NCBI RefSeq assembly: GCF_005221325.1
Contig: NZ_CP039891.1
Location: forward strand, 1 to 64,000
DNA: 64,000 nucleotides
From: Agrobacterium tumefaciens
GTDB lineage: Bacteria; Pseudomonadota; Alphaproteobacteria; Rhizobiales; Rhizobiaceae
Reading direction: 5' to 3'
The notes below the pieces were generated by a model, which had not been told where the DNA came from, made no database searches, and saw only the letters and a program-made list of their open reading frames with translations. Made by a program: the position numbers and the translations under genes. The first letter of the stretch is position 1. Every line of letters begins with the position of its first letter. This document shows, piece by piece, positions 1 to 64,000 of the stretch.

Positions 1-1191
1 ATGAGCAATTCGCTGCCGAACAGATTTGATATCGAGATCGCCCAGCAGGGGTCGAAGATCTCAAGCGCGTTGCATATGTTGCGCAGCCAGCAGTACCCGC
101 CTGATGCTCGCAAGGGCCTCCGCAAGTTTCAACTTGCGGAAGTTGCGGACCTTATCGGCGTGACCCAGACTCACCTCAGACAACTCCATTCCGACGGAAA
201 AGGGCCAGAGATCGAGTCGGCCGGTGGACGCCGTTACTACACGGCGGACCAGATGCTTGAGCTTCGCGATTATTTAGAGGCGAACAAGAAGTCCGACAAG
301 AGGTACTATGTCCCAAGGAGGCGCGAAGGCGAACCGATGCAAATAGTCTCGGTCGTAAACTTCAAGGGCGGAAGCGGGAAGACTACCACCGCCGCGCACC
401 TTGCGCAGTATCTCGCTCTCACCGGCCATCGCGTTTTGGCGGTCGACCTTGACCCGCAGGCATCCCTGACGTCCCTTTTCGGGATCCAGCCGGAGCTTGA
501 TGAGACAGCCTCTCTCTATGAGGCTCTTCGATTTGACGACGAGCGCAAGCCGATCGCCGATGTCATCCAGGCGACTAACATTCCGGGACTCGACGTCGTG
601 CCAGCGAACCTGGTTCTTCAGGAATACGAATACGATGTGCCGCTCGCAATCTCTTCCAAGAAGGGTGAGGACGGCCGACTGTTCTACATGCGGATCGCCA
701 GTGCTTTGAAGCAGGTTGATGACAAATATGACGTGGTCGTCATCGATTGCCCTCCTCAGCTCGGTTACCTGACGATTACCGCACTCATGGCATCAACCGG
801 GATCCTCATTACCATTCACCCTCAGATGCTGGACATCATGTCGATGAGCCAGTTTTTGATGATGCTCGGAGGGATTATGGGACCGGTCGCCGAGGCAGGC
901 GCCGAAATGCGTGTTCAATGGTTCCGCTACCTCATCACACGATTTGAACCCACGGACATCCCGCAGGCTCAGATGGTCGGGTTCATGCAGTCAATGTTTG
1001 CACAGCAAATGCTGAGAAACCACGTGCTTAAGTCGACCGCGATTTCCGATGCGTCGATCAAGAAGCAGACTTTGTATGAAGTCGAGCGGGGAGAATTTGT
1101 CCGGGCGACCTACGACCGGGCCATGGAGAGCCTGAATTCGGCCAATGCGGAGATCGTTGAGCTCATCCACGGTGCCTGGGGGCGAAAATGA
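1..1191 (+). CDS. repA: RepA, plasmid-partition ParA-type ATPase
   Basis: RepA is the ATPase that moves sister plasmids apart and, with RepB, represses the repABC promoter. The protein has 396 residues, the usual RepA length. A helix-turn-helix-like segment lies near residues 42-65 (FQLAEVADLIGVTQTHLRQL). The ParA core follows, with deviant Walker A KGGSGKTTT at about 122-130 and VVIDCPP near 248. The ATG is the first base of the window, so the promoter and any upstream operator or parS site lie outside it. repB starts 84 bp downstream and repC follows, the canonical order. Family and role are certain; incompatibility group is not determined. Confidence 0.97.
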   Translation: MSNSLPNRFDIEIAQQGSKISSALHMLRSQQYPPDARKGLRKFQLAEVADLIGVTQTHLRQLHSDGKGPEIESAGGRRYYTADQMLELRDYLEANKKSDKRYYVPRRREGEPMQIVSVVNFKGGSGKTTTAAHLAQYLALTGHRVLAVDLDPQASLTSLFGIQPELDETASLYEALRFDDERKPIADVIQATNIPGLDVVPANLVLQEYEYDVPLAISSKKGEDGRLFYMRIASALKQVDDKYDVVVIDCPPQLGYLTITALMASTGILITIHPQMLDIMSMSQFLMMLGGIMGPVAEAGAEMRVQWFRYLITRFEPTDIPQAQMVGFMQSMFAQQMLRNHVLKSTAISDASIKKQTLYEVERGEFVRATYDRAMESLNSANAEIVELIHGAWGRK

Positions 1192-1195
1192 GACA

Positions 1196-1214
1196 CTTGT
1201 CAGCCGTTTTTTTC
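1196..1214 (+). repeat. Direct repeat copy 1, just after repA
   Basis: CTTGTCAGCCG followed by seven T and a C lies five bases after the repA stop. Almost the same string, with eight T, lies at 3681-3700 about a dozen bases after repC. No stem precedes the T-run, so a simple intrinsic terminator is not supported. The rest of the repA-repB gap holds a short inverted repeat (TCAACG/CGTTGA, about 1233-1253). Confidence 0.6.
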
Positions 1215-1275
1215 GGTCTTTTACCACGTAAGTTCAACGGCTTATTGGCGTTGACACTAGATCCGGAGGGCATTC

Positions 1276-2271
1276 ATGTCTCGTGAAAATCCTTTCGCCA
1301 AGCTGGATATGGCGTCGATCGCGGCAAACCAGACGCCGACCAAGCCCGGCTACGGCATGACGGGGGCCGCCAAGACGGTGGTCCGCTCCATCGAGGACAT
1401 GGCCGAGAACACCAAGAAGCTTATGGAAGGCGAGGTTATCGTCGATCTTGATCCGCGACTGATCGATGTCTCCTTCGTGGCCGACCGCCTTTCGGACGAC
1501 GGCCAGGAATTCCAGGAGTTGCTCCAGGCGATCAAGGAAGCAGGACAGACGACGCCTATCCTTGTTCGCCCGAGTTCGACAGACGCCAAGCGATACATGA
1601 TCGTGTTCGGGCATCGTCGCCTCAGGGTAGCTCGTGAGCTTGGAGTTCCGGTCAAGGCAATCGTCAAGAATCTCGATGACGCGACTTCAGCGATTGTGCA
1701 GGGGCAGGAAAACGCGGCCCGTTCGAACCTGTCGTTCATAGAGCGTGCCTACTTCGCACAAAATTTGATTGCGTCCGGAATGACGAAGGACGTCGTCCGG
1801 TCGTCGCTTGCCATAGATGACGCGATGCTCTCCAAGATGCTGTCAGTTGTCGAGACAGTGCCGGCACCAGTTATCACGGCATTGGGCGCATCCAAGAAAA
1901 TCGGGCGCGACCGGTGGCTCAGCCTTCGTCAGCTCGTCCTTGCCCCTGCCCTGTCAAAAGTGGGCGTGGAGTATTCGGAATCCGCCGAACTCCTGAGGCT
2001 TCCTGAAAACGAACGATTCGATGCGTTCCACGACTACCTGAAGCGATACAAGGCCAAATCAGCCGCGAAGAAGCCGAAGGCTGACGTCCCGGTCCGGGAC
2101 TGGATCTCGACCGATCGCGCACTGAACGTGGTGATGAATTCGAAGGCAAAGAAGGTTGCCATCGAGCTTACGAATGTTGAAGCAAGACCTTTCAGCGAAT
2201 GGCTGTCTTCACACTTGGGTCGTTTGTACGAGGAGTACAAAGGATCGAAAACTGAAACAAACGGAGACTGA
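1276..2271 (+). CDS. repB: RepB, plasmid-partition ParB-type protein
   Basis: RepB is the centromere-binding partner of RepA and binds parS sites. It has 331 residues, normal for the family. Residues 115-130 (FGHRRLRVARELGVPV) and the ENAARSNLSFIERAYFAQNL segment at about 146-165 are the conserved ParB/Spo0J core, followed by the helix-turn-helix region. A GGAGG-like ribosome site (1264-1269) precedes the ATG. Gene order and spacing match repABC operons. I could not find a convincing parS palindrome inside the window. Confidence 0.96.
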   Translation: MSRENPFAKLDMASIAANQTPTKPGYGMTGAAKTVVRSIEDMAENTKKLMEGEVIVDLDPRLIDVSFVADRLSDDGQEFQELLQAIKEAGQTTPILVRPSSTDAKRYMIVFGHRRLRVARELGVPVKAIVKNLDDATSAIVQGQENAARSNLSFIERAYFAQNLIASGMTKDVVRSSLAIDDAMLSKMLSVVETVPAPVITALGASKKIGRDRWLSLRQLVLAPALSKVGVEYSESAELLRLPENERFDAFHDYLKRYKAKSAAKKPKADVPVRDWISTDRALNVVMNSKAKKVAIELTNVEARPFSEWLSSHLGRLYEEYKGSKTETNGD

Positions 2272-2277
2272 ACCGCA

Positions 2278-2314
2278 AAAGAAAAAGGCCCCCGAACGGC
2301 GAACCGTGGAAGCC
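2278..2314 (-). terminator. Intrinsic terminator of the ctRNA
   Basis: Read on the minus strand, GGCTTCC-ACGG-TTCG-CCGT-TC-GGGGGCC folds into a long GC-rich hairpin closed by a UUCG tetraloop. TTTTTCTTTT follows immediately. It is a textbook rho-independent terminator and doubles as the recognition loop of the antisense RNA. Confidence 0.85.
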
Positions 2315-2333
2315 TCTCTCGTCATCTCTAGCA
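2280..2333 (-). ncRNA. ctRNA, antisense RNA controlling repC
   Basis: A short antisense RNA in the repB-repC gap is a hallmark of repABC replicons; it pairs with the repC leader, lowers RepC synthesis and causes incompatibility. Here the gap holds a minus-strand promoter (about 2340-2368) and a strong terminator (2278-2314), defining a transcript of roughly 50-55 nt, the expected size. Ends are inferred from the promoter and terminator only. Confidence 0.85.
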
Positions 2334-2339
2334 GGATCG

Positions 2340-2368
2340 AGAATCGCATTTCCCGGAATCACAGTCAA
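2340..2368 (-). promoter_or_regulatory. Promoter of the ctRNA
   Basis: On the minus strand a -35 box TTGACT (2363-2368) is followed after 17 bp by a -10 candidate GATTCT (2340-2345). The -35 is strong and the -10 weak. Position and orientation fit the ctRNA and its terminator. Confidence 0.6.
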
Positions 2369-2429
2369 GAGTCTTGGCGCCGATTTGGTGAGCGGATTTC
2401 TTTTGCCTGAAGAAAGGTGAGAGAAAAAG

Positions 2430-3668
2430 ATGCAAACGGGACATGTGACGACGCCCTTCGGGCGGCGGCCGATGTCGCTTGCCCTGGTCAAAGGCCAGAT
2501 GGCGATCGAGGATCCGCGGCCAGGCACGCAGATTGAAAAGTGGAGGGTGTTTCGCGACGTCTGCGAGACGCGCGAGCGCCTTGGGCTCCAGGATCGAGCG
2601 TTGGCCGTTCTCGACGCCCTCTTAACGTTCTACCCGCATGGAGAGCTCGACGCGAGCCGTGGGCTTGTCGTTTTCCCATCCAACGCGCAGCTATCCGTGC
2701 GCGCTCATGGGATCACGGAGAGCACACTCCGGCGCCAGCTTGCGGCGCTCGTCGAAGCAGGGCTGATCCTGCGCCGCGATAGCCCGAATGGAAAGCGATA
2801 CGCGCATCGCAATCGCGACGGTGAGGTAGAGCAGGCATACGGCTTCGATCTGACACCTCTTTTGGCTCGCGCCAAGGAACTCGCGCAGATAGCGCAGGAC
2901 GTGGCTGCGGAACGCCTGCGGTTCCGTCGGGCAAAGGAAGCCCTTACGATCTGCCGGCGCGACGTGCGCAAACTCATCTCGGCTGCAGTGGAGGAGGGTG
3001 CCTCTGGCAACTGGGTGCAGGTGGAAGCGGCTTATTTCAGTATCATCGGAACCCTTCCCCGCCACCCGGACAGGGTGCAGCTTGAACTGGCTCTCGACGA
3101 AATGCAGTTGTTGCGGGAAGAGGTCCTCAACATCCTGGAAGTACAGTTGAAATCAGAGAACATGCATGGCAATGCCGACCAGGATGACCGGCACATACAG
3201 AATTCAAATACCGAATCCATCAATGAACTTGAACCTCGCTCTGAAAGGGAGCAGGGCGAAAGCTTGGCGGATGAACCTCAACCCACGAGTAAGCCGGAAG
3301 GACCGAAGGCGGTTGCTGAGCTGAAGAAGGCCTTCCCGATCGGAATGGTTCGTCGTGCCTGCCCGCAGATTGACGACTATGGTCCAGGCGGGCGTATTGA
3401 GAATTGGCGGGAGCTGATGAAGGCGGCTGTTGTTGTGCGTTCCATGCTGGGTGTAAGTCCGTCAGCCTATGAAGAGGCCTGCAGCGCGATGGGTCCAGAA
3501 AATGCTGCAGTGGCGATGGCGTGTATTCTCGAACGGTCGAGCTTCATCACGTCTGCCGGCGGTTACCTGCGGAATCTGACCAGGCGGGCCGAGCGCGGCG
3601 AGTTTTCGCTCGGCCCGATGTTGATGGCTCTTATGAAAGCGAATGGTGGCGAACGAAGGATCGCTTGA
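2430..3668 (+). CDS. repC: RepC, plasmid replication initiator
   Basis: RepC is the replication initiator of repABC plasmids and is found almost only in Alphaproteobacteria. The 412-residue length is typical. The N-terminal half has the winged-helix DNA-binding region (LSVRAHGITESTLRRQLAALVEAGLI, about 87-112). The C-terminal half has the conserved AVAMACILERSSFITSAGGYLRNLTRRA segment at about 361-388. The ATG follows a purine-rich GAGAGAAAAAG ribosome site. Expression is expected to be limited by the antisense ctRNA encoded just upstream on the opposite strand. The gene is intact. Confidence 0.96.
   Translation: MQTGHVTTPFGRRPMSLALVKGQMAIEDPRPGTQIEKWRVFRDVCETRERLGLQDRALAVLDALLTFYPHGELDASRGLVVFPSNAQLSVRAHGITESTLRRQLAALVEAGLILRRDSPNGKRYAHRNRDGEVEQAYGFDLTPLLARAKELAQIAQDVAAERLRFRRAKEALTICRRDVRKLISAAVEEGASGNWVQVEAAYFSIIGTLPRHPDRVQLELALDEMQLLREEVLNILEVQLKSENMHGNADQDDRHIQNSNTESINELEPRSEREQGESLADEPQPTSKPEGPKAVAELKKAFPIGMVRRACPQIDDYGPGGRIENWRELMKAAVVVRSMLGVSPSAYEEACSAMGPENAAVAMACILERSSFITSAGGYLRNLTRRAERGEFSLGPMLMALMKANGGERRIA
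3130..3240. other. Putative oriV, AT-richer stretch inside repC
   Basis: In studied repABC plasmids the origin lies within repC, in an AT-rich patch. The stretch around 3150-3235 (AAATCAGAGAACATGCATGG and the ACAGAATTCAAATACCGAA region) is visibly richer in A and T than the rest of the gene. The position is inferred by analogy; the exact origin cannot be read. Confidence 0.35.
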
Positions 3669-3680
3669 TGCACGAGTTCC

Positions 3681-3700
3681 CTTGTCAGCCGTTTTTTTTC
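3681..3700 (+). repeat. Direct repeat copy 2, just after repC
   Basis: CTTGTCAGCCG plus eight T and a C repeats the element found after repA (1196-1214). Downstream, GTTACCAG-N4-GAACG (3726-3742) is echoed by GTTACCAGTGGAACG (3799-3813). These could be partition or control sites, but their function is unknown. Confidence 0.55.
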
Positions 3701-3805
3701 GTGGTTTTCTCAAATGATACAGTGAGTTACCAGTTTTGAACGCAGGATTTCCGTGGGAATTATAATAATAAACGTGAAAGGCCTGTTACTTTGGAAAGGT
3801 TACCA

Positions 3806-4795
3806 GTGGAACGTTCTTCACCTGCTCCGGTGACAATGGAGGATGAGAAGTGGGCCCGAGCTGCGGGTGCGATTGAGGCCGCAATGGGTAAGGCCGTGGC
3901 GCAGGGCCGCCGCAGGCGCGCGAAGGTGGAGCGAGACAAGGCCAAAGCGCGCGCTGGTGCTGCCGATTATGAGCCTGGTATCGTGACCTTTATAGACGTT
4001 CTCGGCTTCCGTGCGATGCTGATCGATCGATCTGCCGGTGAAATTCACGATATCATCCTTTCGCTGCGAGAATTCACCACGCCCGACGTCAAGCAATTTC
4101 GTCGCATGAAGGAAGTGCGTCTCTCTAGTCGAGCATTCGCTGAGTCGGTTTCAGATGCTGTCGTGCGCGTTCGAGTATTCAACACGCAGTATTCTGACGG
4201 AGCGTTTTTTCAAGAACTGCTCGATCTGCTTCATATCCAGATCCAATGCATAAATCACGGAGTACTCGTCAGAGCTGGGCTGGCAATCGGGAGTGTTCAT
4301 GTCGGCCTGAACGGTAGTGGCCCTGTTTTCGGCCCTGCAATGGTCCGCGCATTCGACATTGAGAGTGGAGAAGCGATCTATCCTCGCATCGTCGTAGACG
4401 AGGCGGCTTACGAACAATTTCTCTCCGACGCTCGTCTTCACAACGAGAACCACGATCTGGAGGAGGAAACCGAGTATGTGAACCGCCTTTTGCGTATAGG
4501 GGAGGACGGGACACGCTTTATCGATTATCTCGGTGCGAGCGAGGACGAGTATGATGCGTTTGAGGACTACATTGCGTTCTTGGACCGACATGCTGCGTTA
4601 ATTCGGCTAAACCTTGCAGAGGTCCGCAAGCCTACGATCAGAAGGAAGTATCTCTGGCTCGCGAGCTACCACAACGATATCGTCTCACAAATCCGGTTGC
4701 GATTTGAAGCTGGCGAGCTGTCCGCAGTGAACTTCCTTGCTCTGGTAGGGAGAGAGGCGGCTGATGTCCTCGGCGAACTCATTGTGCATTTCTAG
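3806..4795 (+). CDS. Class III nucleotidyl-cyclase-like protein
   Basis: About 329 residues from the GTG chosen here; a GGAAAGG site sits 6 bp upstream of it, and an in-frame TTG at 3791 is the alternative. After a basic, arginine-rich N-terminal segment comes a cyclase-like domain. TFIDVLGF carries the first candidate metal-binding Asp (about residue 64) and ESVSDAVV the second (about 117). RAGLAIGSVHVG and VFGPAMVRAFDIESGEAIYPRIVVDE match the C-terminal half of class III cyclases. The product nucleotide cannot be predicted. PycC cyclases of Pycsar antiphage systems belong to this superfamily, and the next gene has an effector-like domain, so a defence role is plausible but is inference. Confidence 0.6.
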   Translation: MERSSPAPVTMEDEKWARAAGAIEAAMGKAVAQGRRRRAKVERDKAKARAGAADYEPGIVTFIDVLGFRAMLIDRSAGEIHDIILSLREFTTPDVKQFRRMKEVRLSSRAFAESVSDAVVRVRVFNTQYSDGAFFQELLDLLHIQIQCINHGVLVRAGLAIGSVHVGLNGSGPVFGPAMVRAFDIESGEAIYPRIVVDEAAYEQFLSDARLHNENHDLEEETEYVNRLLRIGEDGTRFIDYLGASEDEYDAFEDYIAFLDRHAALIRLNLAEVRKPTIRRKYLWLASYHNDIVSQIRLRFEAGELSAVNFLALVGREAADVLGELIVHF

Positions 4796-4977
4796 CGGGT
4801 CAATCGCAGGCACGTTGTTGAGCCGTGCCGCGTATCTGGCTGAGGTTGAAAGCTAGTCTAGCAGAGTGTCGCTCTGGGCAACGCTATCGGGTAAGCTAAC
4901 GAAAACTGCGTTGAGTCCTGTGTCAATGCAGCGAATCTCAATCGCGATGTAATTTCAGAAAGTGTCAGAGGGTAATA

Positions 4978-5814
4978 GTGGCGTTTAACAGAATTATTAG
5001 GGGCCTCGGCTGGCCCGACGCGCCTCAAGGCGAAGTAGATTTCCCTGGTGATCGCGTGCCAGAAAACGTCTCTGACCCAGAGTTGGCTCTTTTGCCTACT
5101 CTGTTCATGGCTGAGGGCCGTGAGCATAGTGATCTTGCCCGAGTTGGTTCGGTGCAAGTGGTCGGACGCTCGAACAATGCCGTGCGGTTGCGGTATCAGT
5201 ATGACACTTCGGTTCCCGTCATCACCCAAGATCGGCTCGAGCGGGTAGCGACGGAGATCGGTCTCTCAAGTCACGGCAGTGGCAGGAACCGCTTCGATTG
5301 GACGCACACCCGATGGAGCGTTCAGGAAGGCGACCTTTATCGTACGGTGCTTCGTCTATTGCTCGATAGACCTTCTTCTAGTGCGCCGACCGTCTTCAGC
5401 GTATCCACACCCCCTCAAATCGACCCGCTACAGGCTTCCGCGATGATGCCATTCAGCGGTGGGTTCGCCGCCGTTTACGAGGCGATTGTGCGGGCCGCCG
5501 AAGCCGTGGGAATGAGATGTAATCGTGCCGACAATATTTGGGAGCACCACACTATCATCCAGGACGTGGTCTCGCTGATCGATAGATCGAGGGTCGTGAT
5601 CTGCGATCTGTCTGGCCGTAATCCTAACGTTTTCTATGAAGCCGGAATATCCCATACGTTGGGTCGCGAAGTCATTCTCATTGCTCAGCATGCAGATGAC
5701 GTCCCGTTCGACTTGCGCCATATCCGGTACATCACATACCTCAACAACGCCGAGGGTTTAGAGCAACTCCAGCGTCAGTTGTCGGATCGGATGCGGACAA
5801 TTCTTCGCGGTTAA
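4978..5814 (+). CDS. Protein with C-terminal deoxyribosyltransferase/TIR-like domain
   Basis: A 278-residue protein starting at GTG with a GAGG site 6 bp upstream. Residues 1-150 are unrecognised. Residues about 155-265 read MPFSGGFAAVYEAIVRAA, then RADNIWEHHTIIQDVVSLID, VVICDLSGRNPNVFYEAGIS and DDVPFDLRHIRYITYL. This is the Rossmann-like pattern of nucleoside 2-deoxyribosyltransferase and TIR-like proteins, with the conserved D-L-x-x-x-N-P-N-V-x-Y-E signature. Such domains often degrade NAD or nucleotides in defence systems. It lies 182 bp after the cyclase-like gene on the same strand. Acting as that protein's effector is a hypothesis; the N-terminal region could be the sensor. Confidence 0.55.
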   Translation: MAFNRIIRGLGWPDAPQGEVDFPGDRVPENVSDPELALLPTLFMAEGREHSDLARVGSVQVVGRSNNAVRLRYQYDTSVPVITQDRLERVATEIGLSSHGSGRNRFDWTHTRWSVQEGDLYRTVLRLLLDRPSSSAPTVFSVSTPPQIDPLQASAMMPFSGGFAAVYEAIVRAAEAVGMRCNRADNIWEHHTIIQDVVSLIDRSRVVICDLSGRNPNVFYEAGISHTLGREVILIAQHADDVPFDLRHIRYITYLNNAEGLEQLQRQLSDRMRTILRG

Positions 5815-5903
5815 AGCCGATCCGCGCTTCGAGGCGTGGCCAAAACGCTCGACAACCCAGCTGTCATGGAAATGGCTATGGGGCGAGTGAAGCAGACGGT
5901 AGC

Positions 5904-7142
5904 CTATATCATTCGACTGGCTCGCCCGCTCCGTCGGGTCGCATTGTTGTAGTAACTCGACGCCTGCTGCACCGATCGATGCCGAGATTGCTCCATCGCT
6001 TCGGGGAGCGGAATACCGCGGTTGGCGGCCTCTGTCAGATACCCCGACCGTAGTCCGTGCGCCGAAAACTCCCCACTGTCTAGCCCGGCCATCTGTGCCC
6101 GCTGCTTCAGGATCGCATTGACCGACTGCGGATCGAGCGCACGCCGCGAAACGGTGCCCCATCGCCCAATTCCCCGAAACACGCAGCCCTTTTCGATCTT
6201 TGCGGCCGCCAGCCAGGCGTTCAGCGCCTCGACAGGTCGGCCTGTGAGATAGACGACATCGTCCTGCTCGCCGGTCGTCGTTTTGGTTCGACCAAGATGG
6301 ATGGCAAGTGAGGGGAGGGGAGGACCGTCGTTCACCTCGATCGGTGGCTCGACTGTCAGCTGCTCGACGCGTAGCCTGGCGATCTCGCTGCGTCGACGGC
6401 CGCCGGAAGCAAAGGCGACCATCAGGATTGCTTTGTCGCGTAGATCGCGCAGGCTGTCTGACTCGCACGTCGCCAGTAGCTTTGCCAGAACGTCGCCAGT
6501 GACGGCCTTTGCGCTCTTGCGCGCACGGGTTCGCGGAACTGCGCGCACGGCCAGACGAATGGCTGACTTAAGAGCAGGGGAGGCGAAGGCACCCGTAAGG
6601 CCGCGCCACTTATTCAATGTCGACCAGCTGGCCAGCCGGCGCCGTACCGTATCAGGCGCGTGCGGGCCAACGGATTTCAGGAAACCCTGACGCCTTAGAT
6701 TTTTGTCGACATCATCGGGCATGCCGTGGTTGGGGTCACTTGCGCGCTTTTCCGGATCCCACAGATGATGGGCTACGAATTTGAGCAGCAACGCCTCGGG
6801 CGCCGGCCAGGGCAGGGACTGTCCGGTGGCAGCGAGACCCCAGGCCTCCAGGTAGGCAAGATCAGACGTCAGGGCCCTCAGCGTATTGTCGCCCATTCCC
6901 TGATTAACGAGATGCCGCAGCGTCTCGATGTCATCATCGGTCAACAGCTCGGCAAGCTCGTCGCGGCGTTCGAGCGGCAAAACGGACGCGATGGTATCGA
7001 GCTCCTCGGCGCGCCGCTCGACGGACGTGTGTGATGTCTTCGCTTTAGGCACGATAGGCTCCAGATTCGCGGGTTTCGGCGGCCGCTGGCACCGTGATTT
7101 GCCCCGATTTTCCTCGATTTGCGCCGCGAAATCAACAATCAT
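5904..7142 (-). CDS. Tyrosine recombinase (integrase) 1
   Basis: A 412-residue site-specific recombinase. Catalytic features are visible: the first Arg in GGRRRSEIARLR (about 251-262), the H-x-L-R box in SAHGLRSGYLTEAA (about 362-375), and the His then Tyr in SRHRSVQQASSYYNNA near the C-terminus. The N-terminal core-binding domain covers about residues 60-210. The start codon overlaps a perfect 10-5-10 palindrome (7140-7164). A second recombinase lies upstream on the same strand (start at 8547). DNA target and reaction are unknown. Chromosome-dimer resolution, cassette integration or plasmid cointegrate resolution are all possible. Confidence 0.9.
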   Translation of the reverse strand: MIVDFAAQIEENRGKSRCQRPPKPANLEPIVPKAKTSHTSVERRAEELDTIASVLPLERRDELAELLTDDDIETLRHLVNQGMGDNTLRALTSDLAYLEAWGLAATGQSLPWPAPEALLLKFVAHHLWDPEKRASDPNHGMPDDVDKNLRRQGFLKSVGPHAPDTVRRRLASWSTLNKWRGLTGAFASPALKSAIRLAVRAVPRTRARKSAKAVTGDVLAKLLATCESDSLRDLRDKAILMVAFASGGRRRSEIARLRVEQLTVEPPIEVNDGPPLPSLAIHLGRTKTTTGEQDDVVYLTGRPVEALNAWLAAAKIEKGCVFRGIGRWGTVSRRALDPQSVNAILKQRAQMAGLDSGEFSAHGLRSGYLTEAANRGIPLPEAMEQSRHRSVQQASSYYNNATRRSGRASRMI

Positions 7143-7164
7143 CGATAAGAGGTACTTATCGATG
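7140..7164. promoter_or_regulatory. Palindrome CATCGATAAG-N5-CTTATCGATG at the start of recombinase 1
   Basis: A perfect 10-bp inverted repeat with a 5-bp spacer that includes the ATG of the recombinase. Its core CGATAA-N7-TTATCG is shared with the palindrome before recombinase 2 (8567-8595). A weak minus-strand promoter would overlap it (TTGAGG at 7172-7177, TACCTC at 7149-7154). It is either an operator or a recombinase binding site. Confidence 0.6.
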
Positions 7165-7413
7165 GTTATGACCTCAACTAGAAATCATACCATGTAAGGA
7201 ACAGTAATATTCATATAGAGTTCGTTTAGAAATTCGTTTACCATGATTTCAATGGCTTATGATCTCGCGAAAATCAGTGTGACAACCCTGATGAAGCCGG
7301 CTTTCGACGCCGGTTGTGGCTTTTAGCTTCCGATTTCAATTGAAGCGCTAAGCGCGAAATTCGGCATTGAAATCTCCTCTTGCGATTTCACTCTGGATTA
7401 GGGGAGGGGCCAC
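7165..7413. other. Non-coding gap between the two recombinase genes
   Basis: An AT-rich stretch without a supported gene. A GC hairpin (CCGGC-N7-GCCGG near 7300-7316) is followed by TTGTGGCTTTT and could terminate a plus-strand transcript, but no plus-strand gene precedes it. I see no att core that I can prove. Confidence 0.3.
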
Positions 7414-8547
7414 CTAAAGCCCTGATGCCTTGGTCAGATTCACGCGGAAGCGATCCCGCCGGCGCTGATATCTGCGGGTCATTTCCGCGGAAGCATGGCC
7501 AAGCTGTTTTTGGACGTAGCGTTCGTCGACTTCGGCAGAGGAGGCGAGGCCAGCGCGAAGAGAATGACCAGAGAACTTGAAGGCGCGCTCGATCTCACTG
7601 AGATCGCCGCGAACGCCTGCGGCCATTGCGGCCCGCTTCACAAGCCGCGCCACCTCTTTGTCGTTCAGCCGCTCCGAGCCAACGGCCTTCCCTTGCCCCG
7701 CGACGCGGCGAAAGAGGGGGCCATGGGCCAGCTTGGCAAACTTGATCCAGGTCTCGATCGCGGCGACCGGACAAGTCGCATCAGACGAGCCGCGACCGAC
7801 CTCGACCTCTCGCCATCCGGTTTTCCCGCGTAGGGTGATGAGCATCCCCTTGTCGAGGATCTCGATCCAACCGCGACCGTCCTCAGTTTGGTCGGCCTTC
7901 AGGTCGAGGCCGACGATCTCGGAGCGGCGAAGGCCGCCAGCAAAGCCGATGAGCAGCATGGCACGGTCGCGCAGGCCGCGCAGCGAACCGCGGTCGAGCG
8001 TTTCGACCATGGCGATGATATCCTCTGCCATGACCGCCTCCTTCTGCACCGGCGGCCTGGCATGGCTGTTGCGGATCCCCGCCATAACGGTTGCGATGTG
8101 CCGGTCCCTACGATCGAGGGCGAGCCCGCGCTGCGCATAATTCCACGATAGGGAGGAAAGGCGGCGCTCGATCGTCGAGACAGAGTTGGCCTTGATGCCC
8201 CGTTCAGCCGTGCCAGATGCGCAGGCCGTGATGTAGAGCCCAACGGTTTGCGGGTGCGGGGGGAGGGGAGCCAGATTGGACCGTCGGCACCAAGCGGCAA
8301 AATGCTTCCAGTCCGATGCATAAGCCTTGCGGGTATTGGCGGAACTGGCGGCTTCGACATAACCCCGGGCGCGATCGGCAAGGCTTGCTAGGTGGGCGGG
8401 CGTCTGGTCCTGAACGGCGGGAGAGGGGAGGGGGCTTTCGCCCGACACCTCCGGCGCGGAAACATCGCGCTCAGGCGCCGTGCTGAGAGACGGCACTGAG
8501 GTTTCCTCGACGTGAATTTCGGTGTTTTGGTCGATGATTTGGGCCAT
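7414..8547 (-). CDS. Tyrosine recombinase (integrase) 2
   Basis: A 377-residue site-specific recombinase, different from its neighbour. A Pro/Ser/Glu-rich tail (1-50) precedes a SAM-like core-binding domain (about 55-165). The catalytic domain has GGLRRSEIVGL (first Arg), FSGHSLRAGLAS (H-x-L-R) and QLGHASAEMTRRY (His and nucleophilic Tyr). The ATG lies 6 bp after a good -10 (TTTATA), so the mRNA may be leaderless, and the -35 sits inside a 12-5-12 palindrome. Pairing with recombinase 1 and with a divergent DUF1403-ScpB operon suggests a conserved recombination or segregation module. Confidence 0.92.
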   Translation of the reverse strand: MAQIIDQNTEIHVEETSVPSLSTAPERDVSAPEVSGESPLPSPAVQDQTPAHLASLADRARGYVEAASSANTRKAYASDWKHFAAWCRRSNLAPLPPHPQTVGLYITACASGTAERGIKANSVSTIERRLSSLSWNYAQRGLALDRRDRHIATVMAGIRNSHARPPVQKEAVMAEDIIAMVETLDRGSLRGLRDRAMLLIGFAGGLRRSEIVGLDLKADQTEDGRGWIEILDKGMLITLRGKTGWREVEVGRGSSDATCPVAAIETWIKFAKLAHGPLFRRVAGQGKAVGSERLNDKEVARLVKRAAMAAGVRGDLSEIERAFKFSGHSLRAGLASSAEVDERYVQKQLGHASAEMTRRYQRRRDRFRVNLTKASGL

Positions 8548-8553
8548 TCTCTA

Positions 8554-8582
8554 TATAAAGAGTAAGACGTCCGATAATGCAA
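8554..8582 (-). promoter_or_regulatory. Promoter of recombinase 2, probably leaderless
   Basis: On the minus strand TTGCAT (8577-8582) and TTTATA (8554-8559) are 17 bp apart. The ATG starts 7 bases past the -10, where transcription is expected to begin, so there is no room for a ribosome site. The -35 lies in the centre of the palindrome at 8567-8595, so a bound protein would block it. Confidence 0.6.
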
Positions 8583-8595
8583 GATTATCGGACGT
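8567..8595. promoter_or_regulatory. Palindrome ACGTCCGATAAT-N5-ATTATCGGACGT
   Basis: A perfect 12-bp inverted repeat with a 5-bp spacer between recombinase 2 and the divergent DUF1403 gene. It shares CGATAA-N7-TTATCG with the palindrome at 7140-7164. A recombinase core site and an autoregulatory operator are both compatible with arm length and place. Confidence 0.75.
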
Positions 8596-8672
8596 ATTTT
8601 GATGACGACAGGCTGTGCGGTTAAAGCGGATATTTCTGGCTTAAACTGCGCGCCTGATTTATACTTCAGCGC

Positions 8673-9626
8673 ATGGATTCGCTCGTGCCCTCCGCTCCAA
8701 CAGCCCCCGCTTGGTCGCCCCGTATACCGACCTGGGCGCTGTCGCGTGGCAGTGACCTCACCGAATCCGACGCGGCCTTCTCCGGCGGTATCGCACTGAA
8801 ATCGCTCGACGATTTGATGCGCACTAATCTTCCATGGATCGGTTGCTGGCGCGATCGCCTTGCCCTCAAATCGGCTGCCGTCGCAGCGAAAATGCTCGGC
8901 CGCAACGAAGAGGAAAACGCTCTCCGAGATGCCGTGTTGCTGACCTCGACGGGTGACAACCCAGGGCCGGCCGGAAAGCTGTTTTTGGCGACACGGATGC
9001 TGGCGCGCCGATCCGGCACGATCGGTTCTCCGTTCGTACAGGAGCTTGCCGAGATGTTGGGTCTTCGCTCGGATGAGGGGCTTGCCGCGATCCCGGACAT
9101 GGTCGATTCTGCCATCCAGTCCGGGCGGGCGCCGCCCTTCGTCGCGGCGGACCTGATAGCAGAGATTTGCGCTATCCGCCCGGATGCAGAGGTGATGGCC
9201 CTCGGGCTGGCTGACGTCGTGCTGTCGCAGATGCTGAACTGGCCGGACCCCGTGCCTTTGCTGCTGCCCGAGCGGTACGGGCCCGCATTCCGGACGACCC
9301 GAGGAAGAGGGCGGGTGCGACCGGGCGAGCCGGCTTATCCAAAAGCGATCTGCCTGGCGCTTGTCGACGGCGTCGAGGCGGCGTTGCGATCCGCGGCCGA
9401 GATCGATCGTCGGGCCGCGCGGCTGCTCGCCGTGGCTCCGAAGCTGCGCACCAAGAGCGCAGATCCTGTCATCCGTAGATTACTGACCGAAGACGCTATA
9501 CCGGCCTCGGCGCCGGGGAGCGATCTGTCGCGCTGGGCAGCAAACCGACTGTTCGAGCGCCTGGAAAATCTCGGGGCGGTGCGAGAACTTTCCGGCCGCT
9601 CCTCGTTTCGGATGTTCGGGTTATGA
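8673..9626 (+). CDS. DUF1403 family protein
   Basis: A 317-residue protein of the DUF1403 family, known mainly from rhizobial replicons and without an assigned function. It is mostly predicted helix. Recognisable blocks are NLPWIGCWRDRLALKSAAVAAK (about 50-71), a DNPGPAGKLFLATRML segment (about 95-110) and NWPDPVPLLLPERYG. A TATACT -10-like box ends 7 bp before the ATG, so the transcript may also be leaderless. The stop overlaps the next start by 4 bp (ATGA), so the ScpB-like gene is translationally coupled. Family assignment is from memory of conserved blocks. Confidence 0.75.
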   Translation: MDSLVPSAPTAPAWSPRIPTWALSRGSDLTESDAAFSGGIALKSLDDLMRTNLPWIGCWRDRLALKSAAVAAKMLGRNEEENALRDAVLLTSTGDNPGPAGKLFLATRMLARRSGTIGSPFVQELAEMLGLRSDEGLAAIPDMVDSAIQSGRAPPFVAADLIAEICAIRPDAEVMALGLADVVLSQMLNWPDPVPLLLPERYGPAFRTTRGRGRVRPGEPAYPKAICLALVDGVEAALRSAAEIDRRAARLLAVAPKLRTKSADPVIRRLLTEDAIPASAPGSDLSRWAANRLFERLENLGAVRELSGRSSFRMFGL

Positions 9627-10336
9627 CCATGGCCGGATCACCAGCAACCAGAACATCTCGCCGACAGGCGAACGCCGCACACGAACGTCTGTATGATCGC
9701 GAGCTAGAGGACCTGCCGGCGGAAATGCGTTGGCGGGAATGGATGCTGCGGGTCGAGGCGGTGATCTTTGCCTCGGCCGAGCCAGTCAGCCGCGAGACGC
9801 TGGCCCGGGTGGTTGGTAAGGACTGCAGCATCGATTTGCTGATTGATGATCTGCGCGAGGAACTCGGTTCCAGGCCTTACGAGCTGGTTTCGGTCGCCGG
9901 TGGCTGGCAGCATCGAACCCGGGTGCGGTTCGCCGAGACGATCCGGGCCTCGTCGGCGCCGACGCGAGGAGGGGCCGCGGCGCTATCGGACTTCGAGGTG
10001 ATGGTGCTGATGGCAGTGGGATATTTCCAGCCGGTGACCCGCAGCGAGCTGTCAAAGATTTTTGGCAAAGAGGTCAGCCGGGACACGATCGGCAATCTAC
10101 GTAGTGCCGGTTTCATCAGCTCGGGGCCACGCAGTCCGACGCCGGGCGCACCCTATACCTATGTGACGACGTCACACTTTCTCTCGGCCTTCGGCATGGA
10201 GACATTACGCGATCTGCCGAACATTGAAGCGCTTGAGGACGCCGGCCTGCTGAGCAGACAGGCCGTTCAGAACGAGATTGCTGACTCGGAGGGCCACGAC
10301 AACGAGACTGACGAGGAAAATCTTCATATGGAATGA
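9623..10336 (+). CDS. ScpB-like segregation and condensation protein
   Basis: A 237-residue member of the ScpB family, the winged-helix kite subunit of SMC-ScpAB condensin. Evidence is RVEAVIFASAEPVSRETLARVVG (about 42-64), the ELVSVAGGWQHRTR strand and the second winged helix YFQPVTRSELSKIFGKEVSRDTIGNLRSAGFI (about 132-163). Chromosomal ScpB acts with ScpA and Smc, but no scpA or smc is here. This is therefore an accessory, plasmid-type paralogue coupled to DUF1403. It may aid plasmid segregation or act as a regulator. Confidence 0.85.
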   Translation: MTMAGSPATRTSRRQANAAHERLYDRELEDLPAEMRWREWMLRVEAVIFASAEPVSRETLARVVGKDCSIDLLIDDLREELGSRPYELVSVAGGWQHRTRVRFAETIRASSAPTRGGAAALSDFEVMVLMAVGYFQPVTRSELSKIFGKEVSRDTIGNLRSAGFISSGPRSPTPGAPYTYVTTSHFLSAFGMETLRDLPNIEALEDAGLLSRQAVQNEIADSEGHDNETDEENLHME

Positions 10337-10381
10337 GGCCGATCGTTTCCAAGTCGCGAGTGCTGCCGTTGTCAACATACC

Positions 10382-10547
10382 TTAAAGATCACCCGGTATC
10401 GCGACGGTTGGCATCGTATCTGCCGTGTAGGGTACATTGATATAGGCGGTGCCATTCGGTTGTGAACTCGCATGCACGCCGCAAGCCCTGATCAGCTTAA
10501 AACCTGTCTGGCCGATCGCCATCAGCTCGTCATAGCTTTCCCATTCT
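10382..10547 (-). pseudogene. C-terminal fragment of an unknown gene, cut by the miniature element
   Basis: On the minus strand about 54 codons stay open and end in TAA (10382-10384). They encode WESYDELMAIGQTGFKLIRA, then CGVHASSQPNGTAYINVPYT and ADTMPTVAIPGDL. The reading frame runs up to the inverted repeat at 10547 and is lost inside it. Composition and continuity look coding. I do not recognise the family. Confidence 0.5.
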
Positions 10548-10741
10548 GGGTCAGAGTAAGATTAGTGCGAAATCGTACGCTAGCCGAAATTGTGCATGTT
10601 TTCCGTAGTTTGCCGCCTGCTTCGAACGCGAGGTTTTAGGGAGAAATGCATCAGGGGCGCCCAGTTTTGGAAGGAATGTCGATCTCGATCATCGTTTTCT
10701 CATCTAAACGTACGATTCCGCACTAATCTTGTTCTGACCCC
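10547..10741. mobile_element. Miniature element with Tn3-family (Tn5393-like) inverted repeats
   Basis: Two 38-bp inverted repeats face each other at 10547-10584 and 10704-10741. The right one begins GGGGTCAGAACAAG and contains GCGGAATCGTACG. The left has the same layout with a T for the first G and few mismatches over 33 bp. GGGGTC, then 14 bp, then GCGGAATCnTACGCTA is the layout of Tn5393-type Tn3 ends. The interior (about 120 bp) has no transposase. This matches a TIME, a Tn3-derived miniature element. No 5-bp target duplication is visible. Confidence 0.65.
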
Positions 10742-10909
10742 GACAAGACGTGCGATGCCTTGCGATATGGAGGATCTCATGCGGCTGCCGATAAGAAATT
10801 CGGACCTCACACATCCGTATAATCGGAACTTTGGTTCGCTGGTCGCTTTGCCCATTTATCGGAAAAGAATGCTGTTGAGCTTCAGTGGAAGTAAAACAGA
10901 AAAAATCAA

Positions 10910-10925
10910 GAGAAAACGTTTTCTC
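10910..10925. promoter_or_regulatory. LacI-family operator 1
   Basis: GAGAAAACGTTTTCTC is a perfect 16-bp palindrome with the central CG typical of LacI-family operators. It lies just upstream of the -35 box TTGACA (10929-10934). Confidence 0.8.
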
Positions 10926-10928
10926 ATA

Positions 10929-10957
10929 TTGACATTAGCTGTGAGAAAAGGTTTTCT
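10929..10957 (+). promoter_or_regulatory. Promoter of the lacI-type operon
   Basis: A consensus -35 TTGACA (10929-10934) with a weak -10 TTTTCT (10952-10957) after 17 bp. The -10 lies inside operator 2, so repressor binding would occlude RNA polymerase. Confidence 0.55.
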
Positions 10958-10959
10958 CA
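10942..10959. promoter_or_regulatory. LacI-family operator 2
   Basis: TGAGAAAAGGTTTTCTCA is an 18-bp near-palindrome. Its arms repeat those of operator 1. The centres are 33 bp apart, about three helical turns, so two dimers would lie on one face of the DNA. Confidence 0.8.
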
Positions 10960-10981
10960 TCGTGAATTGAAGGAGGCAAGC

Positions 10982-11998
10982 CTGAGCAATCCACGCAACA
11001 AAACTGCCCGGACGACGATCCATGACGTGGCGCGTGCCGCGGGCGTGAGTGTTTCCACCGTTTCCAAAGCCCTGAACGACAGCGGTCGGATGGCGACGGA
11101 AACACGCATCCGTGTCAAGCAGGTCGCCGAGAATATCGGCTTCCGCCCAAATGCTCTGGCGCGGGGCCTGCTATCCAATCGATCCCTCACGATTGGCCTC
11201 CTAACCAATGATACCTATGGTCGCTTTACGCTGCCCGTAATGGCCGGCGTGTCGGAGGCGCTGGTCGACAAAGGCGTTTCAGTGTTTCTTTGTGCGATTG
11301 AGGATGATCCGGCGTTGGGAAAGATCCATGTCGATGCGATGCTCGACAAGCAAGTGGACGGCATCATCGCGACTGGCAAGCGCATCGATCGTTCGCTTCC
11401 GCTGGATCTCTCAGGACTTCCGGTTCCCGTCGTCTATGCGTTTACGCAAGGCACGCCCGACAGCGTCACCTTGACATCCGACGATGCGCAGGGCGCTGGA
11501 ATTGCTACAGATTGGCTGCTTGGCCTTGGCCGGCGGTGCTTGGTCCACGTCACGGGTCCCAAGGATTTCGCTTCAGTGCGCCAGCGTTCACAGGCCTTCC
11601 ACACTCATGCCGGTGCCGATGCCCGGGTGCTTTATGGCATGTGGGCTGAACAATGGGGCCATGAGGCCATCGCCCGCCTCTGGGCCGATGGCGCCGCAAA
11701 GCCGGACGGCATTTTCTGTGGCAACGACCAGATTGCCCGCGGTGTCATCGACGCCCTGCGGGAGCGCGGCGTGCGTGTGCCGGAAGACGTCTCGGTGGTC
11801 GGCTTCGACAACTGGGAAATCATGGCAGATCAGGCCCGCCCGCCGCTGACCTCGATCGATATGAATCTGAAGGAGCTCGGCAAGGAGGCTGGGCGCACCG
11901 TCCTGGCGCTGGCCGAGGGCAAGTTCATCGAGCCCGGGCTGCGAAAGCTGCCGTGCCGGCTCGTCGTACGGCAATCCTGTGGAGGCGGGAAGGCCTGA
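10982..11998 (+). CDS. LacI-family transcriptional regulator
   Basis: A sugar-responsive repressor of about 338 residues. The N-terminal helix-turn-helix and hinge are intact (TTIHDVARAAGVSVSTVSKALND to FRPNALARGL), followed by a periplasmic-binding-like effector domain ending VVGFDNWEIMADQARPPLTSID. The start is doubtful. An in-frame TTG at 10967 has no ribosome site, whereas AGGAGG (10971-10976) lies 5 bp before an in-frame CTG at 10982, chosen here. Two matching palindromes precede the gene, so it probably represses itself and the downstream arabinoside operon. The inducer is likely an arabinose-containing sugar, by context. Confidence 0.93.
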   Translation: MSNPRNKTARTTIHDVARAAGVSVSTVSKALNDSGRMATETRIRVKQVAENIGFRPNALARGLLSNRSLTIGLLTNDTYGRFTLPVMAGVSEALVDKGVSVFLCAIEDDPALGKIHVDAMLDKQVDGIIATGKRIDRSLPLDLSGLPVPVVYAFTQGTPDSVTLTSDDAQGAGIATDWLLGLGRRCLVHVTGPKDFASVRQRSQAFHTHAGADARVLYGMWAEQWGHEAIARLWADGAAKPDGIFCGNDQIARGVIDALRERGVRVPEDVSVVGFDNWEIMADQARPPLTSIDMNLKELGKEAGRTVLALAEGKFIEPGLRKLPCRLVVRQSCGGGKA

Positions 11999-12051
11999 AT
12001 ATCGAGGGAGGAGTGGTGCGTCGCAGACGCGCCTAAATGAGGAGGAAAGTC

Positions 12052-13287
12052 ATGCTCAAGAAACTGTTGTCCGCGACCTGCCTGTTTTCGGCCGCGATGT
12101 TGTCGACTGCGTCGGCGGAAACCATTTCCATGTGGGTTCGCTCCGGTATCGGAGATTCCTTCAAGGAGGTGGTCAAGGCCTATAATGCGAAGGGCGGCGA
12201 TACGGTCGAGTTGACCGAGGTGCCTTTTGCAGAACTGGTTCAGAAATATGCAACGGCTATTGCCGGCGGACAGGCGCCTGATGCGCTTTCCCTCGACTTG
12301 ATATACACGCCGGCCTTTGCCGCAGCCGGCCAGTTGGAGGACATGACCGATTGGGCAAAGTCGCTCCCCTATTTCAACGCGCTTGCGCCGGCTCACGTGA
12401 AGCTCGGCACCTATGAAGACAAGATTTTCGGCTTACCGCTGTCCGTCGAGACCTCGATATTTGCCTGGAACAAGGACCTTTACAAAAAAGCCGGACTTGA
12501 TCCCGAGAAGGCGCCGACGACCTGGGATGAAATCACCGCCAATGCGGAAAAGATTCGCGCGCTTGGCGGCGACACCTACGGCTTCTATTTTTCGGGCGGC
12601 GGCTGCGGCGGTTGCATGATCTTCACTTTCACACCGCTCGTCTGGGGCGCCGGCGCGGACATTCTGTCGCAGGACGGCAAGACGGCGACGCTCGACACAC
12701 CGCAGATGCACAAGGCGATCGACATATACCGAAATCTTGTCGCCAAGGACACGGTTCCGGCGGGCTCTGCCAGCGACAACGGCGTCAACTTCCTGTCGAT
12801 TACCAACGGAAAGATCGGTCAGCAAAGTCTCGGCGCCTTTGCCATCGGGACGCTTGTCACTCAGCATCCCGAGATCGATTTCGGCGTGACGCTGATCCCA
12901 GGCGTTGACGGCAATCCGTCTTCCTTCGCCGGCGGCGACAATTTCGCCGTCACCAAGGGCACGCCACGATTGGACAAGATCAAAACCTTTCTGGAATACA
13001 CGTATTCCCTCGAGGGCCAGACGATCATGGCCAAGTATGGCAGCCTGCCGACGCGATCGGATATCGCCGATGAAGTGCTCGCCGGCCTTGATCCGCGTCT
13101 CGGTGTCGCCATGAAGGCGGTCGCCATTGCAAAAACGCCCTATACGCTGCAGTTCAACGAGATCATCAATTCGTCGAACGGCCCCTGGGCGACATTTATC
13201 AACGCCGCGATCTACGGTGGCGACGTCGACGGCGCCTTCGCTGATGCACAGGCGGAAATACAATCCATCATCGACGCGGCGCAGTAA
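12052..13287 (+). CDS. ABC transporter sugar-binding lipoprotein/periplasmic protein
   Basis: The solute-binding protein of a carbohydrate ABC importer (411 residues from the ATG at 12052). That ATG has GAGGAGG 6 bp upstream; the in-frame ATG at 12037 overlaps the ribosome site and is less likely. A signal peptide is clear (LKKLLSATCLFSAAMLSTASAE, cleavage after about residue 20). The mature protein has the extracellular-binding family 1 fold with GLPLSVETSIFAWNKDLYKKAGLD. An unusual GGGCGGC run lies near residue 183. Its place with a GH127 enzyme suggests binding of arabinofuranosyl oligosaccharides. Confidence 0.93.
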   Translation: MLKKLLSATCLFSAAMLSTASAETISMWVRSGIGDSFKEVVKAYNAKGGDTVELTEVPFAELVQKYATAIAGGQAPDALSLDLIYTPAFAAAGQLEDMTDWAKSLPYFNALAPAHVKLGTYEDKIFGLPLSVETSIFAWNKDLYKKAGLDPEKAPTTWDEITANAEKIRALGGDTYGFYFSGGGCGGCMIFTFTPLVWGAGADILSQDGKTATLDTPQMHKAIDIYRNLVAKDTVPAGSASDNGVNFLSITNGKIGQQSLGAFAIGTLVTQHPEIDFGVTLIPGVDGNPSSFAGGDNFAVTKGTPRLDKIKTFLEYTYSLEGQTIMAKYGSLPTRSDIADEVLAGLDPRLGVAMKAVAIAKTPYTLQFNEIINSSNGPWATFINAAIYGGDVDGAFADAQAEIQSIIDAAQ

Positions 13288-13328
13288 AGGCGCCGAGCGG
13301 GACGGGGCGTCCTCCCGCCCGAACCACG

Positions 13329-13350
13329 GGAGGAGCCGTAAGGCTCCTCC
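13329..13350 (+). promoter_or_regulatory. Intra-operon hairpin after the binding-protein gene
   Basis: GGAGGAGCC-GTAA-GGCTCCTCC is a perfect 9-bp stem with a 4-base loop between the binding-protein and permease genes. No T-run follows, so it is better explained as a 3'-end stabiliser or partial attenuator. Such elements commonly keep the binding protein more abundant than the permeases. Confidence 0.65.
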
Positions 13351-13381
13351 TCGGCCCCCTGCAAAAGAGAGCAAACGTAAC

Positions 13382-14305
13382 ATGACGATGCCCAGCGAAG
13401 CATCAAGGCCGCCCTGTGCGCGGCACCGGAAGCGAAACAGATCCGGCCTTTCAGGCCTGCTCTACATTGCGCCTGCCATGGTGCTTGTCACAGTCTTCTT
13501 TGTCATTCCGGTACTTTTCACACTCTGGATGAGCTTTCACCGTTGGCCACTGCTTGGCCAGCCGAGCTGGATCGGGCTGCGCAACTACACGCGCATGTTC
13601 AGCGACATGCGATTCCTCACGGCTCTTCAGTTTACAGCATTCTACACGCTGATCGTCACAGTTGCTATTTTTGCCATAGCCTTTCCTCTCGCCTTCTTCG
13701 TGGAGAAGCAGAGACCGTTTGTCTCGGCTTACAGAACCATCATCTTCCTGCCCGTGGTTGTCGGCCTTGCCTCGGCTTCCCTCTTGTGGGTCTGGCTTGC
13801 GAATGTCGACAGCGGACTGTTTGCGCCGCTTTTTCAGGCGCTCGGTTCGACTTCCAGCCGAGTGAATCTGCTTGCAAGCTTTGATCTGGCTTTCCTTACC
13901 GTCATCGTGATGGTCGTCTGGAAGGTGGCAGGCTTCACGATGATCATCCTTCTGACAGGCCTGCAGGCGATCCCGGTCGAGTTGACGGAAGCAGCGCGCA
14001 TCGACGGAGCGAGTCGCTGGCAGCGCTTCCGCTATCTGACGCTGCCGCTGATGCGCCGAACATTGGCACTTGCGCTGATCCTGTCGATCACCGGCTCGAT
14101 CCTAGCCTTCGACCAGTTCTACATCATGACCTCCGGCGGGCCGCAGAACCGGATGATCTCCGTCGTCTATTACATCTTCAACCAGTCATTTGTGTCCTTC
14201 AATCTCGGCTATGGAGCGGCGCTTTCCATTGCGCTTCTCGCCATCCTTGTCGCCATTAGCATCGTGCAGCTCTGGCTGCTCAAGGTGGGAGACGATCGGC
14301 CATGA
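13382..14305 (+). CDS. ABC transporter permease, MalF/UgpA type
   Basis: An inner-membrane permease of about 307 residues, starting at the ATG (13382) after the intra-operon hairpin. The longer open frame upstream overlaps the binding-protein gene and is not used. A cytosolic N-terminus rich in Arg precedes six transmembrane segments beginning GLLYIAPAMVLVTVFFVIPV. The cytoplasmic EAA loop is ELTEAARIDGASRWQRFRYLTLPLM (about 201-225), the site that contacts the ATPase. The gene overlaps the next permease by 4 bp, so the two are coupled and form the heterodimeric channel. Confidence 0.93.
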   Translation: MTMPSEASRPPCARHRKRNRSGLSGLLYIAPAMVLVTVFFVIPVLFTLWMSFHRWPLLGQPSWIGLRNYTRMFSDMRFLTALQFTAFYTLIVTVAIFAIAFPLAFFVEKQRPFVSAYRTIIFLPVVVGLASASLLWVWLANVDSGLFAPLFQALGSTSSRVNLLASFDLAFLTVIVMVVWKVAGFTMIILLTGLQAIPVELTEAARIDGASRWQRFRYLTLPLMRRTLALALILSITGSILAFDQFYIMTSGGPQNRMISVVYYIFNQSFVSFNLGYGAALSIALLAILVAISIVQLWLLKVGDDRP

Positions 14306-15165
14306 CAACACGTTTGCAACTGCGCGCCAGAAAAGCGCTCTGGAATCGTATCGCCTATCACGGTGTTGGTATCGGAACGGCCTTCTTCTTCCTCGCGCCG
14401 TTTTTCGTCAGCTTTCTGGCTTCTTTCCGTTCAAACAAGGAAAACGGTCAGCCACCGCTGCCACCTTGGCCGACCTCCGGTTTCAGCATCGACGCTTACC
14501 GGGCGCTGGACGGATTCGGCTCCGGCATATGGCAGCACACGGTCAATTCGCTCATCGTGTCGCTGGGCACAGTCGTCCTGACCGTAGCGGTCAGCGTGCT
14601 CGCCGGCTACGGCTTTTCGCGCTATCGCTTCCCGCTGAAGAATACGCTCTTTGTGCTTATCATTGCCACGCTGATGATTCCGTTTCAGTCGATCCTGACG
14701 CCGCTCTTCATCATTCTGGCGAAGCTCGGCCTGAACAATTCGCTGTTTGGGCTGGTGCTGATTTATGTGACGCTGCAGCTACCGTTTTCGGTCTTCATGA
14801 TGCGCAACGCCTTTGACGCTGTGCCGAAGGAAATCGAGGAGGCGGCCCGCATCGACGGCGCTCGCGACATGAAACTGCTCGTCCGTGTCCTGATGCCGCT
14901 TGTCATGCCAGGTGTGGCGACAGTGTCGATCTTTGCATTCCTCAATGCCTGGAACGAGTTCCTCGCAGCGCTGGTGCTGCTTTCCAGCAATGAAAACTAC
15001 ACGCTCCCGGTCCTCATGACGGCGGTGCGGGCCGGGCGGCTCGGTGCCATCAATTGGGGCGCGGTTCAGGCCGGCGTGACCGTCATGGTCGTGCCCTGCC
15101 TCTTCGTCTTCCTTCTTCTTCAACGCTACTACATGCGCGGTCTCATGGCCGGCGCGGTGAAATAA
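14302..15165 (+). CDS. ABC transporter permease, MalG/UgpE type
   Basis: The second permease subunit (287 residues). Six membrane segments are visible, the first at about 20-42 (GVGIGTAFFFLAPFFVSFLA). The EAA loop EIEEAARIDGARDMKLLVRVLMPLVMPGV sits at about 178-206. ATGA overlap with the upstream permease gene implies translational coupling. It is followed 20 bp later by the GH127 gene of the same operon. Confidence 0.94.
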   Translation: MTTRLQLRARKALWNRIAYHGVGIGTAFFFLAPFFVSFLASFRSNKENGQPPLPPWPTSGFSIDAYRALDGFGSGIWQHTVNSLIVSLGTVVLTVAVSVLAGYGFSRYRFPLKNTLFVLIIATLMIPFQSILTPLFIILAKLGLNNSLFGLVLIYVTLQLPFSVFMMRNAFDAVPKEIEEAARIDGARDMKLLVRVLMPLVMPGVATVSIFAFLNAWNEFLAALVLLSSNENYTLPVLMTAVRAGRLGAINWGAVQAGVTVMVVPCLFVFLLLQRYYMRGLMAGAVK

Positions 15166-15185
15166 AAGAAAGTGAGCCACTGAAC

Positions 15186-17102
15186 ATGACCCGTAAAGAC
15201 CGTCAGTTTCGCCCCGTCGCCGTTCCGGATGTCGAAGTCTCGGGATTCTGGGGCAAATGGCAGGATGCCGTCTGTGATTCTACTGCCGAGACGCTGCTCG
15301 ACCGCTGCGTGGCAGCCGGCATGATCCAGGCCATAGACGTCGACCAGCCAAGCCCCGGCATCGTCATCCCCATCCTCGATTGGGGCGGCACGACGCAGAT
15401 GTTCTGGGATTCCGATCTCGGCAAGTCGATTGAAACAATCGCCTATTCGCTTTACCGCAAGCCGAACGCACGTCTGGAAGCGAGAGCGGATGCGATTATC
15501 GATCTCTATGAGAAGCTACAGGACAAGGACGGTTATCTGAACGCCTGGTTCCAGCGTGTTCAGCCCGAACGGCGCTGGAAGAACCTGCGCGATCATCACG
15601 AACTTTACTGTGCCGGCCATTTGATCGAGGCGGCAGTCGCGTATTTTCAGGCCACGGGCAAGCCCAAGCTGCTCGATATCATGTGTCGCTATGCCGATTA
15701 CATGATCCAGGTCTTCGGCCATGAGCCGGGACAAATTCCGGGCTATGACGGCCATCAGGAAATCGAGTTGGCGCTGGTCAAACTTGCCCGCGTGACCGGA
15801 GAGAAAAAATACCTTGATCTGTCGAAGTTCTTTATCGACGAGCGCGGAACCGAGCCGCACTTCTTCACGGCAGAGGCTGAACGCGACGGACGTGATCTCA
15901 AGGACTATATCCAGAAGAGTTACGAATACGGCCAGGCCCATCTGCCCGTTCGCGATCAGAAGAAGGTGGTGGGCCACGCGGTGCGTGCCATGTACATGTA
16001 TTCCGCCATGGCCGATCTTGCGACCGAGTACAGGGACGACAGCCTGACGGACGCGCTGGAAGGGCTCTGGGACGATGTCGTCTGCAAGCAGATGTACATC
16101 ACAGGCGGCATCGGCCCGGCCGCCTCCAATGAGGGCTTTACGGACTATTACGACCTGCCGAACGATACGGCCTATGCCGAAACCTGTGCGTCGGTCGGGC
16201 TGGTCTTCTGGGCGAACCGCATGCTGGGCCGCGGGCCGGATCGCCGCTATGCCGACATCATGGAGCAGGCGCTCTACAATGGTGCCTTGCCCGGTCTGTC
16301 TATCGACGGCAAGACGTTCTTCTACGACAACCCGCTGGAATCGACCGGCCGGCATCATCGCTGGAAGTGGCACCATTGCCCCTGCTGCCCGCCGAATATC
16401 GCACGGCTTGTCACCTCTATCGGTTCCTACATGTATGCCGTGGCCGATGACGAGGTAGCGGTGCATCTTTACGGCGAGAGCACCCTTCGCTGCACGCTCG
16501 TCAATGGCGCCGATGTGTCGCTGCAGCAGACCACCAATTACCCGTGGGATGGTAGTATCGCATTCAACGCCGCACTCGCGGTGCCCGCGCACTTCGTCCT
16601 GTCGTTACGCATTCCGCATTGGGCTGAAGGCGCCACGCTCAGCGTCAATGGCGAGAGGCTGGATCTGTCTGAGATCACGGTCGACGGTTATGCCCGTATT
16701 GCGCGGGACTGGGCCGACGGGGACCAGGTGTCCCTGCTCCTGCCGCTGGCGTTGCGACCACAATATGCCAATCCCAAGGTGCGGCAAGATGTCGGCCGGG
16801 TGGCGCTGATGCGCGGGCCATTGGTCTATTGTGCGGAGGAAGTCGACAATGGTGGCGATCTTAACGCAATCGTCGTTCCGAAGGACCTGCCAGAGGCAAG
16901 AACCGAGATATTGGCGGACCTGAACGGTGCGGTCGCCGTCAACCTCGCCGTGGAGCGGGAGGGCACAACCTCCTGGGGTAGCTCGCTCTATCGCTCCGCG
17001 CCGGCGCAGCGCAGCTCAGCCGACTTACGTCTCGTGCCCTATCATCTGTGGGACAATCGTGCGCCCGGAAGCATGCTCGTCTGGCTTCAGGCAGAAAAAT
17101 AG
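15186..17102 (+). CDS. GH127 beta-L-arabinofuranosidase (DUF1680)
   Basis: A glycoside hydrolase of 638 residues. The longer frame to 15054 overlaps the permease and is rejected; the ATG at 15186 fits the operon. The family signature is present: a Glu in DTAYAETCASVGLVFWANRML (about 333-353) and the zinc-cysteine cluster WHHCPCCPPNIARL (about 397-410). In characterised GH127 enzymes these supply the Zn ligands and the nucleophilic Cys. The enzyme releases terminal beta-L-arabinofuranose. No signal peptide is seen, so it probably acts in the cytoplasm on imported arabinosides. Confidence 0.92.
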   Translation: MTRKDRQFRPVAVPDVEVSGFWGKWQDAVCDSTAETLLDRCVAAGMIQAIDVDQPSPGIVIPILDWGGTTQMFWDSDLGKSIETIAYSLYRKPNARLEARADAIIDLYEKLQDKDGYLNAWFQRVQPERRWKNLRDHHELYCAGHLIEAAVAYFQATGKPKLLDIMCRYADYMIQVFGHEPGQIPGYDGHQEIELALVKLARVTGEKKYLDLSKFFIDERGTEPHFFTAEAERDGRDLKDYIQKSYEYGQAHLPVRDQKKVVGHAVRAMYMYSAMADLATEYRDDSLTDALEGLWDDVVCKQMYITGGIGPAASNEGFTDYYDLPNDTAYAETCASVGLVFWANRMLGRGPDRRYADIMEQALYNGALPGLSIDGKTFFYDNPLESTGRHHRWKWHHCPCCPPNIARLVTSIGSYMYAVADDEVAVHLYGESTLRCTLVNGADVSLQQTTNYPWDGSIAFNAALAVPAHFVLSLRIPHWAEGATLSVNGERLDLSEITVDGYARIARDWADGDQVSLLLPLALRPQYANPKVRQDVGRVALMRGPLVYCAEEVDNGGDLNAIVVPKDLPEARTEILADLNGAVAVNLAVEREGTTSWGSSLYRSAPAQRSSADLRLVPYHLWDNRAPGSMLVWLQAEK

Positions 17103-17106
17103 GCGG

Positions 17107-18198
17107 ATGGATCACATGATGAACGGAACGTGGCCCACCAGCCTGACCCTGACGGATGTGCGCAAGAGCTATGGCAGCCTTGCGGTCATCCACGGCATCG
17201 ACCTGACAATTGGCGAAGGCGAATTCGTCGTCTTTGTCGGCCCTTCCGGATGCGGGAAATCGACGCTCCTGCGCATGATCGCAGGTCTGGAGGAAGTGAC
17301 AGATGGCGAGGTTGCGATCAAGGGGCGCGATGTCACCGACCTCGACCCATCGGAGCGTGGCATCGCCATGGTCTTCCAGTCCTATGCCCTATACCCACAC
17401 ATGACGGTTAGGGACAATCTGGCCTTTGGATTGAAAATGTCGCGAACCGACGCTGCGGAAATTGTCCGCCGCGTGGAACACGCCGCCGCTATTCTCAAGA
17501 TCGAGCCCCTGCTGGACCGGCGGCCAGGCCAGCTGTCCGGAGGTCAACGCCAGCGTGTCGCGATCGGTCGGGCGATCGTGCGCAAGCCCGACGTCTTCCT
17601 GTTCGACGAGCCTTTGTCCAATCTCGATGCGGAGCTGAGGGTCTCGATGCGCATCGAAATTGCCCGTCTTCACCGCGAACTCGGCAATACGATGATCTAT
17701 GTAACCCACGATCAGACCGAGGCCATGACGCTTGCCGATCGTATTGTCATCCTGCGTGATGGTCGGATCGAACAAGTGGGTTCGCCCCGGCAGGTCTATC
17801 AGGATCCTGAAAATACGTTTGTCGCCGGCTTCATAGGTTCGCCACGCATGAACCTCATCGAAGGGACATGGTCGCAAGGTGCCGTCTGGGTCGGCGAGAC
17901 GCCGGTGCCCGCGCCAGATTTAATAAGATCTCCCGGCGAGAATGCGCCTGTGACCTTCGGCATTCGTCCCGAGCACATTCTCATCGCGTCGGACGACCCC
18001 GCCGGCCTGCCCGCCGTTGTGGAATTCACTGAATATCTTGGCGGTACCTGCTACGTTTATTGTCGGCTGTCTGGAGGGCAGGCTGTCACAATCGAAAGCA
18101 AGAACGACGTGCAGCCTGCAAACGGCGACCGTTTGAGGCTCAATTTTCCGGCCGCGCGCAGTTTCCTTTTTGACAACGACGGGAGGCGTCTCCGTTGA
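17107..18198 (+). CDS. ABC transporter ATPase, MalK/UgpC type
   Basis: The ATPase of the sugar importer, 363 residues from the ATG at 17107; a second ATG at 17116 is an alternative. Walker A GPSGCGKST (about 42-50), Q-loop FQSYALYPHMT, signature LSGGQRQRVAIGRA (about 137-150), Walker B VFLFDEP and the switch His in VTHDQTEAMTLADR are all intact. The C-terminal TOBE/MalK-like domain (about 240-363) reads FGIRPEHIL. It is the last gene of the operon, only 4 bp after the GH127 stop. It completes one binding protein, two permeases and one ATPase. Confidence 0.95.
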   Translation: MDHMMNGTWPTSLTLTDVRKSYGSLAVIHGIDLTIGEGEFVVFVGPSGCGKSTLLRMIAGLEEVTDGEVAIKGRDVTDLDPSERGIAMVFQSYALYPHMTVRDNLAFGLKMSRTDAAEIVRRVEHAAAILKIEPLLDRRPGQLSGGQRQRVAIGRAIVRKPDVFLFDEPLSNLDAELRVSMRIEIARLHRELGNTMIYVTHDQTEAMTLADRIVILRDGRIEQVGSPRQVYQDPENTFVAGFIGSPRMNLIEGTWSQGAVWVGETPVPAPDLIRSPGENAPVTFGIRPEHILIASDDPAGLPAVVEFTEYLGGTCYVYCRLSGGQAVTIESKNDVQPANGDRLRLNFPAARSFLFDNDGRRLR

Positions 18199-18325
18199 TT
18201 TTTGAATCGTCGACTGTCTGAACTGGTGAATTCGGGCGCTCCCCAAGCGCGTGCCTCTTACCTACCTCAGCCAAACTGACCGGCGGCACTTCTTCGAAAG
18301 GGAGAAACCTGATCGCCGTCTCTAG
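18199..18325. other. Non-coding stretch after the arabinoside operon
   Basis: The first part of the 426-bp gap before the chemoreceptor gene. I see no gene and no strong terminator for the ABC operon. The rest of the gap holds a transposase scar (18326-18480) and the chemoreceptor terminator. Confidence 0.4.
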
Positions 18326-18480
18326 GAGATCGCAACGCTCGCGGCTTTGCGCGGCCGGCGTAGATCTGCGGACATTTGGGTCGAGGGCAGCCGATCTTTG
18401 CGGCCGATTGACGAACACCTGATGCCGCGGTCGACATTTATAGCAATGAAAGAAGAGGATCGGCTCGGGTTGGGGTCCAA
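18326..18480 (+). pseudogene. Fragment of a Tn3-family transposase
   Basis: An open stretch of about 50 codons reads EIATLAALRGRRRSADIWVE, then GSRSLRPIDEHLMPRSTFIA and MKEEDRLGLG. LR-x-R-x-RSxDIWVEGSR followed by LMP-x-x-TF is a recognisable conserved block of Tn3-family TnpA proteins. The frame starts right after a stop and loses similarity after about 18480. It is a scar of a Tn3-type transposon, possibly related to the miniature element at 10.5 kb. Family recognition is from memory. Confidence 0.55.
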
Positions 18481-18554
18481 GGCGATGCGCGCAGTGTGCC
18501 TGCCGGATGGGGCATTCACCCCATCACTTCAAAGGATGGTTGCTAGAGTGCCGG

Positions 18555-18594
18555 ACGAAGGGAGAGAAGCGGGACCGGTTGAAGCCGGCCCCGC
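18555..18594 (-). terminator. Hairpin terminator of the chemoreceptor gene
   Basis: On the minus strand GCGGGGCCGG-CTTCAA-CCGGTCCCGC forms a 10-bp stem with one mismatch, 31 bp past the chemoreceptor stop, followed by TTCTCTCCCTT. The pyrimidine tail is only moderately T-rich. The stem may also stop plus-strand transcripts, since TGTTTCCCTTT follows it there. Confidence 0.55.
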
Positions 18595-18624
18595 GTGTTT
18601 CCCTTTAAAGGCTGGGGATTTAAA

Positions 18625-20565
18625 TCAAAACTCTTCCCAGCTTTCAGCTGATGCAGCGGCGCTGCCGGCAAAACCGATAGCACCCGAAAGCTTGGCCACC
18701 ATGCGGCGCGCTGGCGATGCCAGAGGCCTGTGTTCAGCCTTTGCAGCGACCGGTCTGCCCGGTGCGACAAATCCTTCCGAGCCGACGCGGAAGCCTGAAA
18801 TGATCTCCCTCAGTCTCTGTACTTCGCTTGCAAGGTTTGCGCTGGCTGCCGTGGATTCCTCTACCATCGCTGCATTCTGCTGAGTCACCTGGTCCATCTG
18901 GTTCACCGCAGTATTGACCTCATGCAAACCAACCGACTGCTCCTTGGCGGAGGTCGCGATGGCATCCAGCTGGGTGTTGATGGTGACGACCTGCTCTTCG
19001 ATCACCTTCAACGCCAGACCGGTCTCCTGAACCAGTTTCACACCGGTGCTAACCTCTTCGCTGGAGTTGCGGATCAGTTCCTTGATCTCCTTGGCTGCCT
19101 GTGCAGACCGTTGCGCGAGTTCACGGACCTCCTGCGCTACAACCGCAAAGCCCTTACCTGCTTCACCGGCACGCGCTGCTTCCACGCCTGCATTCAGGGC
19201 AAGCAAATTGGTCTGAAACGCAATTTCGTCGATCACACCAATGATGTTAGAAATCTGATTGGAAGAGTGTTCGATGCGCTGCATCGCGATAACGGCATTA
19301 GATACAACCTCGCCAGAGCGGCTTGCCGATTTGTTGGCTTCGATTGCCACATGGCGGGCTTCCTGCGTGCGCTGGGAAGAGTTCGCGACATTGGTGGTGA
19401 TCTGATCCAATGCTGCAGCGGTTTCTTCCAGAGATGCTGCCTGCTGTTCCGTGCGCTTGGAAAGGTCTTCAGCGCTCTGGCTTATTTCGCGCGCGCCACT
19501 GTCGATAGAACCGGTGGCCTGGGAAACAGACCGCAAGCTACCGGCAAGTTGGCTGACGGCAGCGTTGAAGTCAGACCGCAGCGTTTCGAAGTCACTGGCG
19601 AAAGGTTCGGTCAGACGGTAGGTCAGGTCACCGCTGGAGAGATGCTTCAAGCCTTCGCCAAGCCCGGAAGTCGCCTGTGCCATCTGTTGTGCGCGTTGAC
19701 GATCAGCCTCGGCCACGCGGGCACGTTCTGCTTCACTGGCGCTGCGACCAGACGCTGCCTCTTGCTCAAGCTGCAATGCACGCAAGCCGTTCTCCTTGAA
19801 GATCTGCACGGCTTTCGCCATTGTACCGACTTCGTCACGACGATCCGTGCCCTCGACGGTGGCAGTAAAGTCGCCATTGGCAAGCACACCCATGGTGTTG
19901 ACCATATTCAGGATAGGCTTCACCAGCCAGGCGCGGATTGCAACGAAGCCGAGGAGCAGTACAGCGAGCAGACCCAAAACGACCGCGCTCAAAGTGACGA
20001 CGAAGGTTTGATGCGAAGCGTTAGTCAGGTCACTGCTTTGTTTATCTGAAGAATCCACAATAGCATTCGTGAGCTCAGTGAAACGGAGCGAAATTGTCGA
20101 GAAGCTCTGCTCACACTGGAGAGCGGCTTGCTGTGAAGCGGCAACACCCTGATCGCTCGTTGCTGCTAGGCCAGCGGCGATGGTCGGTCCGCAAACATCC
20201 TTGAAGACATTTAGCACATCGGCCTTGATAACGGGCAGTTCAGATTTCTCCGGAAGCGATGCTATCGCCGTGTCCATGGACTTGACGAAACTAGCTTCGG
20301 CGTCTTTTAGGTTCTTCTGGGCAGTGGCGTTGTGTTCCGGCGTTCGTGACAACAACAGTTCGGCGACCGAGGCGCGAAATGCTTGCAGGGCACGGTTGGA
20401 GCGGGCCATGTAAAGTGCCGCTTTTGATTCACTCCCCAGCAATTCGTTGTAGCTTGCGTCAATCCTCTTGATCTGCTGCCCTGAATAGAATGCCATACCC
20501 AGAGAGAATAGGCCAAATGCGGCCATGATGATGAGGAATTTTCCGATAATAGAAATATGCTTCAC
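18625..20565 (-). CDS. Methyl-accepting chemotaxis protein
   Basis: A chemoreceptor of 646 residues. TM1 (about 8-28) and TM2 (about 190-213) flank a periplasmic four-helix-bundle sensor domain of about 160 residues. HAMP follows ([21 protein letters not shown], with a second HAMP-like stretch near 305-330). The signalling hairpin tip is [42 protein letters not shown]. The C-terminus ends WEEF, resembling the W-x-x-F tether for CheR and CheB. The ligand is unknown. Nearness to the arabinoside operon could mean sugar taxis, but the gene is on the other strand. Confidence 0.95.
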
Positions 20566-21138
20566 GTGCCACTCCGAGGATTTTAGTTTTGATCCTACGT
20601 CGCCGAAAGCAAATCATTTACTGGGCAGACTTTCCAAAATGCAGTCACTGCGCACAGCATTATTGCGCCAGCATCACTGAATTCTTGTGTGTTTTAATTA
20701 AAGCAATTATCAATTTATAATATATTAATGCGATTTCTTAATCATGTATATTTGTACAAGTTGGATTGACTCTCCCTCGCGGCGACGCGCGGAAACGATC
20801 ATAAACTCTCCAAACCTGATTATTTTATCGAGACATTCATAATGCAAAAAGCTCGCAATGCTCGAAGCCCTGCCGGCCGGTGATGTGTCTGTACAGTCGG
20901 TTCGCAAAATATCAAGGGTAAGAACCCGCACGCTGCGGCAGGCTCGCATGTCATTCCAACGAACGCTCGATTCTGTTGGATCGTCGCTAGCGGATCAATT
21001 GCGTAAGACAGCGATGTTGAGTGCTGAGATCCCTTTTTTTGCTGGGCTCCCAAAATGCTAATTCTTTTGCGACGGCATTTCGAACATGGACTGGGACAAC
21101 TCCAATCAATGATCCGGTTTCGCTTTCTGGCGGGAAAC
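20566..21138. other. 573-bp intergenic region between chemoreceptor and chrA
   Basis: The part next to the chemoreceptor gene (20640-20760) is very AT-rich (ATTTATAATATATTAATG) and probably holds its promoter. From about 20820 to 21060 the sequence is GC-richer and has no supported gene. It could be decayed coding DNA. TGTACAG at 20890 and TGTCATTC at 20949 resemble TniABQ-type ends but lack matching partners or target duplications. Confidence 0.35.
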
Positions 21139-22356
21139 TCAATTGATGAGCGCCAAACCCACGCCGCCAACCGCAGCCACAACGACAACGAGCCACGGCG
21201 GAAGCTTCCACGACATCAGAAGCACAAAGCACAAGAGGACCAGCGTGAAATCACGCATGTTGCCGATAGCGCTGGTGAATACTGGCGAATAGAGGGCAGC
21301 GCCGAGGATACCGACAACCGCGGCGTTTGCACCTTGCATAAGTGACTGCGCTGTCGCCATCGAACGAAACCGGTCCCAAAAGGGCAGTACGCCGATGAGA
21401 AGCAGAAATCCGGGCAGGAAGACGGACAGCAGCGCGATGGCTGCACCCACTATGCCATTCGGCGACGGTCCGAGGACAGCGCCGAGATAGGCCGCAAAGG
21501 TGAACAGCGGCCCAGGGACCGCCTGTGCGGCGCCATAGCCCGCGAGAAACGCATCGGGGGATACCCAGCCAGGTTGCACGACTTCGGTCTCGAGAAGAGG
21601 CAGGACCACATGTCCTCCGCCGAACACGAGTGAACCGGCGCGGTAGAAGCTATCAGCGACAGCGAATGCCTGGTCGTATTTCGCAATCAGGGGCAGAACC
21701 ACAAGCAGTCCGAAAAATGCGACGAGTGCCGATACAGCGCCTCGTCGGGTGACTGGCACTGTGACGTGTCCGCTCACGGGTGTGCCAGTGCCACGACCGA
21801 GCAGAAGTCCCGCGACTGCGCCAATCAGGATCGCCCCCACCATACCGAAGGCTCCGGGCATGAATGCCAGAATGGCCACGGCCGCGACAGCAATGACCGC
21901 GCGCTCCTTGTCGGGGCAAAGGTTTCTTGCCATACCCCAGACGGCCTGCGCCACGATGGCAACCGCCACGATCTTCAGGCCATGCAGCGCGCCCGTGCCG
22001 ACCGGCCCCGAAATGCTTGCAGCAGACATGGCAAATGCCATGAGGATCAAAGCCGATGGTAAAGTGAAGGCCGTGAACGCGGCGAGCGCGCCCAACCAGC
22101 CCGCCCTCATCATCCCAAGCGCAAAACCCACCTGACTGGATGCTGGACCCGGCAAGAATTGGCAAAGGGCGACCAGATCGGCATAGGCGTGATCGGAAAG
22201 CCAAGCGCGTCGGTTCACGAGTTCTTCCCGGAAGTATCCAAGATGGGCAATGGGTCCACCGAATGATGTGAGGCCGAGCTTCAGGAACGTGCGAAAGACT
22301 TCTGCGGGCGTGCCGGCAGGCGTTTGAATCTGGGTCGTGCTCGTGCTGTCTGTCAT
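21139..22356 (-). CDS. chrA: ChrA chromate efflux transporter
   Basis: A two-domain (long-chain) CHR transporter of 405 residues starting at the ATG at 22356. Both repeats carry the family motifs. FLKLGLTSFGGPIAHLGYFREELVNRRAWLSD and LCQFLPGPASSQVGFALGMMRAGWLGA lie in the first half. AGSLVFGGGHVVLPLLETEVV and GYGAAQAVPGPLFTFAAYLGA lie in the second. About ten membrane segments are expected. It exports chromate, a sulfate analogue. The start overlaps the PadR-type regulator stop by 4 bp (ATGA), so the two are coupled and probably regulated together. Sulfur-related genes follow. Confidence 0.93.
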   Translation of the reverse strand: MTDSTSTTQIQTPAGTPAEVFRTFLKLGLTSFGGPIAHLGYFREELVNRRAWLSDHAYADLVALCQFLPGPASSQVGFALGMMRAGWLGALAAFTAFTLPSALILMAFAMSAASISGPVGTGALHGLKIVAVAIVAQAVWGMARNLCPDKERAVIAVAAVAILAFMPGAFGMVGAILIGAVAGLLLGRGTGTPVSGHVTVPVTRRGAVSALVAFFGLLVVLPLIAKYDQAFAVADSFYRAGSLVFGGGHVVLPLLETEVVQPGWVSPDAFLAGYGAAQAVPGPLFTFAAYLGAVLGPSPNGIVGAAIALLSVFLPGFLLLIGVLPFWDRFRSMATAQSLMQGANAAVVGILGAALYSPVFTSAIGNMRDFTLVLLCFVLLMSWKLPPWLVVVVAAVGGVGLALIN

Positions 22357-22667
22357 TCTGTTCCTGCCTCGCCCTTGAGTTCTCTCAGTTGGATCCTGGC
22401 AACCGCCAGGCCTTCGCGTCCAAGATCTGTGATCACGTAGAATTTGCGTGATGTGCGCCCATCGCGCTCGGTCCTGCTGAAGAGGTAGCCATCCCGCTCC
22501 ATCTTCGACAGCATCGGATAGAGCGTCCCCGGTGAAAGCCGATAGCCATGACGTGCGAGCTCGTCGATCATCCATTGCCCATACACGGGGTGGTGGGCTG
22601 CGTGGTGCAGGATATGCAGCCGAACCAAGCCAGAGAGCAAATCATGATGGTCCATACGGGTTGACAT
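22353..22667 (-). CDS. PadR-family transcriptional regulator
   Basis: A winged-helix regulator of about 104 residues. The PadR core is SGLVRLHILHHAAHHPVYGQWMIDELARHGYRLSPGTLYPMLSKMERDGYLFS. I use the ATG at 22667 rather than 22709 because a TTATCG-N5-CGATAA palindrome (22688-22704) would otherwise fall in the first codons, and PadR proteins begin close to this core. It is coupled to chrA by a 4-bp overlap and probably controls chromate export and itself. The effector is unknown. Confidence 0.85.
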   Translation of the reverse strand: MSTRMDHHDLLSGLVRLHILHHAAHHPVYGQWMIDELARHGYRLSPGTLYPMLSKMERDGYLFSRTERDGRTSRKFYVITDLGREGLAVARIQLRELKGEAGTE

Positions 22668-22687
22668 GGAGGCACCGTCCGATTTCG

Positions 22688-22704
22688 TTATCGATATCCG
22701 ATAA
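22688..22704. promoter_or_regulatory. Palindrome upstream of the PadR gene
   Basis: TTATCG-ATATC-CGATAA, a 6-5-6 inverted repeat about 20 bp upstream of the proposed PadR start. It is placed as an autoregulatory operator would be. No experimental analogue is known to me. Confidence 0.4.
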
Positions 22705-22819
22705 AGCATCCTCTAGTTTTGAGGTCAACATCTGTGTTCGCGGTCGATCAAAAATGAAGAGCTTACGCGTGCCGCTTGTCAGAGACTGCAACAGCTTGAT
22801 CCGCCAATTGGAGAAGACC

Positions 22820-23584
22820 ATGGACTATGCTCCGCTCATCAGCACCGTCGACCTTCCAAAACTGACGCCGCTTCGACTGCTGTACGTACCTGCCGGTGAT
22901 GAGAGACCGGACGGGTTGATATGCGTGCCGATCGAAGCCTGGATCGATGTCGCGAAGCGTAGCCAGACCGGGTTCGACGATCTTGTCTTTTGGCAGAGTG
23001 AGATCGAGGCGCTCGGCGTTGGACACGATGCTGTGACGGTCGTCCTGGACGATGGACGGATGACGGAGGCATCCAGGGTCTGGTTCATTCTCCAGTATTT
23101 TGGGCTGCCCGTGTCGGTCCTCAATGGCGGCTTACCTTCGCTAAACCATTTGCCGATGCAGGCTCCCCGCGGCGCCACCCCGCTTCAGCTTAGTCCGGGC
23201 GCAGGTCGCGTGGGATTGAAGGACAAATTGGTTCTGAGAGATGAACTGGAAAACGTCCAGGTATTTGATGCGCGAGCGGGAGCTGAATTTCGCGGTGAAG
23301 ATCTGAAGGGCAATTCACGAGGCGGGCATCTACCCGGCGCAATGAACCTTTCGCATGATTCTCTTTTGGATGGCCGTCATCTGCGCGACGCCCATGAGAT
23401 CGAAAGCATGTTGGATGCTGCCGGTCTGAGCCATGATCTACCGATCGTCAGCCATTGTAATGGCGGCGGTCGGGCGGCCCTCGCGGCAGTAGTTGCGGGC
23501 CGTGAGGATGTGCATGCCTACTATCTCAGTTTTGCCGATTGGGCTGCAGATGAGAGCTGCGTGATCAGCATGGTCCCGAATTAG
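22820..23584 (+). CDS. Rhodanese-type sulfurtransferase
   Basis: A tandem-rhodanese protein of about 254 residues. The start is the ATG at 22820, with GGAG 6 bp upstream; longer frames overlap the divergent regulator. The N-terminal domain is inactive-looking. The C-terminal domain has QVFDARAGAEFRGED (about 150-164), GHLPGAMNLSH, and the active loop SHCNGGGRA with the catalytic Cys in a C-x-x-G-x-R context (about 213-221). It would transfer sulfane sulfur from thiosulfate or mercaptopyruvate to an acceptor. It is divergent from chrA and sits in a sulfate/sulfite transport neighbourhood. Confidence 0.85.
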   Translation: MDYAPLISTVDLPKLTPLRLLYVPAGDERPDGLICVPIEAWIDVAKRSQTGFDDLVFWQSEIEALGVGHDAVTVVLDDGRMTEASRVWFILQYFGLPVSVLNGGLPSLNHLPMQAPRGATPLQLSPGAGRVGLKDKLVLRDELENVQVFDARAGAEFRGEDLKGNSRGGHLPGAMNLSHDSLLDGRHLRDAHEIESMLDAAGLSHDLPIVSHCNGGGRAALAAVVAGREDVHAYYLSFADWAADESCVISMVPN

Positions 23585-23743
23585 CCATTTCCAATGAGGC
23601 TCACTTTGAACTCATTATGGATTGCGCGTCACGGAGAAGTTTTGATTGCAGGGCCACTGGTTCGGCTCCGTGCTGTACGTGATCTTCGATCTCGCATTTT
23701 ATGGAACGCTTGTGGAAATTGAGATGAGCAGCTACCGGTCGAG

Positions 23744-24514
23744 CTAGAAGAGGAGTTTGAGCCCCGACGCCAGTAACAGAGCAGAAAGAATGCTCCTGAG
23801 CCAACGGTCTGAAAGGTATCTGCTTCCAACCAAGGCACCGATCGAACCTCCTGCTGCAACCGCCATCAGCCACATTGGCATGGACTTCGGAAATTGGTCC
23901 CAGTAAGCGCATGCCCCAAGCAAAGCTGCGGCCGAGTTCATAAGATTGTAAACCGCCGTGGTCGAGGCAGTCTGGTGGGCCGTTCCCCAATTCATGGCCA
24001 GGATTACCGGCGCGAGAAATACTCCACCGCCAGTTCCGGTGGTCCCGGAAACGAAACCGATAATCGCCCCGGTCAGCAGGGCAGCCCAAAACGGCGGCGC
24101 TGTAGGTGTCTCAACTGTCGCCGAATTCGCTTGAAACGCTAACCTTGCCATCTGAAGCGCAGAAAAGATGAGGACGATCCCGACGATCGGATAGTAAATC
24201 CGTTCCGGCAGATGGACTGCACCGCCGATCATCGAGCCGGGAAAGCCGAGAATGGCGAATGGATAGACGTTTCGCCAGGAAAGGCGGCCTCGCCTCAGAA
24301 AGTGAAGCGTGCCAATGGCCGCCACCATCAGGTTGAGTGCAAGGGCGGTCGTCTTCATAACTGGCGGCGCCAGACCAACCAATGCCATTGCTGCAATATA
24401 TCCTGATGCTCCGGCCTGTCCGACCGCGGCGTAGACGAGAGCAATAACCAGAAACGCGACGCCCAGCCAGACCGCTTGAAAGTCCAATTCTACCAATGCT
24501 CCCGTTACGCTCAA
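23744..24514 (-). CDS. TauE/SafE-family sulfite/sulfonate exporter
   Basis: A membrane protein of 256 residues of the TauE/SafE (formerly DUF81) family, with about eight membrane segments. Typical blocks are the AAVGQAGASGYIAAMALVGLAPPVMKTTALALN repeat and its second copy GFVSGTTGTGGGVFLAPVILAMNWGTAHQTASTTAVYNLMNS. It is coupled to the SulP gene by a 4-bp overlap. The pair may handle sulfate import and sulfite or other sulfur anion export. The substrate is inferred from family and context. Confidence 0.85.
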   Translation of the reverse strand: MSVTGALVELDFQAVWLGVAFLVIALVYAAVGQAGASGYIAAMALVGLAPPVMKTTALALNLMVAAIGTLHFLRRGRLSWRNVYPFAILGFPGSMIGGAVHLPERIYYPIVGIVLIFSALQMARLAFQANSATVETPTAPPFWAALLTGAIIGFVSGTTGTGGGVFLAPVILAMNWGTAHQTASTTAVYNLMNSAAALLGACAYWDQFPKSMPMWLMAVAAGGSIGALVGSRYLSDRWLRSILSALLLASGLKLLF

Positions 24515-25977
24515 ACTTCCTTCAACGCCTTAGAGCCGTCCAGGGTGCCGATCAGAGTCAAGCTCGCTTGATTCATACCCGATACATCGACGGCAATGTC
24601 ATGGCTCTTGAACCGGCTTACGACTTTGTCGAGCGCTGCAACGGCGGTTATGTCCCAGAAATGGGCATCCGACACGTCGATAAGCACGTTAAAACCGGTG
24701 GCATCCTCAATGTCAAACGCCTCGATGAACACGTCGGCGGATGCAAAGAATACATGGCCGGATACCCGATAGGTCAAGCGCCCTGTATCCGGATCCCTTT
24801 TCGCTTCGACCCGTAGCAGCCGAGCGACCTTGAAGGTGAAGAACACGCCGCTCAACAGCACGCCGATCGTCACGCCAAGAGCAAGGTTCGCGCTGAACAC
24901 CGTGACAAGAACTGTGGCGACCATGACGGCGCTCGACATTTTGGGGTGCACAACGATCGTCTTCAGCGATGACCAGTCGAACGTGTCGATCGACACCATC
25001 ACCATGATCGCCACGAGTGCGGCGACCGGGACTTGCGACACCCATGGTTTGAGCAAAACCATCAGGATCAGCAGGAAAGCCCCCGCAAACAGTGTAGAAA
25101 GGCGGCCTCGTCCGCCGTATTTTACGTTGCTGACGGTCTGGCCGATCATGCCGCAGCCTGCGATCCCACCGAAAAGACTGGCGGCGGTGTTGGCGATGCC
25201 AAGGCCGGTGCACTCCCTGTTCTTCGAACTCGGCGTGCCGGTCAAATCATCGACGACGCTCGCGGTCATCATGGATTCGAGCAGGCCGACCATGGCGATA
25301 GCGAGTGCTGGGCCGGCGATGATTGTCAGGGTCTCAAGCGTCATTGGAACAGCGGGCCAGCTGAAAATCGGAAGAGAGTCAGGCAGCCTGCCCAGATCGG
25401 CGATCGTCATGACCGGGAGATGCAAGGCTATCGAAGCGACTGTCAGAACCAAAATGCAGATCAGGGGCGATGGGATTGACGTGGTGACCCGGGGAAAAAG
25501 GTAGATCACCGCAAGTCCCGCGGCCAGCATGCCGTAGTTGAGCCAATCTCCCCCGATGATGTGGGGCAACTGTGCCGCGAAAATCAGGATCGCGAGCGCA
25601 TTGACGAAGCCTGTGCGGACGGACTTCGAAACAAAGCGCATGAGGACGCCAAGCCGCAGAAGCCCAAACACGATCTGGAAAGCGCCCGCCAGCAAACCAG
25701 CCGCAAACAGGTAAGGCAGCCCATGCGCGTGAACCAGGGGAGCCGCGACCAGTGCCACGGATCCCGCAGCAGCGGAAATCATGGCGGGACGGCCGCCGGT
25801 GAAGGCGATGACAATGCCGATAACGAAAGAGGCAAACAGGCCAACCTGAGGATCAACGCCGGCAACGAAGGAAAAGGCAATGACCTCGGGGATCAGCGCG
25901 AATGTCGCGACGGCTCCAGCGAGCATTTCGCGCATAGGATTGGCGGACCAATCCCGACGGATGGAAGAAAAGTTCAT
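24511..25977 (-). CDS. SulP-family sulfate permease with STAS domain
   Basis: An anion transporter of 488 residues. I start at the ATG at 25977 (MNFSSIRRDW); the frame remains open further upstream without family similarity. The SulP core runs from AGAVATFALIPEVIAFSFVAGVDPQVGLFASF through AAAGSVALVAAPLV. The C-terminal STAS domain (about 370-480) reads VFIEAFDIEDATGFNVLIDVSDAHFWDITAVAALDKVV. Substrates of the family include sulfate, bicarbonate and molybdate. Here the TauE/SafE and rhodanese neighbours favour sulfate. It overlaps the TauE/SafE gene by 4 bp. Confidence 0.88.
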   Translation of the reverse strand: MNFSSIRRDWSANPMREMLAGAVATFALIPEVIAFSFVAGVDPQVGLFASFVIGIVIAFTGGRPAMISAAAGSVALVAAPLVHAHGLPYLFAAGLLAGAFQIVFGLLRLGVLMRFVSKSVRTGFVNALAILIFAAQLPHIIGGDWLNYGMLAAGLAVIYLFPRVTTSIPSPLICILVLTVASIALHLPVMTIADLGRLPDSLPIFSWPAVPMTLETLTIIAGPALAIAMVGLLESMMTASVVDDLTGTPSSKNRECTGLGIANTAASLFGGIAGCGMIGQTVSNVKYGGRGRLSTLFAGAFLLILMVLLKPWVSQVPVAALVAIMVMVSIDTFDWSSLKTIVVHPKMSSAVMVATVLVTVFSANLALGVTIGVLLSGVFFTFKVARLLRVEAKRDPDTGRLTYRVSGHVFFASADVFIEAFDIEDATGFNVLIDVSDAHFWDITAVAALDKVVSRFKSHDIAVDVSGMNQASLTLIGTLDGSKALKEV

Positions 25978-26080
25978 GTGATGAGTTCTCGCAAAGCATG
26001 GCGTACGCGCTCTGGCGGGCGGTGCGTTTGATTGGCATGCAGGTTTTGCGTGGTCTGGCGGATCGGCGGCCAGAAGAGCC

Positions 26081-26099
26081 ACCCGGAGTTTCACCGGGT
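26081..26099 (-). promoter_or_regulatory. Leader hairpin upstream of sulP-type gene
   Basis: ACCCGG-AGTTTCA-CCGGGT, a perfect 6-bp stem, lies in the 233-bp space between the MFS gene and the SulP start. No T-run follows in either direction. It is perhaps a weak terminator for the arsenic operon or a leader structure. I do not recognise it as a known riboswitch. Confidence 0.3.
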
Positions 26100-26210
26100 C
26101 CGTGGTGAGTGCGGCGTTTATGGCCGCATTTATTCTGCAGCGCAATATGTAATCGGCGGAGCCACCAATGACATCCAACCGGTCCTTCAATCGTTGGGTC
26201 AGACCACAGC

Positions 26211-27431
26211 TTAGGCCTGCCGTCCGAGAGCTTCGGGTCGTTTCGCAGGCACATTTGCCAGTCCGGCGATCGTGAAGAAAGCCAGAACCGCGAGTGCGCC
26301 GAGCCCCGTCGTAATTGCAAGAGACCAGGTCGCGCCTATATTGGCCATGGCCAATGCCAGAGCGAACGGTGCGGTCGCAGAGACGATGAGCCTCGCGGCC
26401 ATGACCTTGCCCTGAAGCCTGCCGTATCCCTCGCTGCCAAACAGCATCAACGGCAAAGTGCCGGTGACGATGCTGAATAGGCCATTGCCCAGACCGAACA
26501 CGATGGCAAACGCCATCGCTCCGATCACAGACGGCGCCGTGAGGATCAAGATCAGGACGCCACCTGGAATCAGCGCGGCGGCGATCGTCGCCAAAGCCAG
26601 TGGCGGCAAATTGCCGCCGAGCAACATATTCGTGAAGCGGCTCAACACCTGGGAGGGGCCGAAGAGCGTACCGACGATGGCGGCCGTGGCGCCGAGGCCG
26701 AGGCCCGATAACAGCGGCACCATATGGACCAACACTGCCGCGCTAACGAGCGACTGCAACGAGAAACCGGCGACCATCAGAATGAACCCAAGGCGTCTGA
26801 CCTCCGGGCTGAGAACACCCTCCACGATGTGTACTGATCCGCTATGTTCCTGTCGGCGCCCCCTGGCAAGCCCATGGGAGAGCCAGGCATGGAGAGGCAG
26901 GCAGATCAGGAGATTCAGCCCGGCGAACAGCAGGTAGATGTTCTGCCAGGAGAGGTGGGCATGCAGCGCCGTGGTGATGGGCCAGAAGATCGTTGAAGCA
27001 AATCCGGCGATCAAGGTCAGATAGGTGATGCTGCGTTGGGCGGTGTGTGGCTGGATCTGGACAAGCAGCGCGAAGGCTGCGCCGTACTGCACCAGGTTTG
27101 CTGCGATCTCAATCACGATCAACGCAACGACAAAGGCAATCTTGCCGGGAGCGAAGGCGCAGGCAATGAGGGCAGCAGCGGCAATTGCGGAACCAGTCGT
27201 CATCACGCGTCCCGCGCCAAAATGGTCAATTGCCCTGCCCAGCCATGGCGCGCTCAGTCCGCCCAAGAGAAGTGCCGCCGAAAGTGCCCCGAAGATCCAT
27301 TCCGTCGACCAGTCCAGATCGCGTGCCATGTCGGGTGCGAGGATGCTGAAGCTGTAGTAGAGGGTCCCGTATCCGATGATTTGTGTAAGACCGAGGGCGA
27401 GGATGGCGGCAATCGGCGGACGTTCGGTCAT
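26211..27431 (-). CDS. MFS transporter, last gene of the ars operon
   Basis: A 12-helix major facilitator of 406 residues, starting at the ATG that overlaps the arsH stop by 4 bp. MFS hallmarks include [22 protein letters not shown] (loop 2-3, about 59-80) and the second-half [21 protein letters not shown]. Being the coupled terminal gene of an arsenic operon suggests export of an arsenical such as an oxidised methylarsenical or arsenite, as proposed for ArsK- or ArsP-like partners. Sequence alone does not settle the substrate. Confidence 0.83.
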
Positions 27432-28153
27432 ATGGATTTCAGGCTCACGCGCTGTTCCAGCTTTTCCGCTTCTTCCTTTCGTTCGCTGTATCGATCGGTG
27501 AGATAGGAGGACGCATCCCGCGTCAGCAAGGTGAACTTCACCAGTTCCTCGCAGACATCGACGACGCGATCGTAATAAGAGGATGGCTTCATCCGCCCGT
27601 CGGCATCGAATTCCTGGAAGGCTTTTGCTACCGATGACTGGTTGGGTATCGTGATCATCCGCATCCAGCGGCCGAGAACACGAAGCTGGTTGATGGCATT
27701 GAACGATTGAGATCCGCCAGACACTTGCATCACCGCCAAAGCCTTGCCCTGCGTCGGCCGGACCGATCCGACCGACAGGGGAATCCAATCGATCTGCGCC
27801 TTCATGATCCCGGTCATCGCGCCATGGCGTTCCGGGCTGACCCAGACCTGACCCTCTGACCAGGCTGATAGCGCGCGCAGTTCCTGCACCTTCGGATGGC
27901 TCACCGGCTCGGCGTCAGGCAGAGGCAGACCTTCCGGGTTGAAGATCCGGACCTCGCAGCCGAAGTGCTCAAGCAACCGGCCAGCCTCAAGCGCCAGAAA
28001 GCGGCTGTAAGAGATTGTCCGGAGGGAGCCGTACAGAATGAGGATGCGCGGCTTGTGGGTTGAGAATGCCGGGCGCAATGCAGCCAGATCGGGAAGTTCA
28101 AGATGTTCTTGTGATGCAGCAGGCAGATCAGACAACGCGCTTGCCCTCGCCAT
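27428..28153 (-). CDS. arsH: ArsH, NADPH-dependent flavin oxidoreductase
   Basis: A flavodoxin-like reductase of about 241 residues. The FMN-binding loop [23 protein letters not shown] is at about 37-59, and [19 protein letters not shown] is the typical second flavin loop. Bacterial ArsH oxidises trivalent methylarsenicals, protecting against organoarsenicals. I place the start at ATG 28153, which overlaps the end of arsC by 26 bp, as in compact ars operons; an ATG at 28171 is possible. The stop overlaps the MFS start. Confidence 0.93.
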
Positions 28154-28550
28154 CGAGTACCTGTTCACCATCCTCCTTCGTGAAGGCGCCTTCATGCGTT
28201 TCCGGCAGGATTTCCAGAACCACCTCGGACGGACGCGCAAGCCTTGTGCCGAGCGGCGTAATGACGAACGGCCGGTTGATCAGGATCGGGTCCTTCAGCA
28301 TGGCGTCGAGCAACTGATCGTCCGTCAGGGAGGTGTCGTTCAGGCCCAGTTCCGCATAGGGCGTTCCTTTCTCGCGGATCGCCTCGCGCACGGTCAGGCC
28401 GGCGTCAGTGATCATTTTCACAAGCTGATCGCGCGACGGCGGGTTGTTCAGGTACTCAATCACGGTGGGTTCGATACCGGCGTTCCGGATCATCGCCAGC
28501 GTGTTGCGCGACGTGCCGCAATCCGGATTGTGATAGATGGTGGCGTCCAT
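28128..28550 (-). CDS. arsC: ArsC, glutaredoxin-coupled arsenate reductase
   Basis: A 140-residue arsenate reductase of the R773/Spx-like class. The catalytic Cys is in [12 protein letters not shown] (Cys11). The substrate-binding arginines are in the family positions ([17 protein letters not shown], about 90-106). It reduces arsenate to arsenite with glutathione and glutaredoxin. It lies 2 bp after acr3. The operon also encodes a second, unrelated arsenate-reductase domain fused to ArsN2, so two reduction routes are present. Confidence 0.95.
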
Positions 28551-28552
28551 GG

Positions 28553-29626
28553 TCAGACCCTTTCAATAGCTTCGGGTTTGGAATGAGAGGTTGCCTGCAC
28601 GGCGCCGCCGCGCTCGTACCAACCCTTGCTGCGGTTGACGATCCAGACGACTGACAGCATCACTGGAACCTCGATAAGGACACCGACGACGGTTGCAAGT
28701 GCCGCGCCCGAGTTGAAGCCGAACAGACTGATTGCTGCGGCAACCGCCAGTTCGAAGAAGTTCGAGGCGCCGATCAAGGCCGAAGGACCGGCGACGCAAT
28801 GCTGCTCACCCGATATCCGGTTCAGCAGATAGGCAAGACCGGAGTTGAAGTAGACCTGGATCAGGATGGGCACCGCCAGCAAGGCGATGATGGTCGGCTG
28901 GGCGATGATCTGTTCGCCCTGGAAGCCGAATAGCAGCACTAGGGTAGCAAGGAGCGCCACTAAGGACAGTGGCTGAAGTGTTTTCAGCAGACGGTCAAGG
29001 GATGCCGATGATCCGGAAGCAAGCAGGCTGCGGCGCAGGATCTGGGCGGCTATCACCGGCAGGATGATGTAGAGCACCACCGAGAACACCAGCGTCGCCC
29101 ATGGCACGGTAATGGCGGAAAGGCCGAGCAGCAGGCCGACGATGGGCGCGAATGCCACCACCATGATGGCGTCATTCAGCGCAACCTGCGAAAGCGTGAA
29201 GAGGGGCTCGCCCTTGGTCAGGTTTGACCAGACGAACACCATCGCCGTACAGGGTGCCGCGGCAAGGATGATCAGACCGGCGATATAGGAATCGATCTGC
29301 ACCTCCGGCAACATTGGCCGGAACAGATAGCCGATGAACAGCCAGCCGAGCAGCGCCATCGAGAAGGGTTTGACTGCCCAGTTGATGAAGAGCGTCACAC
29401 CGATACCGCGCCAATGACGACCGACCTGGCTCAAGGCCGCAAAGTCGATCTTGACCAGCATCGGGATAATCATCAGCCAGATCAGCACGGCGACGGGAAT
29501 GTTGACCTTGGCGACTTCGGCCGCGCCGATCACTTGGAAGACATCCGGCATCAAGTGGCCGAGGGCAATGCCCGCAAGGATGCACAAAAACACCCACACC
29601 GTGAGATAGCGTTCAAATGTGGACAT
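28553..29626 (-). CDS. acr3: Acr3 arsenite efflux permease
   Basis: A ten-helix arsenite transporter of 357 residues. The start is the ATG at 29626, 5 bp after the upstream stop. Acr3 signatures are MSTFERYLTVWVFLCILAGIALG, and AAAPCTAMVFVWSNLTKGEP with the conserved Cys needed for arsenite export (about 116). GASNFFELAVAAAISLFGFNSGAALATVVGVLIEVPVMLSVV follows near the C-terminus. It exports arsenite using the proton motive force. Confidence 0.96.
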   Translation of the reverse strand: MSTFERYLTVWVFLCILAGIALGHLMPDVFQVIGAAEVAKVNIPVAVLIWLMIIPMLVKIDFAALSQVGRHWRGIGVTLFINWAVKPFSMALLGWLFIGYLFRPMLPEVQIDSYIAGLIILAAAPCTAMVFVWSNLTKGEPLFTLSQVALNDAIMVVAFAPIVGLLLGLSAITVPWATLVFSVVLYIILPVIAAQILRRSLLASGSSASLDRLLKTLQPLSLVALLATLVLLFGFQGEQIIAQPTIIALLAVPILIQVYFNSGLAYLLNRISGEQHCVAGPSALIGASNFFELAVAAAISLFGFNSGAALATVVGVLIEVPVMLSVVWIVNRSKGWYERGGAVQATSHSKPEAIERV

Positions 29627-29631
29627 CGTTG

Positions 29632-30573
29632 TTATCCCTGCAGCGGCTTGGCAAGCAATGCTGCCGAGGCCGGGCAAAGGCTGGCCGCCTGGCGGGTCTG
29701 AAGGATCGCGGCAGGTGCTGCCGCACGGTCGATCGGCTTGAAGCCAAGGGTTTCAAAGAAGGGAGCGGCGGTCGTGGTCAGAAGATAGCCCGTGCGTGCG
29801 CCGTCCGCATAAGCGCGTCGCAGCAGGAGGTCGGTCGCACGACGGCCCAGGCCCTTGTGACGGTTGGCGGGCGTGATCACCACCGATCGCAGCAGCGCGT
29901 TGTCGCCATGGAGCTCATATCCGCCATAGCCCACCGTATCGAGGCCACGGGCAATCCTGAAGAATGTCCGGCCGTCCTCATCGAGATCATCCGTCGGAAG
30001 ATCAGCCGCCGCGAGTGCGCTGCGGAGATCAGCTTCATGTCCGGAGATGGGAAGGAGCGCCAGCGAGGTGGCGCCTTCGGTCGCGCCGATCTGACGGAGC
30101 TGCATTTCGAGCGCTAGCTTGTCGATCGAGGTGATCGGCAAGTTGATGAAGAGGGTAATGCGGTTCTTGAGGTAGCGTGCCGCCAGGGCAAAGGCGCGGC
30201 CAACCTCAATATCGGAACCTTCTACCGCAGCGGGGTCCTCGACACCCCAATGGGCGGTCATTGGATGGCCAAGCCAGACCGGGCAGGCTTCGCCCGCCGC
30301 GTTGTCACAGACGGTGAAGATGAAGTCCATCTGCGGGGCACCGGCCTCGGCAAAGACGTCCCAGCTTTTCGAGCTGAACCCGGTTGCGGGATAGCCGAGC
30401 GCGTCCAATGTTTTCAGCGCCCAGGGATGGACCTGTCCTTTCGGATGACTGCCAGCCGAGAAGGCGCGGAAGCGGCCTTTCCCCTCGGCATTGAGGATGG
30501 ATTCCGCCAGGATCGAGCGTGCGGAATTGCCCGTGCAGAGAAAGAGCACATTATAAACGCGGTCGGCAGTCAT
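29632..30573 (-). CDS. Fusion of thioredoxin-type arsenate reductase and ArsN2 acetyltransferase
   Basis: A 313-residue two-domain protein. Residues 1-145 form a low-molecular-weight-phosphatase-type arsenate reductase, with the loop LFLCTGNSARSILAE and active Cys at about 13 and VCDNAAGEACPVW near 88-100. Residues 165-300 form a GNAT domain of the ArsN2 kind, starting QLRQIGATEGATSLALLPI, with acetyl-CoA loop NRHKGLGRRATDLLLRRAYADG. Reductase would make arsenite; ArsN-type enzymes are linked to acetylation of arsenicals. The start overlaps the arsR stop by 4 bp. Confidence 0.9.
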   Translation of the reverse strand: MTADRVYNVLFLCTGNSARSILAESILNAEGKGRFRAFSAGSHPKGQVHPWALKTLDALGYPATGFSSKSWDVFAEAGAPQMDFIFTVCDNAAGEACPVWLGHPMTAHWGVEDPAAVEGSDIEVGRAFALAARYLKNRITLFINLPITSIDKLALEMQLRQIGATEGATSLALLPISGHEADLRSALAAADLPTDDLDEDGRTFFRIARGLDTVGYGGYELHGDNALLRSVVITPANRHKGLGRRATDLLLRRAYADGARTGYLLTTTAAPFFETLGFKPIDRAAAPAAILQTRQAASLCPASAALLAKPLQG

Positions 30574-30926
30574 TGCAGGTTCTCCTTGGCTGTCGGAGCG
30601 CAGCAGGCGGCAACTTCGGCGGCCGGCGCGCAGATTTCTGGATGTCCTGAACAGCAGTCTTCCATCAGGAAGCGCACCAGTCCGCCCAGAGCTTCATAGT
30701 TCGCGGTGTAGATGATCGAGCGGGATTGTCGTTGCGCGGCGATCAGTCCGGAATGCTCGAGCTCCTTCAGATGGAAGGAGATGTTCGACGGTGAGACCTC
30801 GACCTTCTCGGCCAACGCTCCAGCTGCCATGCCGTTGGGTCCGGCAACCACGAGGATGCGGACGATCTGCAAACGGGTCTCCTGAGAGAGAGCGGCGAAG
30901 GCACCGAGCGCTTGACGTTGGTCCAT
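30570..30926 (-). CDS. arsR: ArsR-family arsenic-responsive repressor
   Basis: A winged-helix repressor of 118 residues and the first gene of the ars operon. The DNA-binding region is AEKVEVSPSNISFHLKELEHSGLI (about 39-62). Cysteines for As(III) binding cluster at the C-terminus (EDCCSGHPEICAP, about 88-100, plus a later CC). This resembles ArsR types that use a vicinal Cys pair near residue 95 rather than the helix-4 CxC. An inverted repeat at 30928-30953 adjoins its start. Confidence 0.94.
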   Translation of the reverse strand: MDQRQALGAFAALSQETRLQIVRILVVAGPNGMAAGALAEKVEVSPSNISFHLKELEHSGLIAAQRQSRSIIYTANYEALGGLVRFLMEDCCSGHPEICAPAAEVAACCAPTAKENLQ

Positions 30927-30927
30927 A

Positions 30928-30953
30928 TTTCAATCATCCTTGAATCATTGAAA
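30928..30953. promoter_or_regulatory. Putative ArsR operator between divergent genes
   Basis: TTTCAATCAT-N6-ATCATTGAAA, an imperfect inverted repeat (9 of 10 positions), starts 2 bp outside the arsR ATG and ends 15 bp before the DUF6428 gene. Its place suits control of both directions by ArsR. With only 42 bp between the genes, promoters must overlap it. Confidence 0.65.
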
Positions 30954-30968
30954 CGAGGATTACCGCAA

Positions 30969-31475
30969 ATGAACGCGATCGACAACAGCAAAATCTCATC
31001 TGAAGATATCAGCCTTGGTTTGCTTCTCGATACACTGGCTGGCGCCAAGGACCTGCCTCTGGTGTTCCACTACGATGGGCACCCGATAAAGGCGGGCTAC
31101 CACGTGACGGAGGTCAAGGCCGGACAGTTCTCCGCACTCGACTGCGGTGCAAACCCGGAAGCATGGTCGGAGATTTTCGTGCAGCTGTGGGACATCGACG
31201 AGCACGATCGGGCCCACATGCCGGGCGGCAAGTTTTCGGCAATCATCCGCAAGGTCTCGGAGCATCTGAAGCTGGACGGATCCGCCAAGCTGACATTCGA
31301 GGTCAGCGACGGTGTGCGGCCAATGTCGCTCTATTGCGCCGGCATACCGAGGCTTCGCGATGGCGCACTGCATGTCGAACTGTCGCCGCGCGCGGCTAGT
31401 TGCAAGCCGCGTGATCGCTGGCTTGCTGCGGAGCCTGCTCAATCCACTTGCTGCGGGGCAGCGTGCTGCATTTAG
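30969..31475 (+). CDS. DUF6428 family protein, arsenic-associated
   Basis: A 168-residue protein divergent from arsR, starting at the ATG at 30969 with GAGG about 10 bp upstream. Conserved blocks are LVFHYDGHPIKAGYHVTEVKAGQF (about 31-54), LDCGANPEAWSEIFVQLWD and HMPGGKFSAIIRKV. It ends in a Cys-rich tail, CCGAACC or similar, plausibly an As(III)-binding site. Members accompany ars operons but their function is unknown. Sharing the intergenic inverted repeat suggests ArsR control. Confidence 0.8.
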   Translation: MNAIDNSKISSEDISLGLLLDTLAGAKDLPLVFHYDGHPIKAGYHVTEVKAGQFSALDCGANPEAWSEIFVQLWDIDEHDRAHMPGGKFSAIIRKVSEHLKLDGSAKLTFEVSDGVRPMSLYCAGIPRLRDGALHVELSPRAASCKPRDRWLAAEPAQSTCCGAACCI

Positions 31476-31489
31476 ATTGACTGTGTTGG

Positions 31490-31675
31490 TTAAATCTCTT
31501 GTCGGCTTGCTTCGATCTGCTTGTCGAAGTCCGATCGGAACGACCGGTACTCCCACCGTCCGGTTTGAGGGTTTCGTCGTCGCCAGACCACCTCCAGCCA
31601 GAACACGTGATCATCGATTGGAATGACGGGGTACCAAGCGTACCACTCTTGCCATAGGCACTCTTCCTTCAACAT
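31490..31675 (-). CDS. Small hypothetical protein at the end of the fluoride operon
   Basis: A 61-residue protein, rich in Trp, Tyr and charged residues (LWQEWYAWYPVIPIDDHVFW, then WRRRNPQTGRWEYRSF). A very strong ribosome site (AGGGGGAGGA, 7 bp from the ATG) supports expression. It lies 35 bp after the EamA gene on the same strand and ends 14 bp from the convergent DUF6428 gene. It has no membrane segment or known motif. Function unknown. Confidence 0.7.
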   Translation of the reverse strand: MLKEECLWQEWYAWYPVIPIDDHVFWLEVVWRRRNPQTGRWEYRSFRSDFDKQIEASRQEI

Positions 31676-31710
31676 CGTGCATTCCTCCCCCTTGAAGTTT
31701 TTTGACGGTC

Positions 31711-32154
31711 TCAAGCCCTGTAGGCGACGAGCACGGCTCCTCCCGTGATCATTACGACACCGAGCCAGTTCGGGAGCGTCAGGCGCTCGCCGAGAAACAG
31801 CACGGCGAAAATGGACACGAACACGACGGACAGCTTGTCGATCGGCGCGACGCGGGCCGCATCGCCAAGCTTCCATGCCCGAGAATAGCAAATCCAGGAC
31901 GCGCCCGTGGCGAAGCCGGAAAGCACGAGGAACAGCCAGCTTCTGGTCGAGACCGAAGACGGCTGCTGCCAATTGCCGGTGCTATAGACCATCCTGCCGG
32001 CGGCCAGCAGGATGACGATGGTGCGGATGAAGGTGGCGAAGTCAGAGTTCACATTCTCCACCCCGATCTTGGCGAAGATCGCCGTCAGGGCTGCAAAGCC
32101 AGCCGAAAGGAGCGCCCAAAAGGGCCAGCTTGTGGGGAAGATTTCATGCGGCAT
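31711..32154 (-). CDS. Short EamA-type (DMT) membrane transporter
   Basis: A 147-residue membrane protein with about five hydrophobic segments, matching a single EamA repeat rather than the usual tandem pair. Key blocks are SWPFWALLSAGFAALTAIFAKIGV, FATGASWICYSRAWKLGDAARVAPIDKLSVVFV and LGERLTLPNWLGVVMITGGAVLVAY. It probably works as a dimer like other four-helix DMT proteins. Its start overlaps the crcB 3' end by 11 bp, so it belongs to the fluoride operon. The substrate is unknown. Confidence 0.8.
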   Translation of the reverse strand: MPHEIFPTSWPFWALLSAGFAALTAIFAKIGVENVNSDFATFIRTIVILLAAGRMVYSTGNWQQPSSVSTRSWLFLVLSGFATGASWICYSRAWKLGDAARVAPIDKLSVVFVSIFAVLFLGERLTLPNWLGVVMITGGAVLVAYRA

Positions 32155-32533
32155 GTCCTTGCCCAGTCAGCCGGATCAGCATGAGGCCGACAAAAAGTCC
32201 CGCCATGGAAAGAACTAGCGAGAGGGCGACGTATCCAGCAGCAATGCCCCATTGCCCGCGTTCCCAGAGGGTCACGGCATCCAGCGAAAAGGTCGAGAAG
32301 GTGGTGAACCCGCCGAGCAGCCCGGTGGTCAGGAACAGGCGCAACTCCTGCGGCAGGCCAGAGCGAAACACGAAATACTCGGTAAGCAGACCCATGACGA
32401 TAGAGCCAACGACATTGACGGTGAGTGTGCCGTAGGGAAAGCCAAAGCCTAAGAGGCGCGCGGCGCCCATGTTGACGGCGTGCCGGAAAACACCACCAAT
32501 ACCCGCGCCAAGGAAAACGATCAGATAGACCAA
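32144..32533 (-). CDS. crcB: CrcB/FluC fluoride channel
   Basis: A four-helix fluoride channel of about 129 residues. I start at TTG (32533), 7 bp after GGAGG; the longer frame reaches into clcF. Family signatures are GAGIGGVFRHAVNM (about 10-23), FPYGTLTVNVVGSIVMG (about 34-50) and LTTGLLGGFTTFSTFSLDA (about 71-89), including the Asn and Phe-box residues of Fluc channels. It functions as a dual-topology dimer for passive fluoride export. It sits 13 bp after the CLC-F gene under a fluoride riboswitch. Confidence 0.93.
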   Translation of the reverse strand: MVYLIVFLGAGIGGVFRHAVNMGAARLLGFGFPYGTLTVNVVGSIVMGLLTEYFVFRSGLPQELRLFLTTGLLGGFTTFSTFSLDAVTLWERGQWGIAAGYVALSLVLSMAGLFVGLMLIRLTGQGHAA

Positions 32534-32546
32534 GATCACGCCTCCT

Positions 32547-34364
32547 TCAGGGTGTCGTGACTTTGAGGGCTTCTGCCGCCGCCACATCGTGATGGACAAC
32601 GTCCCATTGTTCCAGGTGCTTGTAGACGATCACCTTGTGTTTCAGCAGCGCGCCATGGGTCTTGCAGAATTCCTCAAGTTGCTCGCGCGACGCAATCATC
32701 TCGACGGACATGGTCAGATCCGGATTGGGGATCTCGAAGCCCTCGTCCTGAAGCTTGCCGCTGTTGGAATATCCGAAATGCGTATGGTGAGCGACGGCAT
32801 TCATGATGCCGGCCGACTTCGCCTGCAGGACCAGTTCCCGGTAGAGCGGCTTCGATCCGAACCAACCGCCCTTGCCGGGCGTCTTCTCACGCGGCTTCAT
32901 ATAGATGCGAACCATGCCGATTTCGGTTGAATGCAGTTTGTGTTGCGTCACGATGATGGGCCTTTCGGTGAGCGTTGCGGTGGTGGCGATCGAGCGGAGA
33001 CGGACCTTGCCTACGAGATCGCCGATGGTCTGAGCCTGCATGTCACGCATGTGTCTGACGGAAATGTCGAAGGGGATGTCGTTGGCGGCGGCCGTCTTTG
33101 GAACGCCGACGCGCTGAGACAAGTAGATGCTGGAATGGCCGCTGCACAGATAGGCAACGAAGCAGGCGACGGCGAGGTAGACCGAGTGGGTCGCGCCAAA
33201 GAGCTCTATCCCCATGATCATGCAGGCCAGCGGCGTATTGGTTGCGCCGGCGAAGACGGCGACAAAACCGAGGGCCGCGAAGAGATCGACCGGAGCACCA
33301 AGAATACCAGCCAGGGCACTACCGAGACCCGCGCCGATGAAAAACAGCGGCGTGACCTCGCCGCCCTTGAAGCCGGCGCTTAACGTGACGATGGTGAATA
33401 GCCCCTTCCAGGCCCAGCTCCAGTAATCGACATGATCCGGACGGAAGAAGCCAAGGATCGTCGCGTCGCCGGGATTGGGGGACCAGACACCCAGACCGAG
33501 ATATTCCCGCGTACCGAGGAGGTAGACGAGGCCCAGCAATATGGCGCTGGCGAGTACCGGACGCAGCGGCGCATAAGGCAGGATCGCCTTGTACGCAGAC
33601 GATGCCAGATGGGAAAGCTCGGCGAAGAAGTGGGCGACAAGGCCAAAAGCCACGCCGGCAATGACGACCTTGAGCAGCAGGACTGCATCAAGGTGGAATC
33701 CCACCGCTTCCCCGACGCCGCCGAGATAGGCGATGGCATATTGGGTGTGGCCGATTCCCCAGGCATGGCAGGTCCAGTCGGCAACGATGGCAGCAAGCAA
33801 GGCAGGCAACAAGGCCTCGTACTGCATGCGTCCGATGGTCAGAACCTCCAGCGCAAAAATCGCGCCGGCGATCGGTGTGCCAAACACAGCGCCGAAGCCT
33901 GCCGCAATGCCAGCCATCAGCAGAATGCGTACGTCGCCAGGCGCCAGCTTGAACGTCTTGCCAAAGGCGCTGGCGAGACTGCCGCCGAGCTGCACCGCGG
34001 TTCCCTCACGACCGGCCGAGCCGCCGACCAAATGGGTGAGCACCGTGGTCACAAGGATGAAGGGCGCCATGCGCAGAGGCACACCGCCACCCGGCTCATG
34101 GATCTGGTCGACAATCAGGTTGTTGCCGCCTTCGGCCGACTTGCCGAATTTCTGGTATGCCCAGACCATGGCAAAGCCTGCGACCGGCATGCCATAGATC
34201 AGCCAGGGAAACTCGAAGCGAAGCTCCGTTGCCCGGTCGAGGCTCCAGAGAAACAGCGCGACGAATGAGCCGACGGCAACAGCCAGCGGAACCACGATTA
34301 CGATCCATTTTGCAAGGCTGCGAACTTGCTGAAACCGAAGACCAAAAAATGCCGAGGACGCCAT
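32547..34364 (-). CDS. CLC-type fluoride/proton antiporter with C-terminal DUF190
   Basis: A 605-residue CLC protein. The first anion-site motif reads GGNNLI (about 79-84) rather than [21 protein letters not shown] (about 117-132) carries the gating Glu, and [21 protein letters not shown] is the third block. GNNLI in place of GSGIP is a mark of the CLC-F fluoride clade. Residues about 485-590 form a DUF190 domain ([23 protein letters not shown]). The ATG has a GGGAG site and follows a fluoride riboswitch. DUF190 often occurs beside crcB, so this fusion strengthens the fluoride assignment. Confidence 0.92.
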
Positions 34365-34451
34365 CAGTTGGACGCTCCCGCAGATTCACATTTCATCTTG
34401 GAAGACAGGTACATTCTGGTCACGACTCTACTCCTTCGCGTGTTGCGCGTT

Positions 34452-34520
34452 GAGTAGGAGTCATCAGCTTCGCCAGGGAAGCGGTTCGGCGTAATGCCCG
34501 GCAGAATCCATTACCGTTGC
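34452..34520 (-). promoter_or_regulatory. Fluoride riboswitch (crcB motif)
   Basis: Reading the minus strand, GGTAATGGATTC, then GCATTACGCCG, AACCGCTTC, GCGAAGC and finally TGATGACTCCTACT reproduce the order of conserved blocks of the crcB-motif RNA. The invariant AACCGC with its GC hairpin and the terminal GATG-n-CnCCTAC are both present. It begins just after the predicted transcription start and precedes a CLC-F/crcB operon. In known cases fluoride binding turns expression on. Confidence 0.88.
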
Positions 34521-34524
34521 AACT

Positions 34525-34554
34525 TTAATACTCAGTCGAAATGAGCACTGTCAA
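34525..34554 (-). promoter_or_regulatory. Promoter of the fluoride operon
   Basis: A consensus -35 TTGACA (34549-34554) and -10 TATTAA (34525-34530) are 18 bp apart on the minus strand. Transcription would start near 34518, at the riboswitch 5' edge. Confidence 0.8.
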
Positions 34555-34580
34555 TCCCGCTCACATGGAGAGCGGGATTG
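34552..34580. repeat. Inverted repeat over the -35 of the fluoride promoter
   Basis: CAATCCCGCTC-N7-GAGCGGGATTG has perfect 11-bp arms. One arm includes the first bases of the -35 box. It may be an operator or a bidirectional terminator for nhaA; no T-run follows. A second small palindrome (TTCCGCA-N4-TGCGGAA, 34661-34678) lies between it and the nhaA stop. Confidence 0.6.
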
Positions 34581-34710
34581 CTTGGCACCTGGCCACATTT
34601 TTCATCCTGAATGCAGTTCGAGAAGGGGTGCCGTTTATCTTGGCATCCATTGGCGCGATGTTCCGCATGCGTGCGGAATCGGGAGAAGTTCGCGGAAAAG
34701 CCATCGCCAC

Positions 34711-35904
34711 TCAGGCTGCACGCCTCGCTCGACGCCCCGAAACAGTCAGAAAGACCGCACCCAAAAGACCGGACACAAGCGACCCCATCAGGATCCCGAT
34801 CTTGACGTGATCTTGGACAACTGGATCGCTGAACGCCAGCAGGCCGATGAAAAGGGACATCGTAAACCCGATTCCACACAGCAGGGCCACGCCGGTCATC
34901 TGACCCCAACTGGCGCTCGCAGGAAGATCGGCCAATCCCAGTCTTACAAGGACTGCCACCGTTCCCAGAACGCCGACCAGCTTTCCGAGTAACAAACCGG
35001 CCGCTACGCCCATAGTGAGCGGCTCTTCGAAGACCGACATCGAAACACCCGCAAACGAAACACCTGCGTTGGCAAAGCCAAAGATCGGCACGATGGCGAA
35101 GGCGACCGGCTTGTGCAACAGGTGTTCGAGCCTGTGCAGAGGTGACTCATCATGTGTGGCTTCCGGCGCCCCGGGCGTCAGCTTCAGCGGTATCGTCAGC
35201 GCCAGCAGGACGCCAGCAAGGGTGGCATGTACGCCTGATGCGAAAACCAGCACCCACAGCACCGCGCCAAGCACAAGATAAGGCCACAGAGATTTCACAC
35301 CCATGCGGTTGAAGATGATCAGATTTCCAACGACGATGCCCGCGCCCGCCAATGCGAGCAGGTTCAGTTCCGCAGTATAGAAGAGAGCGATAACCACAAC
35401 AGCGCCGAGATCGTCGATGATGGCCAGGGCCGCCAGAAATATCTTCAGCGATGCGGGAACACGATTGCCGAAAAGCGAAAGGACCCCAAGAGCAAAGGCG
35501 ATATCGGTTGCGGTCGGGATCGCCCAACCACGGATAGCTGTCGGGTCACTCCAGTTGAAGTAGAGGTAAAACAGCGCCGGAAACAGCATGCCTCCTGCAG
35601 CCGCCGCGCCTGGCAAGACGCGCCGGCTCCAGCTCGAAAGCTGTCCGTCGAGCATCTCGCGTTTGATCTCCAGGCCGACGAGCAGGAAGAAGACGGCCAT
35701 CAAGGCGTCATTGATCCAGTGCTGGACGCTCAGCGGGCCGACGTAGATGTGTAATACATGGAAGTAGCCCTCAGCCAGTGGCGAGTTGGCCGTGGCGATG
35801 GCCAAAACAGCAACTGCCATCAAGATGATGCCACCCGATGCTTCATTGTCGAGGAATTGACGAAGAGTAGAATGAATGCGGCCCTTGGAAAATGTCGAAG
35901 ACAT
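34711..35904 (-). CDS. nhaA: NhaA Na+/H+ antiporter
   Basis: A 12-helix sodium/proton antiporter of 397 residues starting at the ATG at 35904, with AAGGAG 9 bp upstream. The paired aspartates of the ion site are in [20 protein letters not shown] (about 150-169). [20 protein letters not shown] and [21 protein letters not shown] are standard NhaA blocks. NhaA genes are sometimes controlled by fluoride riboswitches. Here it has its own start region 350 bp upstream of the riboswitch operon, on the same strand, without a visible riboswitch of its own. Confidence 0.95.
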
Positions 35905-35991
35905 GGGTTCGCGCTCCTTGTGAGAGGTTGATCGAAGTCTCCGTCGATTTCGGGGGAAGCCCGCAGCGCACGCAGCACGCACTGTAAGGTT

Positions 35992-36873
35992 TTAAACTAG
36001 GTCATTTGCCCAACGATTTCCAGTAGTTTCGGCCCTATAAGGACTTGGCCAAACAGGATTATCGTCATCAAGCATTATTCGTTCGCAAACGCGATCTGCA
36101 AGCTTTTCGAAGCATCGGATGCGCATCGAGCTGGAAAGCTTGAGTAACGAACCGGAAGTATGGGTCATCACCAGCGTGGGAATCTGCAGCAATCGTGCAA
36201 GGAAAACGCGCCGATGTTCTGGAGTGACGCTGGCCCTGCGGCACATCTGATCGATGCGACAATCCACCAGTTGCGCTGCAACGCTGATGATGACCCTTGA
36301 CGCCCTGCGCAAATCGAAACCGCAGTGGGCGCAAATATGCTGTGGGACGAGTTTGCTTTGAGCGTAGGCTTCGATACGTCGTTGGCAGGATGGGCACCGG
36401 TCGCGCAATCCGGAGCGGTGGTCGCCGCAAGATACTTTAGTGGCCAAACGCCAGCTGCGGCGAAAATATGGATGCTCATCACCAGCCAGGCATCGGGGAC
36501 AAAACTGCAGCCAGGTTGAAGTCCCGCGCCGACCGCTGTTGCGTAGCGGCAACAAGAGCTCCGTCGGCAGGTCCCTCGACAGGGCCATTGCATGGATCTG
36601 ATGGTGGGATACGCCGGTATTTGCACACAGCAGGTTTTTGACGTCGTTCGATGGCCTGAGGTCGATGGATGGCGACCACATGCCAGATCCAAGTCCGAGG
36701 ACGCGGGCGAATCCACTTGGTGCAACACCGTTGGCATAAGCAAGACGGTGCAGCCAGCTCGACAGCAATTCGTCGGTTTGCGGTAAGACGTCGATGGGCC
36801 ATTGCTCGGAAACGACGTGACGATATCTCTGTAGTACGCTGATTGTCGGGATGCCCGCGCCGCCCATCGTCAT
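35992..36873 (-). CDS. tniQ: TniQ transposition/target-selection protein
   Basis: A TniQ-family protein of 293 residues. It has the N-terminal DELLSSWLHRLAYANGV block (about 34-50) and zinc-binding cysteines in CPRCLAGDEHPYFRRSW, CGDHR, CPSC and CAHCGF (about 124-184). In Tn5053/Tn402 and Tn7 relatives TniQ works with TniB and TniA in target selection. It is coupled to tniB by a 4-bp overlap. No resolvase gene (tniR) follows, unlike Tn5053. Confidence 0.9.
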   Translation of the reverse strand: MTMGGAGIPTISVLQRYRHVVSEQWPIDVLPQTDELLSSWLHRLAYANGVAPSGFARVLGLGSGMWSPSIDLRPSNDVKNLLCANTGVSHHQIHAMALSRDLPTELLLPLRNSGRRGTSTWLQFCPRCLAGDEHPYFRRSWRLATKVSCGDHRSGLRDRCPSCQRRIEAYAQSKLVPQHICAHCGFDLRRASRVIISVAAQLVDCRIDQMCRRASVTPEHRRVFLARLLQIPTLVMTHTSGSLLKLSSSMRIRCFEKLADRVCERIMLDDDNPVWPSPYRAETTGNRWANDLV

Positions 36874-37748
36874 AACAGGTTGTCGCGCAAAGACGGATTG
36901 CGCCGCTGCGAAATTGGTATGTGCCGCAGTTCAACGATGCCCGCCTTAGTGATACGTTCGGTTCCCGATTGCACCGCCGCGACGGCCGCCTTTGTGATGA
37001 TGGTGATGGTCTCGCCTATCAAACCTTCCGATAGACTGAATAAAAGTCGTGCCGACGGCTCGCTGGACAGATCCGAGATCCTGGCAAGAGGCAACGCCGC
37101 TTCGAGGCTGTCGAGCAACATCAAATAGCGCTCGTCGTATTGCCATCGCGGGACCGAGACCAGATCAAAACGGCTTGCCATCTCGCTGGTGGCATTGAGA
37201 AAGTCATAGACGGATACGTCCCCAATCAGCACCGGGGAGATGTCATACTGGCGACCGATCCGTCGCAGGAACGCAAAAATCGCCTCGACGTCGCGTGTTC
37301 TTCCGCGCAGTGCGTTGTGAAACTCGTCGAAGATCAACACCCTTGGTTTGAGACTTGCCAGCAAGTGATCCAGCTGTTCCGCCTTGCGGCTCACATTCCA
37401 AATATCGCCGCCGGGCGCGCGGAGTGCCTGGAGAATGCTGGCATAGAAATGGCCGAGCCCCGCCCCCTCGCGCGTCTGGACCATCCAAAGCCTTTGCTGG
37501 ACAGATGTTCGCAGATGTTCGACGGCAAACCGCTCGGCGATCATCGTTTTGCCATTGGCATAGGGGCCGACCAGCATCAGGCCTTGGGTTCGCAATGACG
37601 GCGGTCTTGAGAGCAGTTCGGTGAGCCGTCGATGGCTGTCTTGTGCAACCTGATGCCCGATCCAGCGCGGGGCACGGATGTAGGCGATCCGCTCATCCTG
37701 GTCGCGCTCAAGATAGGGTCGGACATGGTCGAGCAGATGTTCCGACAT
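36870..37748 (-). CDS. tniB: TniB, AAA+ ATPase of the transposon
   Basis: A 292-residue AAA+ ATPase. It has Walker A GPYANGKT (about 62-69), Walker B VLIFDEFHN (about 136-144) and an arginine-rich sensor region. TniB-type proteins form filaments on target DNA and recruit the TniA transposase. N-terminal APRWIGHQVAQDSHRRLTELLSRPP is the family's lead segment. It lies 6 bp after tniA and overlaps tniQ by 4 bp. Confidence 0.93.
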   Translation of the reverse strand: MSEHLLDHVRPYLERDQDERIAYIRAPRWIGHQVAQDSHRRLTELLSRPPSLRTQGLMLVGPYANGKTMIAERFAVEHLRTSVQQRLWMVQTREGAGLGHFYASILQALRAPGGDIWNVSRKAEQLDHLLASLKPRVLIFDEFHNALRGRTRDVEAIFAFLRRIGRQYDISPVLIGDVSVYDFLNATSEMASRFDLVSVPRWQYDERYLMLLDSLEAALPLARISDLSSEPSARLLFSLSEGLIGETITIITKAAVAAVQSGTERITKAGIVELRHIPISQRRNPSLRDNLL

Positions 37749-37754
37749 GTCGTG

Positions 37755-39407
37755 CTACCAGTCTTCGACCGGTAGTCGGCTTTTCTGGCGGCCGGGATGA
37801 GGTGAGATTACGGGCGCTTTCGCCTGCATGGCGGCAAAAGGCTTCTGCGACGCACCCGCATGGATGCCGCGGACAGCATTTCGCAACTGGCTCCTGGACG
37901 GTTTCGCAGTCTCGACTATGGAAGCGATCTCGCGGCGAAACTCCACCTTTTCAACGCTTGAGCGGTGGTTTGCCTCGCGCTGACGGGCGCGCTCAGCCTC
38001 ATGTTCCCAAAGTGTCAGTGATGCAAGTCTGCCATCACGCCGCTCGACAGGCCGAAACTGCCTGGATTCCGGATCCCGGACATAGATATGGCTGATGTCC
38101 CGAGGATCATATCTTACGTCCAGCTTTCCGAGCCGGTCTCGCTGCGGGATGAGGCCGCCAAGCCATGACGCATAGTAATGCACAGCAAACATGCTGATCC
38201 CCTGCGGCGACAATCTTCTTTCCGTACCCGGCAGAAACGACAACAAAACAGTGTGTGGATCGTCATTGAAGCGCGGCAAAGCTGCGTCGTTGCGCTGCCA
38301 CTCCGTATTCGGCACCCTCAGTGTCTTGGTGTTTTCCTGCCGGTTGTGATCAAGGACGGCCAGCGCAACGCACCGCTCCAGGTCCGCGAAACCGAGACAG
38401 GCACGCCGTTCCGAGGGATAGTCATCGCGATCAACCACGGACCGTCCGGTCGAACCGCGATAGGTGGCGAGGATAGCGTTGAGCTTGCCCAGCAGCCGTT
38501 CGACCACGCCGCCTTGATGCACCCTTCCCCGATCACGATATCGAATGCGGATGCCATAATCGTCGCAGCCACGCTGGAAAGCGTTCCCCTTGAATTCCAT
38601 CGCCGAGTCGGTGACGAGCACTCGAGGCCTGCCGAAAGTCGACCAGGCGTGGGCAAGGTTACGGTTGGCAAGCCATTCGTCCTTCGGGCACATCGCCTGG
38701 GCGACGCATAGTCCGACCGACAGGACAGACGGTTTCTCCAAAGTCAGGCAGAAACCCAGAATAACGCGTGATGCCACATCGGTCACTATCGTGAGATAAG
38801 GACGACCGACAAATACGCCAGCCCCGTCAACGACCTCCACGAAATTGATATCGGCCGGAGTATGATCGATCTGGCAAACGTCTAGCGGATTGGTTGCGTG
38901 AATATATCCTGGTCGAGGCCTCAGCCGGAGCAGGTGTTTCGGATTGGCTGACCGTTTCTTGGCGATCTCTTCAGCGGTAAACAGCATCGGGATACGTCGG
39001 GCAACGGTAACGTATGACGGCTGTGCCAACCCGGCTTCTTCGCAGCGAGCCCGGATTTCGGCCACAACCGGGGCAAGGGGCGGAGCTTCCAGTGTCAGCC
39101 ATTGCTCGCGCAGCGTTGTTACTATGATTGCTTCAAGTTTCTCTGACAGCCGTTTCCGGCGGCTGTTTGCGGTGCGGGGGAGTAAGGCAGTTACCGTCCT
39201 GTCCATGCGATAGCGGACGAGGAGATTGTAGATTTGCCGCCGCGTCAGTCGCAGTTCGACCGCCGCGCGCGAGATGGCAGGCTGCTTCGGCCCGATGCCA
39301 TCAAGGATCTTATCCAGTTCCTGGGCAATGCGAAGTGCAGCCGACCAATGCTCATCTGAGATCGCGCGTGTCGCCGGCAGTCCCTGGTCATGTAATCGCT
39401 TTGGCAT
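37755..39407 (-). CDS. tniA: TniA, DDE transposase
   Basis: A 550-residue DDE-family transposase. An N-terminal helix-turn-helix (SRAAVELRLTRRQIYNLLVRYR, about 46-67) is followed by the catalytic core: first Asp in VCQIDHTPADI (about 176-186), second Asp in VLVTDSAMEFKG (about 255-266) and Glu in GGVVERLLGKLN (about 299-310). A Mu-transposase-like C-terminal domain (about 400-470) follows. It cuts the transposon ends and joins them to target DNA. The gene is full length. Confidence 0.95.
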   Translation of the reverse strand: MPKRLHDQGLPATRAISDEHWSAALRIAQELDKILDGIGPKQPAISRAAVELRLTRRQIYNLLVRYRMDRTVTALLPRTANSRRKRLSEKLEAIIVTTLREQWLTLEAPPLAPVVAEIRARCEEAGLAQPSYVTVARRIPMLFTAEEIAKKRSANPKHLLRLRPRPGYIHATNPLDVCQIDHTPADINFVEVVDGAGVFVGRPYLTIVTDVASRVILGFCLTLEKPSVLSVGLCVAQAMCPKDEWLANRNLAHAWSTFGRPRVLVTDSAMEFKGNAFQRGCDDYGIRIRYRDRGRVHQGGVVERLLGKLNAILATYRGSTGRSVVDRDDYPSERRACLGFADLERCVALAVLDHNRQENTKTLRVPNTEWQRNDAALPRFNDDPHTVLLSFLPGTERRLSPQGISMFAVHYYASWLGGLIPQRDRLGKLDVRYDPRDISHIYVRDPESRQFRPVERRDGRLASLTLWEHEAERARQREANHRSSVEKVEFRREIASIVETAKPSRSQLRNAVRGIHAGASQKPFAAMQAKAPVISPHPGRQKSRLPVEDW

Positions 39408-39525
39408 GGGTAGACCTCGCTGAAATTCTTAGCGAAAAATCTACTCAAATCTATCGCCTAACCCTAACGCCTGTATGACAATTTGCGATTTGCAAAATTA
39501 AACCAAAACCCACACCGGTGTCGCT
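39408..39525. other. Junction between tniA and the DUF1612 gene
   Basis: Contains the candidate transposon terminus (39480 inward), then AT-rich ATTTGCGATTTGCAAAATTA and about 25 bp that lead without a ribosome site into the DUF1612 frame. The frame of that gene stays open back to a TAA at 39499-39501, so the true junction with older DNA lies somewhere in 39480-39526. Confidence 0.45.
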
Positions 39526-40587
39526 TTGACCCGTCTCGACGAGCGCATCGCCCGTTCACCGGTCGGCGCAGGCTTCCTCGAGCGAACCCATTTTACCGAT
39601 GCCTGTGCCTCGCTGTGGATCGACGGCGAACTGGTCCATCTCGAAGACCTCGTCCTCCACGACGCCACTCGCGATATTCGCACACCCACCCATGAGCTGA
39701 CCATCGCCCGCGACGTTCTCCGAACCCGCCGCCGAATTGCCTCGCACGCGCCGGATTGGGCGTTATCGGCAGAGGGTATCCGAACTTTGCGACAGACGTC
39801 TGACATCAATTCCGTCGGCGCTGACGCGGTGGAGCCCGGCGGCGTCACTCGGCCCGCGGTCGCCATCGATTCGGAAGGGGAGGGGGAAGATGGGGATGTC
39901 TTGGAGGATCTGTCTGGCGTAGACTATGCCGCCATCGATGCGTTGCTGGCGCGATCGGAAGCGGCGATCGAACAGGCGAAGCGGCCCGGGCGCGCTGACT
40001 CCCGCGAACGAGACGCTCTCGTCTATGATCTCGACTGGGACGAGGATGCGCGGCTGGAGGAATGGCGCGGCGTGCTGCGCCAGGCTGAACATCTGCCGGC
40101 GGTGCTACAAGCGATCGTTGCCCTCGATGGCTGGAACGAACTTTCCGTCCTGCAGCACGCGCCCTGGCTCGGCCGGCTGTTTGCCGCCTCCATCCTGCGC
40201 CAGGCAGGTATCACGACAGGCGCCCATATCGCCGCCATCAATCTCGGACTGAAAACCATTCCCGTAGCTCGGCGCCGGCACCGTGATCGGGAGACCCGGT
40301 TGCTCGCCATTGCTCATGGGCTGATCGCGGCCGCCGAGATCGGACTGAAAGAACATGACCGGCTGGCATTGGCCCGGACACTGTTCGAGCGAAAACTGGA
40401 CGGGCGGCGGATGTCTTCAAAACTGCCGGAGCTGGTCGAACTCGTCATGGCAAAGCCGTTGGTGTCGGCAGGGATGGTCGAAAAGGCGCTCGGGGTCACG
40501 CCGCAGGCGGCGCGGCGGATCGTTTTGGAACTCGGCTTGAGGGAGATGACGGGGAGGGGGAGGTTTCGGGCGTGGGGAATAATATAG
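39526..40587 (+). CDS. DUF1612/helix-turn-helix protein (RHE_PE00001 family), probably 5'-truncated
   Basis: A 353-residue protein of a rhizobial family with a DUF1612 region and a C-terminal helix-turn-helix ([42 protein letters not shown]). The match starts abruptly at [30 protein letters not shown]. Relatives I recall have 20-30 more residues before ARLDERL. The TTG start has no ribosome site and lies at the edge of the transposon, so the 5' end was probably lost. Relatives sit next to DUF1403 and ScpB genes, which here lie 29 kb away. Function unknown. Confidence 0.72.
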
Positions 40588-40715
40588 TTCGAGAGCGCGG
40601 CAGCATTTTGATTTGGAAATCGTCGTGAAGGCAAGCTGGCATCATCCTAGATGTTTTCCACTGATCAGCGTCTGGAAGCCATTGCGGCTGGCATGGGTGG
40701 GCTTATATTAACGCA

Positions 40716-43700
40716 ATGAAAGCGAAGGGTACGGAAGACAAAACTGGAATAACTCCGCTGCCCTCCGAGTACATGCGGAAGCGGCGCCCGCATCTTTTCT
40801 CGGACACATTTGCCAGCGTGGAATCAACGCTGACAAAAGAGGTACTCTCCTATCACCTCTCTACGATGACCAGCCGCAATGGCGAGACGACGTTTGAACA
40901 TTTCGCTAGGAAACTTGCCGAAGCCGAGCTTTGCCCAAACCTGGTTCCCAACACGGGGCCGACAGGTGGCGGCGATGCCAAGGTCGACACCGAGACCTAT
41001 CCGGTAAGCGTTGAAGTGGCGTTACGCTGGTATCATGGCGAGCAGGCGGCAGCGAAGGAAAGATGGGCCTTTGCGATCAGCGCCAAAAAAGCCTGGACCG
41101 GCAAGGCGCGCAGTGATGTCGCGAGCATTGTCGGCACGAAGCGTGATTACAAGCGAATTTATTTCATCACCAACCAGCCGGCACGCGCTAAGACCCGGGC
41201 AGACATCGAAGACAGCCTCTCTGTAAAATATAGTATTCCGGTGCGTGTTCTCGATCTCAACTGGATACTGGAAAAGGTCTTCGACAACGGGCGACTTTCC
41301 CTTGCTGTCAAAGCCCTCGGCCTGTCCTCCGAGTATGAGCGACAGGTTCCGACACCCGGACCAAGGGACTATGAACGAGCCCGCGATCTCCAAGCGCTCG
41401 ACGGCCAGATTTCGGACGCATCCCGCTACAGCGGCACGCCTCATCTGCTGGCGGAAGATTGTCTTGAAGGAGCGCTGACGGCCCGCGGCCTAGGAAAGCC
41501 CCGCGTTGAGGTCGATGCCCGTTTCATGCAGGCCCGCCGCGCAGCCATCGCCTCCGGCAGCAAGGCACTTGAGTTCCGTGTCGTCTACAACTGGGCCTGG
41601 ACCGTCTATTTCTGGTTCGACGACTTTCTCGCGCTCTCCAGTCTCTTCGGCGAGGCTCTGGAACTTATCGCAGATAATGAAGACGCAGATATCGTTGAGA
41701 AGCTGGGCAATCTGTGGTCGCTGCTGCGAATGTCTGTCGCGGCGGAAAAGGTCGGCCCGGAGTTTGCAAGGCTTGACGAGCGCGGCAACGCCTTGCGAAG
41801 CAGACTGCAACTCATAGCCGACATTGATGCCCGGCCGAATAACGCGCTGCAGGCAAGATCTGCCCTTCTCTTCGTCGAGCTTGTCGATCGGCGGCACGAT
41901 AATCCCGAGCTTGGCTTCGATGACATCTGGCGCAGCTTCATCAAACTAATCGAGGATTCTCGGGGCCTCGGGACCTTTCCTTTCGAGCCCGTCACCGATG
42001 CCCTGACCGAGTTCGGAGCCTTTATCGAAAGCTCCGCTTACGACGACCTCGTTGAGCACGTCGCGGATGCTCTCGCCGAACGCCGTCGTGAAGGAGAAAG
42101 CGCGGTCGTCAATGTCCAGAGAGCAGAGCAGAAGCTGGAGCACGGAAAGCCGTACGAGGCGATCCGCTGGTTCGGTCGAACGATCGACGGGCTGGTGAAG
42201 AAGGAGTACGAATACGAACTCTTCAAGACATTGGCAGGCTTAGCTCAAGCCTATGATATGGCCGGCCTGCCCTGGGCGGCACGCTCCAGTGCGATGTCAG
42301 TGGTCAGCCATCAGCTCGGACAGAACCGTACAACCAACGGCTCCGTCTCCGGCATCAGCGCTGCAATGGTGAACGCGCTCTTCACCTTCGAGATCCAGCT
42401 TGGCCGCGTACCGCAGGCCGTTGCCTTCCATATGCTGGAAATGAACATCCGCTATTCCTGCGCCCGGGATGACGAGGAGCGTACGGAAGTAAACAAGTAT
42501 CGTTATTCCAACGCGATGAAGTTGGGTGCACTGATCCTCAATACGCCTGCGGAAGCTCTCAGAGAGCTCGAACGTCTCCACGATTGCCTGCACCACCTCG
42601 ATCTGACGGAAGCCGGTTTCACGACACTGTTTCTCCTGGGGCAGTGGGACGTGCTGCGCGACGAAAAGTGGATCCTTTCGGAGACGTCGGAGGACAAGGT
42701 TGAGACGATCATGCTCGACATCTGGGCGCAGGGCGAGGCGGCGAGGGTCGCACCAACCGCAATGATCAACGCCGGCGATCGAAGCTCCCTCACTTGCCGG
42801 GTCATCGGCGCGGAACTGGTTTTCGACGCAGTGTCCAAAATGACCTCGATTTCGATCGCCGAAGCTCTACTCGGCGTCGTCGAAAGTTTCGTCGCCACAA
42901 GCCTGAACGCAAAAGTCCTGCCGGCATGCGAACGTCTGGTGATACGCATTGATCCGGTTCCGACGCATGTCGGTCCGCCGGTGCTCGAGTTTGTCGAGGA
43001 AGGCGGAATTACCGTCGGGCGTATCGCTCACGAGGAGAATTTTGGGACCGCATCGAAGGCCAGCCTGATCGCCTTTAGGACATTTTGCAGGGACGCGATC
43101 GCGCATATCATCGGCCGAATGGTGATCATGCCTGATGAAACGCATCTTCAAACGCTGGAAAAAGAAAACGTGTTCGGCCGGGCGCTGCTGTTTTCCAATG
43201 TGCCGATGATGACAGAGAACATTTTCGGCGATCACGCGCCTTTGCGCATGACAGACCACGACCGCCCAGAGTTCAAGACCTATCCGCTGCTGCGTGAGCA
43301 ACCCTGGAAACCTCAAGGAAAAGTCGAAGCTCCGACGCCGCCACGGTTTGGCGACGGCGAACCGCCGCCAGGTATGTTCGACGAAGATAAGATGACACAC
43401 CGCGACTATGGGGTACTGTCGCCGATCGACATACCGAAGTGGAACGCCGCACGCTGGAACGGCTCTGTCTTCATCACCGCGCCGCCCGAATACAACATGT
43501 TTCCAATCCTTGGGCTTGCCTTTGCTGACAGACAGGCAGCGCTTGCGATTTTCGAAGGCTTTCATAGCCGCTATGGCGAGATGGACGCCAAGGGAGCGAT
43601 CCGCGTCGCCATCATTCGCGGAGTTTCTCGTAAGAAGCCGCACTCGTATGCGGTTTCAGTCGGTCCAAGCCTGGACCTCGGTCGAGGCGGTCCCGGAACC

Positions 43701-44030
43701 GTATTTGCGTACGTTGCACGCTACAATCGCATGTACCCGTCGAATTCTGACAATCTCGACAGGTTCCTGACGGAGTACCATCGTCTCGGAACAGCTCAGC
43801 TTGCGCCATTTCATCTTCCGACCTTTCAGGATGCGCCGGCGCCGCTTGGACGCCAGATAACCTTGAAGGAAATCGTCGTCCGCCAGGCGTGGCAGATCGG
43901 CGAAAACGATCCCGACATTTCAAGCCTCGATGAGGACGTAGACCCATACATCCCAGACGGCATTAAGGATGCACCGGTTCTACGAGCTATCGAAAAACTG
44001 AAGCGGCTCCGGCAGAACTCACAACGATAG
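40716..44030 (+). CDS. Large protein with N-terminal Mrr-like nuclease domain and helical repeats
   Basis: A 1104-residue protein. Residues 55-230 look like a PD-(D/E)xK restriction-endonuclease fold: TFEHFARKLAEAELCPNL, GPTGGGDAKVD with the candidate catalytic Asp87, and AFAISAKKAW with the candidate Lys124, then DVASIVGTKRDYKRIYFIT and VRVLDLNWILEKV. The rest is long and helical, consistent with TPR-like repeats (e.g. AEQKLEHGKPYEAIRWFGRTIDGL), ending in a mixed region from about 860. I do not recognise the full architecture. Large nuclease-repeat proteins of this sort are common in antiphage loci, so defence is likely but unproven. Confidence 0.6.
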   Translation: MKAKGTEDKTGITPLPSEYMRKRRPHLFSDTFASVESTLTKEVLSYHLSTMTSRNGETTFEHFARKLAEAELCPNLVPNTGPTGGGDAKVDTETYPVSVEVALRWYHGEQAAAKERWAFAISAKKAWTGKARSDVASIVGTKRDYKRIYFITNQPARAKTRADIEDSLSVKYSIPVRVLDLNWILEKVFDNGRLSLAVKALGLSSEYERQVPTPGPRDYERARDLQALDGQISDASRYSGTPHLLAEDCLEGALTARGLGKPRVEVDARFMQARRAAIASGSKALEFRVVYNWAWTVYFWFDDFLALSSLFGEALELIADNEDADIVEKLGNLWSLLRMSVAAEKVGPEFARLDERGNALRSRLQLIADIDARPNNALQARSALLFVELVDRRHDNPELGFDDIWRSFIKLIEDSRGLGTFPFEPVTDALTEFGAFIESSAYDDLVEHVADALAERRREGESAVVNVQRAEQKLEHGKPYEAIRWFGRTIDGLVKKEYEYELFKTLAGLAQAYDMAGLPWAARSSAMSVVSHQLGQNRTTNGSVSGISAAMVNALFTFEIQLGRVPQAVAFHMLEMNIRYSCARDDEERTEVNKYRYSNAMKLGALILNTPAEALRELERLHDCLHHLDLTEAGFTTLFLLGQWDVLRDEKWILSETSEDKVETIMLDIWAQGEAARVAPTAMINAGDRSSLTCRVIGAELVFDAVSKMTSISIAEALLGVVESFVATSLNAKVLPACERLVIRIDPVPTHVGPPVLEFVEEGGITVGRIAHEENFGTASKASLIAFRTFCRDAIAHIIGRMVIMPDETHLQTLEKENVFGRALLFSNVPMMTENIFGDHAPLRMTDHDRPEFKTYPLLREQPWKPQGKVEAPTPPRFGDGEPPPGMFDEDKMTHRDYGVLSPIDIPKWNAARWNGSVFITAPPEYNMFPILGLAFADRQAALAIFEGFHSRYGEMDAKGAIRVAIIRGVSRKKPHSYAVSVGPSLDLGRGGPGTVFAYVARYNRMYPSNSDNLDRFLTEYHRLGTAQLAPFHLPTFQDAPAPLGRQITLKEIVVRQAWQIGENDPDISSLDEDVDPYIPDGIKDAPVLRAIEKLKRLRQNSQR

Positions 44031-44076
44031 TGCTGACTTTGACCGAAGCCCTGAGGCTCGCAGAAGAAGTGTTACT

Positions 44077-44331
44077 ATGGACAATAGCGGCCTGACACCG
44101 CACGAGGTCTTCGAGATCCGCTTTGGCGTGGTCCAATCCTTCAACATCGACGATCGGCAGGAGCTGCATCGCCTGTTCTCGGCCAAGGTCTGTGAGGCCT
44201 ACGGACTTGTGCGCTACAGCGGCAGATTCCGGAAGATACCGAAGCTGGTAGTTCGTCGGGGCGACGACGTGACATCCGACACGCCGAAACGCTCACCTGG
44301 AAACCGGCCGAAGCCTCCAAGCATGAAGTGA
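44077..44331 (+). CDS. Small hypothetical protein
   Basis: An 84-residue protein between two larger genes of the same strand, 46 bp after the nuclease-repeat gene and 7 bp before the next. The N-terminus reads LTPHEVFEIRFGVVQSFNID; the C-terminus is basic and Pro-rich. A purine-rich AGAAGAAG stretch precedes the ATG. Tight spacing supports a three-gene operon. No family recognised. Confidence 0.55.
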   Translation: MDNSGLTPHEVFEIRFGVVQSFNIDDRQELHRLFSAKVCEAYGLVRYSGRFRKIPKLVVRRGDDVTSDTPKRSPGNRPKPPSMK

Positions 44332-44338
44332 GAGCGGC

Positions 44339-45289
44339 ATGTTCGAACTGATCAACCTTCTCGAAACCGTGTACCGGACCATCTCGGCGGATCTCGAAAC
44401 ATGGTTCAAGGGCTTTCCCGAGGGTCTGGCGTGGAACGTCTTTTCCGATTACTGCATTGGAGATCCGAACAAGGCCAATGACACCTTTGCTTTCGCAATA
44501 GTTCTCAATCACGACACGCAGTCGAACATCGAGGAATACATCGCGGCGGTAGCGCCTAGCGACATCAAAGGATCTCGGTCGTCGTCGGACGGCCTCATCG
44601 ATTATCTGAGCTGCCCTGTCGTCTTCAGCGTCAGCTACCTGATCGGGAAGAAGTCGAAGCTGCTTCGTGACTACATGACCGACGACAACATCCGTGGCGC
44701 TCTTCAGGACATGCGGGATGTCGTTTCCCAACTAGCGGCCATGATCCCCCAGAAGGCTGATCATTACCGGGCGGTGGACAAGCGGCTGGCGAGCTTTCAG
44801 ACCGAGATGAAAAAGCGCTCGCCAAATTCCAATCTGGCTCGACAGATTCTTCTCTGTTCAGCATTTGCATCGATTGTTTGTCGGCATCTGGCAGTTAAAA
44901 AGAAGCCCAAATTCGTCCGCTGGATCAGCGACCGGGATGCTATGTTCGACAAGTACGACAAAGTGGCCTTCGACCTCGCCTTCTTGTATTTCCATCTTCA
45001 TCGGATGATAAACGGTCAGGATGCTCTCGAGCCGGAGTTTTATTTCGGGCTGCCTGGATGGGACGGAAAGAACGAATACGCGGAGTTCATTCGGGTTGCC
45101 GACTACCTCGCTGGCACGTTAGCTGACATCAAGCTACCTGAGATGACGTTTTCGCATGCGAAGTTTGAGCCAGTCTTTCGGAACCTCTTCGTCAACGGGC
45201 AGAACGCTGCCCTCGTCGAAGTCCTCGCCCGAGACGGCGGAGGGGTTACCGCACGTCGCCTCGTCCCGACCGCGCCGAACATCCTGTAA
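44339..45289 (+). CDS. Hypothetical protein, third gene of the nuclease-repeat operon
   Basis: A 316-residue soluble protein, ATG 7 bp after the previous stop with a GAGAG ribosome site. It is mostly helical, without signal peptide or clear catalytic motif. Notable stretches are YRTISADLETWFKGFPEGLAWNVFSDYCI (about 12-40) and DLAFLYFHLHRMINGQDALEPEFYF (about 214-238). Function unknown. As the last gene of a probable defence operon it could be a regulator or an antitoxin-like partner. Confidence 0.6.
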   Translation: MFELINLLETVYRTISADLETWFKGFPEGLAWNVFSDYCIGDPNKANDTFAFAIVLNHDTQSNIEEYIAAVAPSDIKGSRSSSDGLIDYLSCPVVFSVSYLIGKKSKLLRDYMTDDNIRGALQDMRDVVSQLAAMIPQKADHYRAVDKRLASFQTEMKKRSPNSNLARQILLCSAFASIVCRHLAVKKKPKFVRWISDRDAMFDKYDKVAFDLAFLYFHLHRMINGQDALEPEFYFGLPGWDGKNEYAEFIRVADYLAGTLADIKLPEMTFSHAKFEPVFRNLFVNGQNAALVEVLARDGGGVTARRLVPTAPNIL

Positions 45290-45396
45290 ACGAAAAGGCG
45301 GCAGGCGGTACGGCGGACTGTTTTGGAGCTCGGTTTGAAAGCTGACCCGCAGCGGAGGTTTCGGACGGAGGGAACTTTATGGACGCCTGCCCTAGA

Positions 45397-46518
45397 CTAG
45401 AGCTGACCTACATCTTCATAGTTTGCAAGTGGTGAAAGACCGAGCGCATAGAGCAATTCTCTTGGTGCCACGTAATTAATACCCGTGACGCCGTTGGCAC
45501 GCGTGAAACGGTCGATCAAATGGAAAGCTTGATCATGCTCGGCATTAATTGTCTCGGGCTGCCAGAGTTTCTGATAAATATAGCGGGATGCGAAGCCAGC
45601 GATCACATCCGGGGTTTGAATGCCCAGCGATTCCTTGGAGTTTTGAAACGTCAATCTCGGCGAAGACTGGAAGCTGTAGTCGGCAGTTCGTAGCTTCACA
45701 CGCGAAAGGTCGTCTCGTAGACTTTCGGCGAGTGCCTTGTTCACCTCAATGATCTTGTCAAAATGGACCTGCTCGTCGTGAACGAATGTTACATCAGCGA
45801 TGTCGCCGTTGAAGTGGCGATTAATGCGGCCATATATTGTCGTGAACGATGAGATGTTGGGTAAGAGCCAGATCGTCCCATCCCGCTTGCTACGATCAGG
45901 GATTGGAAGGACACTTCGGACAGCTTCGTACGGATGCAGTTTCTCAAAGAGCTTTAAACTGGCTCGCGTCGAGCGCTCGATTCCAGCCGCGATATCGCGA
46001 TCCCGTTGGGAGCGATGGCTCCACCAGATCAACCGCTGAAAGACCCTGCGACAATCTGGACGGTTTTGCTTTTGGCAAGCTTTCGCATAGAGCGGGCCAA
46101 GGTCATCTGGGGCATGCAGAGCGATGTAATCTGCCATCGTATTTTTTACAAACAGCGCACCGCGTGATGGCTCGGTTCCCAAAAGATGCAATGTAACGAG
46201 CCGCTCGACGATATTTGCCATAACCAGATAGTGCTTGTCGACAAGTTCGATGAAAACGGGCCATTCTCGCGAGTGCAAGAACCGAGCAAGATCTGATACG
46301 AACTTCGGCTTCGCTTTAGTTTGCGTCGATTTCAGTTCAGTTCCGTGTAACTTGTGCAAGGACTTGAGCCGTTCGACTTCGTGGGCAAGTGCATTGATAT
46401 CGTCGATTCCGATGCACGCCAGGGAGAACATGCGTTGGCCGCCGAAGGAAGGGTGTGCCCCGACTTTGCAAAGGTCTCCAGTGTTGCCACTTTCATCCAG
46501 GTAAAAGTGCTTCGTCAC
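45397..46518 (-). CDS. DUF3800 family protein, RNase H-like fold
   Basis: A 373-residue DUF3800 protein. I start at GTG 46518, whose GTGA overlaps the phosphatase stop by 4 bp and places KHFYLDESGNTG at the very N-terminus, as in the family; an ATG at 46557 gives 13 more residues. YLDESGNTG carries the conserved Asp-Glu pair of an RNase H-like metal site. Later acidic residues (VTFVHDEQVHFDKI, about 260-273; IQTPDVIAGFASR, about 321-333) fit the rest of the core. DUF3800 proteins recur in defence islands, probably as nucleases. This is the last gene of a four-gene operon. Confidence 0.82.
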   Translation of the reverse strand: MTKHFYLDESGNTGDLCKVGAHPSFGGQRMFSLACIGIDDINALAHEVERLKSLHKLHGTELKSTQTKAKPKFVSDLARFLHSREWPVFIELVDKHYLVMANIVERLVTLHLLGTEPSRGALFVKNTMADYIALHAPDDLGPLYAKACQKQNRPDCRRVFQRLIWWSHRSQRDRDIAAGIERSTRASLKLFEKLHPYEAVRSVLPIPDRSKRDGTIWLLPNISSFTTIYGRINRHFNGDIADVTFVHDEQVHFDKIIEVNKALAESLRDDLSRVKLRTADYSFQSSPRLTFQNSKESLGIQTPDVIAGFASRYIYQKLWQPETINAEHDQAFHLIDRFTRANGVTGINYVAPRELLYALGLSPLANYEDVGQL

Positions 46519-47312
46519 GGATCGATCTGCCCATTGGTAAATGGGGGCTGAGTGCACCTGGCGACAATTGCTGAAATATTGTCCTCCCCGCCAGCACGTA
46601 GGGCGCTGTCTATGAGCGTCATAGCATCCGCGGTGCCAGATCGTCCGATGCTCGCGATCTCGTCCGACGAGAGGAAGTCTGTCACGCCATCAGAGCAGAG
46701 GATCAGAGACCAGTCGCCGGCCGGTGGACTGCTACGATGGATGTGCGGTCTGACACGCGTCTGGAGCGACATCCCACCAAGGGCCTGGGTAATCGCACCT
46801 TTGCGGCGCGGCGCTGTCGACGAACTGGGCGGAACATCGTCATGAGTGGCTTGGCGAAGACCGTTCTCATCGATTACGTAGCCGCGGCTGTCACCGACGT
46901 TGATGAACGTCAACGATTGTGCAGTGACAACCGCGAGAACGATTGTCGTTCCCATTCCCAACAGATCAGGAGTTTCTAACATCCGATGATGCAGGCCGCG
47001 GCTGATTGAGTCCAGCAGTTCCGACACCGAGGTATCGTCACCAAAGTCCACGTCGTCGCAATTAGCCGATATTTGCTCAACAGCGTAGCGGCTCGCCACC
47101 TCACCGGCCTTGTGTCCGCCTAAGCCGTCTGCAATTGCGAGAACGATAGCGTCAGATGCCGTAACCAACTCGATCGCCAACTGGTCGAAATCGCCACCTC
47201 CTATGCGATGATCGACAAGAAAGCTATCTTCGTTGCTATTACGGGCATAACCCTTGTGGGTCGCGGCGGATATGGACACTTTTGCGATATCAGACGGCAA
47301 CTTGCACTCCAT
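46515..47312 (-). CDS. PP2C-type Ser/Thr protein phosphatase
   Basis: A 265-residue PPM/PP2C phosphatase. Metal-site motifs are intact: RNSNEDSF (about 24-31), AIADGLGGHKAGEVAS (about 59-74), GMGTTIVLAVV, INVGDSRGYVIDENGL and LILCSDGVTDFLSSDEI, and GGEDNISAIVAR near the C-terminus. It should remove phosphates placed by a Ser/Thr kinase; the kinase domain encoded three genes upstream in the same operon is the obvious partner. It overlaps the preceding gene by 23 bp and the next by 4 bp. Confidence 0.92.
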   Translation of the reverse strand: MECKLPSDIAKVSISAATHKGYARNSNEDSFLVDHRIGGGDFDQLAIELVTASDAIVLAIADGLGGHKAGEVASRYAVEQISANCDDVDFGDDTSVSELLDSISRGLHHRMLETPDLLGMGTTIVLAVVTAQSLTFINVGDSRGYVIDENGLRQATHDDVPPSSSTAPRRKGAITQALGGMSLQTRVRPHIHRSSPPAGDWSLILCSDGVTDFLSSDEIASIGRSGTADAMTLIDSALRAGGEDNISAIVARCTQPPFTNGQIDP

Positions 47313-48762
47313 TCCGCAGCTTTTGACGCACTAGCGCTACAATATCGGTATCGGTCGTCACATAGGCTGTCTGAATGCGAAAATGAGGTCTACGGCCGGC
47401 AGGTTTTACAATCGGCCCGGCCGCGATGATCGCAAGCTTTCGATCTTTCACCACGATAGATAGATTGTGAAGCTCCGATCCACGCTCTGCCAGCGTGAGC
47501 CGGCGATTGACGTTCGCAAGCGACCAAAGCTGTACACCCGGCTCGAATGTTCCCTTTTCGCCAGTCGGTATCGAGTCGATCGGGTCATTTGTCATGATTT
47601 CAACCGTGGCGCGCTCAGCCAGTTTTCCGAGCTGGCTGACGACTTGTCGAGACATGCCTTCGTGTTCGACCGCGTCGATGCTGACAATCAACTCACTTTC
47701 CGTGTGCTCGAGTGCGTCTTTAAACAGGAATCCTAGCTCCGAGGGGCTCACTGATCGAAGTGGCAGTTCGTCAAGCTGTGTAGTTGAGGTCGCAATCTGT
47801 CGGTCAAGATCTTCGACTGTTCGAAGCTGATGACTTTTGAGTTTGTCACGGCTGCGGCGCTTGCGCTCGTGCATCTCAACGAGCTCAATTCGCTCCTGGG
47901 TGAGTTGTCTCAGCATGGACTTAACAGCCTCTGCTTGGTCGTCGGCGATTTTCGACCACATGTTGTCACCAATGAAAGCTTTGATGCGACCAGCATCCTC
48001 GGACCAACTCCCCTTGATAAAACCAGCCTTTTTTAATCCGCCGGTTCTGGAAAACTCGACTTCGTGGCGTTCGCTCAGCTTGTCATCGACAACAAGCCCC
48101 AATTCGAGATCACCAGTGAGGCGATTGCGGAATAGGAGGCCTGTGGTCGGCCGAAACATCATCTGGTGACGCAGTACGCGACGTAAGCCGAGGATCTGCT
48201 TCTGGAACTCTTTGCCCCCGATCCTTCTAACCGCCTGTCCAAGAGTATTGAGTGCCAACGTGTCTAGACCGGGAGGGTCTAAAGATGCCGCAGGCAAAAG
48301 CAAAGTGCCGTTTTGCCTTGCTTCTTTTGCACCCTCGACCTGGGCATCAATAAGTTTGACGGGTGAATGGAGAAGAAGGTCGTAGTCGAAGACCAAAGTT
48401 TCATCCTGCGGCCGGCTTTGTCCGCTTTCCAGTCGCTCCTTTCCTAGATCAGTAATGTGATACTTAGTATCTGACAGGGAATCGCTTAACTCGGTGACGA
48501 GTTGCTCGAACAGAAGACGAGTCAGGTTTTCCTCGACGTGCCTGATTGCCAGACCAAGCATGGCCGCGATCTCGACTGCTGTCGCATCCTCGATCATCAG
48601 GGACTTGAGCACGAACTCTTGAATGGTTGGCAGGTTTTGTCGCCGGAGCGTTATTGCTTCCACAGTGAGACGGAAAACGGGAAGGCCGCATTTCTTCACA
48701 TCCACCAGATCGAAGCCTGGGCGGAGACCAAACTCACGAACTGCACGCTGAGTGGACATCAT
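47290..48762 (-). CDS. Winged-helix protein with degenerate PLD-like C-terminus
   Basis: A 490-residue protein beginning at the ATG that overlaps the kinase-helicase stop by 4 bp. Residues about 40-110 form a winged helix (VEIAAMLGLAIRHVEENLTRLLFEQL to YHITDLGKERL). A coiled-coil stretch lies at about 280-340. The C-terminal part has ESELIVSIDAVEHEG and ELHNLSIVVKDRKLAIIAAG (about 430-449). The latter aligns with a phospholipase-D HKD box but has Leu for the Lys and a shifted Asp. If it is a PLD-fold protein, it may be catalytically altered. It is comparable to the PLD partner (MkoB) of Mokosh. Confidence 0.6.
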   Translation of the reverse strand: MMSTQRAVREFGLRPGFDLVDVKKCGLPVFRLTVEAITLRRQNLPTIQEFVLKSLMIEDATAVEIAAMLGLAIRHVEENLTRLLFEQLVTELSDSLSDTKYHITDLGKERLESGQSRPQDETLVFDYDLLLHSPVKLIDAQVEGAKEARQNGTLLLPAASLDPPGLDTLALNTLGQAVRRIGGKEFQKQILGLRRVLRHQMMFRPTTGLLFRNRLTGDLELGLVVDDKLSERHEVEFSRTGGLKKAGFIKGSWSEDAGRIKAFIGDNMWSKIADDQAEAVKSMLRQLTQERIELVEMHERKRRSRDKLKSHQLRTVEDLDRQIATSTTQLDELPLRSVSPSELGFLFKDALEHTESELIVSIDAVEHEGMSRQVVSQLGKLAERATVEIMTNDPIDSIPTGEKGTFEPGVQLWSLANVNRRLTLAERGSELHNLSIVVKDRKLAIIAAGPIVKPAGRRPHFRIQTAYVTTDTDIVALVRQKLRNGVQVAV

Positions 48763-51700
48763 TGCAGTGGCCCCAAATGGCACTCGCCGGGATGAGCCTC
48801 TACCCACTCTATCACTTTCCGGAAGGGGTTCGGGGCCTTGGCGGTTTGGCAGAACAAATGATCGCCGACGATGATCAGCGCCGATTTCGCACGCGACAAT
48901 GCCACGTTCAGCCGCGGTTTTTCTCGAAGGAAGCCGAACTGTTTCCGAAGATTTGATCGAACGACAGAGTAGATGCAGACGTCCGCTTGTTTACCCTGGA
49001 AGGCGTCAACAGTGTTGCAGACAATGCTGAGATTAGGCCAATCTCCGGCGTATTTGCGCGTCATCAGGTTCAGCCGTCCGACCTGACGAGAATAGCCGGC
49101 GATGACGGCAACGGTAATCTGGGTGCAATTTTGCTCAGTCGTCGCTTGGAGGTCATCAAGGATTCGTTTGATCCACTGTGCTTCAAGCGCGTTATCGAAA
49201 GTGCTCGCATGACGCTGCTCTTCACGCCTCTTTTCTGCTGACGTTGTGTACCAAGTCACGGGGGCGGGCAGCTTCCCTGATAGATCCAGTCCATGCGATT
49301 CGATCGGGCTTTTGAGTTTGCCGTCGTAAAAGCAGTGGCTAACGAGCTCGCCGATAGGCGCCACCATCCGGTGCTGGACGCGCATCTCCGCCCGGCTTGC
49401 GGCTGGAAGAGCTGCAACTCCCTTCAGAAAGCGATCCAAGATTGTCGGGCGAATATCCTCTTCCTCATCAAACTGCTCGAGCAACTCGTCTCCGAAATCC
49501 TCGAAAAACGGCGGAAGTTGCTCTGGATCGCCGACGACGATCCACTTCTTGCTCTTCGACATCGGAATTAGTATCTCGGTAGCGGTCGCCTTGGAGGCCT
49601 CGTCAACGATGCACAAGTCGAACTGGACATCCTCAATACCCCGAACGCCCGCGACGCCAACGCATGTGCCCGCGATCACGCGAGCATCATTCACGACTGC
49701 AGCGTTGAAATCACCTGTCTTCCCGACCTTCAGCAACCAGCCTTCAAGGAGCTTGAGCCGGTCTTTGCACGCCTCTATAGCTGGCGAACCCTGAAGGTAG
49801 AGGTCCTGCCATTCCCTGAGCTCCTCGGGATCGCGGATGCCTGCGATGTCCGGTCCCATATCAACCGAAGATCGAAGCTGGTCGCGGATGGTGCGTTCTT
49901 CAGTACGCAACGCTCGCCTTGTATTCTTGAGGAGCGTGATCTCGTCGCCCAGAACAACGGTCTTTTCTTCGAGCTCATGATCGATCTCGTGGCGGCGATG
50001 ACGTCCTTCCGAAACTTCTTCAACCCTATCAATTAGCTGCTCAGCATCTTCGAGTCGGAGCTCAACCTCCTGGCGCCGCTCGATAGTCTGGGCGAGCCTC
50101 TCGACGAGCATGCCAAGCTGGACAAGGTTACGATCGACGCCCTTGGCAACCGCCCATTCAGTCAGGTTTTGTTCGGCTTTTGCTCTCACTTGCTCCGCCC
50201 AGGAATTTACCTTTTCTTCGAGAAGGAGGCGCTTCGAGAACTCGCTGATCCTCTCGTCGTCCGGCCTCCCGATCCGAACAATCTCTTCGCCGTCGCCAAC
50301 CAATCCGGCGATTCGTTCAATAGCCTCGTCAAGGGCCGTGTGGGTTTGCGAGGAAAGCAAGATCCGTTTTCCAGGATTCATAGCTAGCCATCGAACGACG
50401 ATTTCAGAAATGAGATCTGTTTTGCCCGTGCCTGGCGGACCGGCGATAGCCAGAACTTCGTTCGTCCCGAGAGCCTGCTTCAAGACGGCAAGTTTTTCTC
50501 CCTCCAGCTTTGATTCCGACAAGTGTTTCTGATCGACAGCGCTCGGCGGCCTGGCTTGCGACGGATCAAGTAGAATGGCCTTCAACCGTTCATTTGCGGC
50601 TCGACCATACATGATCCCATCCACCGCGTTGTTTTGATTGGCTAGGGAACGCTCCGCTGCAACCGTGTTCAAAATCAACTCGCCCTTGCGCGGGATAAGA
50701 TCGGCAACGCCACTCTGAACCTCAAAAACGACCTGGTCTAGGACCACCTTCCGCACAGTGCCGAAAACATGGCGGCCACCAGCTCGAACGAGCCGCTCCT
50801 CCCCCACACCGTCTGCGGATGCGGCGCTGTCGAGGACGAAGGTGACCTTGTTTCCTTCGATTTTGCGGCTGGTGAAATGCATAACTGAGGAACGCTCGAT
50901 CTCGAAGCGGACCCGGTCACGCAGGTAGCCCTTCCACGCTTTGAATATCCGCTCATTTCGTGCAGCCTGCCGCTCCTGGCTTAGGCTGTTCTCATGATCG
51001 GCTACACGTTGCCAGATCTCCAACAGTATGTCCGCCGCGACGATTGGATCTCTGGCAGGGGTGAATGAGAATTGAAGCGGCAGTCGCAAGGCGTGCTCCC
51101 GCTTCGAAGCTGCGGTTGCCACGTCCAACTCGCGGCAGTCGTAGATCTCGATGGTGTCCTTGCCCCGCCCCGTGATGCGACCGCGAAATCGCCAAGACGA
51201 CCCGAAAATGTCGAGGCTTGATTTGGATGGATCTTGATCACCATATCGATGCAATGCCAAACCGTGAACATCGCTGAGCTCTTGCAGGATAAAGCTCCGG
51301 ACGGCAGAACCATCATCCAACGATATCTCTTCGGCCAGACGTTCCTCCGCGATCGACGTCAGATCTAGAAAGCAAGGATACTTATAGCCAATATCCACGG
51401 CTCGGCGAGCTTCCACAGCCTCGATCTCGAGCCTCAGCTGCTTTGCATCCAGTGGCCGTTTGCGCCGATCCTCGGAGAGGGATCTTTCAAGAATATCTCT
51501 GATCCCTTCCGGAACCGCCGCCTCATGCAGGGCGACACCCAGATCGACATCGCCTTCAATTGTACGTCCAACGAGGCAATAGACGGCAACCGCCGCGAAG
51601 CCGAAACAATCGCGTCCGTAGGTATGGACGCCATCGTCGGCTTCTAGGGGTGAGAAACCGGGTGTTCGCGCATCAACGAAAGTCTTGCCGGCGACTGGCA

Positions 51701-52223
51701 TCCACGGATCGCGGCCAAAGACTTTCGATATCCCGTAATCGGTGATCTTCGGCACTTCCTTTCCGGTCATCATGATGTTCCGGGGGTTCAGATCGCGATG
51801 GGCGATCTGATGGCGTGTCTGCGCAAACACAAGCGCGTCCAGAACCGGCTTACCGATGAGTGTGTAGAATCCATTCCACGGGATCGCGCCTTTCCGTTGA
51901 ATGTAAGCCTCAATTGTTTCCTCTAGCCACTCGAGCGCGAGATACCATCGGCCCTCAAGATCCTGATCGACTTTAACGAGAGAAACGATGTTCGGATGCT
52001 CAAGTTTCCCGAGAGCGTCTGCTTCGCGCTGGAATGATGTCTTCTGGCGCTCAGGGTCGCCTTGGAGCAGCATACGTTTGATTGCCACGTGTTCTTGGCT
52101 CAGCACATCGTATGCCTTCTGGATCGACCCCATGCCGCCCTCGCGCAATTCATTGGCAAGGACAAAGCGGTTGCCGAGTATGGTTGGGGAGTCAACAGAT
52201 TGAATAGTCACCGCATCTTCCAA
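48759..52223 (-). CDS. Ser/Thr kinase fused to SF1 (UPF1-like) helicase
   Basis: A 1154-residue fusion. The kinase (about 15-270) has glycine loop REGGMGSIQKAY, lysine in VAIKR (49), catalytic HRDLNPRNIM (142-151, Asn for the usual Lys) and DYG for DFG (162-164). The helicase (about 575-1140) has Walker A GPPGTGKT (595-602), DEAS (874-877), GDPEQLPP (898-905), QHRM, VDAFQGKQAD and LNVALSRAK. A coiled-coil insertion lies at about 700-790. Kinase plus COG1112-like helicase is, as I recall, the architecture of MkoA of type I Mokosh antiphage systems. First gene of a four-gene coupled operon. Confidence 0.88.
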   Translation of the reverse strand: MEDAVTIQSVDSPTILGNRFVLANELREGGMGSIQKAYDVLSQEHVAIKRMLLQGDPERQKTSFQREADALGKLEHPNIVSLVKVDQDLEGRWYLALEWLEETIEAYIQRKGAIPWNGFYTLIGKPVLDALVFAQTRHQIAHRDLNPRNIMMTGKEVPKITDYGISKVFGRDPWMPVAGKTFVDARTPGFSPLEADDGVHTYGRDCFGFAAVAVYCLVGRTIEGDVDLGVALHEAAVPEGIRDILERSLSEDRRKRPLDAKQLRLEIEAVEARRAVDIGYKYPCFLDLTSIAEERLAEEISLDDGSAVRSFILQELSDVHGLALHRYGDQDPSKSSLDIFGSSWRFRGRITGRGKDTIEIYDCRELDVATAASKREHALRLPLQFSFTPARDPIVAADILLEIWQRVADHENSLSQERQAARNERIFKAWKGYLRDRVRFEIERSSVMHFTSRKIEGNKVTFVLDSAASADGVGEERLVRAGGRHVFGTVRKVVLDQVVFEVQSGVADLIPRKGELILNTVAAERSLANQNNAVDGIMYGRAANERLKAILLDPSQARPPSAVDQKHLSESKLEGEKLAVLKQALGTNEVLAIAGPPGTGKTDLISEIVVRWLAMNPGKRILLSSQTHTALDEAIERIAGLVGDGEEIVRIGRPDDERISEFSKRLLLEEKVNSWAEQVRAKAEQNLTEWAVAKGVDRNLVQLGMLVERLAQTIERRQEVELRLEDAEQLIDRVEEVSEGRHRRHEIDHELEEKTVVLGDEITLLKNTRRALRTEERTIRDQLRSSVDMGPDIAGIRDPEELREWQDLYLQGSPAIEACKDRLKLLEGWLLKVGKTGDFNAAVVNDARVIAGTCVGVAGVRGIEDVQFDLCIVDEASKATATEILIPMSKSKKWIVVGDPEQLPPFFEDFGDELLEQFDEEEDIRPTILDRFLKGVAALPAASRAEMRVQHRMVAPIGELVSHCFYDGKLKSPIESHGLDLSGKLPAPVTWYTTSAEKRREEQRHASTFDNALEAQWIKRILDDLQATTEQNCTQITVAVIAGYSRQVGRLNLMTRKYAGDWPNLSIVCNTVDAFQGKQADVCIYSVVRSNLRKQFGFLREKPRLNVALSRAKSALIIVGDHLFCQTAKAPNPFRKVIEWVEAHPGECHLGPLQ

Positions 52224-52317
52224 AAGAAACCGAAGCCGTTACGGATGCGACCATAAGTTTTATTATTTGGAAAGCCGTAATTCATAAAATCCGAAATTAT
52301 AGCGAGGTGAGGCTAAA
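52224..52317. other. Divergent promoter region
   Basis: A 94-bp AT-rich gap (AAGTTTTATTATTTGGAAAG and TAATTCATAAAATC) separates the kinase-helicase operon from the plus-strand HEPN-type gene. Both promoters must lie here. I cannot assign boxes with confidence. Confidence 0.4.
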
Positions 52318-53004
52318 ATGAACGAGTTGCTCAAGGAAATTCCGGACCGAATTCTCAAATTAGCGAAAGGCGCTTTGTCCCAAGCGAATACTCATTTAAC
52401 CTTCGCCGATCCGGGAAACGAGCACTGGAATTTTATTTGCGTACTGAATGCCGCTCACGCCGGCGAGCTGTTCATGAAAGCAGCTATCGCGAGAGAACAT
52501 CCCCTTCTCATATTCAAAGACTTGTTCGCGTTTGACGACGGTCAGGCAGCAGAAATTGATCTCGCGAGCTTGATCAAGAAGGGGAAAACCCATGATTTTG
52601 ACAAGATTCCTCAACTGCTGTGGGCGGTAAGTGGAATTCGCATTCCGAATCGAGAGTGTTTCGAGCGATTGCGGAAGGCACGCAATGCCATTCAGCACTT
52701 TTGCGCGCCGGACGATGAGGATTTTAGGCAACTTTCCCTAGAGTTCAGTTATACGATTATCGATCCTCTCATCCAATCTACCTACGGGCTGTTCGCGATC
52801 GATTTTCACGAAGATCACAACGTGGGTTATGATTATGTCGTTGAGAAGGTTGTACGTGCTCAGCAAAAGTTCTCGATGCCAGAAGACTTTAATCTGAGTG
52901 AGGTTAGTTTGTCTGAGGCTTTGCAGGGAGCAAGCCGCGGATACAAGTCATGGATAAATTCCGAACTGACAAAAATTGGCAGGACCGATTTGCTGACGCT
53001 TTAA
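52318..53004 (+). CDS. HEPN-type hypothetical protein
   Basis: A 228-residue, mainly helical protein with a GAGG site 7 bp before the ATG. ERLRKARNAIQHFCAPDDEDF (about 116-136) contains R-N-A-I-Q-H, an R-x4-H motif as in HEPN ribonucleases. N-terminal LNAAHAGELFMKAAIAREH resembles the first HEPN helices. HEPN proteins often act as RNases in toxin-antitoxin and antiphage systems. No typical antitoxin gene (MNT) is adjacent. It is divergent from the kinase-helicase operon and may share its control region. Function is inferred from the motif only. Confidence 0.6.
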   Translation: MNELLKEIPDRILKLAKGALSQANTHLTFADPGNEHWNFICVLNAAHAGELFMKAAIAREHPLLIFKDLFAFDDGQAAEIDLASLIKKGKTHDFDKIPQLLWAVSGIRIPNRECFERLRKARNAIQHFCAPDDEDFRQLSLEFSYTIIDPLIQSTYGLFAIDFHEDHNVGYDYVVEKVVRAQQKFSMPEDFNLSEVSLSEALQGASRGYKSWINSELTKIGRTDLLTL

Positions 53005-53086
53005 TCATGTCGGTTGGTCAGACAATGATGAGCAGTGGGAAGGTACAAACGAATCGCTGTAAGTATCTGCTGCTCAGTTGTCGCAA

Positions 53087-55150
53087 TCAGGCTCTTGGTT
53101 TCGCTGAACGACGTAGGCCTGCTGCATGTAGGGTGGCGACGTTTCTGGCCCAGGCATCATTCACTAGATCCTGCCATTGGATCACCTCGATCGTTGATCC
53201 CTTAAATTCATTATCGAGGGCGCGGATACGGCCCTCTCCATTTGCCGTCGTTGACCAGCCCGCCAGCTGCTCCTTCAGGTCGCCCCTTATGTCGGCCACC
53301 ACATAGCAGTAGAAGATGCAATCCGGCGCTATGCGAACCCTCTGACGGTTGTATGTTTCGATTTCGCCATTCTTCATCTGCCTTAGGTATTTCGTGATCT
53401 GCAGTTCCACCAAATCCTCGGTCTTCTTGTATTGGGTCCGCCCAGGTCGTTTAAATTCGACAATCATCGCTTTGCGCAGTGGCTCGGACGCGTCGAATTC
53501 GTTCTCATCGTCGGATGGGTCGACCACGCCCAAGCCGTGGGCAAGGTTCCAGACTAATAGATCCGGGCGAATGTCCGTTCCACCGGACTTTAAAGTTTCC
53601 GCCAACCGCTGATCGGAAGCGAAGGAGCGTGTGAATGCCAGCCGTTCGTCAACGATCCAAAGATCATGGACGGTGGCTTCCACCTTGCTTGGGTCGCTGC
53701 CATTCATGCGCATCGGAACGATAAGTGAATGGAGGGTGCTTTCCAGATGGAAATCTTCTTCCTTTTCTCCGCGGTCTCTAATTCGTCTGATGAGGCGTTC
53801 CAATAGCTCGAGGACGAGCTTTCGGCGAACGACGTGCTGTGCCAAAGCCAGTCGCTCCGAATTTTGAACTTCCTGCGCCGCCTTGATAACCGTCTCGGCG
53901 AAGTTCTCGGAAACGCTTTGACCTTCCTCGAGGAGCTTGATCACCGTTTCAATATCTTTTTGACGAGTCTCATCGCGCCGAATTTGGTATTTTACCAAGC
54001 CTGTGGCGAATTCCTCCGGGCTTCGGGCTCCGAATGGAACACGATCGAGCTGGGTATCTTCGTCTGCAAAGTCGTAGATCGGATATCGTTGCACGAATCC
54101 CCGATAATCCTCGCGGCGCGCTTCCGAGTATTCTGCGATTTGTTCGGTCAAGAATTTCTCCTTGATGAATTCAGTGCAGAACCTGATTAGTTCCTTCACC
54201 TTGGATTCGGCCAAGTTGAAGGCCGTACGACCCTCGTTCACATGCCGATTGAGGTAGTCGCCAGTGATGCATCCGTGAAATACGAGGTCGTCATGGCCGT
54301 CGCGGCGTACGCGGTCGATCCCTAGTAGTTTATCGATCTTTCGAGGTTCGACGTTTCGGCCGTCAGCAAGGAGATGAAGCTGATGCATCCCGTCTAAGCC
54401 AGTGCTGGCTTCCGGCTTGCAGGTAAAACCAGTTATTTTGAGCGCTCCGAATTCCCTATGTTCGTCGGTGCTGGCTTCGAATGGCTCGCCAACTACCAAG
54501 CCGGACACTGCCTCTGGATAACGAGCTTCCTCTCCATCAATTTCGAGACGGACCTTCGGGCCTCTAGCCATAAGGAAATCGGCGATAAAGTGGGCGCTGA
54601 AATACCGCTTGAATAGCTCAGCGCTTGCCGGGAACTGTTTCCGGTAGTTCGCCTCTCTCAAGCCTCTGAATGAAACAACAGTCCCGGTGTTCCGAACGCG
54701 AGACAGGTGCAGCCGGTTGTCGTCCTCGCGGAGCTGTTCCCCGTTGTTTAGAAGGAATGTAAATGCGCGGTCGTGGAACTGATCTGATTCAAGGTACTTG
54801 CTCTCGACCCTAACGTCGGCGAACGAATCGAGCCAGAACAGTCTGCCGACCCCTTTACCACCACGTTCTTTCTTGAAATCAGTATCGAGCTGGCAAAAGG
54901 CCTCATATCGCTTTCTATCTAGGCCTATGCCATTATCGATAACCTCGATATTGAGCACATCCGGGTCGCGGAGGCCGCTCACGAAAATGTCCACGACACC
55001 CTGATAATCGGGATGTTTCTTCTGAATATCCTCGATTGCAAATATTGCATTGCTTACCGCTTCAAATAACGGCTGCATGGCCTGAGCGATATTGGATGGT
55101 TTGGGGAGCTTGTCGACGCGATTGATCACGTTAGGCGCAAGTGTCGGCAT
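53087..55150 (-). CDS. GHKL ATPase fused to a PD-(D/E)xK-type nuclease domain
   Basis: A 687-residue protein. The N-terminal Hsp90/MutL-type ATPase has the N-box FEAVSNAIFAIED (about 29-41), IEVIDNGIGLD (G1 box, about 68-78) and GGKGVGRLFWLDSF (about 97-110). The middle is helical. The C-terminal region has RPDLLVWN (about 535) and MIVEFKRPGR (about 570), the Asp and E-x-K of a restriction-type nuclease. The combination suggests an ATP-gated DNA-cleaving protein, a design seen in MORC-like and other defence proteins. I know no named system for it. It stands alone, convergent with the HEPN gene. Confidence 0.7.
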   Translation of the reverse strand: MPTLAPNVINRVDKLPKPSNIAQAMQPLFEAVSNAIFAIEDIQKKHPDYQGVVDIFVSGLRDPDVLNIEVIDNGIGLDRKRYEAFCQLDTDFKKERGGKGVGRLFWLDSFADVRVESKYLESDQFHDRAFTFLLNNGEQLREDDNRLHLSRVRNTGTVVSFRGLREANYRKQFPASAELFKRYFSAHFIADFLMARGPKVRLEIDGEEARYPEAVSGLVVGEPFEASTDEHREFGALKITGFTCKPEASTGLDGMHQLHLLADGRNVEPRKIDKLLGIDRVRRDGHDDLVFHGCITGDYLNRHVNEGRTAFNLAESKVKELIRFCTEFIKEKFLTEQIAEYSEARREDYRGFVQRYPIYDFADEDTQLDRVPFGARSPEEFATGLVKYQIRRDETRQKDIETVIKLLEEGQSVSENFAETVIKAAQEVQNSERLALAQHVVRRKLVLELLERLIRRIRDRGEKEEDFHLESTLHSLIVPMRMNGSDPSKVEATVHDLWIVDERLAFTRSFASDQRLAETLKSGGTDIRPDLLVWNLAHGLGVVDPSDDENEFDASEPLRKAMIVEFKRPGRTQYKKTEDLVELQITKYLRQMKNGEIETYNRQRVRIAPDCIFYCYVVADIRGDLKEQLAGWSTTANGEGRIRALDNEFKGSTIEVIQWQDLVNDAWARNVATLHAAGLRRSAKPRA

Positions 55151-55325
55151 AGATCCCCCAGGTATTTTGCACTTATTGATAGCGCAACAATTTCATGCCT
55201 TCAATCAATGTGGCGGAAGCAATTGGGCAATCGGTTCGATCGTTTTAATCAGCCTGAAGGGTTCATTCGGTTTCCTGCCGCAATAGCCACGGCGCTTGCC
55301 CGAGCGTTTTAGTGCGAGCGTCAAA

Positions 55326-55769
55326 TCATATGGCACCGATGAATTTGGTAATCGCGCCCATTAACTTCGCAATCGTGGTCAAAGTATCGGCTAGGTCTCC
55401 TGCCTCCTTTGCGGTGGCTCTGAGGCTAGCAGCCGCGGCCGCGATTTCGTCGTCCGGCGCATACAGTGCTTGTCTTGCGGCGAGACTTAGATTTGCAAGG
55501 TTGTTGTATTCGCGGCGCAGAATGTCGATCTGCCGGGAATAAGCCAAAAGCTTGTCCGGATCAGAAGTTCGCGTCCCCAGAATTGCAATGGCCTTCGCCT
55601 CCGCGACCATTCCTTCCCACGCTTCATCGTTGGAAATACTCCCGGCCGGTGCTTTTGCGAGTTCAGCGGCACGTCGGACTTTCAGTGCGCGGATCAATCT
55701 GCTTGATCTTGCCTGCTTATAATCGTCGACGGCATTCTGAAATTGGGCGAACGCTTCGGTTGTCATCAT
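55326..55769 (-). CDS. Hypothetical helical protein coupled to a lipoprotein gene
   Basis: A 147-residue Ala-rich helical protein whose start overlaps the lipoprotein gene's stop by 4 bp. Central DPDKLLAYSRQIDILRREYNNLANLSLAARQ (about 71-101) suggests a coiled coil. The C-terminal third is hydrophobic (LADTLTTIAKLMGAITKFIGAI) and could be an amphipathic or membrane helix. No signal peptide is seen. Function unknown; probably a partner of the lipoprotein. Confidence 0.6.
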   Translation of the reverse strand: MMTTEAFAQFQNAVDDYKQARSSRLIRALKVRRAAELAKAPAGSISNDEAWEGMVAEAKAIAILGTRTSDPDKLLAYSRQIDILRREYNNLANLSLAARQALYAPDDEIAAAAASLRATAKEAGDLADTLTTIAKLMGAITKFIGAI

Positions 55770-56683
55770 TTGCCCTTCTTCGCTGCTTGTACGAGGTCTG
55801 AGAGATTGCCTGTCAACGCGACAAGGGAGTCGACGTCAAAATTTGCTTTGCCAGACTGTGCGGCAAGAGCGTGGTGCGTCTTGGCAATTTGGTCAAGCAC
55901 GTTGTCATACTCAGCTGTGGCGGCGAAGGCAGCATTGGCTGCATCGACCGATGCAGCCGATTCCAAGAACTGCTCATGCAGCTGCGCCCGGCCCGCGACT
56001 TCGGAAGAGGTTGGAACAGTGGTCGAGGTACTTGACCCATTGGGGGAGGAATTTCCGCGAATGGTCGCGAGTGCAGTCTTTTGATTGAGTTTGTACTCGA
56101 TTAGAGCGATTTCGAAACTCCCGCTAATTATCGCGACGTCTTGCTTTAAGGATCGCACTACGATCTGAACGGACGGATCGGTATCGCGGATGATCTGGTT
56201 AACCCGCCGAGCGTAGCGGTCACTCAGGGCAATACCGACACCTTTGCCGGCAGCTTTGGCAACGGCTGATAGCATCGCACCCGCACCAGGAGCCACGGCT
56301 GTGCCGAGATTTGCGACAGTTTCTGCAAGCGCCGATGATGCATCCTGAAGCTTTTGAATATTTCCGTCGTCCGCGGCAGCTTTTAGCGCAGAGCCATAGT
56401 CTGCAAGAACTTTGATCTTTTTCTGCCGAAACGCGATTTCTTTCGTATTGATCAAGGACTCTGGTTCCTCGAGCAAATTGAAATCGGCTCCCTTTATATA
56501 ATTGACGGATTGTAATTCTCGTTCTGCTGCTATCGAAATAGTCCTATTCTCCGCAGCGATAGCATTGAGCGAAGAAACGCCGGACTCTACGGCGGAGCCA
56601 AAATCCGCAAGCTGCTTAGAATTAGGCAGAGATGTGCAACTCGTTAACAGTAGTATCGGCAATATAAGACTAATCCTGATCAC
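55766..56683 (-). CDS. Hypothetical lipoprotein
   Basis: A 305-residue protein with a lipoprotein signal: MIRISLILPILLLTSCTSLP, lipobox LTSC with Cys16 as the lipidation site. The mature part is Ala/Ser-rich and helical, with a Gly/Ala patch VAPGAGAMLSAVAKAAGKGVGIAL (about 131-154) that might insert in a membrane. A Ser/Thr-rich linker follows at about 208-220. No family is recognised. It forms a two-gene operon with the following helical protein. Confidence 0.7.
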   Translation of the reverse strand: MIRISLILPILLLTSCTSLPNSKQLADFGSAVESGVSSLNAIAAENRTISIAAERELQSVNYIKGADFNLLEEPESLINTKEIAFRQKKIKVLADYGSALKAAADDGNIQKLQDASSALAETVANLGTAVAPGAGAMLSAVAKAAGKGVGIALSDRYARRVNQIIRDTDPSVQIVVRSLKQDVAIISGSFEIALIEYKLNQKTALATIRGNSSPNGSSTSTTVPTSSEVAGRAQLHEQFLESAASVDAANAAFAATAEYDNVLDQIAKTHHALAAQSGKANFDVDSLVALTGNLSDLVQAAKKGK

Positions 56684-56960
56684 AGCGCCCCTCCGAACCA
56701 GAACATCATCAATGCATTTCTTTTTAGGCTTGTACAGCTTTTAGATGTATTTCTGTTTATTCTGCTGCCCTTAAAAAGGTGTTTTTGACGAACGGTCTGA
56801 GCGGTTGGACAGATGACCCTTCGCGCTGGCGTCAACGTATGGTGGCCGCCCAAACATGCATAGGCAGGTGCCGCCACTCATATACTTGCCGAAGGCGGTC
56901 GGAACTTCTTGAATCGGCGCTCGTTTTCTGGTGACCGAAATCAAACCGTAGGAGACTTCG
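56684..56960. other. 277-bp intergenic region
   Basis: Between the lipoprotein gene and the DUF3606 gene. The part near 56700-56790 is AT-rich and probably carries the lipoprotein promoter. I see no further gene or hairpin that I would defend. Confidence 0.35.
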
Positions 56961-57137
56961 ATGGCAACCATATCCCGAGGCAGAGCGCAGGATCGAGCCA
57001 AAGTCGCAGGCGTTCAGGATCATGAAGTCCGCTACGAGGCGAAGAAGGAAGATGTCTCCAAGGACACGGTCAAGAAAGCCGTAAAGAGCGCTGGAAATTC
57101 TCGCAAGAAGGTCGAGCAGGAAATCGGCCGACACTGA
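56961..57137 (+). CDS. DUF3606 family small protein
   Basis: A 58-residue protein starting ATG with GGAG 6 bp upstream. It is basic. QDHEVRYEAKKEDVSKDTVKKAVKSAG (about 19-45) follows the DUF3606 pattern, in which an E-V-x-Y...V-S-x-x-x-L/V-x-x-A-V core is conserved. These short proteins occur beside DNA-repair genes in rhizobia. Function unknown. It ends 3 bp before the decayed xthA gene. Confidence 0.7.
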   Translation: MATISRGRAQDRAKVAGVQDHEVRYEAKKEDVSKDTVKKAVKSAGNSRKKVEQEIGRH

Positions 57138-57140
57138 GCC

Positions 57141-57925
57141 GTGAAGCTCGCCACCTATAACGTCAATGGCGTCAACGGTCAGCTCGACCTTCTTCTGCGA
57201 TGGCTCGAGGAGGCCGGCCCGACGTCGTCTGCCTGCAGGAACTGAAGGCGCTATCACGGCGCTCGATGGCTGCCGGCTACGGGGCTGTGTGGCAGGGCCA
57301 GAAGTCATGGAACGGCGTGGCGATCCTTGCCAAGGGGCGGGAGCCTCACCTCACGAGAAAAGGTCTGCCCGGCGAACCTGAAGATGAGCATAGCCGCTAC
57401 ATCGAGGCCATCGTCGACGGCATCGTCATCGGCGGGCTCTATCTCCCGAACAGCAATCCGTACCCAGGCCCGAAATTCGATTACAAACTTCGCTGGTTCA
57501 AGAGGCTGCATGACTATGCGGCCGAGTTGCTCGAACTGGAAGTTCCGGTCGTGCTCGCCGGCGACTACAATGTCATGCCGACGGAATTGGACGTTTACAA
57601 GCCGGAACGCTGGATGAAAGACGCGTTGTTCCGCGTGGAAGTCCGAGAAGCCTATAGGAACCTTGTCGACCAAGGTTGGACGGATGCTCTGCGCCACCTG
57701 CATCCAGACGCACGCATCTACACGTTCTGGGACTATTTCCGAAACGCTTACGCACGCGATGCGGGATTGCGGATCAACCATTTCTTGCAAAGTTCCCAAG
57801 CAGCAGCACGGCTGTCGAAGGCAGAGGTAGACAGGCATGTGCGCGGGTGGGAGCACACAAGCGACTATGCCCCGGTCTGGATCGAATTGGCCGACGTACC
57901 GCTCAAGAAGCGAAAGGCGAAGTGA
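57141..57925 (+). pseudogene. Decayed exodeoxyribonuclease III gene (xthA-like)
   Basis: A GTG at 57141 starts VKLATYNVNGVNGQLDLLLR, a perfect ExoIII N-terminus. The frame shifts after WLEEA (about 57215) and continues as RPDVVCLQELKA in the frame open from 57200 to the stop at 57925. A second irregularity follows LQELKA: about five residues are missing and a remnant ITALD lies in the third frame. Catalytic positions have also changed. Where relatives have LRIDHLL and SDHAPVW, this gene has LRINHFL and SDYAPVW. It is probably non-functional. Confidence 0.82.
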
Positions 57926-57952
57926 ACGAAGCCGGCCGAAACGACAAGCGGG

Positions 57953-58726
57953 TTACAGCAGACTGGCTTGCTCCACGGGCTCGCCGGATTTCGACACGAT
58001 CGATGATCCATAAGGTTCACGCCCCAGAATGATCAAAGCATCATTCGGCAGCGGTCGAGCAAGGTTCTTTGCCTCCTCCCATGGCGCCCGCATCCAGATC
58101 TCAGTTTCTTCCTTCGTCCGCAGCAGCACCGGCATGGCCTTTTCATGGATCGGTTTCACGAGACCGTTGGCGTCGGTAGTCAGAAAACCGTAGAGATCGT
58201 CCGTCGTGAGGCCGTCCCGGACTTTTCGGACGCTTTTCCACTGCGGCACATGGATGCCGGCGAAGAACATCAGCGGTTTTGCCTCGTCGCGAGCGAACCA
58301 GGCATTCGGCACATTGCCACCTTCCTGTTTGCTCGCCGGATCCGGCTCGGCGAAGCTTGTGACAGGGACGAGACATCTGTGTTCGATACCGAACCACCGT
58401 TTCCAATGCGGAAGATTGAGGTTTCGGACATTGGTTGTGCCGCGGTCAGGCTCCATGCGGATAAGTTCCTCAAGATCGAAGGGCTTGCCCTTGGCCGCGA
58501 GTTTCTCGGCCTTGGCCTTGGCGCCCTTCTCGAGTGCGAAACGAGGGGAGGGCAGACCCCATCGAGCATGCACCAGCTGCTTCTTGCCGTCAGCCGTGTT
58601 GCGGACGATCGGCCCTATCTGATCGGGGTTCATCTGATAGACCGGCATCAGGTTGATTAGGCTTTCGGCATCCTGGGCCCATTTCGCGACCCAATCCTTG
58701 TCTTCCATCCGATAAAGATTACACAT
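57953..58726 (-). CDS. SRAP domain protein (YedK/HMCES type)
   Basis: A 257-residue SRAP (SOS response-associated peptidase-like) protein. Cys2 (MCNLYR) is the residue that, after Met removal, crosslinks to abasic sites in single-stranded DNA. Other active-site blocks are RWGLPSP (about 55-61), TTNVRNLN, RCLVPVTSFAEPD with the conserved Glu (about 117-129), and KPIHEKAMPVLL with the conserved His (about 192-203). It shields abasic sites during replication. Its repair-gene neighbourhood is consistent. Confidence 0.92.
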   Translation of the reverse strand: MCNLYRMEDKDWVAKWAQDAESLINLMPVYQMNPDQIGPIVRNTADGKKQLVHARWGLPSPRFALEKGAKAKAEKLAAKGKPFDLEELIRMEPDRGTTNVRNLNLPHWKRWFGIEHRCLVPVTSFAEPDPASKQEGGNVPNAWFARDEAKPLMFFAGIHVPQWKSVRKVRDGLTTDDLYGFLTTDANGLVKPIHEKAMPVLLRTKEETEIWMRAPWEEAKNLARPLPNDALIILGREPYGSSIVSKSGEPVEQASLL

Positions 58727-58786
58727 GGCAGCAATCCCCTCCGTTGCGACCGAATGCAGTTTGTCCCGGTAAGTTCCGCCCGCTCG

Positions 58787-59839
58787 CTAGTAGAGCTTGT
58801 AAACGTCGGCATTATCTTGCCGTTCCCGCAAGCCCTTGTAGGATGGATGACGCAGTTTGCCCTCTGCCGTCCAGGCCCGAAACTCGATCTCGGCAATCAA
58901 GGTCGGCTCGACCCAAACAATGTCCGCTTTTCCGGCATAGGATACAGGTGATTGTTTTCGCTTCCAGCGCAGCTTGTCCAGCATCTTGCGCAGCCTGATC
59001 ATCTCGGCTTCCTTGAAGCCCGTTCCGACATTTCCGACGTGAACGAGATCGTGACTACGATAGGCGGCGAGCACGAGAGAGCCAAACCCGCCTGGTGAAG
59101 CCGTGGACGGCTCATAGCCGACGATCAAGAACGCTTCGCTCTGCACGCATTTGACCTTCACCCAGTCGCCGGTCCGACCGGAGCGATAAGGCTGATCGAG
59201 ATGCTTGCCGACGATGCCTTCCAGACCGAGGCGGCAGACGTTCTCAAGCAGGATATTGGGATCCGCGTCGAGCGTTTCAGAAAGGCGGATTGCGCCGTCC
59301 TTTCCATCGAGCGTGTCTTCAAGAAGATGCCGGCGCGACCGATATTCGACATTCCGCAAATCATGGCCGTCGAGATAAATGAGGTCGAATGCATAGAGGA
59401 TGGCGTCCGAAGCACGGTTACCAGCCGCCTTGCCGGAAGCACCCAGCGACTGCTGCAGCAGCCCGAAATCCGGCCGCCCCTCTTCGTCAAGCACCACCGC
59501 CTCGCCATCGATGATCATCGTCGCCGGCCCCAGTGCCCAGGCGGCCTCTGCGATATCAGGAAACCGATGCGTCCAGTCATGGCCGCCGCGAGTGAGGATG
59601 CGGACGCCTTGCGGCTCGATATGGACCGCCAGCCGGTAGCCATCCCATTTCAGCTCCCAGCTCCACTGGTCACCTTTGGGCGGATGCGCCTTTAGTTCAG
59701 CGAGCGACGGCTCCACGCGATCGGGCATCGGGTCGAACAGAAGCTGTGGCTCCGCGGGATTGCGCTTCCGACGCGGCTTTGAGCGGAGCGGGGCTTCGAT
59801 ATCACGAAGGAGCGGCTTTGATCTCGGTGGCTTCGTCAT
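58787..59839 (-). CDS. ATP-dependent DNA ligase, LigD-type catalytic domain
   Basis: A 350-residue stand-alone ligase. Adenylation motif I is WELKWDGYRLAVH (about 61-73) with the nucleophilic Lys. Downstream are IIDGEAVVLDEEGRPDF (motif III region), EGIVGKHLDQPYRSGRTGDWVKVKC (motifs IV-V) and an OB fold with VGNVGTGF. The usual polymerase and phosphoesterase domains of full LigD are missing, as in many plasmid copies in rhizobia. It would seal breaks in end joining with a Ku protein, which is not in the window. Confidence 0.92.
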   Translation of the reverse strand: MTKPPRSKPLLRDIEAPLRSKPRRKRNPAEPQLLFDPMPDRVEPSLAELKAHPPKGDQWSWELKWDGYRLAVHIEPQGVRILTRGGHDWTHRFPDIAEAAWALGPATMIIDGEAVVLDEEGRPDFGLLQQSLGASGKAAGNRASDAILYAFDLIYLDGHDLRNVEYRSRRHLLEDTLDGKDGAIRLSETLDADPNILLENVCRLGLEGIVGKHLDQPYRSGRTGDWVKVKCVQSEAFLIVGYEPSTASPGGFGSLVLAAYRSHDLVHVGNVGTGFKEAEMIRLRKMLDKLRWKRKQSPVSYAGKADIVWVEPTLIAEIEFRAWTAEGKLRHPSYKGLRERQDNADVYKLY

Positions 59840-60023
59840 CCAAAGAGTTCAGCACGAAAAAATTAAGAAGATTGTGACGCCGCACGACTGTCCCCGCTGT
59901 CCATCGTCCACAGATGCGAGCGCCCGCAGGTCTGCGTCACGTTGGCATGCCGGCTGCCAAACCGCAATCGCTGTTCCGTGGCCCGGTGTTGTCGTCGAGG
60001 ATCGTTTGATCGATGCCGCCGCA

Positions 60024-60266
60024 TTAGCCGGTCAGCCCCGACATTCGCAACAACGCTATTCCGATTGCAGCGGAAATCACCGTCAGTGATATACATGCAA
60101 ACAACCGGTAAACTCTCTCCTTTGACGTCAAGAGAAGATAGATCGAAGCGATTCCCAGAAAGCAAATCATCGCGAGGGCGCCATACGCTCGATACTCGCT
60201 CGAATAAAGCCATGTCCCCAAAGCCACAAAACCACCAATAACAAAAACAAGTTCGAGCTTTTGCAA
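60024..60266 (-). CDS. Small membrane protein
   Basis: An 80-residue protein with three hydrophobic segments (LELVFVIGGFVALGTWLY, AYGALAMICFLGIASIYLLL, LFACISLTVISAAIGIALL). It starts at TTG with GAGG 7 bp upstream. No family recognised and no linked operon. Its membrane-like pattern and ribosome site make it more likely real than chance. Confidence 0.5.
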   Translation of the reverse strand: MQKLELVFVIGGFVALGTWLYSSEYRAYGALAMICFLGIASIYLLLTSKERVYRLFACISLTVISAAIGIALLRMSGLTG

Positions 60267-60461
60267 CGTATCACCTCAAGAAGATCTGCGCGGGATTCTA
60301 GGGAAAAGATCTCACAGGTCAATGTTGCCATCCCGCTTCATGCCGCGGAGCTTGTGGATCCGCCAATATGTCCGAGGTTCATACGCCTCAAGACTAAAAA
60401 CTCACGTACCGGTGGCCCGCTGCGGACAGCGATTGATGTAGTCAACCACAGCGACGCGGCT

Positions 60462-60547
60462 TTAAACAGATGGGGCTTCGGTATCAAGAAGGAGCGGCTT
60501 TGCCATGCCGAGAGCTCCGGACAAAAACTTTAAGAAACATTGTGACG
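60462..60547 (-). pseudogene. 5' remnant of a second LigD-type ligase gene
   Basis: On the minus strand ATG at 60506 encodes MAKPLLLDTEAPSV and then a stop. It parallels SKPLLRDIEAP at the start of the ligase at 58787-59839. The DNA is also similar: GGGGCTTCG-n-TATCA-n-GAAGGAGCG near 59789-59820 and 60472-60500, and TTAAGAA followed by ATTGTGACG in both upstream regions. It is a decayed duplicate. Confidence 0.6.
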
Positions 60548-60712
60548 TGACCCGTCTATCCGCCCGATTCTCTATTTGGAGTCCGACGAGACGGAAGCAC
60601 CGCAAAAATTCTCGTTGGCCTTACGTCTTTGAATCCTTTTCGAATCTTCGGTTTTGCTAATACTGGGATAATATTCCTCAACTTTGTGGTGCTTGACTCT
60701 TTCGCCTCATCA
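60548..60712. other. Non-coding stretch before the imu operon
   Basis: Between the ligase remnant and the LexA box I see no gene. A TTGACT at 60692-60697 could be a -35 for the imu operon, with the LexA box lying about where polymerase must bind. Confidence 0.35.
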
Positions 60713-60727
60713 GAACAAACAATGAAC
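60713..60727. promoter_or_regulatory. LexA box of the imu operon
   Basis: GAAC-AAACAAT-GAAC is a perfect match to the alphaproteobacterial LexA operator GAAC-N7-GAAC. It lies 61 bp upstream of the imuA start, so the operon should be induced by DNA damage. Confidence 0.88.
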
Positions 60728-60788
60728 AAATAACCCGTACGACATGATGTCGATCCTTTGAACACGACCTTGAAGGGAGCCGTGAACG

Positions 60789-61553
60789 ATGACTGCTGCC
60801 CATCCCAAGGGGGTCTCCGATGTGATCTGTGACTTGCGTGACCGCATCGCCTCGATGGAGGGCGCAGCCGCGAAGCGGGTCGGAACGCTCGCCTTCGGTG
60901 TTCCCGAGATCGATGCGGCCTTGCCTGGCGGGGGTCTTGCCTATGGAGCCCTGCATGAGTTTGCGGGCGGAGGATCCGGTACAGTCGATGGTGCAGCAGC
61001 CGCGCTTTTTGTTGCCGGCATTGCCGCCAGGACCAGAGGCCCCGTCATCTGGTGTCTGACGAGACCTGATCTGTTTTTTCCGGCGCTTGCCCAGGTCGGT
61101 CTACATCCCGACCGCGTCATCTTCGTCGAGTCCGACAGGGAAGAGGATGTTCTGGCCAATATGGAGGAGGGGCTCTCGTTCGGCGGTCTCGGGGCGGTCG
61201 TCGGCGAACTTGTCCGCCTGCCGATGGTCAGTTCCCGCCGATTGCAACTTGCCGCCGAGCGAACCGGGACGATGGCTCTGGCGGTCCGGCGATGGCGACG
61301 GCAGACAGAGGCGAATGATTTTGGCCAGCCGACGGCGTCAACAACCAGATGGCGGGTCAGCGTGATGCCATCGGAAGAGCTGCCGGTCCCGGGGGTGGGC
61401 AGGCCTCAGTGGTTTCTGGAATTAATGCGCGTGAAAGCGGGTGAGTGTGCTGAGTTTCTCGTGAGAGCGTGTGATGACAAGGGTCGTATCCATTTATCTT
61501 CCGGATCTGCCGACAGATCGAATACGGCGCGCCGATCCGTCTATTCCGCCTGA
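60789..61553 (+). CDS. imuA: ImuA, SOS mutagenesis accessory protein
   Basis: A 254-residue ImuA protein, distantly RecA/SulA-like. Recognisable blocks are LAFGVPEIDAALPGGGLAYGALHEFAG (about 34-60) and LFFPALAQVGLHPDRVIFVE (about 95-114). VRRWRRQTEANDFGQPTASTTRWRVSVMPSEELPVPGVGRPQW follows at about 166-208. It works with ImuB and DnaE2 in damage-induced translesion synthesis. It is the first gene behind the LexA box and overlaps imuB by about 80 bp, so translation is coupled. Confidence 0.93.
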   Translation: MTAAHPKGVSDVICDLRDRIASMEGAAAKRVGTLAFGVPEIDAALPGGGLAYGALHEFAGGGSGTVDGAAAALFVAGIAARTRGPVIWCLTRPDLFFPALAQVGLHPDRVIFVESDREEDVLANMEEGLSFGGLGAVVGELVRLPMVSSRRLQLAAERTGTMALAVRRWRRQTEANDFGQPTASTTRWRVSVMPSEELPVPGVGRPQWFLELMRVKAGECAEFLVRACDDKGRIHLSSGSADRSNTARRSVYSA

Positions 61554-62985
61554 ACGGCCAATCGCCGTGATCGCCAGAAGCGGATCTAAGCGATGGGTAT
61601 CGGCTGCAGACGCAAGCGCGCGAAAAGCAGGCGTGCATGTCGGCATGGCGGCGGCGAAGGCGCAGTCGCTGTTTCGTGGCCTGATGCTGGTGGACGCAGA
61701 TGCCGAAGCCGACCGGGCTGCACTCGAACGCATCGCGCTCTGGGCGCTGACAATCTATTCACCCATCGTTGCTGTCGATGGGATCGACGGCATCGTCATG
61801 GACACCGAAGGTGCCGACCATCTGCAGGGCGGAGAGCTGCCTATGGTCACGAAGATCGCCAACCAATTCCTGGCAAGGAAGCTGAGTGCCCGTGTGGCTG
61901 TCGCCGACAGCTGGGGTACGGCCCATGCTTGCGCCCGCGCGATCAACCGCGCGACGATCGTCGTTCCGCCCGGCGAGACGGTGCGCTTCGTCGAAAGACT
62001 GCCGATCTCGCTCCTGCGCCTGCCGGCAAAGATTGTCTCTGACCTGCGAAACCTTGGCTTCCAGACGATCGGAGAGCTCGCCAACACGCCGCGCGCACCG
62101 CTGACGCTCCGCTTCGGCCCGGAGGTCGGTCGCCGTCTCGACCAGATGTTCTGTCGTGCCTCCGAGCCAATTCAGCCAATCCGCACGCCTGAGCTGATTG
62201 AGGTCTCCAAAGCCTTTGCTGAACCGATCGGGGCCGCCGAGACAATCAACAAATATGTCGGCCGCCTTGTTGTTCAGCTAGTTGATGAGCTCCGGAAGCG
62301 CGGGCTTGGCGTGCGCCGCGCCGACCTGATCGTCGAGAAGGTCGACGGTACCAGACAGGCCATTCGCGCAGGCACCGCCAAGCCGGCCCGCGATATCGCC
62401 TGGCTGACGAAACTGTTTCGGGACCGGACCGAAAAGATCGAGCCGGGTTTCGGGATCGAGAGGCTCACCCTCGTCGCCGTCATGGTAGAGCCATTGGAGG
62501 AGGCGCAGAAAGTCTCTGCTCTGGTCGAGGATGACATCACCGATGTGACGCCGCTGATCGACATCTATGGAAACCGGGGGCAGCGAGTTTATCGCGTCGG
62601 ACCGGTTGCTTCCGATGTGCCCGAACGCGCTGTCCAGCGCATCAGCCCCGTTGCTGAGCCGATTGCTGTTGCCTGGGTCAGCCATTGGCGCCGCCCGGTG
62701 CGTCTTTTGCCACGTCCGGAACTGATCGAGGCGATTGCGCTGATGCCGGACCGGCCGCCGGTCTCCATTGTCTGGCGCGGCAGACGCCGGAAGGTCAAAC
62801 TTGCCGATGGGCCGGAGCGCATTTTTGGCGAGTGGTGGCAGCGCGACGCCGAGATGGACGCTGTGCGCGACTACTTTGTCATCGAGGACGAGGCAGGTGA
62901 ACGCCTGTGGGTGTTCCGCTCCGGCGACGGTGTCGATCCTGAGACTGGTTCCCACCGCTGGTTCTGTCACGGGATTTTCGCATGA
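61471..62985 (+). CDS. imuB: ImuB, inactive Y-family polymerase-like protein
   Basis: A 504-residue ImuB. It starts at GTG 61471 or the adjacent ATG 61474. The Y-family fold is clear (KRWVSAADASARKAGVHVGMAAAKAQSL and YSPIVAVDGIDGIVMDTEGADHLQGG). The catalytic acidic residues of DNA polymerase IV are not conserved in place (SIYLPDLPTDRI at the N-terminus). ImuB acts as a clamp-binding scaffold that brings DnaE2 to the fork rather than as a polymerase. Its stop overlaps dnaE2 by 4 bp. Confidence 0.94.
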   Translation: MMTRVVSIYLPDLPTDRIRRADPSIPPERPIAVIARSGSKRWVSAADASARKAGVHVGMAAAKAQSLFRGLMLVDADAEADRAALERIALWALTIYSPIVAVDGIDGIVMDTEGADHLQGGELPMVTKIANQFLARKLSARVAVADSWGTAHACARAINRATIVVPPGETVRFVERLPISLLRLPAKIVSDLRNLGFQTIGELANTPRAPLTLRFGPEVGRRLDQMFCRASEPIQPIRTPELIEVSKAFAEPIGAAETINKYVGRLVVQLVDELRKRGLGVRRADLIVEKVDGTRQAIRAGTAKPARDIAWLTKLFRDRTEKIEPGFGIERLTLVAVMVEPLEEAQKVSALVEDDITDVTPLIDIYGNRGQRVYRVGPVASDVPERAVQRISPVAEPIAVAWVSHWRRPVRLLPRPELIEAIALMPDRPPVSIVWRGRRRKVKLADGPERIFGEWWQRDAEMDAVRDYFVIEDEAGERLWVFRSGDGVDPETGSHRWFCHGIFA

Positions 62986-64000
62986 GCTACGCCGAGCTTC
63001 AGGTCACGACACATTTTTCCTTTTTGCGCGGCGCGTCCTCTGCACAGGAGTTGTTCGAGACAGCCAAAGCCTCGGGCATCCAGGCGCTCGGCGTCGTCGA
63101 TCGCAATTCGCTGGCCGGGATTGTTCGCGCCCTTGAAGCATCCCGCGCGACAGGTCTCCGCCTCGTCGTCGGCTGTCGTCTCGATCTCGCCGACGGCATG
63201 TCGATGCTCGTCTATCCAATGGATCGATCTGCCTATTCCCGGCTGACCCGTTTGATCACGCTCGGCAAGTCGCGCGGCGGCAAGAACAACTGCATCCTTC
63301 ACTGGGATGACGTTATCGCCTACTCGGAAGACATGATCGGCATTCTGGTGCCGGATCTGCCGGATGCCACCTGTGCTGTGCAGCTTCGAAAAATGGCTGA
63401 GCTGTTTGGTGATCGCGCTTACGTGTCTCTCTGTCTGCGTCGGCGACCGAACGACCAGTTGCGCCTGCACGAGATTTCCAACACGGCGGCGCGGTTCAAG
63501 GTGAAGACCGTCGTCACCAATGACGTGCTGTTTCATGAGCCGGGCCGGCGGCAATTGCAGGACATCGTCACCTGCATCAGGCACAACACCACGATCGACG
63601 ATGTCGGCTTCGAGCGCGAAAGGCACGCAGATCGTTACCTGAAGCCGCCCGAGGAAATGGAGCGTCTGTTTCCCCGGTACCGTGAGGCGCTTGCACGGAC
63701 GATGGAGATCGTTCGGCGGTGCAAGTTTTCGCTCGAGGAACTGACCTACCAATATCCCGAGGAAGCGATCGTGCCGGGCAAGAATGCCCAAGCCTCGCTG
63801 GAACATTATGTCTGGGAATGTGCGCCCGAACGTTATCCGGAGGGCTTGCCACCGGATGTTCTGAAGACCGTCCGGCACGAGCTCGATCTCGTTCGCACCA
63901 TGAAATATGCGCCCTACTTCCTGACCGTGTTTTCGATCGTGCGCTTTGCCAGAAGCCAGGGCATTCTCTGTCAGGGCAGGGGGTCCGCTGCCAACAGCGC
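62982..64000 (+). CDS. dnaE2: DnaE2 error-prone DNA polymerase III alpha subunit, partial
   Basis: An open frame starting ATG at 62982 (ATGA overlap with imuB) runs off the window end after about 339 codons; the full protein is usually over 1000 residues. The N-terminus MSYAELQVTTHFSFLRGASS is the PHP domain of DnaE2-type polymerases. GIVRALEASRATGLRLVVGCRLDL and DLVRTMKYAPYFLTVFSIVRFARSQGILCQGRGSAANS (polymerase palm entry) follow. DnaE2 is the polymerase of the ImuA-ImuB-DnaE2 mutasome. Confidence 0.96.
   Translation, partial: MSYAELQVTTHFSFLRGASSAQELFETAKASGIQALGVVDRNSLAGIVRALEASRATGLRLVVGCRLDLADGMSMLVYPMDRSAYSRLTRLITLGKSRGGKNNCILHWDDVIAYSEDMIGILVPDLPDATCAVQLRKMAELFGDRAYVSLCLRRRPNDQLRLHEISNTAARFKVKTVVTNDVLFHEPGRRQLQDIVTCIRHNTTIDDVGFERERHADRYLKPPEEMERLFPRYREALARTMEIVRRCKFSLEELTYQYPEEAIVPGKNAQASLEHYVWECAPERYPEGLPPDVLKTVRHELDLVRTMKYAPYFLTVFSIVRFARSQGILCQGRGSAANS

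Follow-up and report, generated by a model that had tools for sequence, protein, structure and literature searches.

A Mokosh type I locus of Agrobacterium tumefaciens with a PP2C phosphatase gene and a PLD-fold MkoB that lacks the nuclease residues

Background

Mokosh type I reportedly consists of two proteins, MkoA and MkoB, as defined in the 2022 work of Millman et al. The archaeal DNA-binding proteins TrmB and TrmBL2 share with MkoB a layout of a winged helix-turn-helix and a PLD-like domain, and they are not known to have a kinase, helicase, or phosphatase partner.

One account describes Mokosh as degrading viral transcripts (PMC11291487), and a table in another assigns PLD-like and NERD domains to type I (PMC10952713). 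In KKP, Ser/Thr kinases and a PP2C-type phosphatase are encoded in one operon in a defence context; the kinases are toxic and are held in check by the phosphatase, which is itself inhibited by a phage protein (PMC11341870). KKP and a synthetic-biology review were the items found in the open literature that bring a PP2C together with a kinase in anti-phage defence. No phosphatase variant is named in the titles and opening lines of the abstracts of the Mokosh papers listed from the open literature, and where Mokosh and a phosphatase do occur in the same paper, the mentions have nothing to do with each other.

Results and Discussion

A Mokosh type I core in a four-gene operon

The window, a stretch of 64,000 nucleotides of A. 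tumefaciens DNA (NZ_CP039891.1, positions 1 to 64,000), contains four overlapping open reading frames, all on the minus strand, at 45397-52223. The main features are as follows.

48759..52223, minus strand: mkoA, Ser/Thr kinase fused to an SF1 helicase (PADLOC MkoA, Pfam; RefSeq start 52211)
47290..48762, minus strand: mkoB, 490 aa, winged helix, middle region, and PLD-fold domain (PADLOC MkoB, AlphaFold2)
48412..48645, minus strand: winged helix-turn-helix of mkoB, residues 40-117
47293..47769, minus strand: C-terminal PLD-fold domain of mkoB, residues 332-490, catalytic residues lost
47443..47466, minus strand: remnant of the HxK(x4)D box of mkoB, residues 433-440, with D440 the sole kept residue (alignments)
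46515..47312, minus strand: PP2C-type Ser/Thr phosphatase, directly 3' of mkoB (Pfam PP2C_2; RefSeq start 47300)
45397..46518, minus strand: DUF3800 protein with an RNase HII-like model, an add-on of this lineage (Pfam)

The coordinates bore out the overlaps of 4, 23, and 4 bp in the preliminary description; the middle one (mkoB/PP2C) is 11 bp with the RefSeq start used on NZ_CP039900.1. This accession is the A. tumefaciens plasmid pAtCFBP5877b, a part of which the window matches almost exactly, with the four proteins 99.6-99.9% identical; the genome containing the window is 6.14 Mb. The identical four-gene order was also found on plasmids of two other species, so the arrangement is not due to chance, and the concern that homologous loci might never retain the four genes together did not materialise. 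All four genes are under purifying selection (dN/dS 0.05-0.15 against close relatives). No Rfam match was found in 40000-56000, and promoter and terminator scans performed no better than shuffles.

The suspicion that the core was Mokosh-like proved correct when the first two proteins were searched with PADLOC profiles. The first matched MkoA (PDLC03920) from end to end (E 8.6e-220, residues 14-1150) and the second matched MkoB (PDLC03922; E 1.8e-37), and mkoB lies directly after mkoA with a 4-bp overlap, which is the gene order of Mokosh type I. Genes 1 and 2 are thus the Mokosh type I pair. They share with it both gene families, their order, and an MkoB of winged helix and PLD fold. The locus differs in having an MkoB without the PLD catalytic residues, a DYG kinase, a PP2C as third gene, and a DUF3800 protein as fourth.

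Scanning a single genome from each species yielded 91 loci with a relative of MkoA, 80 of which were kept. An adjoining MkoB was present in 71 of the 80; two loci (L034 and L044) end at mkoA, and none was seen at the seven most distant MkoA loci (L080-L086). The scan loci, the window, and four plasmid records, with three duplicates left out, made up a set of 76 mkoA-mkoB loci, which span Proteobacteria, Cyanobacteria, Actinobacteria, Acidobacteria, Planctomycetes, and others. At a strict threshold (E 1e-200), the MkoA profile matched 1 of 385 genomes of the class, the window's own. One MkoA relative was seen on the viral contigs (L105).

A phosphatase as the third gene

Gene 3 matched Pfam PP2C_2 with 45.7 bits (cut-off 24) and was related to PstP in the PDB (E about 1e-22). 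The metal-binding Asp motifs of PP2C are common to all 18 aligned Mokosh PP2Cs, including that of the window. The proposed extension of the core by a phosphatase was followed up with a survey of co-occurrence, and it recurs: 18 of the 76 mkoA-mkoB loci have a PP2C gene directly 3' of mkoB and in the same orientation, although 11 of the other 58 end less than 900 bases from mkoB and cannot show its absence. Seventeen of the 18 PP2C genes overlap mkoB and the other, at L031, abuts it (first possible start taken). The phosphatase was present in all 15 loci with a DYG kinase, which make up the window's clade, and in three with a DFG kinase (L031, L033, and L036). The remark that the extension looked undescribed also holds for the phosphatase, in that no description of such a Mokosh variant was found in the open literature (subscription papers and preprints lie outside this scope).

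Retention of the PLD fold and loss of its active site in MkoB

Gene 2 had no Pfam match above its cut-off. In its AlphaFold2 model (mean pLDDT 88, pTM 0.77), the PLD fold of type I Mokosh is present, in agreement with the earlier suggestion of a PLD-like protein. The best Foldseek match to the whole layout was TrmBL2 (E 5.7e-06), with a large rmsd of 13.5 over both domains.

The features of the gene family are present in the window's MkoB, and the catalytic residues of a PLD nuclease (HxK(x4)D and the following N) are not. The replacement of Lys by Leu given in the preliminary description was misplaced by one residue; in the family alignment, Asn occupies the His position (433) and Ser the Lys position (435). 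In the alignment, H433, K435, N450, and E464 were retained in none of 14 MkoBs of the window's clade and D440 in all 14, and none of the 10 named catalytic-block columns was retained in any of them (these counts leave out L037, whose mkoB is in pieces). The HxK(x4)D motif was found in 0 of 49. The nuclease centre is gone throughout the window's clade, and the fold survives. The preliminary description understated the change in the PLD box, as the active site is lost across the clade.

Constraint on the PLD domain is relaxed but has not vanished. For pairs at 25-40% winged-helix identity, the ratio of PLD to winged-helix conservation was 1.45 among intact MkoBs (691 pairs) and 0.65 in the DYG clade (48 pairs), compared with 1.17 versus 0.80 at 40-60% and 0.99 versus 0.86 at 60-95%; the pairs are not independent, and L026, L040, and L070 (truncated or divergent) were left out. 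In other words, the domain that is best conserved in diverged intact MkoBs is the least conserved part of MkoB in the DYG clade. Its dN/dS was about 0.17 against three close relatives (winged helix 0.06-0.15) and 0.475 against a far Microvirga sequence. Such values are the mark of a pseudoenzyme, not of a dead gene.

A putative kinase-phosphatase switch

The anatomy of the locus is well supported; its mechanism is what we infer. Our preferred reading, to which we would give somewhat less than an even chance, is that the locus derives from Mokosh and acts as a kinase-phosphatase switch with a KKP-like logic, in which the pseudo-PLD protein is the partner. Defence by the window's clade is assumed from homology. 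The helicase half would sense phage nucleic acid, the kinase would be the output of defence, and the pseudo-PLD MkoB, no longer a nuclease, would be a nucleic-acid-binding scaffold, the first substrate of the kinase, or both. In uninfected cells, the PP2C would keep MkoA and MkoB dephosphorylated, and hence off. Upon infection, kinase activity would rise or the phosphatase would be blocked, host or phage proteins would be phosphorylated, and growth would stop. In the window's lineage, DUF3800 may supply an additional nucleic-acid-cutting arm.

The same logic is reported for KKP and for type VII toxin-antitoxin pairs. The window's locus shares with KKP a Ser/Thr kinase and a PP2C-type phosphatase in one operon, but KKP has two kinases and is borne by a prophage (PMC11341870), whereas the window's locus is on a plasmid and has one kinase, fused to a helicase, with a pseudo-PLD partner. 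KKP's combination of two Ser/Thr kinases and a PP2C was not found: beside the PP2C, the operon, like the genome as a whole, gives a single Pkinase match. The scaffold role suggested for MkoB is drawn by analogy with the FAM83/DUF1669 pseudo-PLDs, which anchor vertebrate CK1 kinases (PMC6008594); PLD fold matches are numerous.

Applied to the whole DYG clade, the preferred reading becomes slightly more tentative still. A nuclease defence would have been turned into a phosphorylation defence, in which the PLD pseudoenzyme anchors or regulates the kinase, the kinase is the effector, and the PP2C is the antitoxin and possibly the phage sensor. If true, prokaryotes would have their own parallel to FAM83-CK1, a single defence family would have changed its chemistry, and a named defence system would split into nuclease-bearing and nuclease-free branches. 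Since profile tools name both Mokosh branches alike, equating Mokosh with a nuclease would be unsafe for the DYG clade.

Conservation of the kinase and the helicase

MkoA contains a kinase at about residues 13-274 and an SF1 helicase at about 579-1122, with Pfam matches to Pkinase, AAA_11, and AAA_12. The kinase motifs read HRDLNPRN and DYG, as first reported. They are indeed variants, but they do not look like damage: DYG is found at every one of the clade's 15 loci, and none of the 31 aligned MkoAs departs from the catalytic Lys, the Asp and Asn of the HRD motif, or the D.G residues. The helicase motifs of the window's MkoA are likewise retained. Among the PP2C-bearing loci, mkoA is broken in some (L014, L037, and L048).

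It is possible, though unlikely, that the helicase rather than the kinase is the effector, with MkoA and a DNA- or RNA-binding MkoB blocking or remodelling phage nucleic acid without cutting it and the kinase and PP2C tuning assembly or disassembly of the complex. Within MkoA, constraint is strongest on the helicase (dN/dS 0.03-0.04 versus 0.055-0.07 for the kinase), the winged helix of MkoB is kept, and TrmBL2, the best match to the whole architecture, is an archaeal chromatin protein. By itself, however, an effector helicase does not explain a dedicated phosphatase at every one of the DYG loci.

DUF3800 as an accessory gene

Gene 4 matched DUF3800 (PF12686) over the Pfam cut-off and has a predicted RNase H-type fold, which is RNase HII-like. 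A published AlphaFold2 model of a DUF3800 also has an RNase H fold and belongs to a TPR-DUF3800 protein encoded beside Cas12a2 (PMC10910872); the window's DUF3800, unlike that one, has no CRISPR neighbour and is translationally coupled to the Mokosh operon.

A slightly less probable alternative than an effector helicase is that nucleic-acid degradation persists: MkoA would recognise phage nucleic acid, DUF3800 or a non-canonical site in MkoB would cut, and the PP2C would reset the kinase, DUF3800 having replaced the PLD nuclease. The fold of gene 4 and its conserved acidic residues are consistent with this, as are the 4-bp overlap of DUF3800 with the PP2C gene and its position after PP2C in two other species. 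However, DUF3800 was present in only 3 of the 18 PP2C-bearing loci (the contig of L012 ends too early for exclusion), its relatives at up to 57% identity lie outside Mokosh on all seven plasmids examined among the 10 listed, and no majority His was found in the MkoB domain. On the count of 3 in 18, DUF3800 was rejected as a core component, and this part of the preliminary description was not upheld. Five contig sizes (8659, 16467, 24567, 56629, and 214201) are common to the DUF3800 and MkoA/MkoB match lists, an indirect hint of more four-gene loci that was not counted.

Kinase and phosphatase content of the genomes

The preferred reading, a switch set by MkoA and the PP2C, calls attention to what else the genomes encode. 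The only Pkinase match in the window's genome (E 1e-5) is MkoA, and the single matches to PP2C_2 (E 1e-10) and to PP2C (E 1e-3) are both gene 3. Twelve other PP2C-bearing genomes were searched (that of L008 was left out), and five had exactly one Pkinase and one PP2C_2 match, or 6 of 13 with the window's. Five additional PP2Cs occur in these 12 genomes, and every one of them is either no more than about 1 kb from another kinase or in one frame with it. This gene content makes MkoA, or whatever it phosphorylates, the most likely substrate of the Mokosh PP2C. Because the operon holds the only Pkinase and PP2C_2 matches in 6 of the 13 genomes, phosphotargets could be read there against a nearly empty background.

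No PP2C is seen at 58 of the 76 Mokosh loci, so the kinase does not require a phosphatase in cis. In a search that covered 29 of these 58, PP2Cs were found elsewhere in 27 genomes, compared with 5 of the 12 PP2C-bearing genomes (beyond the Mokosh copy). Hosts that lack a phosphatase of their own may need a portable one, although phylum confounds the comparison. The same count, with the same confounding, would suit a usual brake in trans, and thus a further alternative that we consider improbable, in which the PP2C is a safety brake against kinase autoimmunity and the kinase acts by phosphorylating a single dedicated target (for example MkoB, made a repressor) rather than through general toxicity. 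Nothing direct separates such a brake from the switch that we favour, and the genomes of L038 and L043, with a PP2C neither in cis nor elsewhere, speak against it.

That the locus is a decaying Mokosh copy whose PLD site was lost by simple degeneration is very improbable: decayed mkoB fragments without mkoA do occur on Rhizobium etli pRetNXC12d, but here four open frames are kept across genera under purifying selection, and the loss of the site extends through a clade whose frames are open.

Order of events and origin of the phosphatase

Having a PP2C and having lost the PLD box do not always go together. L031, L033, and L036 have a PP2C and an intact PLD box, and the box is lost without a PP2C in cis at L030, L032, L035, L057, L063, and L068; all six of the latter genomes hold PP2Cs elsewhere (1 to 5). 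Of these loci, L030 and L032 are from Betaproteobacteria and have a DFG kinase, and they fall with the 14 DYG rows in a 16-row clade (support 100; placement within the clade, 53). From this distribution, PLD loss may have preceded PP2C gain.

The MkoA tree places L031, L033, and L036 in a clade of their own (100) that is separate from the 14 DYG rows long enough for inclusion. A single origin of the PP2C by descent with MkoA was rejected (AU test, p 0.00017; reduced tree with 37 of 67 rows, LG+G4, the group being tested after the first tree was seen). The 18 Mokosh PP2Cs and that of L088 grouped in a single clade (95/82) to the exclusion of 26 other bacterial PP2Cs, a small sample chosen with the Mokosh PP2C profile; L115 and L117 (long), L106 (score below the threshold), and L107, L120, and L126 (no profile match) were left out. 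The 18 alone as one clade were not rejected (AU test, p 0.118), and in the best tree L088 sits within their group. The PP2Cs being one group and the MkoAs falling in two clades, it is as a unit that the PP2C family has been gained by, swapped between, or lost from Mokosh lineages. The PP2C of L088 follows a cluster of DUF499, DUF3780, DUF1156 methylase, and PLD helicase genes, each of which matches a PADLOC family.

Among 397 genomes of the order, eight had a PP2C match at E 1e-15, and only G000 and G194 had one better than 1e-20; no Mokosh was found near the strong match in G194. In phages, 19 records had PP2C relatives, and the 10 matches listed were at 27-31% identity.

Variation among Mokosh loci

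The PLD box of MkoB is lost in the clade of the window, and it was likewise missing in six loci with no PP2C gene in cis (L030, L032, L035, L057, L063, and L068), which span the Betaproteobacteria and two groups of Actinobacteria. Such repeated loss of the box suggests that Mokosh can do without nuclease activity.

In three other loci the PLD box of MkoB was intact, PP2C was absent, and a different third gene, with a product of 261-269 amino acids, was found downstream of mkoB:

L029:12929-13717, third gene after mkoB
L038:12951-13760, third gene after mkoB
L041:12929-13714, third gene after mkoB

The three products were related to one another, and two of the three had a sub-threshold match to HEPN_Swt1. 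This gene is perhaps another Mokosh accessory, with an RNase-like product.

A PP2C from the Mokosh-linked clade was also found in a genome from the same order as the window, where it follows a gene cluster:

L135:750-11682, DUF499, DUF3780, DUF1156 methylase, and PLD helicase, then PP2C

Neither MkoA nor MkoB was found at this locus. In Rhizobium etli plasmid pRetNXC12d, mkoB remained only in pieces (L006:7949-8760, about 78% identity), and mkoA was not detected.

Genomic neighborhood of the window operon

Three genes that make up an uncharacterized cluster are convergent with the Mokosh operon, and their products had no Pfam matches:

40716-45289, + strand, genes for proteins of 1104, 84, and 316 amino acids

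Just upstream of mkoA (52318-55150) were a 228-amino acid gene on the plus strand, with a weak PADLOC match to PDC-S64 (E = 1.5e-7), and the gene for a 687-amino acid protein on the minus strand, with a sub-threshold Pfam match to GHKL ATPases. Further features were taken from the annotation of the near-identical plasmid pAtCFBP5877b (NZ_CP039900.1):

about 57953-64000, SOS-response peptidase, LigD-type ligase, and imuA, polymerase Y, error-prone polymerase cassette
35992-39407, Tn7/Tn5053-type transposition set (Mu-type transposase, TniB, TniQ)

According to the same annotation, this transposition set separates arsenic and fluoride resistance genes from the Mokosh locus.
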